Part shown: positions 1-36,295 of the stretch, piece by piece
Layout of the letters: every line of letters starts with the position of its first letter
Numbering within the stretch: the first letter of the stretch is position 1
DNA from: an uncultured Bacilli bacterium
GTDB taxonomy: Bacteria; Bacillota_I; Bacilli_A; Izemoplasmatales; UBA1188
Direction: 5' to 3'
NCBI GenBank assembly: GCA_905235635.1
Contig: CAJOMC010000003.1
Coordinates: forward strand, 79,018-115,312
Length of the DNA: 36,295 nucleotides
The notes under the pieces: model-generated
What the model saw: only the letters and a program-made list of their open reading frames with translations
What the model was told of the DNA's origin: nothing
Databases searched by the model: none
Made by a program: the position numbers and the translations under genes

Positions 1-347
1 GAATACCAAAAGAAATAATTGAAGCTGCAAGAATGGATGGAATAGGTTTCTTCCAAGAATTCTTTAAAATAGGTCTTCCACTCATTATGCCTACAATCAC
101 TACATTCTTAGTAAATGCAGTAACCGCAGTTACCGTATTCTACCTCCAACCATATCTATTACTAGGTGGATATGAAGGAGGATACCAGACAATACCATGG
201 CTTATATTTAATTGGGCTCAAGAAGCCGATCAATCAAGATATATCTTAATTGCGACTATTGGTATTATGTTCTCGGCTATTATGTTCCCTATTATCTTAC
301 TCGCAAGATATATTGGACGTAAACTCACCCCAGATGTTGAATTTTAA
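1..347 (+). CDS. Sugar ABC transporter permease, C-terminal part (5' end outside window)
   Basis: Only the last 115 codons are present. The frame is open from base 3 to the TAA at 345-347, so the first Met at base 33 is internal. The fragment begins inside the EAA loop of carbohydrate ABC permeases (IPKEIIEAARMDG, then FFKIGLPLIMP), the cytoplasmic helix that docks on the ATPase. Two hydrophobic membrane segments follow and the C-terminus is short and basic. EAA spacing and ending fit a MalF/UgpA-type subunit (family knowledge). It sits 17 bp upstream of a secreted glycan-related gene, so it is probably the import arm of this glycan locus. No ATPase gene lies next to it in the window. The nearest candidate is the ABC ATPase gene at 23959. 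The family call is firm and the substrate is unknown. Confidence 0.88.
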   Translation, partial: IPKEIIEAARMDGIGFFQEFFKIGLPLIMPTITTFLVNAVTAVTVFYLQPYLLLGGYEGGYQTIPWLIFNWAQEADQSRYILIATIGIMFSAIMFPIILLARYIGRKLTPDVEF

Positions 348-364
348 AGATAAAAGGAGCTCTT

Positions 365-3091
365 ATGAAGAAAAAACCCCTATTTATACTTTTATTAATA
401 GTAATACTATCTTTAGTACTATTACTTAATATAAGTCAAAAAAGTGTTAATGCAGAATCGACTAATGGTTTCCACGTTGAAGAAATCTTTTCTGATAAAT
501 TCAACAAAGAGTCATTAGATAAAAGTTGGACTCTAAATGACGCAACACTTGAGCTTAACTATAATGGACTTCATTGTATAAGCCCAGTAAGTTATGGCTC
601 TGGTCCTATTATTAACGCAGTAACCTTATCTGATAGAACTCAGATTAACTTTACTATCTATCCACAAACAGGTGAATCATCAACCAATATCTCATTTAAT
701 ATCGGTATGGAATCACCTCAATCACCTCAAAAAGAACCTGATGTCGATTGTAAAGTCCAATTTTGGAATGACCAATTAGTATTCACAACTTGGCAAAATA
801 ATCTTGCGGTTGACCATGATAAAGAAGCACAACACGTGCTTCGTGGTTTTAGTGGTTTATTCTCAGATCTTTTAAGAACCGATGTATCACTTTATATTGA
901 AAGAAAGAGTAATACTCTCACATCAATCTATGCAGAATACTATCGTGATGGTGAACTAGTTTATTCAAGTAAGAATCAAGCATTTGAATTATCAAACCCT
1001 AGATGTCCATATGGCTATTGTGGGTTCTTCTGGGACGTAGTTGAAATGGATCTTACTAATTTTGAAATATACAATAATGATTTACTTGTATTTGAAGATA
1101 ATTTTAGTGAAAACACTTTAACTTATCCTGCGACCGATTCATCACTTGGTAATTTTCATATTAATAACACTTTAAATGAATCTAACTGTTATATATCTAA
1201 GGTTCAATCAGTTAAGATGAACTCTCTAAATGAATCAATCATTAACTCAAATACCTTAATTAAACTAGATAATGTAAGTTATCCTTACGAGCTCAAATAT
1301 AGTGTTAAAGTTAATAGCTTAAAAGAGAATTCTTTCTTTGGCTTTGGCTTCGGTTTATCTAGTACTTCAAGCGCTCTTGATGAGAAGAATGCAATTGGTT
1401 TTATTAAAAATGATAATTTAACCGCAAATGTCGTAATCATAAAAGATGGTCAAATAGATAATAGTAATAGTTATCAAGTCGCCCTTACTAAACTAGGTAA
1501 TGGAAGATATCTAGATTATACTATTTCATTTGATTCTAAAAACAATGCTTATATTTCGTTTAATGGTCTAACCTATAAATTCTCTAATATTGATTTCTAT
1601 GGAAATACAGGCTTTGGCCTTGTATCGCTAAAACAAGGGGAAGAATCTTCAGATGTTGAACTAAGAGAATTCTCACTTAAAAGAAATGTATATAATAAAT
1701 ATTTATCTGAAGATGCATCAAATGATTTTAGAGGAACTAAAGTCCCTGATGAATCAGATCCGCTATATACTGAACCATACATAAATAATCAAAAATATTT
1801 CTTAGGTAGTGGTGTAACACTAGAAGAAGACTGGACTACAGGAGATGCAACACTCACATTTGATAATGTTGGTCCATATTCTGCGTTTGGCTACTGTAAG
1901 GAATATAGTGAATGGATCCTAGAATTTGATGTAGAACTATTTACACGTAAAAATGGTCATATGTTTGGTATTTCATTCGGACGTAAATCACTTGTTGATG
2001 TACTTCTTCAGGCAAGTACATCAAATAGTGCATATCTATTTAGATGTGATGGCTTAAATACCGCTCACATTACATATGGTACATCTTGTAAGTTTAGTGA
2101 TGGCTCAACTTATAAGATTAACCCAGTCAATATATTTGATGAAGATAACAATAAATATCATATGATGTTTATTGGCAAAAATAGGACTTTATATGTCTAC
2201 TATAAAGAAATAGATGCTCCAGATACTGATCTCGGTATCTTAAGAGCGAAGATAGAAAATGTTAATATTGATGGTTATGTATCAATAGTCGGAAACAATA
2301 ATATATCATTTGCTATCACAAACTATAAAATAGTTAACTTATCTGATGAATATAAAGAGGATACAGCTTTAACTTTAAGAGAATCATTCGCATCTAAAGA
2401 ATCATTATCTAATAAACTTATTTTAGATCCTATGAGTAAAATTCAAGATGAAAAACTCGTGCTAAACGATTCAACTTTAGAGCTTAAAGATGAAAATCTC
2501 TATGAAATCATTAGATTTACTACATATGAAATAGAAAATAGTTTCCAAGTAATGTTTTCAAATGATAAGAAAGTTATCTTTGATACTACTAAGAATCAAA
2601 TCATCATAAAAGAAGGTCAAACACAAATTGCATATGATGTAGAAGATGTAAATCTTAAGTATTTAAAAGGTAAACGTTTTGAAATCATTATTATGGGAGA
2701 TACTATTCAAATTGGATATAAAGGATATTATGATCCTCAAGATAAATTATCTTCTACCCTTATATCTCATACTCTTATAAGCCCACTTTCAAAGGATAGA
2801 GTTATTCTTTCATCAAACGGCAAAACTATTATTGATGATTTATATCTATTCTCACTAGATGGCTCAAAGAAGTGTGAAACACTAAATTATACTGATGATC
2901 CAAATAACGCAACAGTATGGCAGGTTAAGCCAGATTTTGATCCATCTAAAGTATATAAACATATAGAAGAAGGAACTGATAATAATAAAGATAATGGCTG
3001 TAAGGCATCAATTAGTGCTTTACCAGTTTTAGTATTATCAGTTGGTTTTATTCCTTTAATTATTCTAAAAAAGAAAAAGGAGGTGAAATAG
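365..3091 (+). CDS. Large secreted surface protein with ConA-like beta-sandwich repeats and C-terminal Gly-Cys/Lys4 anchor
   Basis: This is a 908-aa exported protein. Residues 1-30 form a signal peptide (MKKK, long Leu/Ile core, cleavage likely after VNA). The body looks like three or four related beta-rich domains. Each opens with a jelly-roll-like start such as FSDKFNKESLDKSW (near residue 43), VFEDNFSENTL (near 240) and LRESFASKESLSN (near 675), as in ConA/LamG or DUF1080-like glycan-binding folds. No catalytic motif was recognised. The C-terminus has Gly878-Cys879, a hydrophobic segment, then KKKKEVK, the same anchor plan seen in three other proteins here. The start follows AAAGGAGC. The stop lies one base before the next start, so translation is probably coupled. 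The role is inferred: cell-surface binding of a glycan for the neighbouring hydrolases. It could instead be an adhesin. Confidence 0.75.
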   Translation: MKKKPLFILLLIVILSLVLLLNISQKSVNAESTNGFHVEEIFSDKFNKESLDKSWTLNDATLELNYNGLHCISPVSYGSGPIINAVTLSDRTQINFTIYPQTGESSTNISFNIGMESPQSPQKEPDVDCKVQFWNDQLVFTTWQNNLAVDHDKEAQHVLRGFSGLFSDLLRTDVSLYIERKSNTLTSIYAEYYRDGELVYSSKNQAFELSNPRCPYGYCGFFWDVVEMDLTNFEIYNNDLLVFEDNFSENTLTYPATDSSLGNFHINNTLNESNCYISKVQSVKMNSLNESIINSNTLIKLDNVSYPYELKYSVKVNSLKENSFFGFGFGLSSTSSALDEKNAIGFIKNDNLTANVVIIKDGQIDNSNSYQVALTKLGNGRYLDYTISFDSKNNAYISFNGLTYKFSNIDFYGNTGFGLVSLKQGEESSDVELREFSLKRNVYNKYLSEDASNDFRGTKVPDESDPLYTEPYINNQKYFLGSGVTLEEDWTTGDATLTFDNVGPYSAFGYCKEYSEWILEFDVELFTRKNGHMFGISFGRKSLVDVLLQASTSNSAYLFRCDGLNTAHITYGTSCKFSDGSTYKINPVNIFDEDNNKYHMMFIGKNRTLYVYYKEIDAPDTDLGILRAKIENVNIDGYVSIVGNNNISFAITNYKIVNLSDEYKEDTALTLRESFASKESLSNKLILDPMSKIQDEKLVLNDSTLELKDENLYEIIRFTTYEIENSFQVMFSNDKKVIFDTTKNQIIIKEGQTQIAYDVEDVNLKYLKGKRFEIIIMGDTIQIGYKGYYDPQDKLSSTLISHTLISPLSKDRVILSSNGKTIIDDLYLFSLDGSKKCETLNYTDDPNNATVWQVKPDFDPSKVYKHIEEGTDNNKDNGCKASISALPVLVLSVGFIPLIILKKKKEVK

Positions 3092-3092
3092 T

Positions 3093-4394
3093 ATGAAGAA
3101 GATATTTACTATTATTAGTATGCTTATAACAACCCTAACACTTACATCTCTTACATCTTGTAAAAGAAATACAACCACTGGTATGTTTGATTTTGATGAT
3201 AAATACTTTATCGGTGTCCAGGAGCATTTCTATGAAATAAGAAATATGGAGCCAAGTGTAACCCATGAATTCGTAAGCGATATAGTAAGCGTTATGGGTA
3301 TGAAAGTATTTAGATTAAATGTCACCATGGATAATCTATTCTATGTTGATCAAAATGATACAGTGAAATTTAATCAAGCAACTAAGGAACAAATGCGTAT
3401 TATAGTAGATTCACTTGTTGAAGCTGGCATAGAACGTATTGTATACGCTAACGATTCATTTATTTATCCTTATGGCTATAAAGCTACTCATACTATTTGT
3501 GCACCAGATCCTTATACTGAACGCGATGCATATATTAGATGGCTTAAGGTTAATTCTATTGGTTATGGAATGATTGCAAAAGAATTCCCTGAGATTAAAT
3601 ATTTTGAACCAATCAATGAACCTGATGTTCCAAATAATGAAGTTCTCTGCAAAAACGGAATGATTTGGGGTTCTAAACAACCAGAATTTATGTTTACTGC
3701 CTCTGATGAAGCGCATATCTGCGCCGACCTTTGTTATTACATGAGACAAGAAATAAGAAAAGTTGATGAGAATAATAAGATGATGACTCCAGCTTTAACA
3801 TCTCTTAGGACTTGTCTTGATTATTTAGAATATATGTATGAAGCAATTGAGTCAGGATGTCATCCAACTGGCGATGATTTAAAATGTTCAGTTAACCCTG
3901 ATGACTATTTTGATTATATAGATTTACATCCATACTCAGCACTTAATGCTGTAGTAGACCCACTTTCACCAAAAGAAAATGGTGTTCAACTAATGACAGA
4001 GAATTATCTAGAAGGATGTAAGTTATTCTATGATATTTGCGTTAAACACGGAGATAAAGAAAAACCTCACTGGTATACAGAGGTAGGTTATTCTGATTAT
4101 GCCGATGTCACAAGAAGAGATATAATCGGTCGTGAAACCGCAAAACAACTTCAAATGGTAAAAGAAGAATTACCATTTGTAGAAACATTAATATTCTATA
4201 CATTAACTGACTTCTATGTATTTAATGTAGATATCAGTGAAAACCACTTTGGCTTATTCACAGCCATAGCGAATCCTGATGAATCACTTGAAATGAAACC
4301 TATAATGAAAGAAATCTATAAGTTCATGCATAATGGTTCTGAAGATTTTACTGCCTTTAATGCAGTATATGACAAATATAGGTTAGGTAAATAA
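3093..4394 (+). CDS. Lipoprotein glycoside hydrolase, clan GH-A (GH39/GH5-like TIM barrel)
   Basis: The protein has 433 aa. An N-terminal lipobox (LTSC, Cys23) predicts lipid attachment on the outer face of the membrane. The catalytic pair of a retaining clan GH-A glycosidase is visible. Asn175-Glu176-Pro177 in FEPINEPDVP is the acid/base, and Glu330 in HWYTEVGYSD is the predicted nucleophile at the end of strand 7. HPYSALN between them is the usual barrel motif before the nucleophile. The length fits a single-domain enzyme. The start at 3093 has an excellent GGAGGTGA site inside the end of the upstream gene, one base after its stop. A longer paralogue with the same NEP and TEFG motifs is encoded at 29494-32340. 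The exact GH family and substrate cannot be decided by eye. GH39 or a GH5 subfamily is most likely. Confidence 0.78.
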   Translation: MKKIFTIISMLITTLTLTSLTSCKRNTTTGMFDFDDKYFIGVQEHFYEIRNMEPSVTHEFVSDIVSVMGMKVFRLNVTMDNLFYVDQNDTVKFNQATKEQMRIIVDSLVEAGIERIVYANDSFIYPYGYKATHTICAPDPYTERDAYIRWLKVNSIGYGMIAKEFPEIKYFEPINEPDVPNNEVLCKNGMIWGSKQPEFMFTASDEAHICADLCYYMRQEIRKVDENNKMMTPALTSLRTCLDYLEYMYEAIESGCHPTGDDLKCSVNPDDYFDYIDLHPYSALNAVVDPLSPKENGVQLMTENYLEGCKLFYDICVKHGDKEKPHWYTEVGYSDYADVTRRDIIGRETAKQLQMVKEELPFVETLIFYTLTDFYVFNVDISENHFGLFTAIANPDESLEMKPIMKEIYKFMHNGSEDFTAFNAVYDKYRLGK

Positions 4395-4396
4395 GC

Positions 4397-7300
4397 ATGA
4401 AAAGAACGAAATTATTTATTATCTTATCTCTAATAATAAGCGCAGTAACTTTATCTCTTTTAACTATAAAACCAGTTGTAAAGGCTAAAGAAATTACTCA
4501 AGATTTAAAAGCTGGTGAATCTTTTGAGGAACCAGATAGAATTAGTGTAAGTGACTTAAAGAGTGGTGGCAAATCTATCGGTAATAAATTAGTTTTAGAT
4601 AAGCACAAAACTCTAACTTATGATAAAAGTGCTACTTACGGTTCTTTAGTTTTTGAATTTGTATCAAAGACAACCAACTGGTCAGAAGATGGCGATGGTG
4701 CACAGATTCACTTCTTTAGCACTTGGCAAATGAATGGTATGTTTTGGCTAAGACCTGACCACTTAAGAATTGCCTATAAGATTGAAGGAAAAGATACATC
4801 TAATTACATCGTTGGTGATCCAATCAGTAATGGAACACATACTATAGAAATTGGACGTCTCGCTATTATGAATGGTGATGAATATTCAGGTATTCAATAT
4901 TACTATATGAAAGTAGATGGAGAATTCTGGATAAGTTATAGATCTGATGATTACGAGAATACAATTTCTAATACTAAAGAAGAATATAACAGTAATTCAC
5001 TATTTTTTACCGGCACTGTAGGTAATGTAATGCTTGATAAAGACTGGAAAGGAAGCCATGTGACTTATATGGTTAATGGCACAGTTGTAGATGACTTTAT
5101 GTGCACTGATGATTATTTAACTAAACCAGCTACTGATCCAGTAGTAGAAGGCAAAACATTCGTTGGATGGTTCGATAATATGGGTAAAGAATGGGATTTC
5201 AAAAACAACCAAGTTACAGATAATTTAATTTTAAGAGCGGGATTTAAGGGAGAATACTCTGTTTCTGATGAAGTATATTTCAGCGATTCAAACTATACTC
5301 CTATCCTAAGATTCTTAGTCGCAAGTGACGTTCACATTGCGACAAACCCATCAGTCAGAGATTCAAATCTCGCATCAACCATAACATGGGCATATGAAAT
5401 CGCAGAATCTAATTCTAAATATAAGAAATTAGATGCGACACTTTTTGCGGGTGATATTTCTGATAATGGGGATGTAGGAAATCTTCAAACCTTTAATGAT
5501 ATTGCGAAACAATATCTAAGGAGTGATACACAATTTATTGTATCTATGGGTAACCACGACTTTAGAATGGCATCTGCGGATGATTCTATATCACAGTTCG
5601 CAAATATATTTGGACCTGTCGATAAACATTTAGTTATTAATGGATTCCACTTCATTACATTATCTCCAGATCTATCTGAAGGTGAACATTTCTCAGAATC
5701 TAAAGTAGAATGGTTAGATGAACAACTTCAAATTGCTCAAGAAGCAGATCCAACTAAACCAATATTCGTTATGCAACATGAACATATACAAGGAACTGTA
5801 TATGGTTCTGATGCATGGTATGTATCAGAACTTACTGATGTATTATGCAAATACCCACAAGTAGTAGACTTTTCAGGTCACTCACACTATCCACTTTCTG
5901 ACCCAAGAAGTATCTGGCAAGGCACATTTACAGCCCTTGGTACTGGTACTATGCATTACTATGAAGTGGGTATTAACGGATATAAAGTTACAGGTGTATT
6001 CCCTAACGATAGGCAAGGTGGATGGAGTATTTCTCCACACGCTAATAGTGCAGCATCTGAATTCCAAATTATTGAAATTGATGCGAATAATGCAATAAGG
6101 GTTACTGCATATGACCTAGCGTCTCGTACAGTAATCGCTCAATATTATATCAGAAATGCAATGGATGATGTTAAGTTCACATATTCACACGATGAAAGAG
6201 CTAAAGATAGCGATTTACCTGAATTTGAAGCTAACCAAAACCTAGAACTTACAAATGTTAAAACTAAAGTAACCCTCAAATTTAGGCAAGCTACTTGTGA
6301 TGATATCATCGAGAGCTATAGAGTAAAAGTATATCAAGGCACAGAACTCATTAAAACTGAATATATCTTATCTGATTATTTCTTCCATCCTACTCCAGAA
6401 TATATTGAATATACTATCGAAGGATTAAGAAGTGAAACAGAATATAGATTTGAAGTATATGCAGTAAATGTTTGGAATGTTGAATCAACATCTCACCTTA
6501 GTGGCACAATCACCACAGAATATGTGGATTATGGTGAAGAAGGATTTGGCGCATTTGACTTAATCAATGTCCTTGATATTGATATTCCTGATAATAATGG
6601 TGTACTCACAAATATTCCGAGTGAATCTAAGGTATATAACTATCCAGGTACATCACCATCATATACTGCAGTATTCCAATACTATCTAATTACTGGTGAT
6701 TTAAATAATAAAGATGAATTTAGAACTCAAGTTGGTACCAACTGGGAATATTACACTTGCTTCTGGATTCAAACTGGTAAATTTGATACTGTATTCTGTG
6801 GCTGGATTTATTCAACAAAACCAAGCGATAGAATTAAATATAATATTGAATCAAATAAAGTTTATAAGATTGAATATGGAACTATCTATGTATCTAGTGG
6901 TGAACATGAAGGTGAAGGCCTTGTTTACCTTAAGATTAATGATGAAGAAGTAAGAAGTTTCTATATTCCATTTAATGAATTTAAATCTACTAAATATAAT
7001 GTATCAATGCATATTTCAGATAACTACGCAATAGCTGATTTAAGCTTAGGAAGAACTGTCGAATATTATGTAGACGATCAAAAGATAGCTTCAAAATTTG
7101 CGATAAGTGGAATGACAACTACCCCTCCAACTGCCCCATCAAAACCAGGTCTTTACTTTGTGGGTTGGTATACTGACCCAGTAGGGGGATCAAGAGTAGA
7201 GTTTGATGAACCAATCTATTCAGATGATGAAGTAATTAAACTATATGCAAGATATACTGATACTACCTATGATGTTAATTTCTATCATGAAGATGGTACA

Positions 7301-10033
7301 TTAATTGAAACTCAGGCAGTAGGTAAAGATTGTACAGTTAAAAAGCCTGTTGATCCAGTTAAAACTGGTGAATATAAATATTCATTTATTAAATGGGTAA
7401 TTAAAGGCACAGATACTGAATTTGACTTTAATACTAGATTAAATGAAGCAATAGATTTAGAAGCCGTATTTGAAGAATATAGATATAAGATTGTCTACCT
7501 AGTAGATGGTCTTGAATATATAACTAAATATTATGTTGAGAGTAATCCAAGTGTAATTATTGGTGGTGAACCAAGCGTTCCAACTATTGCACATACTACT
7601 GGTTACTGGAAATATTCAGGAGATAGAACTAATAAAGATATCTACGCTAGTGCGAGATATGATGGAATAGCTACTACTCCAACAACTCAAATTAAATTAA
7701 ATAAATTTGAAGGTGCAACAGTTGATATCGCTGATGACCTCACAAGATTCTATTTAAGCTTTGCGGATACAGATGAGCAAGCTAACTGGATATTCACATA
7801 TCCTGTATCTGGTGGTCATGAAAGACAGAATATCACATTCAGTTGGACTGATTCTCAAAGAAACACATTATACTATGTATATTTCGCTGATAACTCTGAA
7901 TTTAAGAATGCATTCATCATTAAGACAGATTCAAAATCAGTTGATTATGTAGGTATTTTTACACCTGGAAAGACTTATTACTGGAAAGTAGTAGGTGTAT
8001 CAACTGGCGCAATATCTGAAGTTGATACATTCACTGTCCTTGATACTCCAGTTAGATGGATTAGTGCTGGTAGTGTATTTAACGTAAGAGATGCGGGTGG
8101 CTGGACCACAACTGACTCTAAGATGGTTAAATACGGCATGCTATACCGTGGTGGACAACTATCAATCGACCAATCTGGTGAAGTATCATATATGAATGAT
8201 TATTCATTTAAGGTATTCGATTATCTTGACATGAAAACTGAGATTGAATTAAGAGGTGACCACCCACATGATTTCGCTCAATTCAATGAATTAGCCCAAG
8301 AAATCAATATAGCTGCGGATAACTATATGGGTATCTTTAATATCAGTGACGCAAGAAAAACTCAATATAGAGAAGCATTTGAATTACTCGCTGATGAATC
8401 AAATTATCCATTCTATTTCCACTGTTCATGGGGAGCTGATAGAACTGGTACCTTTGCATTCCTTGTAAATGGTATGCTTGGTGTTCCATTCGAACAGTTA
8501 GTAGAAGACTATGAATTAACATCATTCTCAAATTCAGGTACAAGAACAAGACTTGGATGGAGTAATGGTGCATTCATGCAAATGTATAATAAATTCATGT
8601 CTGATTATAGAAAGAATGATACTGATACATTAAAGGATGCAGTAACTAACTATCTATTAACTTATATTGGAGTTTCACAAGAAACTATCAATTCTATTAG
8701 AGGTCTTTTACTAGAGGAGAAAACATCTACTCTTGTAACTCATACAGTTACATATATGGTAGATGGTGAAGTATATCAAAGAGCTTTAATCTTTGATGGT
8801 GGATTAATCCAAGAAATAGCTCCAAGATACCTTGAAAAAAATCTAGACTGCTACATGCTTAATGGTGAAAGATTTGACCCTAATACTAAGGTCACATCTG
8901 ATTTAGTGCTTGAAGCTAAATTTGTTGAAACTTTATATGAAGATTATGATGTAGTAACTGTAAGAGATTTAGGTCTTGGTGAATCATATGTTCCAGTCGC
9001 AAGCCTTCATAGTTTTGAAGGAACCTCATCTACTGGCTCAAGAATATTTGAATTCGATTATCTAATTAAAGCCGATGATAAAACATTTAATGATGGTGTA
9101 CATGTAGAAATAGGACTTAATACTTGGGACTGTAAAGCCCATATTTGGTTCTGCGACCTAACATCTATCCATGTATTTATTGATGGTATATCTGCAGATG
9201 GAACTATGCATCCACTTGCGACATATAATCGTAACTTAAAATATGATGAGACATATAGAGTATCTGTCGGTGTAATTATCCCTATTGATGGTGAAAACGC
9301 TGGTAAGAAATTATTCATCATAAAATTAAATGATGAAGTATTAAGCAGTGTAATATGTAACGCAGATATCTCAAATAATTATAATATCGGTATTGCGGGC
9401 ACAGAAGGCGTCTTAAAGAGTACCGATAATAAAAAGACAGTTAAATTTATATCTCAGACTGGTAAGACTTTAGAGACAAAGGAAGTAAGAAGAGGAGAAC
9501 TCGTATCTACTGACCTTAATCCAACATATGAAGGAAAAGTATTCTTAGGTTGGTTTGATGAACTAGGTAACCTTTGGAATTTTGAATCAAATAAAGTATT
9601 AAAGGATATGTCACTATTCGCTAAATTTGGCGATAGAACTATAGATGCTGTAATACTTGATGAAAATAATATTGAGGTTAGCCATGGCTATAAAGTTAAG
9701 ATAGGTCTAATGGTTAAGGATATTCCTTTACCACTTGTACCATCAGATGCCCTTGAGTTTGATGGATGGTACAATGGTAAAACTAAGCTTAATCCAACTG
9801 ACGTCATTACTGAAGATATGGATTTAATCTGTGTATTCAAGGTAGTTGAAAAAGAAGACCCAGTAGATCCTGTTGATCCTATTGATCCTCTTGATCCTAT
9901 TGACCCAGTTGATCCAACTGAACCAAGTGGATGTAAATCATTCGCAAACTCAAGCTTATATATAATTGTTTCACTATTATTTATAAGCCTAATTATACTC
10001 AAGAAAAAGAAACAAGAGAAAGAGAGGATATAA
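4397..10033 (+). CDS. Giant surface protein with calcineurin-like metallophosphatase and tyrosine-phosphatase-like domains
   Basis: The protein has 1878 aa. The signal peptide ends near VKA (residue 30). Domain order follows. An ISVSDL jelly-roll-like module spans about 48-220 and an InlB/Flg_new-type repeat (FVGWFDN) about 225-282. The metallophosphatase runs 304-600 with Asp311-Val-His313, Gly-Asp353, GNHD (Asn386, His387), His461 and GHSH (His495, His497), a complete metal site. A fibronectin III-like domain spans 620-711. A second module (about 715-890) and two more FVGWYT-type repeats follow. Next come another FN3-like domain and a Y_phosphatase3 domain. The latter has NVRDAGG and LYRGGQ, then HCSWGADRTG with Cys1343 and Arg1349 in CX5R. 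A third module, two more repeats, an Asp-Pro linker and the anchor (Gly1845-Cys1846, membrane segment, KKKK) complete it. Both phosphatases appear active. Their substrate (phosphorylated glycan, inositol phosphate or nucleotide) is unknown. Confidence 0.85.
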   Translation: MKRTKLFIILSLIISAVTLSLLTIKPVVKAKEITQDLKAGESFEEPDRISVSDLKSGGKSIGNKLVLDKHKTLTYDKSATYGSLVFEFVSKTTNWSEDGDGAQIHFFSTWQMNGMFWLRPDHLRIAYKIEGKDTSNYIVGDPISNGTHTIEIGRLAIMNGDEYSGIQYYYMKVDGEFWISYRSDDYENTISNTKEEYNSNSLFFTGTVGNVMLDKDWKGSHVTYMVNGTVVDDFMCTDDYLTKPATDPVVEGKTFVGWFDNMGKEWDFKNNQVTDNLILRAGFKGEYSVSDEVYFSDSNYTPILRFLVASDVHIATNPSVRDSNLASTITWAYEIAESNSKYKKLDATLFAGDISDNGDVGNLQTFNDIAKQYLRSDTQFIVSMGNHDFRMASADDSISQFANIFGPVDKHLVINGFHFITLSPDLSEGEHFSESKVEWLDEQLQIAQEADPTKPIFVMQHEHIQGTVYGSDAWYVSELTDVLCKYPQVVDFSGHSHYPLSDPRSIWQGTFTALGTGTMHYYEVGINGYKVTGVFPNDRQGGWSISPHANSAASEFQIIEIDANNAIRVTAYDLASRTVIAQYYIRNAMDDVKFTYSHDERAKDSDLPEFEANQNLELTNVKTKVTLKFRQATCDDIIESYRVKVYQGTELIKTEYILSDYFFHPTPEYIEYTIEGLRSETEYRFEVYAVNVWNVESTSHLSGTITTEYVDYGEEGFGAFDLINVLDIDIPDNNGVLTNIPSESKVYNYPGTSPSYTAVFQYYLITGDLNNKDEFRTQVGTNWEYYTCFWIQTGKFDTVFCGWIYSTKPSDRIKYNIESNKVYKIEYGTIYVSSGEHEGEGLVYLKINDEEVRSFYIPFNEFKSTKYNVSMHISDNYAIADLSLGRTVEYYVDDQKIASKFAISGMTTTPPTAPSKPGLYFVGWYTDPVGGSRVEFDEPIYSDDEVIKLYARYTDTTYDVNFYHEDGTLIETQAVGKDCTVKKPVDPVKTGEYKYSFIKWVIKGTDTEFDFNTRLNEAIDLEAVFEEYRYKIVYLVDGLEYITKYYVESNPSVIIGGEPSVPTIAHTTGYWKYSGDRTNKDIYASARYDGIATTPTTQIKLNKFEGATVDIADDLTRFYLSFADTDEQANWIFTYPVSGGHERQNITFSWTDSQRNTLYYVYFADNSEFKNAFIIKTDSKSVDYVGIFTPGKTYYWKVVGVSTGAISEVDTFTVLDTPVRWISAGSVFNVRDAGGWTTTDSKMVKYGMLYRGGQLSIDQSGEVSYMNDYSFKVFDYLDMKTEIELRGDHPHDFAQFNELAQEINIAADNYMGIFNISDARKTQYREAFELLADESNYPFYFHCSWGADRTGTFAFLVNGMLGVPFEQLVEDYELTSFSNSGTRTRLGWSNGAFMQMYNKFMSDYRKNDTDTLKDAVTNYLLTYIGVSQETINSIRGLLLEEKTSTLVTHTVTYMVDGEVYQRALIFDGGLIQEIAPRYLEKNLDCYMLNGERFDPNTKVTSDLVLEAKFVETLYEDYDVVTVRDLGLGESYVPVASLHSFEGTSSTGSRIFEFDYLIKADDKTFNDGVHVEIGLNTWDCKAHIWFCDLTSIHVFIDGISADGTMHPLATYNRNLKYDETYRVSVGVIIPIDGENAGKKLFIIKLNDEVLSSVICNADISNNYNIGIAGTEGVLKSTDNKKTVKFISQTGKTLETKEVRRGELVSTDLNPTYEGKVFLGWFDELGNLWNFESNKVLKDMSLFAKFGDRTIDAVILDENNIEVSHGYKVKIGLMVKDIPLPLVPSDALEFDGWYNGKTKLNPTDVITEDMDLICVFKVVEKEDPVDPVDPIDPLDPIDPVDPTEPSGCKSFANSSLYIIVSLLFISLIILKKKKQEKERI
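9858..9930 (+). repeat. Asp-Pro-X repeat coding for a stiff linker before the membrane anchor
   Basis: About eight DPV/DPI/DPL triplets, encoded by GATCC-type repeats, sit just before the Gly-Cys anchor of the 1878-aa protein. Such Pro-rich linkers commonly span the cell wall in Gram-positive surface proteins. This supports the view that the protein stays attached by its C-terminus and projects outward. Confidence 0.8.
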
Positions 10034-10036
10034 CTT

Positions 10037-12451
10037 ACGAAAAAATTACACTTAATCTGTAACTCACATATAGATCCTGTTTGGCAATGGGATTGGGCTG
10101 AAGGTACATCTGTCTCTATCTCAACATTCTATCAAGCCGCAAAATTCTGTGATGAATATCCATATATATTCAATCACAATGAATCACTTCTATATGAGTT
10201 TATAGAAAAAAATGATCCAGAGTTATTTAATGATATTAAAAGACTAGTAAAAGAAGGTAAATGGCACATTATGGGTGGCTGGTATCTTCAACCTGATTGT
10301 AATTCTCTATCTGGCGAATCATTCGTTCGCCAGATAGAAGTAGGTAGAAGATATTTTAAAGAGAAATTTGGAGTTACTCCCACTGTCGCAGTTAACTTTG
10401 ATTCCTTTGGTCATTCAACTGGCATGCCACAAATTTTGTCTAAGACAGGACACACTGGTTACCTCTTTTGTCGTCCAATGAAGCAGGAACAGCCTTTCGA
10501 TATGAGAGAATTTATGTGGGTCTCTCCTGATGGCTCAAAGATAAAAGCGGCTAGAGCCGAAGATGATATGGTTTATATCACGCGTTATGGTAAAGCATAT
10601 GAAGATATAAGTCGTAAGGCATCTTACTATAAAGATAAAGAAATTGGTGTTGCGCTTTGGGGAGTAGGTAATCATGGTGGTGTAAACTCTAAAAAAGATT
10701 TAGAAGATGTTGAAAGAATGATTAAAGAAACTAAAGATTACGAAATCATTCATTCAACACCAGAAGCATATTTTAATGATATAAACCCTACCATAGAATA
10801 TATGGGTCCAGTTCAACCAAAGATTATTGGTTCATATACTTCTATGAATAGCCTTAAAGGCTTAAACGCAGAACTAGAAAGAAAATTGTTCAATACCGAA
10901 AAACTCCTTTCAGTATCAGAAATAACAACTTCTTATAAACCAGATTATAAAAAACTAGAAGACGCAACTAAGGCAATGCTTAAAGTTGAGTTTCATGATG
11001 CGCTCTCAGGTACAGTTTGTCCTGATGCAGAAAAGAGCACTGTAGAACTTGGGAAAGGCGCTCTTCAAACCTTAGAAGATCTCTCTATCGAAGCATATCT
11101 TTCTATTATTAATCGCGAAAAGAAAGCGCTTCCTCACGAGAATCCTGTGTTCCTCTTTAACTTTATGCCTTACGAAAGAGAGTGTATCTGTGAGACAGAA
11201 ATACTCCTTATGGATGGACTTTTATCAGATACTGAAGAACTCTATCTAAAAGCATTTGAGGATGGTAAGGAACTTAAGGTACAACGTATCAAAGAGTTAG
11301 GCAATATAAACTATGATAGAAAAAATAGAATGGCCTTTAAGTGCAACCTTAAACCACTAAATATATCTCGTATAGATTTTGTGGTAGAAAAGCGTCCTAA
11401 GACAAATAAACCTATTTTAGAGGGTGATTATATTTATTCTAACTCCCACATGAGCGTTAGAATAAACTCTAAAACAGGTTTACTTGATAGATACATTGTG
11501 GATGGAGTAGAACTCCTTAATGGTGGAGCATTTGAACCAATACTCTCAGTATCTACTGAAAACCCCTGGGGTCATGATTTAATTAGAACCACATCTTCTA
11601 AAACCCCATTTGTATTATCTAAGTGTAATCATGGGATTACACGAGATCTTAAACAAATGAAAGTTATAGAAGATGGAGAATTATTCACTATTATTCAATC
11701 AATATTCGAATCAGGTGATAATGTAGTTATCTTAAATTATAAGATCTATAAAGAAGAAAAATATATAGATGTAAAAGCTACTATCTTCCATAACGATAAA
11801 GATAGAGCGATAGAACTTAAAATACCTGCATCATTTGATGGTAAATTCTTCGCTCAAACAGCTTATTCTATAGAAGAATTCCCTAAAGATAATAATGATA
11901 AACCAACTCAAAGATTTGTTGGTTTTAGGAATAAAGATAATAAAGCCCTAGTAGTCTATAACGATAGCGTGTATTGTTCAATAGCTGATAATAACGATCT
12001 ATATCTTTTATTACTAAATGGTGCAGCTCACGCAGCACATTTAGTAAATGGAAGACCTCTAATAAAAGAAAAAGATCGTTATATCCCATACATAGAGCAA
12101 GGTAAACATGAATTTAACTTTAGACTATCATATGATTCTATGAATAGTCTTGAAAGAAATAGTGATGAATTCTTAAACATCCCATATGGATATAATTATT
12201 ATCCACATGGTGATGGATGCTTAATAGAAAGCTTAGTAGAAGTATCTAATAAAGATATAGCCCTAAAAGCTTTCTATAAAGAAGATAATCATTATATATT
12301 ACGCTTCATTAATAATTCTAGTGTAAGCGCTAACACAAGTGTTAGAGTAAAAGATTTAAGCATTAACCTTAATTTCTCTAAATATGAAGTTAAAACTATC
12401 ATTTATGACCTTGAAAGTCTTAAAGAAAGAAGAAACTTCATAAAGGAGTAA
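10037..12451 (+). CDS. Cytoplasmic GH38 alpha-mannosidase, with ACG where the start codon is expected
   Basis: GH38 enzymes are retaining, Zn-dependent alpha-mannosidases. The motifs seen (numbered from 10037) are His11-Ile-Asp13 in NSHIDPVWQWDW (zinc ligands), Asp122 in NFDSFGHS (nucleophile and zinc ligand) and His320-Asp321 in FHDALSGT (zinc ligand region). A beta-rich C-terminal half follows, giving about 804 aa. There is no signal peptide, so it acts inside the cell on imported oligosaccharides. The first in-frame ATG is at 10271, but starting there would delete the HID zinc motif. The conserved N-terminus begins at ACG (10037-10039) followed by AAA AAA TTA CAC. Only one sense codon (CTT) separates it from the upstream TAA. 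GAGAGG at 10022-10027 gives a 9-nt spacer to ACG. ACG may be a rare start, a mutated ATG, or a sequence error. The family call is certain and the start is not. Confidence 0.9.
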   Translation, partial: TKKLHLICNSHIDPVWQWDWAEGTSVSISTFYQAAKFCDEYPYIFNHNESLLYEFIEKNDPELFNDIKRLVKEGKWHIMGGWYLQPDCNSLSGESFVRQIEVGRRYFKEKFGVTPTVAVNFDSFGHSTGMPQILSKTGHTGYLFCRPMKQEQPFDMREFMWVSPDGSKIKAARAEDDMVYITRYGKAYEDISRKASYYKDKEIGVALWGVGNHGGVNSKKDLEDVERMIKETKDYEIIHSTPEAYFNDINPTIEYMGPVQPKIIGSYTSMNSLKGLNAELERKLFNTEKLLSVSEITTSYKPDYKKLEDATKAMLKVEFHDALSGTVCPDAEKSTVELGKGALQTLEDLSIEAYLSIINREKKALPHENPVFLFNFMPYERECICETEILLMDGLLSDTEELYLKAFEDGKELKVQRIKELGNINYDRKNRMAFKCNLKPLNISRIDFVVEKRPKTNKPILEGDYIYSNSHMSVRINSKTGLLDRYIVDGVELLNGGAFEPILSVSTENPWGHDLIRTTSSKTPFVLSKCNHGITRDLKQMKVIEDGELFTIIQSIFESGDNVVILNYKIYKEEKYIDVKATIFHNDKDRAIELKIPASFDGKFFAQTAYSIEEFPKDNNDKPTQRFVGFRNKDNKALVVYNDSVYCSIADNNDLYLLLLNGAAHAAHLVNGRPLIKEKDRYIPYIEQGKHEFNFRLSYDSMNSLERNSDEFLNIPYGYNYYPHGDGCLIESLVEVSNKDIALKAFYKEDNHYILRFINNSSVSANTSVRVKDLSINLNFSKYEVKTIIYDLESLKERRNFIKE

Positions 12452-12520
12452 TTAATAAAAATAAAACAATATAAAAAGTTAATCTTTTTAACAAAAAAAT
12501 ACATTTAAAAAGGAGAAAAA
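12452..12520 (+). other. Short AT-rich spacer between mannosidase and surface-protein genes
   Basis: The spacer holds a strong AAAAGGAGAA ribosome-binding site just before the ATG at 12521. It also has a weak GTTAA/TTAAC inverted repeat that lacks a downstream T-run. No convincing terminator or promoter is visible, so read-through from the upstream operon is likely. Confidence 0.5.
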
Positions 12521-15500
12521 ATGAAAAGGATTAAACATTTAATTTTTGGAATATTGATGTGTTTAGTTTCTGTAGTGGCTATGTCATTTTTACTTAAAGC
12601 ACCACTAAAAGAAGCAAACGCTCTTGTTTCAATTCCTGAAGGTCAAACTTTAGATGAAAATGTAGATACAATTTCTGTAAGAGATTTGACCCTAGATGGA
12701 GTAACTAATCAGTCTATGATTGCACTCAATGCTGATAGTGGTAAAAGTTATAGTTTTTCTTATAGCGATGGCAACAGCAACCATAACTTAGTACTAAGAT
12801 TTAAGTACGATGTTGTTGATATGTCTGACACTTCAGATAAAAATACTCTTGAAATATATTTCAGAGCTGATGACAAAGTATGGGGTAGCGCTGATGCTAA
12901 TAAGAATGAAATTCTATTTAGAGGTGATGGTGTATATTTCAAAAGATATACCGATTCTTTTAACTATAAAAAAATGGATGCTCTCACTGTTGGCACACAT
13001 GATATTGAGTTTGGTAGAATAGCATTATTAGATGGTGATGGTAACCCAACTGGAAATTACTATGTATACTACATTCTTGATGGCGTTAAACAATATGATA
13101 GTATTACTCCATTAAATTTGGAAAAACTACAAAATAATATGTATATTAGATATGGTAAGACTAATACTAAAAATAGAATGTACGATGCAGATTTATCTTA
13201 TGAAACACCACAATATGTTAGTGTTAGTGATCTTACTAGTGGAGGCAATCCGGTAGGAAATACTGTTCCAGCAAAAGATGTTTCGTATCCATATAATGCT
13301 GCTGAAAGACCTGCTAATCACTCGACAGTATTTGTTGCTAAATTAAACTATCAAGAAGGAGGAGAAGGTGACATTTACATTGTAAATAGTTCCGATAATA
13401 ACTGGGTAAAATATGGTGGATGGGTAAGTATAAGGAGTAATAGGATATATATTGGAATAAATAACTCAGATGGTACACATGATCATAATGGTGAATATTC
13501 TTATCCAAGTGAACTATTAGATGGCTCTATACATAATATTGAATTTGGTAGACTTGCAGTAATGAAAGATGGTGTTTTCCAAAATAGATACCATTTATAC
13601 TTTAAACTAGACGGAGTTATTATTTACGCAATTGATCAAAAAATAGCTTCAGACATTATTGAGGCACAAAGAATACATTTAACTGGTAATCAAAAAATGG
13701 ATTACTCAGATGCCTATACATATGAAGATGCTAAAGAAATTAGTGTTCGTGAATTAAAAGATGGCAATGGAAACTATGTTGGCAACACATTGCTAATTGA
13801 TGGCCAAAAGAATTTATTCTACGATAATGATGACCATGCAGAAAACTACTCGATAGTATTTAAATATAAATATGAATGTCTTGAAAACAAACAAAATCAA
13901 TTCCATTTGACACGTTCAGATGACAAATGGAAGAGTGCAAGTTCGTTTATAATCAATAATGACGATGGAACTAAAGTTAACTTAGGTAAGAGTACTTTAG
14001 AAAATAACGACGCTGGTTTCCACAACATTAGTTATACTATGGTTGTTGGTAAAACATACGATGTAGAGTATGGACGTATTGCACTTATGTATGAAGGTTC
14101 ATTTACTGGTAAGTATCTTGTTTATTTAAAGATTGATAATACTATTGTCAAATATGATATCTTTGCAATTCCACAAAATGTTGTTAAAGGAAACTTAGTA
14201 TTTATCACTGCAGATGGTCAAAATAGAATAAATGACGTATATCAAGAGGAAGAGGCTAAAGAAATTAGTGTAAGCGATCTTAAAGATGGCAATACACTAG
14301 TTGGCAACTCACTACAAATTAATGATCAAAAGAATTTAAGCTATGATAATACTGATCATACAGAAAACTATTCTGTAGTATTTAAATTCAGATATGAAGC
14401 TGTTGAGTTAAAGAACAATCAAATCCATTTATCTAACAGCAATAATAAGTGGGATCAAGCAAGTTCATTCATATTAAATAATAATGGTGGAACTCAAATT
14501 AACTTTGGTAAGAGTTCAAAAACTGCGTCTAATGGACTTGGCTGGTATAATGTAACAATACCTCAAGCATTTGTAGCTGGGACAGTATATGACATTGAAT
14601 TCGGTAGAATTGCTCTTATGGAAGGCACTGAATTTAGTGGTAAATATCATTTATATCTAAAGATTAATAATGTAATCGTTAAAGAAGCATATTTTGCAAT
14701 GCCAGAAGCTATTGCTCAAGGAAATGTAGTATTTATTACTGCTGATGGCCATAATAATATGTATGATATCAATGCTCATTACGAAAATGAAGCACATACA
14801 TTGCAACATCATGAAGCTGTACCTCATACTTGTACAGAAGATGGTACAGTTGAATACTGGTCTTGTTCAAGATGTGGTAAGAATTTTGGTGATGCAAATG
14901 CTGCAAATGAACTTACATCTCTCGTAGATCCAATGGGTCATGCTTTAACTCATCATGAAGCAGTTGATGCTACATGTACAGATGCTGGTTCTAAGGAATA
15001 CTGGTCTTGTTCAGCTTGCAATAAGAACTTTAAAGAAGAAGCATGCGAAAATGAAATAAGCAACTTAGAAGAATATTTGCCAGTAGCTGTTTTAGGACAC
15101 GATTATCAATGGGTAATTGATAAAGAAGCTTCTTATACTGAAACTGGTTTAAGACATAAAGAATGTACTAGATGTCATGATAAACAAGAAGAAGGAACAG
15201 TAATTCCTATGGTTACTTGTGAACATGATCTTGAACCACTTGAAGGTACTGCTGCAACTTGTACAACAGCCGGCTCAAAATCATACTATGAATGCAGTAT
15301 ATGTCATAGATATTATGAAGATGATAAAGGACAAGTAGAAATTACTGATTTAGAAGCATATCTACCTATTGCTGCACTCGGACATTCATTTGGTGAATGG
15401 GTAGAAGAAGTTCCTGCAACTTGTACAGAAGATGGTGTTAAAGCACATAAAGATTGTTCAGTATGTCATAAACATTTTGATGCTGATGGAAAGGAAATCG

Positions 15501-17908
15501 AAGATTTAGCTATTTTAGCACCAGGACATCAATTTGGCGAACTTATTGCTAAGGTTGATCCAACTTGTACAGAAGCTGGTGTTAAAGAACATAAAGATTG
15601 TTCAGCATGTCATAAACACTTTGATGCTGATGGAAAAGAAATCGAAGATTTAGCTATTGCTGCTCTTGGACATGAACTCACTCATCATGCTGCTGTTGCT
15701 CCAACTCTTGAAGAAGCTGGTAACTTAGAATATTGGTCTTGTTCAAGATGCCATAAGAACTTCAGTGATGAAGAAGGCAAACATGAACTTGCAAGTACTG
15801 TATTAACTCTTGAACAACCTAAAGTTTTAGGTGTAAGTGACTTAAAGAAGAGTGGTCAATCAATTGGTAATGTATTTGTTGCAACAGGTCATACTGATTT
15901 AACATTTGATAATGCTGATCATAAAGATAACTATTCATTAGTATTTAGATTTAAATATCAATCTTATGAATCAGCTCAAAACCAATTCCACTTATCTTGC
16001 AGCGCAAATAAATGGGATGGCGCAAGCTCAATCATCTTAAATAATGATAAGGGTACAAAAGTTCATCTTGGAAAGAGCACTAGCGAAGCATCTGCTCAAG
16101 GATGGCATGACATTAAATTCAATATGGCATTAGGAACTATCTATAATGTTGAATTTGGTAGATTAGCTGTAATGAATGGTGATGAATTTACTGGTCAATA
16201 TTATGTATTCTTAATGATTGATAATCAGATCATAAAAGATATGATTACAGGAATTCCTACTGCAGTAGTTCAAGGCGATGTTGCATTCTTAACTGCAGAT
16301 GGAAAGAATATGATCTATGATACTAATGTTACTATGGAAGAAGCTAAAGTTATTAGCATTAGTGATTTAATGAAAAATAATGCTTCTGTTGGTAATATTA
16401 TTAATATTAAAGAAGCTATAGAATATACATTTGATAATTCTGATCATAAGGATAATTATTCATTATTACTCAAGTTTAAATATGAATCACTGGATTCAGC
16501 TCAAAACCAATTCCACTTAACTAATAGCGCAAATAAATGGAATCCAGCAAGCTCATTCATTATCAATAATGATGGTGGAAAGAAAGTGCATATTGGTAAG
16601 AGTACTAGTGAAGCTGCATCTGGACTCGGCTGGTATGATATTGAATATACTATGCCAAAGGATCTAACATATGAAGTTGAACTTGGTAGATTAGCTGTTT
16701 TAGTAGATGGCGAACCTAGTGGTAATTACTTTGTATACTTAAGAGTAAACGGAACAATAGTGAAGGGTTATGAAATGGGAATTCCACAAGAAGTTCTTGA
16801 AGGAAATACTGCATTCATTACTGCAGACGGAAAGAATACTCTATATGATATAGCTTATGTACCATGTGGAGATACACATACATTAGTACATCATGAAGCT
16901 GTTGCTGCAACATGTACTCAAGATGGAACAATTGAATATTGGGCATGCTCTAACTGTGGTAAGTTATTTGCTGATGAAGCAGGTACTCAAGAAATCACAG
17001 ATATTAAGGCGCCTAAACATCATACATTAGAAGCAGTTGCTGCAGTTGCACCAACTTGTACAGAAGATGGTACTATTGCTCACTTCCATTGTTCAGTATG
17101 TTCTAAGAACTTCAGTGATGAAGCTGGACAACACGAACTTGCATCTATAGTTGATCCTAAACATCATACATTAGAAGCAGTTTCTGCAGTTGCACCAACT
17201 TGCACAGAAGATGGTACTGTTGCTCACTTCCATTGCTCAGTATGTTCTAAGAACTTCAGTGATGAAGCAGGTGAACACGAACTTGTAAGCTTAGTTGATC
17301 CTAAACATCATACATTAGAAGCAGTTGCTGCAGTTGCACCAACATGTACAGAAGCTGGCAATATCGCTCACTTCGCATGTAGCGTATGTGGTAAGACATT
17401 CAAGGATCAAGCTGGTACAGAAGAATTAGCTGATGTAGCACTCGCTCCTCAACATACTCTCGTTCATCGTGAAGCTGTAGCTCCTACATGCACAGAAGAT
17501 GGTAATATTGAATATTGGCATTGCTCTGAATGTGGTAAGAACTTCAGTGATGCTGAAGGCAAGAATCAAATCACTAATGTGGTTGAACCTGCTCATCATA
17601 CACTTGTTCATCACGATAGAGTAGAAGCAACTTGTACAGCTGAAGGAAATATCGAATACTGGGAATGCTCAGAATGCCATAAGAAGTTCAGTGACGCTCA
17701 AGGCACAACTGAAGTAGCTGATGTAAGAATTCCACAAAAAGCACATTCATATAATAATGGTGTATGTGACAACTGTGGCGCTCAAGATCCAGATTATAAA
17801 GCTCCAAGAAAGTTTGGATGTAAATCATCTGTATCTGCTACTGCAGTATTCTTCTTACTCGGTGTTGCTTGTCTAGTATACAAGAAAAAGAAAGAAGAAC
17901 TACTCTAA
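12521..17908 (+). CDS. Giant surface protein: six ISVxDL modules, 13 Cys-rich tandem repeats, Gly-Cys/Lys4 anchor
   Basis: The protein has 1795 aa. The signal peptide ends at ANA (about residue 34). Four beta-rich modules of about 175 aa start near residues 49, 232, 406 and 580. Each opens with ISVxDL...VGN and has a GRIALM or GRLAVM strand in the second half. An array of seven Cys-rich repeats (about 759-1097) follows. Two further modules (from about 1102 and 1277) and a second array of six repeats plus a cut-down copy (about 1453-1757) come next. The C-terminus has Gly1766-Cys1767, a hydrophobic stretch and KKKKEELL. No catalytic site was found. The modules look like ConA/LamG-type glycan binders and the repeats like small zinc- or disulfide-stabilised stalk units (inferred). 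The ATG follows AAAAGGAG. It is the last gene before the terminator at 17950. Confidence 0.75.
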   Translation: MKRIKHLIFGILMCLVSVVAMSFLLKAPLKEANALVSIPEGQTLDENVDTISVRDLTLDGVTNQSMIALNADSGKSYSFSYSDGNSNHNLVLRFKYDVVDMSDTSDKNTLEIYFRADDKVWGSADANKNEILFRGDGVYFKRYTDSFNYKKMDALTVGTHDIEFGRIALLDGDGNPTGNYYVYYILDGVKQYDSITPLNLEKLQNNMYIRYGKTNTKNRMYDADLSYETPQYVSVSDLTSGGNPVGNTVPAKDVSYPYNAAERPANHSTVFVAKLNYQEGGEGDIYIVNSSDNNWVKYGGWVSIRSNRIYIGINNSDGTHDHNGEYSYPSELLDGSIHNIEFGRLAVMKDGVFQNRYHLYFKLDGVIIYAIDQKIASDIIEAQRIHLTGNQKMDYSDAYTYEDAKEISVRELKDGNGNYVGNTLLIDGQKNLFYDNDDHAENYSIVFKYKYECLENKQNQFHLTRSDDKWKSASSFIINNDDGTKVNLGKSTLENNDAGFHNISYTMVVGKTYDVEYGRIALMYEGSFTGKYLVYLKIDNTIVKYDIFAIPQNVVKGNLVFITADGQNRINDVYQEEEAKEISVSDLKDGNTLVGNSLQINDQKNLSYDNTDHTENYSVVFKFRYEAVELKNNQIHLSNSNNKWDQASSFILNNNGGTQINFGKSSKTASNGLGWYNVTIPQAFVAGTVYDIEFGRIALMEGTEFSGKYHLYLKINNVIVKEAYFAMPEAIAQGNVVFITADGHNNMYDINAHYENEAHTLQHHEAVPHTCTEDGTVEYWSCSRCGKNFGDANAANELTSLVDPMGHALTHHEAVDATCTDAGSKEYWSCSACNKNFKEEACENEISNLEEYLPVAVLGHDYQWVIDKEASYTETGLRHKECTRCHDKQEEGTVIPMVTCEHDLEPLEGTAATCTTAGSKSYYECSICHRYYEDDKGQVEITDLEAYLPIAALGHSFGEWVEEVPATCTEDGVKAHKDCSVCHKHFDADGKEIEDLAILAPGHQFGELIAKVDPTCTEAGVKEHKDCSACHKHFDADGKEIEDLAIAALGHELTHHAAVAPTLEEAGNLEYWSCSRCHKNFSDEEGKHELASTVLTLEQPKVLGVSDLKKSGQSIGNVFVATGHTDLTFDNADHKDNYSLVFRFKYQSYESAQNQFHLSCSANKWDGASSIILNNDKGTKVHLGKSTSEASAQGWHDIKFNMALGTIYNVEFGRLAVMNGDEFTGQYYVFLMIDNQIIKDMITGIPTAVVQGDVAFLTADGKNMIYDTNVTMEEAKVISISDLMKNNASVGNIINIKEAIEYTFDNSDHKDNYSLLLKFKYESLDSAQNQFHLTNSANKWNPASSFIINNDGGKKVHIGKSTSEAASGLGWYDIEYTMPKDLTYEVELGRLAVLVDGEPSGNYFVYLRVNGTIVKGYEMGIPQEVLEGNTAFITADGKNTLYDIAYVPCGDTHTLVHHEAVAATCTQDGTIEYWACSNCGKLFADEAGTQEITDIKAPKHHTLEAVAAVAPTCTEDGTIAHFHCSVCSKNFSDEAGQHELASIVDPKHHTLEAVSAVAPTCTEDGTVAHFHCSVCSKNFSDEAGEHELVSLVDPKHHTLEAVAAVAPTCTEAGNIAHFACSVCGKTFKDQAGTEELADVALAPQHTLVHREAVAPTCTEDGNIEYWHCSECGKNFSDAEGKNQITNVVEPAHHTLVHHDRVEATCTAEGNIEYWECSECHKKFSDAQGTTEVADVRIPQKAHSYNNGVCDNCGAQDPDYKAPRKFGCKSSVSATAVFFLLGVACLVYKKKKEELL
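14796..15810 (+). repeat. First array of Cys-rich tandem repeats (seven units, 42-53 aa)
   Basis: Each unit starts with His, has a TCT[ED]xG motif, then an aromatic pair (YW, YY or HK), CSxC, and K-N/H-F. The third unit lacks the TCT Cys (ASYTETG) and the seventh replaces TCT with TLE. Units are diverged at DNA level, unlike the second array. Three regularly spaced cysteines and flanking histidines suggest metal binding or disulfides. Confidence 0.85.
16878..17790 (+). repeat. Second array of Cys-rich repeats with near-identical 144-bp units
   Basis: Six full 48-aa units plus a short final copy (GVCDNCGAQ). The units beginning near 17018, 17162 and 17306 are spaced exactly 144 bp apart and share long identical stretches, such as CATCATACATTAGAAGCAGT. 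This points to recent tandem duplication or gene conversion. Unit number is likely to vary between strains. Confidence 0.85.
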
Positions 17909-17949
17909 TAAATAAGAGTAAATATCCTTTAAGTAGGATATAAGATAAT

Positions 17950-17995
17950 AAATCTGGAGATTAAGGGTTTATGCCCTAAATCTCCAGATTTTATA
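17950..17995 (+). terminator. Strong hairpin terminator after the region 1 operon
   Basis: An 18-bp stem with one mismatch: left arm 17950-17967 (AAATCTGGAGATTAAGGG), right arm 17974-17991, six-base loop, followed by TTATAT. It lies 42 bp after the stop of the 1795-aa gene and closes the long + strand operon. Confidence 0.85.
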
Positions 17996-18035
17996 TTGAT
18001 TATTAACTACTTTAACTAGACTAATTTTACTATTA

Positions 18036-18064
18036 TTGACAAAATATATAAAAACTACTATAAT
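18036..18064 (+). promoter_or_regulatory. Consensus sigma-A promoter of the AbrB-type gene
   Basis: TTGACA (18036-18041), an exact 17-bp spacer and TATAAT (18059-18064) match the vegetative consensus at every position. Transcription should begin near 18071, just upstream of a palindrome. A perfect promoter usually implies a dedicated repressor. Confidence 0.85.
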
Positions 18065-18073
18065 GTAGGTAAA

Positions 18074-18089
18074 GTAGGGAAATCCCTAC
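18074..18089 (+). promoter_or_regulatory. Palindromic operator candidate, likely autoregulatory
   Basis: GTAGGGAAATCCCTAC is a perfect 7+2+7 inverted repeat. It lies at the start of the transcript between the consensus promoter and the ribosome-binding site. A half-site-like GTAGGT sits just upstream (18065-18070). The position suits steric repression by the AbrB-type product of the downstream gene. This is inference, because no binding data are available. Confidence 0.6.
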
Positions 18090-18111
18090 AAATATATAAG
18101 GAGGTATAATT

Positions 18112-18357
18112 ATGGAGTCATATATTGAGCAAGCTAAAGTAATGGCAAAAGGACAAGTAACATTACCTTTAGAGATTAGAAAATTACTAGGTTTATCTAC
18201 TGGTGACAGAGTATCATTTATTGTAAATGGAGATAATGTTATACTTGCTAATTCAGCAGTTTGTGCTTTAAAACTTTTACAAAAAGATATGGAAGGAGAA
18301 GCAGGTAAAGTTGGCTTAAATAACGAAGAAGATATACAAAAATACCTAGATGATTAA
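18112..18357 (+). CDS. AbrB/SpoVT-type (VapB-like) DNA-binding antitoxin or regulator, orphan
   Basis: An 81-aa protein whose N-terminal half is a swapped-hairpin AbrB domain (KGQVTLPLEIRKLLGLSTGDRVSF, seen in pieces around residues 13-36). The C-terminal tail (LQKDMEGEAGKVGLNNEEDIQKYLDD) matches in style the toxin-binding tails of antitoxins in this family. AAGGAGGT (18098-18105) is a near-perfect ribosome-binding site, 6 bases before ATG. Family members usually precede a PIN or MazF-type toxin gene. Here only 111 bp and a convergent gene follow, and no toxin is seen. It may therefore be a solitary regulator that represses its own strong promoter through the palindrome at 18074. The domain call is confident and the role is open. 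Confidence 0.85.
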   Translation: MESYIEQAKVMAKGQVTLPLEIRKLLGLSTGDRVSFIVNGDNVILANSAVCALKLLQKDMEGEAGKVGLNNEEDIQKYLDD

Positions 18358-18412
18358 GATTAGTTAATTATAGTATTATATTAAAATATTGGAACGTTTT
18401 ACTTAATAGTCT

Positions 18413-18453
18413 ATAAAAAAGAAGTGGCTTAGATTCATTCTAAGCCACTTCTT
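18413..18453 (-). terminator. Perfect 15-bp hairpin terminator between convergent genes
   Basis: Left arm 18419-18433 (AAGAAGTGGCTTAGA), loop TTCAT, right arm 18439-18453, fully complementary. On the minus strand the hairpin is followed by a T-run (complement of the A's at 18415-18420), so it mainly ends the rhamnosidase operon. It may also stop + strand transcripts from the AbrB-type gene. Confidence 0.85.
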
Positions 18454-18468
18454 AAGTTTATATCCTAT

Positions 18469-19107
18469 TTAAAAGAATTCTTCTTCAAGCATTGCACATA
18501 GTGCATGATAGATAGGTAGATGTAATTCTTGTACCTTATATACCTCAGTTTCTGGGGCTTTAATAGTTATATCACATAAAGAAGATAGTTTACTATTTGC
18601 TTCACCTGTAAGTGCGATAGTTTTAATATTCATCGCTTTTGCGAGAATGCTTGCGAGAACACAGTTTTCGCTATTACCTGATGTAGATATAGTGATTAAT
18701 ATGTCACCAGACTCACCTAAGCCATATAGGCTTTGGGCGAACACTCCTTTAGGTTCTTTATCATTACTGAATGCGGTAGATAAGGCAATATGTGATGTGA
18801 GTGATATAGCACGTAGTGTTCCATCAAGTGTATTTTGAAGTTTTAATCCTTCACTTCCATATTTAGACAATTCATCATATATATGAGGATCAATAGGACG
18901 AGGTTTCTTGAATTTCTTCATAAGTTCACCTACTATATGCTCTGAATCTGCTGCGCTTCCACCGTTACCGCATATAAGAACCTTTTTATTGTTCTTATAT
19001 GCATCTTCAAGAAGAATATATGCATTTAATATATCTTGTTTAATATCTTTTAGATTAGGATATCTTTCTATAAGATATTCTAATATATTATAAGTTGTAT
19101 CTTTCAT
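18469..19107 (-). CDS. SIS-domain sugar phosphate isomerase, GmhA/DiaA-like
   Basis: The protein has 212 aa. It has the phosphosugar-binding SIS fold: GNGGSAADSEH near residues 47-57, ISTSGNSENC near 135-144, and a C-terminal QELHLPIYHALCAMLEE helix. The last carries the His/Gln residues that bind zinc in sedoheptulose-7-phosphate isomerases (GmhA). In this organism there is no sign of LPS heptose synthesis. As third gene of an operon with a rhamnosidase and a ROK kinase it more likely isomerises a phosphorylated sugar released from a glycan (inferred). It has AGGAGA before the start and a 3-base gap from the ROK gene. The hairpin at 18419-18453 ends the transcript. Confidence 0.8.
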   Translation of the reverse strand: MKDTTYNILEYLIERYPNLKDIKQDILNAYILLEDAYKNNKKVLICGNGGSAADSEHIVGELMKKFKKPRPIDPHIYDELSKYGSEGLKLQNTLDGTLRAISLTSHIALSTAFSNDKEPKGVFAQSLYGLGESGDILITISTSGNSENCVLASILAKAMNIKTIALTGEANSKLSSLCDITIKAPETEVYKVQELHLPIYHALCAMLEEEFF

Positions 19108-19110
19108 ATT

Positions 19111-20061
19111 CTAATAATCTCCTGTTGCGACAACTAGTGCTGATATATCACCTATTGATTCACCAAGTTCTGCAGGTAATATCTTACATACTTTTCTTGA
19201 TAGAGGTAATGCTTCTTTAATTATTACTTTTCTTGCCTCTTTTATTAAGAGATCAGATGATCTCATAAATATTCCACCTATTATTATTTTACTTGGGTTA
19301 AAGAGGTCAATAATAATTGCTAAGCTTTCTCCTAACATTTTACCTGATAGTTTATATACTTTCTTACTAAACCAATCATCACCTCTTGCGCCATCAGCTA
19401 AGAGTTTTGCGTCTATATTATCTATACCAATAGATTCTATATATTCTGATTTATTACCTTTCTTTAATTCTTTTGCATACATTAGTTGAGCTAAGTTCTT
19501 TATACCACTACCACTACAATATCCTTCACAACTACCTTTTTTATTATAACCAAGTGGTCCGTTTTTGGTGAGTCTTACGTGTCCTATTTCACCAAAGTTA
19601 TCATTTGCGCCAGTAAGAAGTCTTCCACCACTAATAACCCCCGCACCAAAACCTGTGCCACAGGTTATAAATACACAATCATCTACTCCTCGTCCTGCGC
19701 CATATTTCCATTCAGCTATGGCGCCACTATTGGCGTCATTTTGAAGCCTTGTCTTAATATTAAATTTATTCTCAAAATACTCTACTATTTTAATATTATC
19801 CCAAAGTGGTAGTGATGGTGGGGATAATATTATTCCTCTTTTAGTATCAAGAGGACCACCTGATGATATACCTATACCTGATATCTTATAATCTTTAAGA
19901 CATGATTCAATAAATAAAGAGAATTTATTTAATATCACAAAAGGATCTTGATTATTAGTTAAGAAATAATCTTTCTTAATAATATCAATTTTACCATTTT
20001 CTATTTTACCTAATGTTGAGGCACATTTTGTGCCTCCCATATCTAAACCAATATAATACAT
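19111..20061 (-). CDS. ROK-family sugar kinase
   Basis: A 316-aa protein typical of ROK hexokinases. It has the N-terminal phosphate-binding loop GLDMGGTKC (residues 4-12), SSGGPLD, NDANSGAIAEW with the catalytic Asp in the second residue, GTGFGAGVISGG, and GEIGHVRL. The usual CxCGxxGC zinc motif is replaced by KKGSCEGYCSGSG, a variant seen in a subgroup of Bacillota ROK proteins (family recollection). There is no helix-turn-helix, so it is a kinase rather than a repressor. The gene starts one base after the rhamnosidase stop and ends 3 bases before the SIS gene, so the three are co-transcribed. It probably phosphorylates a monosaccharide produced by the locus, such as a hexose or amino sugar. 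Rhamnose itself is not a usual ROK substrate. Confidence 0.85.
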   Translation of the reverse strand: MYYIGLDMGGTKCASTLGKIENGKIDIIKKDYFLTNNQDPFVILNKFSLFIESCLKDYKISGIGISSGGPLDTKRGIILSPPSLPLWDNIKIVEYFENKFNIKTRLQNDANSGAIAEWKYGAGRGVDDCVFITCGTGFGAGVISGGRLLTGANDNFGEIGHVRLTKNGPLGYNKKGSCEGYCSGSGIKNLAQLMYAKELKKGNKSEYIESIGIDNIDAKLLADGARGDDWFSKKVYKLSGKMLGESLAIIIDLFNPSKIIIGGIFMRSSDLLIKEARKVIIKEALPLSRKVCKILPAELGESIGDISALVVATGDY

Positions 20062-20062
20062 C

Positions 20063-22264
20063 CTAAATAATCTTAAATCCTTTTAATTTTAATATATTAA
20101 CTTTGAGAGTATCATTTTGTTTTAATACTTCATATTCTATATAGTTATCATTATTACCTTTAAATTCACACTTCACATAATTTATATCTTTAAATATATA
20201 TGGATTAATCTTAATTTCATTTTCATTCTCCATATTAGGATTAACGTTTAATCCGCATATATATTTAAAGAAGAAGGCGGAAATAGTTCCCCAGAAATGA
20301 TGGTTTAATGATAATACCCTTCCACCATCTTTTCTAAGCAAATGATTAGGTTCTAGTTCGTTAATTGCTTCCCATAGAGATGTTGCGCCATTATCTAACC
20401 AATATTTAAGTGATGGATACTTATCTTGAGTGATAAGCTTAAGTGCTAAATCAGAATAACCATTTTCTGATAATACGTCATAAATTACTTTATTGCCTAT
20501 TACACCATATTTCATTAAATCATTATTGGAATGAATTAATGAAATAAGGTTTGATACCGCATCTTTAATTTCATCATTATTAAAGATACCCACTTTAATC
20601 GCAAATGCTTGGGCGGTTTGTGTAGCACATTTAACACTAAAGTTTTCTACCCATTTCTTTTTAAAGCTATCTTTTAACTTATTTGAAAGAATATAAGAGA
20701 ATAAGGCTCTTTCATCATCATTAATAGTTTTAAAGAGTAGATATGCTTTTTCAAGCATATCAATTACTTCTAGAGTATCAGTCACTTCAACTGGTGTTGA
20801 ATAGACGTGTTCTAGTGGGCTATCTGCTTCACACCAGTCCCCAAGACCATAGTTAATAAGACCATCTTCATTTAATCTATTAATAATATTAACGCTTAGA
20901 TATTTATATATCGCATCACTATTATCGTATATTACTTTTTTATCACCTGTATATTTATAGATATGATATGGAAGTTCCACTAACACACTATCCCAGTTAG
21001 GACCATTACCCCAATCATATCCAAATTTATAGGTTGGAATAAGACCTGGTAATTGTCCATCCTCTCTTTGTGCTTTTCTTATATTATCTAGCCACACTTT
21101 AAGTGAATTACTTGAGTCAAAATTAAGAAGAAGCTGTTCAGCTGATAAGGACGCATCACCGGTCCATCCATTTTTCTCTCTTTGAGGACAGTCTGTCGGG
21201 AAATAGAAGAAGTTAGATAAATCACTATTAAGTGTGATATGTTGGAGTTTATTTATTATTTCATTATCTGTGGTAAATGATGCGCGTCTAAAGATTGATG
21301 AAGATATTTGAACCATCTCAAGTTCGCATTCAATTCCTTCACTTCCTTCAAGATAAATATATCTAAAACCATGATAGGTAAATGATGGTTCAAATGTGTC
21401 ATTATCACCACTACAGATTAAGATATCCTTTTGTGACATATATCTATCTTGATCTGGTGTACAGGTATTCTTATTATAGAAATGTCCATCAAGCAAAGCT
21501 TCAAAATGCCATAAAGATATAAGCTGACCTCTATGTCCTTTTATCTTAAACCTTGGGATACCCGCAAGGTTTTCACCAAAGTCATAGATATATCCATCAT
21601 CGACTTTCTTTATAGATATAGGTTTAATAATTTTTCTTTCTTTTATAGGATCTGCCTCACATAAAAACACATCACCTTTTGGTGTTTTGGTTTTAAGTGC
21701 CTTCTTATAAGATGAATCTATATAGTTGTATGAGTAATCTTTTTGGTTAAATAATCTCATATCGTGGTATTCACCACATCTTAAATCATTAAAGATGATA
21801 TGAGATTCTTTAACGTAAAATGATTCATCTGATTTAAGAACTATTTCATCATCAATGGTAAGTACTAGTGATAATCTTTCAGATGCTCTCCAATCTGCTT
21901 CTGTGAAGCCCCAAATTTTACCACTTAATGGATTTAACCACCCACATCCTAAAAGAATTCCTAATCTATTACCACCATTTAATAATTCATTAGATAAATC
22001 ATATTCATCATAATAGATGATATGATTAGGATTAGAAAAATATGGGGCAAGTTTTCCTTTGGTAATCTTTTTCCCATTAATAAATAATTCATATAGTCCA
22101 AGGCCTATAATATATAGCTTTGCACTCTTAAATGATTCTACTTTAAAATCTTTAATGAATAACGGGGCAGCAACTCTATCATACTGTCCACCAATCTTTT
22201 CGCTTAAACATATAAAGTTATCTTTTAAAATTGATTTAATATCCATATTATAATTATATCTCAT
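20063..22264 (-). CDS. GH78 alpha-L-rhamnosidase, cytoplasmic
   Basis: A 733-aa inverting glycosidase with no signal peptide. N-terminal beta domains carry the rhamnosidase motif LYELFINGKKI followed by YYDEYDLS. The (alpha/alpha)6 barrel shows the hallmark FPTDCPQREKNGWTGDA (about residues 350-366), in which the Asp/Glu/Trp cluster forms the active site. Downstream are GDWCEAD and a WLDNGATSLWEAINE segment, the typical second catalytic region. It is the first gene of a minus-strand operon with the ROK and SIS genes. Two starts are possible: Met1 at 22264 or Met7 at 22246. Neither has a good ribosome-binding site. Upstream of Met7 the bases TATAATTATAAT read like a -10 box, which would suit a leaderless start at 22246, but no good -35 was found. 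Confidence 0.88.
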   Translation of the reverse strand: MRYNYNMDIKSILKDNFICLSEKIGGQYDRVAAPLFIKDFKVESFKSAKLYIIGLGLYELFINGKKITKGKLAPYFSNPNHIIYYDEYDLSNELLNGGNRLGILLGCGWLNPLSGKIWGFTEADWRASERLSLVLTIDDEIVLKSDESFYVKESHIIFNDLRCGEYHDMRLFNQKDYSYNYIDSSYKKALKTKTPKGDVFLCEADPIKERKIIKPISIKKVDDGYIYDFGENLAGIPRFKIKGHRGQLISLWHFEALLDGHFYNKNTCTPDQDRYMSQKDILICSGDNDTFEPSFTYHGFRYIYLEGSEGIECELEMVQISSSIFRRASFTTDNEIINKLQHITLNSDLSNFFYFPTDCPQREKNGWTGDASLSAEQLLLNFDSSNSLKVWLDNIRKAQREDGQLPGLIPTYKFGYDWGNGPNWDSVLVELPYHIYKYTGDKKVIYDNSDAIYKYLSVNIINRLNEDGLINYGLGDWCEADSPLEHVYSTPVEVTDTLEVIDMLEKAYLLFKTINDDERALFSYILSNKLKDSFKKKWVENFSVKCATQTAQAFAIKVGIFNNDEIKDAVSNLISLIHSNNDLMKYGVIGNKVIYDVLSENGYSDLALKLITQDKYPSLKYWLDNGATSLWEAINELEPNHLLRKDGGRVLSLNHHFWGTISAFFFKYICGLNVNPNMENENEIKINPYIFKDINYVKCEFKGNNDNYIEYEVLKQNDTLKVNILKLKGFKII

Positions 22265-22359
22265 TAAAACTCATTTTTATATATTTAATAAATTATAATT
22301 TATTAACTTATAAAGAAATAGTATAAATATAACAAAAAATGAGTATTATTCATTTATTT

Positions 22360-22419
22360 TTTTAGAAAATTTTAATTAAAACAGCAATTAACTGGGTATT
22401 TACAAATAATTTTCTAAAA
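22360..22419. repeat. 12-bp inverted repeat pair with 36-bp spacing
   Basis: TTTTAGAAAATT (22360-22371) and its exact complement AATTTTCTAAAA (22408-22419) flank 36 bases. The arms are nearly all A/T, which lowers significance. They may be paired operator sites or a loose hairpin between the divergent transcripts. Confidence 0.5.
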
Positions 22420-22425
22420 TCTCAA

Positions 22426-22471
22426 AATGATATAATAAATGATAGAATAATGATATAATAAATGATAGAAT
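22426..22471 (+). repeat. Two identical 23-bp tandem repeats containing TGATATAAT
   Basis: Units 22426-22448 and 22449-22471 are identical over all 23 bases and begin AATGATATAATAAATGATAG. Each includes TGATATAAT, which reads as an extended -10 element. The same AATGATATAATAAAT string occurs once at 29441, upstream of the region 4 lipoprotein gene. They may be duplicated promoter cores or protein-binding repeats. Confidence 0.85.
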
Positions 22472-22482
22472 AAAATCGATTT

Positions 22483-22551
22483 ACTAAGGAAATTCCGCAC
22501 AAAACACTAAGGAAATTCCGCACAAAACACTAAGAAAACTCCGCATAGTAT
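22483..22551 (+). repeat. Three 23-bp tandem repeats (iteron-like) upstream of the ATPase gene
   Basis: Units at 22483, 22506 and 22529 have exact 23-bp spacing. The first two are identical over 23 bases (core ACTAAGGAAATTCCGCAC). The third matches at 17 of 23, with changes mostly at its end. Each core includes GGAAATTCC, a palindrome apart from its centre. The array ends exactly at the -35 box (22551) of the downstream promoter, so bound proteins would lie on one face or slightly rotated per repeat. Confidence 0.88.
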
Positions 22552-22579
22552 TGTTTTAGTGCCAAAAATGGGCTATAAT
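22551..22579 (+). promoter_or_regulatory. Promoter of the DUF4143-type ATPase gene
   Basis: TTGTTT (22551-22556), a 17-bp spacer and TATAAT (22574-22579). The start point would fall near 22586, within or beside the GTGAGG ribosome-binding site (22584-22589), giving a leader of only about 11 bases. The 23-bp repeats abut its -35 side. Confidence 0.65.
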
Positions 22580-22596
22580 TTAAGTGAGGTTAAAAT

Positions 22597-23877
22597 ATGA
22601 AATACGTTAGAAGAATTATTGATCAGGACTTAGATTTGCGCGTTAAAGCTTTTGGCGGAATTAATATTGTTGGTCCAAAAGGTTGCGGCAAAACAAGTAC
22701 TGCGAAAGAGAGATGCAAGACATTTATAGAATTTGAAGATGAAGATAAAAGAAAAGGTTATTTAGAGGTAGCAAACACAATGCCTTCTCTATTTTTAGAT
22801 TATCCACTTCCAATACTATTTGATGAGTGGCAAGATGCTCCATCAGTCTGGGGACTTGTAAGGAAAACATCAGATGATACAAACTGTTTTGGTACTTTCT
22901 TTTTAACAGGTTCTTCAGCGAAAAAAGTAAACACTCCTCACTCTGGCACCACAAGAATATCAACAGTTGAAATGTATCCTATGAGTTTATATGAGAGTGG
23001 TGAATCAAACGGGAAAATCTCATTAAAAGAACTATTTGATAATCCTGGTAAAGAGATTTCGGCTATTTCACCTTTAACACTTCCTGATTTGATAAAAGCT
23101 ACATGTAGAGGTGGTTGGCCAAGAACTCTTCAGATAAAAGATGAAGCAGCAAAAATGCTTATAGCTAAAGATTATTTTTATCAAGTAGTTAATGAAGATA
23201 TTTCTAGAATTGATGGAGTTAAAAGAGATCCAGAATATACTAAGGCGATACTTAAGTCATACGCAAGAAATATAGGGACTTTATCAAAGAAAAATGTGCT
23301 TTTAGAAGATTCCGCAAGGTCACTAGGTTTTTCAGAAGATACTTTTGATAGATATGTTGAAAAATTAAAAGAATTATATATCATAAAAGATTATGATGCA
23401 TGGAATCCACAAATTAGGAGCGAGAAATCTCTTAGATCGCCAAAAAAGCATATGTTTATTGACCCATCTCTTGCGATAGCGGCACTTGAAATATCTCCAT
23501 TATATTTCTCTCAAGATTTAGATCTATTTGGACATATATTTGAATCACTTGTTTATCGTGATCTTACAGTATATAGTCAAGCTCTTCATGGATCTTTATC
23601 ACACTACCATGATATGTTTGATCTTGAAGTAGACTCTGTTCTTCACCTTGGAGACGGACGTTATGCGCTAATTGAGATTAAACTTGGCACAAAAGATATT
23701 CAAAAAGGCGAATCTAACTTACTAGAAGTAGAAAGATTAATAAAAGAAAGTAATAAATCTCATGATTCATTAAAAATGAGACTTCCAGATTTAAAAATAA
23801 TTATTACCGCAGGAGAATTTGCATATACTCTTCCAAGTGGTGTAAAGGTCATTCCAATTGGATGTCTAAAAGATTAA
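22597..23877 (+). CDS. AAA-type ATP-binding protein of the DUF4143 family with PD-(D/E)XK-like C-terminus
   Basis: The protein has 426 aa. Walker A is GPKGCGKT (26-33), Walker B is PILFDEW (Asp76, Glu77), sensor-like FFLTGSS is near 106, and the family's winged-helix region (DSARSLGFSEDTFDRYVEKL) is near 234-253. The C-terminal domain shows a restriction-endonuclease-like core: Asp346 in LEVDSVL, then Glu360-Ile-Lys362 in ALIEIKLG. These proteins are common, often single-gene, mobile or accessory elements of unknown function in gut bacteria and archaea (family knowledge). The gene has its own promoter with 23-bp repeats and its own terminator, so it is independent of the glycan operons on either side. 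A role in defence or regulation is possible but not shown. Confidence 0.85.
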   Translation: MKYVRRIIDQDLDLRVKAFGGINIVGPKGCGKTSTAKERCKTFIEFEDEDKRKGYLEVANTMPSLFLDYPLPILFDEWQDAPSVWGLVRKTSDDTNCFGTFFLTGSSAKKVNTPHSGTTRISTVEMYPMSLYESGESNGKISLKELFDNPGKEISAISPLTLPDLIKATCRGGWPRTLQIKDEAAKMLIAKDYFYQVVNEDISRIDGVKRDPEYTKAILKSYARNIGTLSKKNVLLEDSARSLGFSEDTFDRYVEKLKELYIIKDYDAWNPQIRSEKSLRSPKKHMFIDPSLAIAALEISPLYFSQDLDLFGHIFESLVYRDLTVYSQALHGSLSHYHDMFDLEVDSVLHLGDGRYALIEIKLGTKDIQKGESNLLEVERLIKESNKSHDSLKMRLPDLKIIITAGEFAYTLPSGVKVIPIGCLKD

Positions 23878-23883
23878 TTTGAT

Positions 23884-23913
23884 AATATAGGGTGTAGCAA
23901 TACACCCTATATT
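23884..23913 (+). terminator. Hairpin terminator after the ATPase gene
   Basis: A perfect 13-bp stem (AATATAGGGTGTA at 23884-23896 and its complement at 23901-23913) with a GCAA tetraloop, 6 bp after the stop codon. The T-run downstream is weak (ACTTTAAT). It separates the ATPase from the next promoter. Confidence 0.8.
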
Positions 23914-23923
23914 ACTTTAATAG

Positions 23924-23952
23924 TTGAAAAATATCCGATATATAAATATAAT
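23924..23952 (+). promoter_or_regulatory. Promoter placing the transcript start on the ABC ATPase start codon
   Basis: TTGAAA (23924-23929), a 17-bp spacer and TATAAT (23947-23952). Counting the usual 6-7 bases from the -10 puts +1 at 23959, the A of the ATG. No ribosome-binding site lies between, so the mRNA is predicted to be leaderless. Confidence 0.75.
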
Positions 23953-23958
23953 TTATAT

Positions 23959-24699
23959 ATGGCAAACATAAAAATAGAAAATTTAACTGCTACATATGAG
24001 AATAAAAAGAAAGTAAAATATACTGCGCTAGATAATGTATCTTTAGAGATTAAAGATTCATCTTTTAATGTGGTTGTAGGTTATAGTGGTTCAGGTAAAA
24101 CCACTCTTCTTAGATGTATCGCAGGACTCATGGATTATGATGGATATATATTTATAGATGGAATAGACGCTGATTCACTTAGTGTTCAAGAGAGAAATAT
24201 GTCTTTAGTCACAGATAAATTTGTCTTATATAGATCAATGACGATATTTGAAAATATCGCATTTCCTCTATTAATAAACAATGCACCTAAAGAAGAGATT
24301 ATAGAGCGAGTAAATGAGGTCGCAAAAAAGCTACATATAGAACATTGTCTTTCAAGAAAACCAAAACACTTATCTATAGGACAGCAACAGCGCGCATCTC
24401 TCGCTCGTGCTTTAATTAAAAAACCAAGTATATATCTTTTTGATGAACCTCTATCTAACCTAGACCCTATAAATAGGAGTGAGGCAAGGATATTAATAAA
24501 GAAATTAATTAAAGAAACAGGTGGGACCTGTCTTTATGTCACACATGATATTAAAGAAGCTATGGCTTTAGCCGATTATCTAATAGTAATTAATGATAAG
24601 AAAATAGAAATAGAGGGCAGTCCTCTTGAAGTATATAATTCAGGAAACGAGATTGTTGAAACATTAAAAGGAGATGTAGAAAATAATGCTTTATTCTAG
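23959..24699 (+). CDS. ABC transporter ATPase, MalK/MsmX-like but short, with altered Q-loop and signature
   Basis: The protein has 246 aa. It has Walker A GYSGSGKT (41-48), Walker B YLFDEPLSNLD, and an H-loop in VTHD. The core aligns well with sugar-importer ATPases such as MalK and MsmX. It lacks their C-terminal TOBE/regulatory region of about 120 aa. Two family-defining sites differ. The Q-loop Gln is Asp86 (LVTDKFVLY instead of VFQNYALY). The signature is LSIGQ (138-142) rather than LSGGQ. No ribosome-binding site precedes the ATG, and the promoter spacing predicts a leaderless start. It overlaps the next gene by 14 bp and heads a six-gene operon without an obvious EAA-type permease. It may energise the small membrane proteins that follow, or another permease in the cell. 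Confidence 0.85.
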   Translation: MANIKIENLTATYENKKKVKYTALDNVSLEIKDSSFNVVVGYSGSGKTTLLRCIAGLMDYDGYIFIDGIDADSLSVQERNMSLVTDKFVLYRSMTIFENIAFPLLINNAPKEEIIERVNEVAKKLHIEHCLSRKPKHLSIGQQQRASLARALIKKPSIYLFDEPLSNLDPINRSEARILIKKLIKETGGTCLYVTHDIKEAMALADYLIVINDKKIEIEGSPLEVYNSGNEIVETLKGDVENNALF

Positions 24700-25159
24700 T
24701 AGTATGATTGATATCTATATGAATAAAAGAATTAAAGGATTAAAGATAATCCTTTATCCTTTAATTATTGTTTTACCTTTAATTGTTTTATTCATATTAC
24801 TAGTTAGTTTAAAAACTAGAATATTATTTACTATACTCACCTTTATAGTTTTATTTATTTATTCTATTATTGTCACATATAACATAATAGAGAACATAAT
24901 TAAATCTAAGGATTTAATAAAACATATAAGTGAAGTATTAAATGGAACTACTAGAAACATTAGTGGGAATATAACTAATGTTTCTAGTATTATTACGCTT
25001 AAAAGAAATATTCATATTGTTGAAATAGAAGTTAAAAGTGATACTATAATCCATAAAGCATACTTCAATATAGATTTATTTGAATTAAATATTAAAGTTA
25101 ATGATAAAGTATCACTCACTTTATCCAATAACTTTATTAAAGAATATGAGGTACTATGA
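24686..25159 (+). CDS. Small membrane protein with two helices and a beta-rich C-terminal domain, unknown function
   Basis: The protein has 157 aa. Two hydrophobic helices (about residues 20-44 and 47-70) are joined by a short KTR turn. A soluble tail of about 85 aa follows, with alternating hydrophobic residues (HIVEIEVKSD, KVNDKVSLTLS) that looks like a small beta barrel. The gene overlaps the ABC ATPase by 14 bp and the next gene by 4 bp (ATGA), so it is translationally coupled to both. That tight coupling suggests a subunit of the same complex. The start could be Met1, Met7 or Met12. AAGGAG about 12 bases upstream favours Met1 weakly. No known family was recognised. Confidence 0.65.
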   Translation: MLYSSSMIDIYMNKRIKGLKIILYPLIIVLPLIVLFILLVSLKTRILFTILTFIVLFIYSIIVTYNIIENIIKSKDLIKHISEVLNGTTRNISGNITNVSSIITLKRNIHIVEIEVKSDTIIHKAYFNIDLFELNIKVNDKVSLTLSNNFIKEYEVL

Positions 25160-25779
25160 TGAATAAAGATGATTTTAGATCTCATATATCTATATATTGG
25201 ACAAAATATCTTATAGGATTTATCTCATCTATAGTATTATCTATACTTATTATTTCTATCGCATCATCCCCTACAAAAAAAGAAAAAGTATCCATCTTTT
25301 TAACATGTACTAATGTATCTGATGAGTTTTATGATTATATTAATTCTATTACCCCAAGTTATCTTGAGATAATAGAATTAAATATTAAACATAAAGAAGA
25401 CACATACTATGGTACTGTAATTAAAGGATATAGGGGACACGCAGATATAATAATTGTACCTGAATCAAAACTAGATTATATCATCACTAAAGACTCTTTA
25501 GTATTAAGTGATGATATAATGGATATCTTCACGGATAAAGAATATGAATATTACTATAAGGATGATAAAGCTATAGGTATAAAAATATATTCTAAAGAAA
25601 CAAAAAGTTGTATTTTAGAAGATTTAGTTACATTTAATAAAGAAGATGATATAGAGAATTATTATCTATTTATTAATGTTAATTCACTACATTTAGGTGA
25701 ATTAACCAATTCTAAATATGATGGTGTAATAGTTATATTAAAGGAAATACTTAATTATGAAAAGGAAAGCGGCATCTAG
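25156..25779 (+). CDS. Membrane-anchored extracytoplasmic protein, possibly a reduced solute-binding-like domain
   Basis: The protein has 207 aa. A single N-terminal helix (about residues 18-38, ending IASSPTKKEK) is followed by about 165 aa outside the membrane. The fold hints are alternating: VSIFLTC, then ADIIIVPESKLDYI and YYLFINVNSLHLGEL. These resemble strands and substrate-contacting stretches of extracellular solute-binding proteins, but it is far shorter than the usual 400 aa. It overlaps its neighbours by 4 and 23 bp. In the operon it could present ligand to, or sense it for, the ABC ATPase and the multi-pass protein. The binding-protein idea is inference from a few motifs only. Confidence 0.55.
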   Translation: MMNKDDFRSHISIYWTKYLIGFISSIVLSILIISIASSPTKKEKVSIFLTCTNVSDEFYDYINSITPSYLEIIELNIKHKEDTYYGTVIKGYRGHADIIIVPESKLDYIITKDSLVLSDDIMDIFTDKEYEYYYKDDKAIGIKIYSKETKSCILEDLVTFNKEDDIENYYLFINVNSLHLGELTNSKYDGVIVILKEILNYEKESGI

Positions 25780-26620
25780 AGATTTTAGTATTAATGATTT
25801 ACCTTCTAACCGTAAAGAAGTCTTTTTTGATTCAATGAAGAATAGATATAGATATCTTCTTTATACAGGATTTATCCTTTTCTTTACGATGATTCCTTTC
25901 ATAATCATTATTACTATAAAGAGAATATATCTAAATGCCCTATTACTTGATTATACAAGCAATATAATTAAAGAAAGTGAATATATTATGTCTAGTATGA
26001 CATATGCGTTTATCTTTGATATACTAATATCTCTTTCATCTCTCATAATATCCTTAGGTATATCAGGGCTCTCAAGAATTATAAGACAAATAGGATGGAT
26101 GGAACCAATATTCTTTCTTAAAGATTTTACTGATGGGATAAAGATGAACTATAAACAAATATCTATCCATATATTAGTACTATCTTTAATCTATATGATG
26201 TCTGATTTAGCGCTTTATATAGGTATTAATATAAAGATATTAAAATATTTGCCTATGGCGATATTTATATTTATAGTTATACCATGTGCGTTATATAATA
26301 TTGCCCAGGCAAATATTTATAATATATCTAATTTTAAATCTACTACTAATTCCTTACTCTTTTTCTTTAAATCAGTACCTATTTCTTTAGTATTTACACT
26401 TATAATACTGATACCTTCAGTAATTGGATTAATACCAAATATAATAATAAATTTATTAATCAATATCATATTATTAATACTTTTATTCCCTCTATACTAT
26501 TTAGCTTGGTTTTTATACTCATCATACATATTTGATAAATATTTAAATATAGAAGCTTACCCTGAAATAGTGGATAAAGGAATAAGAAGAAAGACTAATA
26601 TAAGAAAGGAGAGACAATGA
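25757..26620 (+). CDS. Multi-pass membrane protein, DUF624/YesL-like
   Basis: The protein has 287 aa with about six hydrophobic helices. The central stretch GLSRIIRQIGWMEPIFFLKDFTDGIKMNYKQ is the pattern I associate with DUF624 (YesL) proteins, which are found in sugar ABC operons and whose biochemical role is not established. Hydrophobic helix pairs follow, then a basic tail. It overlaps the previous gene by 23 bp and the next by 4 bp (ATGA). AAAGGAA lies upstream of the ATG. Because the operon has an ABC ATPase but no EAA-type permease, this protein is the best candidate for the membrane partner. An EAA motif is not visible. Confidence 0.6.
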   Translation: MKRKAASRDFSINDLPSNRKEVFFDSMKNRYRYLLYTGFILFFTMIPFIIIITIKRIYLNALLLDYTSNIIKESEYIMSSMTYAFIFDILISLSSLIISLGISGLSRIIRQIGWMEPIFFLKDFTDGIKMNYKQISIHILVLSLIYMMSDLALYIGINIKILKYLPMAIFIFIVIPCALYNIAQANIYNISNFKSTTNSLLFFFKSVPISLVFTLIILIPSVIGLIPNIIINLLINIILLILLFPLYYLAWFLYSSYIFDKYLNIEAYPEIVDKGIRRKTNIRKERQ

Positions 26621-28104
26621 ATATAAGATTAAATGAAAGAATGCTTCTAAATAAGAATAGACTATTAAACTATGATAATACATATAAAGATGTATATAAA
26701 AAAGACATGTCTATGTCTTGGCCAGGTGATTTCATCGGCAGATATTCGCTCGCCCTTTCATCACTTTATAGCGCTCTTGATAAAGTGAGTGATAAAGAAG
26801 AAGTCTTAAATGAGCTAAAAAAAGTAGTTAGTGAAAGAAGAAAATATGTGAATAAGCACTTCTTTATGGGTCCACTATTTAATGATTCACTTATCAATGA
26901 GCAACAGCTTTCTGGTAACTCTTGGTATATAAGATCGCTTGTATCCTATTATAGAATTACAGGTGATAGCGAGATACTTGATGAGATTAAATGTATTATA
27001 GAAGAATTACTTTTAAAAGTTTGGCCACATTATTCTCACTATCCACTAAAAGATAAAAGAGAGATAGGTGATGTAAGCGGACATACATCTTTAACCCCTA
27101 TTGATGGATTTATATTATCTAGTGATATAGGGTGTGCATTTATACTTCTTGACGCCTATACAGATGTATATGAACTAACTAAAGATTCAAGATTAAAAGA
27201 AGCTATTGAATATATCATAGATATTTTTATGAAAATAGATTATGTGTCTCTAATGTGCCAAACACATGCGACTATTACATGCGCAAGATCTATCACAAGA
27301 TTCTATAAATTAACTAATGATACTAAATATTTGGATTACGCAAGAAAGATATTTAGTGATTATGAGAATTATGGAATGACTCTAGATTATGAAAATATTA
27401 ACTGGTTTAATAAGATTGATTCTTGGACAGAACCATGTTGCGTTATAGATTCATTTATCTTAGCACATGATTTATATCTAATAACTAAAGATAATAAATA
27501 TCTTAAATTATTTGGCCGTATTTCAACAAATGGTCCAAGAATATTTGAAAGAGATAATGGTGGCGCAGGATGCGCATCTATCCTTTATACAAAAGATTCT
27601 ATTCTTAAGTGCCATATGTATGAGGCATGGTTCTGTTGCTCAATGAGGTTTGGTGAAGGACTTAAATGTTTATCTTTATCTCGCTTAATAGAACTCTCTA
27701 AAGATAAATATTTAGCACTATACCCAGATAAATATGATAAGGATGGCATATCTTTGGATATAGATTATTACTGTAATAAATCTATTAAAGTTAAATCAAA
27801 TAAAGATATAGATTTACTTATCTATATCCCAGATGGATTTATAGTTAAATCATCTAATACTGAATATGAAATTAAAGATAATCTAATTAATATTAAAGTA
27901 TCAAAAGATAATGAAGTATTAATTGAATGTGAATTAAGTATCAATAAGGAAAAAGATATCTATTTTATGGGTGATATGTTGCTCACAAGAAAGGACATTC
28001 ACACTGATCCAATAGTTTTAATAGATGGCATGAAATATTCATATGTATTATCATCATGTGAATATAAAAAAGAAGAACTTGAAAAAATATCTCAATTTTT
28101 ATAG
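26617..28104 (+). CDS. GH127-like (DUF1680-type) glycosidase with Zn-thiolate site, cytoplasmic
   Basis: The protein has 495 aa and no signal peptide. The fold looks like an (alpha/alpha)6 barrel followed by beta domains. The key observation is Glu272-Pro-Cys274 in WTEPCC and Cys340-Cys341 in WFCCSM. This reproduces the Glu-x-Cys and Cys-Cys pair that holds zinc and supplies the cysteine nucleophile in GH127 beta-L-arabinofuranosidases (family knowledge: Glu338, Cys340, Cys417, Cys418 in HypBA1). HATITCARSITRFYKLT is typical barrel sequence. Overall similarity beyond these sites looks low and the protein is shorter than HypBA1, so it may be a separate family with the same chemistry. AAAGGAG precedes the ATG, which overlaps the previous TGA. 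Confidence 0.6.
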   Translation: MNIRLNERMLLNKNRLLNYDNTYKDVYKKDMSMSWPGDFIGRYSLALSSLYSALDKVSDKEEVLNELKKVVSERRKYVNKHFFMGPLFNDSLINEQQLSGNSWYIRSLVSYYRITGDSEILDEIKCIIEELLLKVWPHYSHYPLKDKREIGDVSGHTSLTPIDGFILSSDIGCAFILLDAYTDVYELTKDSRLKEAIEYIIDIFMKIDYVSLMCQTHATITCARSITRFYKLTNDTKYLDYARKIFSDYENYGMTLDYENINWFNKIDSWTEPCCVIDSFILAHDLYLITKDNKYLKLFGRISTNGPRIFERDNGGAGCASILYTKDSILKCHMYEAWFCCSMRFGEGLKCLSLSRLIELSKDKYLALYPDKYDKDGISLDIDYYCNKSIKVKSNKDIDLLIYIPDGFIVKSSNTEYEIKDNLINIKVSKDNEVLIECELSINKEKDIYFMGDMLLTRKDIHTDPIVLIDGMKYSYVLSSCEYKKEELEKISQFL

Positions 28105-28114
28105 GTGGCAAGTT

Positions 28115-29308
28115 ATGAATAAAACAAAAGGTATTATTAAATTAGTATTTATTATATTCTTAAGTATATTTCTTTCGCTTAGCCTAGAAGGCTGTAAGGG
28201 TAAGAAATTATTTAAAGAAGAATATGTACTTATAGATGATAATGGAGTAATCAAATGTGAAAACTTTGATTACGTTATCTGTCTTGAAAAAGAAAAAGGA
28301 AAAGATTTTGTAGTATTAAACTTAGCTGATGTTCAACTAACAGATGAACAAGTTATCTATAATAATGGTATTGCGACATATGCATATGAGTTAATGGATA
28401 CATTAATAGAAGAGACTAAACCAGATTTAATCACCTTATCAGGAGATCAAGGATATGGTGAAGCATATTCTATTAATGCAATTGCGGAGGTTATTAATAA
28501 ACATAATATCCCTTGGGCATATGTTTTTGGAAACCACGATATGGAATGTAGTGGTTTATCTATCGATGAACAAGTAGAACTTTATTCGTCATACTCTAAC
28601 TGTATAGGGAAATATGGTCCAGAGGAAGCAGCTTATGTAAAAGACTCTATTCCAAGAGCCGGAAATTATATTATCAATATAGTAGAAAGAGATAATGATA
28701 GTTTCTATATTGTTAGATCTATATTTATGCTTAATACAGGCAATAAGATGGATTATTTTGAGATTGAAGGTGATAAATTAAATAATCAATTCTATGATCA
28801 TTTAAATGATAATCAACTTGAGTTCTATAAATGGGGACTTGAGTGTGCGAAGAAATATAATAATGGAGTATACCCTAAAAGCACCATTATAGAACATATC
28901 CCTATTGCCGCATATGCCTTCGCATTTGCGGAAGCATTTAATTCAAATTATACTGCTTATCAGTATAATCAAATACACGCTATTGCGGCAGGATATCTTC
29001 CATATGAAAGTGAAAGAGGAGACTGCTGGAAAGAAGGGTATAAAGATTCATTTGGTGTATGTCATGAAGTTATATGCTGTTCTCCGATAGATGATCATAT
29101 CTTTGAAGTACTTAAAGAATATGGTTCAACTGATTCCATGCTTGTAGGACATGATCATAAGAATAATTTCTCTATAAGCTATCAAGGTATAAGACTAACA
29201 TTCTCAACTAAAACTGGTTATGGTTCACAGTATGAATCACAGGTTAATGGTGGAACAATTCTTATTATCACAGAAGATTCAATTACTTTTAAACATATAT
29301 ATAAGTAA
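28115..29308 (+). CDS. Lipoprotein calcineurin-like metallophosphatase
   Basis: The protein has 397 aa from ATG 28115, preceded by TAGGTGG. An in-frame Met at 28043 would only add a tail overlapping the previous gene and would bury the signal sequence. Cys27 in SLEGC is the lipidation site, although Glu at -2 is unusual. Metal-site motifs are LADVQLT (Asp-Val-Gln in place of Asp-x-His), SGDQG, FGNHDME, IIEHIPI and VGHDHKN. All but the first are standard. The Gln variant occurs in a subgroup of extracellular phosphatases (recollection). It is the last gene of the ABC operon and is followed by a hairpin. It parallels the metallophosphatase domain in the 1878-aa protein, so phosphate removal outside the cell appears to matter in both loci. 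Confidence 0.82.
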   Translation: MNKTKGIIKLVFIIFLSIFLSLSLEGCKGKKLFKEEYVLIDDNGVIKCENFDYVICLEKEKGKDFVVLNLADVQLTDEQVIYNNGIATYAYELMDTLIEETKPDLITLSGDQGYGEAYSINAIAEVINKHNIPWAYVFGNHDMECSGLSIDEQVELYSSYSNCIGKYGPEEAAYVKDSIPRAGNYIINIVERDNDSFYIVRSIFMLNTGNKMDYFEIEGDKLNNQFYDHLNDNQLEFYKWGLECAKKYNNGVYPKSTIIEHIPIAAYAFAFAEAFNSNYTAYQYNQIHAIAAGYLPYESERGDCWKEGYKDSFGVCHEVICCSPIDDHIFEVLKEYGSTDSMLVGHDHKNNFSISYQGIRLTFSTKTGYGSQYESQVNGGTILIITEDSITFKHIYK

Positions 29309-29317
29309 ATAGATACA

Positions 29318-29349
29318 AAAATGGTTAAGCCTCAAGGTTTAACCATTTT
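29318..29349 (+). terminator. Hairpin terminator after the ABC/phosphatase operon
   Basis: A 14-bp stem with one G-T pair (AAAATGGTTAAGCC and its partner, loop TCAA), 9 bp past the stop. The A-rich left and T-rich right flanks suit bidirectional termination. Confidence 0.8.
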
Positions 29350-29442
29350 ATCTCTTTAAACATTTAAAATATAAATACTAAACAAAAATTACACAATATA
29401 AGTATAGCATCTCTTATTTATGTATTTGATAAATATAAATAA

Positions 29443-29451
29443 TGATATAAT
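29443..29451 (+). promoter_or_regulatory. Extended -10 promoter element
   Basis: TGATATAAT fits an extended -10 box about 43 bases before the ATG at 29494. No -35 with good spacing is seen (TTGATA upstream has only 14 bp). The surrounding 15 bases are identical to the 23-bp repeats at 22426. Confidence 0.5.
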
Positions 29452-29493
29452 AAATAATAATATATTATTTTAACATTAGAAAGGGGAGTGAAA

Positions 29494-32340
29494 ATGAAAG
29501 GGATTAAGAAAATATTATTTCTATGTATTTTATCTTTAGCTACACTTGCCTGTGTATCATGTTTTCATAAACCTGGAGATGGCACTAAAAGAGCAATTCC
29601 AAGTGGCAGCACTCTTGATTCTACCTATGATTTAATTTCATTGTCCGATTTAACATTTAATGGAAAAGCAAATCAAGAAGTTATAAGAGAGAATAAAAAT
29701 ACAGAACTTACATTTGATAGACAAGATCCCGAAGGCTCTCTTGTTTTTAGATTTAAATATGATGTGATAGACAATAACTCATCTGACTCTAATGCATTTA
29801 GAATCCATTTTGATGTCGCTGATGATATGTGGAATAGTGACGCATCCGTTTGGTTTAGAGGTGATGGCATATATCTTGCTTATTATAATGGAGAAAAATT
29901 CACGTGGAATAAAACTAGTGCACTCAAACTTGGAATGCACGAGATAGAAATGGGTATGATTGCCCTCTTTAACAATAGTAATGAACCAACAGGTAATTAT
30001 TATCTTTACTATAAACTAGATGGAGTTGAAAAAGATTCTTACGTAAATCCATATGATTTAAGTAAGATGAACGGAGATATGTTTATTAACTTTAGTGAAG
30101 GCAACACTCAAAATAAACTATATGATATCTCTCATATTGATGGACCATATGAGATACCTGATAGAATATCAGTTAAAGATTTATTATATGATTCACTTAC
30201 CGTTGGTGAATCTATAGTATTAAATGAGCACCATAAATATTCCTACAATGCGAGTGCTGAACATAATTCCGTAGTATTTACTTTCCTCTATGACGCAAAA
30301 ACTCCATCTACTATAGATTGTCAGTTTCATTTTGAGAATGGATGGATAGTTAGTTCACATGGTGGTATTTTTTGGTTAAGAGATGATAAGAATAGAATAT
30401 CTAAAGAAGGTGAAGGATACTATGAAACAGAGCCATTTACAAAAACTGGAATCTATGAAGTAACACTCACTAAACTATACATTATATCAGGTGATAATCA
30501 AGGAAAATATTATCTATCACTAACTATAGATGGAGTAAAGAAACTAGAATATATTCAATCTGATATGCCTCTATCCAATTACATCTTCACTACTGGTGAT
30601 AATCATGACTCAATATATGACATTAGTTATATGCCAGTTTCTCTTGATACTGATTTATATTTATATAAATATGATCCTTCAATGAGTGGTATTGAATTTA
30701 GCGCAAACTTAAGAAAAGATATCTCACTTTATCATGAATTAAGTGAAGTAGGATTTATGATTTACCCTCAAGATGATCCTAGTGATGCAACTAAAGTCCA
30801 AGGCAAAATAAAAGAAAGTGGCAATAACTATATTATTAAAGCTGCGCTTGTCGCACTAGATAATGAAAATATTACTCGTAAATATTCTTGTAAATTATAT
30901 TACACCATGAAAAATTTTAAAGGTGTAGCTAAAACATATTATACAAAAGCTATAACCTCATCATTTTATGATGAAATGGAGGATTTATCTGGTTTAATTG
31001 AAAAATATAGAAATGCCTTAAACGAAATTAAGTCTAAGGTATTAAATGTTACACTTAATCCTCATACTTGTAGCGCAACTAATGCTTTAGTTAGTGGTTC
31101 ATTCTCTTCAAATTCAATTACATTAACTGGCTCAAATTCTTTATACGCATCATTTGTGCTTAATGGAGAAGCACTATCTGAAAATAAAAGAATAATGGTT
31201 GGTTATAGGTATTATAATGTATCTTTATCTTCTAATAAAATTACTCTAACTAAACAAACAAAGAAAATGATATATGGCGGTTCTGAACACTTTGTGGAGC
31301 TTAACTCTGGTCATGATGAGAAGATGACCGCAGCGAATCTTTCACCAATGGCTTTAGATTTAGGACTTAAGACAATAAGAATAGATGTTAATTTCGGTAG
31401 ATTATTTAATCTAGCTCAGGATAACACGCTTACAGTTAATTATGGATATTTATCTACTGTAGAAAGTGTAATGGAAGAGCTTAAAACAAATGGTGGTATA
31501 ACTGACTTCTTAGTGGTTGTTCAAACTATACTTCCATATGGATTTAAGAATTGGCAAAATAAACCGTGGACAGATAAAACTGCGCCAAATCCAGATACTA
31601 ATCCAGATGAGTACCTCAAGTGGCTTAATCTTAACTATGAAGCTATGAGACTAACTGCGGAACTTTTACCAGAAATACATTACTTTGAAGCATGGAATGA
31701 GCCTGAAATTATGAGTGAAGAAAATGGACCACTCGCAAGGCCAGATGGCTCAAATTATACAGTTACTGAGAAAGCAAAAATATTAACTGATTTAATGTAT
31801 TATTTCAATAAAGCGATAAAAGAAGTTAACCCTAAGAATATGTTAACATCTCCATCACTTTGTTGTGCACAAAAGACTGATGGTGACTTTGATACCTCGT
31901 CACCTGCCTTCTTAAGAGCTTTATACCAACAGATTGCTGACTCAACTCCAGTTACTGGATATATACTTGTTGATACAAATCCTGATAACTATTTCCAAAT
32001 TATTAATACTCACCCATACCTTGAACGTGGCACAACACAGAGTAACTGGAGTAGTTTCATGAATGAGTTCCATCAAGCATCAGTAGATTTCGCTCATTGT
32101 GGAGTAGAAATCTGGATTACAGAGTTTGGTTTCCCTAAGGATACGTTCACAAACCGTTACTATTTTACTTATGTATTAGGCCAAGCAGATAACCTTGAGT
32201 TCCTCACAAGAATATATTTCTATAAGATACATGATTATACTGATAAGATAGATAGTCATAGATGGGGGCTATATGATTATGATGGAAACATCAAACAAAT
32301 AGGCACAACCGTCAAGAACTATATAAAGTCCCATAGTTAA
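29494..32340 (+). CDS. Lipoprotein with two ISVxDL modules and a C-terminal clan GH-A glycosidase
   Basis: The protein has 948 aa. ATG 29494 is preferred over GTG 29488 because AGGGGAG is then 5-6 bases upstream. The signal peptide carries TLAC (Cys20) and VSC (Cys23), either of which may be lipidated. Two modules follow: ISLSDLTFNG (from about residue 48) and ISVKDLLYDS (from about 224). They are of the type found in the 1795- and 1878-aa proteins. Next is a small beta-sandwich domain (about 388-495). The enzyme domain has WNEP with Glu736 (acid/base), NTHPYL, and WITEFG with Glu877 (nucleophile), matching the 433-aa lipoprotein at 3093. It looks like that enzyme with binding modules added. 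The substrate is unknown. It is probably co-transcribed with the next gene, 18 bp away. Confidence 0.8.
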   Translation: MKGIKKILFLCILSLATLACVSCFHKPGDGTKRAIPSGSTLDSTYDLISLSDLTFNGKANQEVIRENKNTELTFDRQDPEGSLVFRFKYDVIDNNSSDSNAFRIHFDVADDMWNSDASVWFRGDGIYLAYYNGEKFTWNKTSALKLGMHEIEMGMIALFNNSNEPTGNYYLYYKLDGVEKDSYVNPYDLSKMNGDMFINFSEGNTQNKLYDISHIDGPYEIPDRISVKDLLYDSLTVGESIVLNEHHKYSYNASAEHNSVVFTFLYDAKTPSTIDCQFHFENGWIVSSHGGIFWLRDDKNRISKEGEGYYETEPFTKTGIYEVTLTKLYIISGDNQGKYYLSLTIDGVKKLEYIQSDMPLSNYIFTTGDNHDSIYDISYMPVSLDTDLYLYKYDPSMSGIEFSANLRKDISLYHELSEVGFMIYPQDDPSDATKVQGKIKESGNNYIIKAALVALDNENITRKYSCKLYYTMKNFKGVAKTYYTKAITSSFYDEMEDLSGLIEKYRNALNEIKSKVLNVTLNPHTCSATNALVSGSFSSNSITLTGSNSLYASFVLNGEALSENKRIMVGYRYYNVSLSSNKITLTKQTKKMIYGGSEHFVELNSGHDEKMTAANLSPMALDLGLKTIRIDVNFGRLFNLAQDNTLTVNYGYLSTVESVMEELKTNGGITDFLVVVQTILPYGFKNWQNKPWTDKTAPNPDTNPDEYLKWLNLNYEAMRLTAELLPEIHYFEAWNEPEIMSEENGPLARPDGSNYTVTEKAKILTDLMYYFNKAIKEVNPKNMLTSPSLCCAQKTDGDFDTSSPAFLRALYQQIADSTPVTGYILVDTNPDNYFQIINTHPYLERGTTQSNWSSFMNEFHQASVDFAHCGVEIWITEFGFPKDTFTNRYYFTYVLGQADNLEFLTRIYFYKIHDYTDKIDSHRWGLYDYDGNIKQIGTTVKNYIKSHS

Positions 32341-32358
32341 TAGAGGAGATAGAATATT

Positions 32359-34641
32359 ATGAAGAAACATACTTTTAGAATAATTATTACCCTATTAATT
32401 ATAGCTTTAGGATTAGTCATACTACCTTACTTAAGTAGGGTAAATGCTGCATCAAATCAGTTAAATGCAGGAGCTAAAATTAGCCTTCAAAGTTTTAATA
32501 AAAACCTTGATAATATCAACATTAAAATTGAGTTTACTACAAATGTAAACTTAGATGGTGCAAATAATGCGCTTCTTGTGGGCATTATATCAAATGATGA
32601 AACTTTACTTACTGATCAAAGATTTATTGGTTCTAGTACCTTAAGTGGCTTATATGATGAAGATGATACCGTACTTGTATTAGAAAATGCCCCATCAACA
32701 ATTGGAACTAAAGTTAAAAATGGTGGTTATTATACATATACATTTGAAACAAAAGACTTTACTGTAGTTGATAGTACTACTAATGTTGGATACTTTGTGG
32801 TAATAGCCCAAAAAGGAACTCTAATAAATGTTCAGCTATCAGTAACTGAAGTTAAATATTCTGTGAGATTTGGAGAAAAAGCACCAGTGCTTTATTCATA
32901 CAATGAATTGATTGAAGCACCCGAAACTACATACTTTATGGAAATAAATGGTCACTATCCCCTAAATTCATGGGTTGGTGATGATTCAAGTGAATTTATA
33001 GAGGGAAGCACTTACACAACCAAAGATATAGTTTATAGAGCTAATAAATTACCGCTTCAAGCCCACAACTGGGAACATATAGATGAAGATTACGCAATAA
33101 GAGGACATAATGGCGTTTTAGCCCACGATATTTGTTCTATATGCGGCGCAATAAGAATAGATAATAACTCACAAAGTCTTTCTAACACAGAAGATTTAAA
33201 TACAACTCATATTTGTGAATATGATGTTTCATTCGATTGGAGTAATGCATTAAATCCTGGAGATAAACCTCATATTATCTATATTTGTCAAGATGAGCTT
33301 TGTGGATATTCTTATAAAGTTAATTCAAGTGATATAGTAATGACTATAAAAGATGGTTCTTTAATTGAACCTACATTTGATAAAGAAGGCTCTGTGATAT
33401 ATGTCGCAAGCACAACTTATGAGAATAAAATAGCGAGTGACGAGAAGTCTTATATACTTCCAAAATCAACACATAAGTTAACCTTCATTGAGGCAGTTCT
33501 ACCAACTTGTACAACTGATGGAAACGTTCAATATTTCCATTGTAATGAATGTGGTAAGAACTTTAGTGATATTGAAGCTAAATATGAATTATTAAGTATT
33601 ATAGATCCCCGTCATCATTCATTAACTCATATTGATAAGGTAGATTCAACATGTACTATAAATGGTATAATCGAACATTATCATTGTTCAGTATGTAATA
33701 AGAATTTCGGTGATGAAAAGGGAATTAATGAGATTAATGATATAAATATTTGTGCTCACCACAATTTAACTCATATTGATAAAGTAGATGAAACTTGTAC
33801 AACTGATGGAAGAATTGAATGTTATCATTGTACTATATGTGATAAGAACTATAGCGATTCTTTAGGGCAAATAGAAATATTCGATGTAAGAATTCCTAAA
33901 CATCATAATTTAATATATCATGATGGAGTAGAAGCATCTTGTACTACAGGTGGAAATATTGACTACTATGAATGTTTAATGTGTGGTAAATGCTTTAGTG
34001 ATATTAGCGCTCAAAATGAGCTTGATACAACTAGTATTAAGCCTGAACACTTATTAACCCATCATGATGCAAAAGAAGCTACATGTATCGAAGATGGCAA
34101 TATAGAATATTATGAGTGTAGTAAATGCCATAAACTATTTAGTGATAGTGAAGGAACTAAAGTTTTATCTAGTGTAATACTAAAAGGTGGACATATATTT
34201 ACCCATTATAATAAAGTAGATGCAACATGCACAACTGAAGGGAATATAGAATATTATCACTGTAGTGTATGTGGAAAGAATTTTGATAAAGAATCAAATA
34301 AATTAGATAGTGTTATAATACCCGCTACACATAGCCTTATAAAATATATTGCTACAGATGCTACATGTGAAACAGATGGAAATATAGAATATTATCATTG
34401 TAGTGTATGTGGTAAAAACTTTAGAGATCAGGGTGGTAAACTCGAAGTAGAAGATATAGTAATACATGCGATAGGGCACCAATATGGAACTGACGGAAGA
34501 TGTACAGTATGCGGTAAAAATAAGCCAAATCAAGGCGGTTCTGGTTGTTTCTCAGTTATTTCTTCCTTCTCATTACTTCCTATATTTGCTGCAAGCTTTA
34601 TTATAATAGTGAAGAAGAAAAAAGAAAATAATGTAGAATAA
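32359..34641 (+). CDS. Surface protein with seven Cys-rich repeats and Gly-Cys/Lys4 anchor
   Basis: The protein has 760 aa. The signal peptide ends at VNA (residue 30). A beta-rich N-terminal domain (about 35-175) shows no recognised family. An InlB-like piece and one degenerate CSICG unit follow. Seven full Cys repeats (about 372-705) and a short last copy (GRCTVCGKN) precede Gly729-Cys730, a hydrophobic segment and KKKKENNVE. The repeats share TCT[TE]xG, Y[HE]C..C and K.F.D with the 1795-aa protein. The ISVxDL modules are absent here; they are in the adjacent lipoprotein instead. GAGGAG precedes the ATG. It is likely a wall-spanning stalk or adhesin paired with the upstream glycosidase. No enzymatic motif was seen. 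Confidence 0.75.
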   Translation: MKKHTFRIIITLLIIALGLVILPYLSRVNAASNQLNAGAKISLQSFNKNLDNINIKIEFTTNVNLDGANNALLVGIISNDETLLTDQRFIGSSTLSGLYDEDDTVLVLENAPSTIGTKVKNGGYYTYTFETKDFTVVDSTTNVGYFVVIAQKGTLINVQLSVTEVKYSVRFGEKAPVLYSYNELIEAPETTYFMEINGHYPLNSWVGDDSSEFIEGSTYTTKDIVYRANKLPLQAHNWEHIDEDYAIRGHNGVLAHDICSICGAIRIDNNSQSLSNTEDLNTTHICEYDVSFDWSNALNPGDKPHIIYICQDELCGYSYKVNSSDIVMTIKDGSLIEPTFDKEGSVIYVASTTYENKIASDEKSYILPKSTHKLTFIEAVLPTCTTDGNVQYFHCNECGKNFSDIEAKYELLSIIDPRHHSLTHIDKVDSTCTINGIIEHYHCSVCNKNFGDEKGINEINDINICAHHNLTHIDKVDETCTTDGRIECYHCTICDKNYSDSLGQIEIFDVRIPKHHNLIYHDGVEASCTTGGNIDYYECLMCGKCFSDISAQNELDTTSIKPEHLLTHHDAKEATCIEDGNIEYYECSKCHKLFSDSEGTKVLSSVILKGGHIFTHYNKVDATCTTEGNIEYYHCSVCGKNFDKESNKLDSVIIPATHSLIKYIATDATCETDGNIEYYHCSVCGKNFRDQGGKLEVEDIVIHAIGHQYGTDGRCTVCGKNKPNQGGSGCFSVISSFSLLPIFAASFIIIVKKKKENNVE
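33472..34530 (+). repeat. Cys-rich tandem repeats in the 760-aa protein (seven units plus truncated copy)
   Basis: Units of 46-49 aa start with H-x-L and contain one Cys in TCT and two in CxxC. One unit (SCTTGG...CLMCGKC) has an extra Cys. DNA identity between units is lower than in the 17018-17450 array, so this set is older or is not being homogenised. Confidence 0.85.
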
Positions 34642-34686
34642 AGTCTAAAACGTATGCATAATTATTTAAAATAGACAGGTGATTAT

Positions 34687-35331
34687 ATGAATGAAAGTAA
34701 ATTAAGTGGCAAAAGAATTACATTTTTAGGTGATAGTATAACTGAGTCTTGTGGAGCATCCAGCAAGGAAAAAGGTTTCGTCTATCGCTTAAGAGATAAG
34801 ACAAATGCAATAGTTGCTGAACTTGGTATTGGCGGGACAAGAATCGCTTATAAAAAAAGTCCAACTATAAATGATCCTATCTTTGATACTTTCTTTGAGA
34901 CAAGACTATATCAAATACCAAAAGATAGCGAAATAATAGTTGTATTTGGTGGAACAAATGATTTTGACCGTGGTGACGCCCCACTTGGTAAACTAGGTGA
35001 TAGTACTATATATACATTTTATGGAGCATTGCATTCCTTAATTAATAGAATAAAATTGTTTTTCCCTGAATCAAAGATAATATTCGCAACTCCAATTCAT
35101 CGTGAAATAGAAATTAGTGATAAGGGCGAGTTAGTTGATTTTGTTAACGCTATTAAAGATGTATGTTTAGGATATCATATCCCTGTGATAGACCTATATA
35201 ATCTATATAATATTTATCCTTCAAGAGAAGAAGATAAACTAAAATATGTTCCTGATGGACTTCATCCAAATGATTTGGGGCACGATCTTCTATCTGATAT
35301 ATTTATTAAAGAACTAGAAAAACTAGTTTAA
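34687..35331 (+). CDS. SGNH/GDSL-family hydrolase (esterase), cytoplasmic
   Basis: The protein has 214 aa with no signal peptide. The four SGNH blocks are visible: FLGDSIT with the nucleophile Ser17, GIGG (block II glycine), GGTND with Asn91, and PDGLHPN with Asp190 and His193. The length is typical of small carbohydrate or acyl esterases (deacetylases) of this superfamily. It probably removes acetyl or other acyl groups from imported sugars in this glycan locus (inferred). The start follows CAGGTGATT, 45 bp after the Cys-repeat gene, so it may belong to the same transcript. A canonical terminator begins 20 bp after the stop. Confidence 0.85.
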   Translation: MNESKLSGKRITFLGDSITESCGASSKEKGFVYRLRDKTNAIVAELGIGGTRIAYKKSPTINDPIFDTFFETRLYQIPKDSEIIVVFGGTNDFDRGDAPLGKLGDSTIYTFYGALHSLINRIKLFFPESKIIFATPIHREIEISDKGELVDFVNAIKDVCLGYHIPVIDLYNLYNIYPSREEDKLKYVPDGLHPNDLGHDLLSDIFIKELEKLV

Positions 35332-35350
35332 AAGTATAAATTCTAACAAA

Positions 35351-35378
35351 GCATTCAGACCTTGCTGAATGCTTTTTT
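35351..35378 (+). terminator. Canonical rho-independent terminator
   Basis: An 8-bp perfect stem GCATTCAG/CTGAATGC, six-base loop and six T's (35373-35378). The T-run overlaps the stop codon of the convergent RhuM-like gene at 35377. Confidence 0.9.
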
Positions 35379-36295
35379 ACTTTACATCAGACAACAATAC
35401 CTCTATATCAAAATCTTCTAATTTAGATATAATAAATCTCTTTTTGCCTATACTATTTAAGGATGTACCTATACTATATGCAGTATCATCTATGATGATG
35501 AATCTATCATGAAATATATCTGTGTTTATTATTGTTACATTGCTTTTTAAATTATCTTTTTCTTTATTAATATATGAAGATTTATAAGTATATATAGTAA
35601 TAGGCACTTTAATATTTGAGAGTAGTTCTAATGTAAAACTATCTGAATATTGATCTATAATAATTATTCTTGTTTTAGCTAAAAAGAATAATTTCACAAT
35701 TATAGAATATGGTTTTAATATGTCATCTTCAAGCATAACTACATTTTTTGGAATATATACTTTATCTTCTAAGTTATCTAATCTATTCTTAACATCAATC
35801 ATATCGGCTTCAAGATTTAATATATTAGACTGATATGCGATAAGCCTATTTTTGTTTATCGCATATCCATTTAATAAATATTGTTTTAATATAGAATTGG
35901 CCCACTTACGGAATATGATTCCATTTTTGCTATTGATACGATATCCTAGTGATATAATCATATCCAGGTTATACATATTAGTGTTTCTTTGAACTTCACG
36001 GCCGTTTTCAATTTGAACTTGCAAAATTTCTTTGCAAGTTGCCCCTTTTTCAAGTTCATTTTGCAAATAAATATTATTAATATGGTAATCAAGATTTTGT
36101 CTTGTAGTATCGAATAATATAGTTATTTGTTCCTTAGTTAACCATACTGTATCTTCGTTGGGTGATACTGTAACACTTAAGTTAAAATCGCCATCATTAA
36201 ATTCAACTAATTCATATCTTTTACCGCTAGATATAGCCATATTTTCATAATCATTATTACCATATAATTTATAGAATAATGAATCGCACCAATCT
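35377..36295 (-). CDS. RhuM-family protein with PLD-like C-terminal domain (5' end outside window)
   Basis: The frame stays open from the stop at 35377 to the window edge. Upstream of the Met at 36240 it encodes 18 more residues (DWCDSLFYKLYGNNDYEN), so that Met is probably internal and the gene is partial. The RhuM core is clear: WLTKEQITILFDTTRQNLDYHINNI, then NTNMYNLDMIISLGYRINS and FRKWANSILKQYLLNGYAIN. A short coiled-coil-like linker leads to a C-terminal domain with FHDRFIIIDD...GTSLNS, resembling half of a phospholipase-D/HKD site, as in some ORF6N and RhuM proteins. RhuM proteins are associated with genomic islands and phage-like regions and their function is not established. The gene converges on the SGNH gene and shares its terminator. 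Confidence 0.82.
   Translation of the reverse strand, partial: DWCDSLFYKLYGNNDYENMAISSGKRYELVEFNDGDFNLSVTVSPNEDTVWLTKEQITILFDTTRQNLDYHINNIYLQNELEKGATCKEILQVQIENGREVQRNTNMYNLDMIISLGYRINSKNGIIFRKWANSILKQYLLNGYAINKNRLIAYQSNILNLEADMIDVKNRLDNLEDKVYIPKNVVMLEDDILKPYSIIVKLFFLAKTRIIIIDQYSDSFTLELLSNIKVPITIYTYKSSYINKEKDNLKSNVTIINTDIFHDRFIIIDDTAYSIGTSLNSIGKKRFIISKLEDFDIEVLLSDVK

Follow-up and report, generated by a model that had tools for sequence, protein, structure and literature searches.

The window analysed here, a 36,295-nucleotide stretch from the 1.37-Mb genome (44 contigs) of an uncultured Bacilli bacterium, encodes four surface proteins on its plus strand that share one type of C-terminus, a Gly-Cys dipeptide followed by a hydrophobic stretch of about 20 residues and the sequence KKKK (hereafter the GC tag). 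The 908-aa protein (365..3091), for which a Pfam scan returned no recognised domain, starts with an SPase I-type signal peptide without a lipobox Cys (365..454, ..SVNA/ES) and ends with tag 1 (GCKASISALPVLVLSVGFIPLIILKKKKEVK, Cys879; 2996..3091, of which the first codon is that of the Gly and the last is the stop). The 1878-aa protein (4397..10033; signal peptide 4397..4486, ..VVKA/KE) combines calcineurin-like phosphoesterase, fn3, tyrosine-phosphatase-like and List_Bact repeat segments, with tag 2 last (GCKSFANSSLYIIVSLLFISLIILKKKKQEKERI, Cys1846; 9929..10033). Both remaining proteins are repeat proteins: the 1795-aa protein (12521..17908; signal peptide 12521..12622, ..EANA/LV) carries repeated modules, RYYR-CCHC repeats and tag 3 (GCKSSVSATAVFFLLGVACLVYKKKKEELL, Cys1767; 17816..17908), and the 760-aa protein (32359..34641; signal peptide 32359..32448, ..RVNA/AS) carries RYYR-CCHC repeats and tag 4 (GCFSVISSFSLLPIFAASFIIIVKKKKENNVE, Cys730; 34543..34641). 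The RYYR-CCHC repeats (PF23674) of these two proteins contain CxxC pairs. All signal peptides were assigned by eye.

Three other exported proteins of 433, 421 and 950 aa (3093-4394, 28043-29308 and 29488-32340) have a lipobox-like N-terminus and no GC tag, and the tagged proteins of the window have no lipobox, so that the two look like mutually exclusive anchors in the window. The region 10271-35331 also encodes GH38, GH78-like rhamnosidase, ROK kinase, SIS, GH127-like and GDSL lipase proteins as well as glycosyl-hydrolase-like lipoproteins, and reads as a glycan-utilisation locus.

Translation and counting reproduced the shared C-terminus of the original prediction, including the protein lengths, the four Cys positions and the spacing, KKKK beginning at C+23 in the 908-aa and 1878-aa proteins, C+21 in the 1795-aa protein and C+22 in the 760-aa protein; the translated window tails also contained no LPXTG, as had been stated. 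Among window ORFs of at least 100 aa, only these four had KKKK within the last 14 residues. Cys made up 0.7-4.2% of the residues in the four proteins and the GC dipeptide occurred once in each, always at the tail position, for which the chance in all four is about 2e-9, a rough figure based on independence and on a floor rate set at 1/1000. Leave-one-out profiles recovered the held-out tails from among 2080 decoy tails at E=2e-10, 3e-7, 2e-4 and 0.026, and the better match in the weakest case (E=0.026) was another GC-tail protein. A search of the genome with the four-tail profile found a fifth tag protein of 476 aa (E=1.2e-5) on contig C18, ending in GCKSNISSAVLPLVIVLSSTAIIISFKKKKRL and encoded next to a sugar-binding lipoprotein gene. 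Thus, all four proteins originally named were real, but the count for the genome is five and the tag is not confined to them. An SPase I-type N-terminal signal was seen by eye in all five.

Tails of related genomes ended in two to four Lys/Arg (RK, KRK, RRK and others) and kept the Gly-Cys. The ending of exactly KKKK, proposed earlier as part of the signal, therefore held in the source genome and failed in the relatives: Gly-Cys is the fixed part of the tag and KKKK is particular to the source genome. Conservation of the Cys, on which the prediction had been staked, extended to tags of other genera and families, in a comparison of tags rather than of traced orthologues. A membrane tail of 36 residues is a short target in which profile searches overlook weak members; because many relatives' tails escaped the profiles A1 and A2, a further tail profile (A5) was built.

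A dedicated protease or transferase had been expected elsewhere in the genome, and a neighbouring pair of genes outside the window answers to this expectation. Two genes of the source genome encode PF02517 (CPBP) proteins; one of these genes, located on contig C8, has a 26-bp overlap with an Lgt-homologue ORF (G000:C8:291-1043, minus strand) that we call LgtB, a label for the short, non-canonical Lgt type; the pair and the tags lie on different contigs. The other CPBP gene (L002) had neither an Lgt nor a tag neighbour and was set aside. The CPBP beside LgtB (PF02517, E=1.2e-16), in which the EExxxR motif is present as EELIFR, is by its sequence a CAAX/Rce1-type intramembrane protease of predicted catalytic activity. 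LgtB is one of three Lgt homologues in the source genome, together with a canonical-scoring one and one on contig C13, and it scored 99.8 bits against PF01790 (cut-off 24.9). Relative to E. coli Lgt, LgtB has other residues in place of the His of HGG and the Asn of GRxGNF (FxGG, GRxGC); it retains a neighbouring Arg and has three invariant Cys (GRIGC..AGCC). AlphaFold2 models of both proteins had pLDDT of about 92; the best PDB match of the LgtB model was E. coli Lgt (5azb), and the CPBP model matched SpdC (6u0o) and Rce1 (4cad).

The pair recurred well beyond the source genome. Among the LgtB loci that we fetched from the taxonomic order of the source genome, a CPBP gene overlapped LgtB or lay within about 110 bp of it in 11 genomes, comprising the source genome with four congeners (family f1) and six genomes of family f2. 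The two genes were adjacent in 20+ named genomes, and since Lgt-first, CPBP-first and opposite-strand arrangements all occurred, the adjacency is more than the inheritance of one operon. Across 80 named loci, nearly all Bacilli and several Clostridia had the pair and most Clostridia were without it. The source LgtB was 52, 48 and 50% identical to those of loci L093, L094 and L095 (CPBP, 42, 40 and 35%), compared with only 35-37% (CPBP, 22-25%) for the congeners, and this sequence relationship suggests that the two genes move together. A GC-tag gene directly preceded LgtB in three separate loci (L153, L057 and L218), with the order tag gene, LgtB, CPBP in L153, and lay near LgtB in L094, L097 and L130. 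Four congeners (G002, G003, G005 and G006) carried the pair with no tag detected, and in their CPBPs (L045, L046, L047 and L049) ED..FQ or ED..FV replaces EExxxR. The family f3 loci that we read had LgtB without a CPBP neighbour. At L058, L059, L061, L062 and L201 the f3 LgtB gene comes after two ABC-transporter-type membrane genes, and at several of these loci a TGC-tag protein is encoded about 5 kb from LgtB, again with no CPBP neighbour.

Co-occurrence was determined in a class sample of 198 genomes of at least 90% completeness, which included some of the genomes that had supplied A5 tails; tails were accepted at E<=1e-3 when they covered the Gly-Cys columns, and LgtB at E<=1e-32. Cys-covering tails were found in 22 genomes of eight families, and LgtB was present in 22/22 of these versus 51/198 overall (p=2e-15), or, by genus, in 16/16 tag genera versus 35/129 overall (p=4e-11), the p-values being guides only because they treat related genomes as independent. 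The same held within two families of the source genome's order: all six tag genomes of f2 carried LgtB, which was found in 7/27 genomes, and all nine of f3, where LgtB was found in 12/27. Pair-type CPBPs (E<1e-50) occurred in 18 genomes, all with LgtB and 16 of them immediately adjacent to it.

The search for a co-occurring membrane protease, suggested with the original prediction, thus led to the CPBP adjoining LgtB. Among 50 named LgtB genomes, tags were detected in 23/27 with an adjacent CPBP versus 5/23 without (p=7e-6); since L094, L097 and L153 were among the source genomes of A5, the test was recomputed without these genomes and gave p=2.5e-5. When only records with Clostridia-or-related titles were counted, tags were present in 6/6 with an adjacent CPBP versus 4/18 without. 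In the class sample, the partner CPBP was not detected in 9 of the 22 tag genomes (families f3, f7 and f18), all of which had LgtB, so that in these genomes the protease is absent, of another kind or divergent. Reading the LgtB neighbourhoods of the f3, f7 and f18 genomes revealed no other obvious protease. A second LspA in the role of the protease where no CPBP was detected was rejected, as a separate single LspA was present in 25 of 26 genomes, one had none found, and no genome had two. One Clostridia MAG (G257, the genome of L158) gave 18 GC-tag matches, many of them in ORFs of about 390-430 aa, with several tag ORFs adjacent to one another on contigs C23 and C74.

Lgt attaches diacylglycerol to a Cys that lies beside a membrane helix, on the outer side of the membrane; LspA cleaves on the N-terminal side of its lipidated Cys, and Rce1 on the C-terminal side of its own. 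Because of this known chemistry, the simplest model is one in which Sec would export the tagged protein by means of a cleavable N-terminal signal and the C-terminal helix would hold the protein temporarily in the membrane, with the Cys facing outwards and the Lys cluster lying in the cytoplasm. LgtB would then add diacylglycerol to the tag Cys, and the CPBP protease would cut off the helix. We consider it probable that the GC tag is such a C-terminal sorting signal, diacylglycerylated by LgtB and relieved of its helix by the CPBP, so that the surface protein would be left anchored by a lipid on its C-terminal Cys; we infer the lipidation, the cleavage, their order and the topology from the genes and tails described above. 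The same logic was proposed for MYXO-CTERM in the mBio 2025 myxosortase paper, in which the lipidating enzyme is unknown and Lgt is the leading candidate (PMC11980579).

The original prediction had compared the invariant Cys before the helix with Cys-containing signals of the MYXO-CTERM kind, and the recurrence of the three-part tail (a motif containing the invariant Cys, a helix and a basic cluster, in that order) together with the enzymes supports this comparison. MYXO-CTERM/MrtX of Myxococcota shares the three-part tail and a CPBP-family protease, and its Cys is likewise proposed to be lipidated (PMC11980579). It differs from the system described here, in which the motif is mostly Gly-Cys plus small residues with a K-rich end in the source genome, the hosts are Bacilli and Clostridia, and the CPBP gene has an Lgt paralogue beside it, whereas the lipidating enzyme of MYXO-CTERM is unknown (PMC11980579). 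No CTERM model of NCBIfam release 20.0 scored above its cut-off for the window tails; the best models, all below cut-off, were Loki-CTERM for these and GG_III-CTERM for the fifth tail. The nearest named relatives of the CPBPs scanned included MrtS, Mrt_core and MrtJ, with up to about 40 bits against cut-offs of 75-325, and none passed an Mrt equivalog or Mrt_core cut-off; the best myxosortase-type model for the source CPBP was MrtS (E=1e-5, 25.7 bits, cut-off 130). Synerg-CTERM/MrtS and JDVT-CTERM/MrtJ also join Cys-type tails to a CPBP protease, but the tails described here match neither model above cut-off, and we know of no Lgt linked to either system.

Canonical lipoprotein processing by Lgt and LspA offers a further parallel, in that LgtB is a PF01790 protein with a modelled Lgt fold, but the target Cys here would precede a C-terminal helix of opposite orientation, and the partner of LgtB is a CPBP rather than the LspA that is separately present. 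In CaaX/Rce1 processing, as proposed here, a CPBP enzyme cuts C-terminally of a Cys that carries a lipid, in keeping with the match to 4cad; the target of the GC-tag system would differ in being extracytoplasmic, in carrying diacylglycerol instead of a prenyl group and in the release of a helix. By analogy, we propose that the tag and the pair work like MYXO-CTERM/myxosortase and CaaX/Rce1, and we do not file them as a member of the former because tails and CPBPs stay below the NCBIfam CTERM and Mrt cut-offs. No description of the Lgt-CPBP pair was found in our literature searches, which covered few subscription journals.

Several other readings of these data were weighed. The tail might be a type I membrane anchor and nothing else, with helix and Lys acting as the generic stop-transfer signal that they resemble, the Cys incidental or in a disulfide, and no processing at all. 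This is in keeping with the tag genomes that have no detected partner protease, but we think it unlikely, given that GC occurs once per protein and solely at this point of the tail, that at least eight families retain it, that tag presence tracks LgtB and CPBP adjacency, and that the three further tail matches of the class sample, which did not cover the Cys, all fell in genomes without LgtB. The better tracking of the tag by LgtB than by the CPBP (22/22 versus 13/22 genomes) would fit lipidation by LgtB without routine cleavage, the helix and the lipid both being kept and the CPBP serving another role. In Bacilli, however, LgtB usually has the CPBP next to it, CPBP adjacency predicts tags, and Cys signals are cleavage sites for both Rce1 and MrtX (PMC11980579), which together make retention of the helix a rather poor prospect.

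It is also conceivable that LgtB and the CPBP act on ordinary N-terminal lipoproteins, with an indirect link to the tag: LgtB is an Lgt homologue, and LnsB, a CPBP relative, is needed for lipoprotein N-acylation in S. aureus (PMC7387801). LnsB lacks the conserved catalytic motifs (PMC7387801) that the source CPBP retains, and the source CPBP had no match to the LnsB model, so that N-acylation of the LnsB type was rejected; among the CPBPs scanned, one relative alone gave a weak match (18.7 bits, cut-off 240). The separate LspA, the further Lgt found besides LgtB in 20 of the 22 genomes examined, almost all of them with tags, and the tag genes directly beside LgtB in three loci also render a role confined to N-terminal lipoproteins very unlikely. 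Finally, the three-part architecture is that of LPXTG and PEP-CTERM tails, LPXTG tails share with the GC tag their association with surface display, and the LPXTG_anchor model weakly matched a few relatives' tails, as might be expected if a sortase-like or exosortase-like enzyme cut at GC and transferred the protein to the wall or to a lipid in one step. With a sortase gene in 0/17 genomes tested, no LPXTG in the tails and no CTERM cut-off reached by those of the window, LPXTG/sortase was rejected and one-step transfer of this kind appears extremely improbable.

Returning to C-terminal lipidation by LgtB followed by cleavage by the CPBP, we regard it as somewhat likely that a dedicated Lgt paralogue and a CPBP protease produce C-terminal lipoproteins in many uncultured Bacilli and in some Clostridia, in a complete mirror image of Lgt/LspA. 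MYXO-CTERM has a known protease but, in its published description, no known lipidating enzyme, Lgt being only the leading candidate (PMC11980579); the Lgt paralogue described here is genetically tied to the tag and to a CPBP, and the missing lipidating step thus becomes directly testable. If true, C-terminal lipidation by LgtB would point to the kind of enzyme that performs this step in Cys-type C-terminal signals, and would account for the display of large surface proteins by Bacilli without sortases. It would likewise call for a new tail model, the window tails having scored below every cut-off in NCBIfam release 20.0, and for more care before an Lgt homologue is annotated by default as a prolipoprotein transferase.

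LgtB was the only Lgt found in G102 and G118, so that ordinary lipoproteins may be among its substrates in these genomes as well. The Lgt homologue on contig C13 of the source genome (L043:6622-7575) is a 317-aa protein with a polar C-terminal extension (..MKEKGIITEDEFIKKKTQLLKK), its gene comes after a der/engA-like GTPase gene, and a similar Lgt homologue is encoded in the congener G004 (L048:5748-6506).
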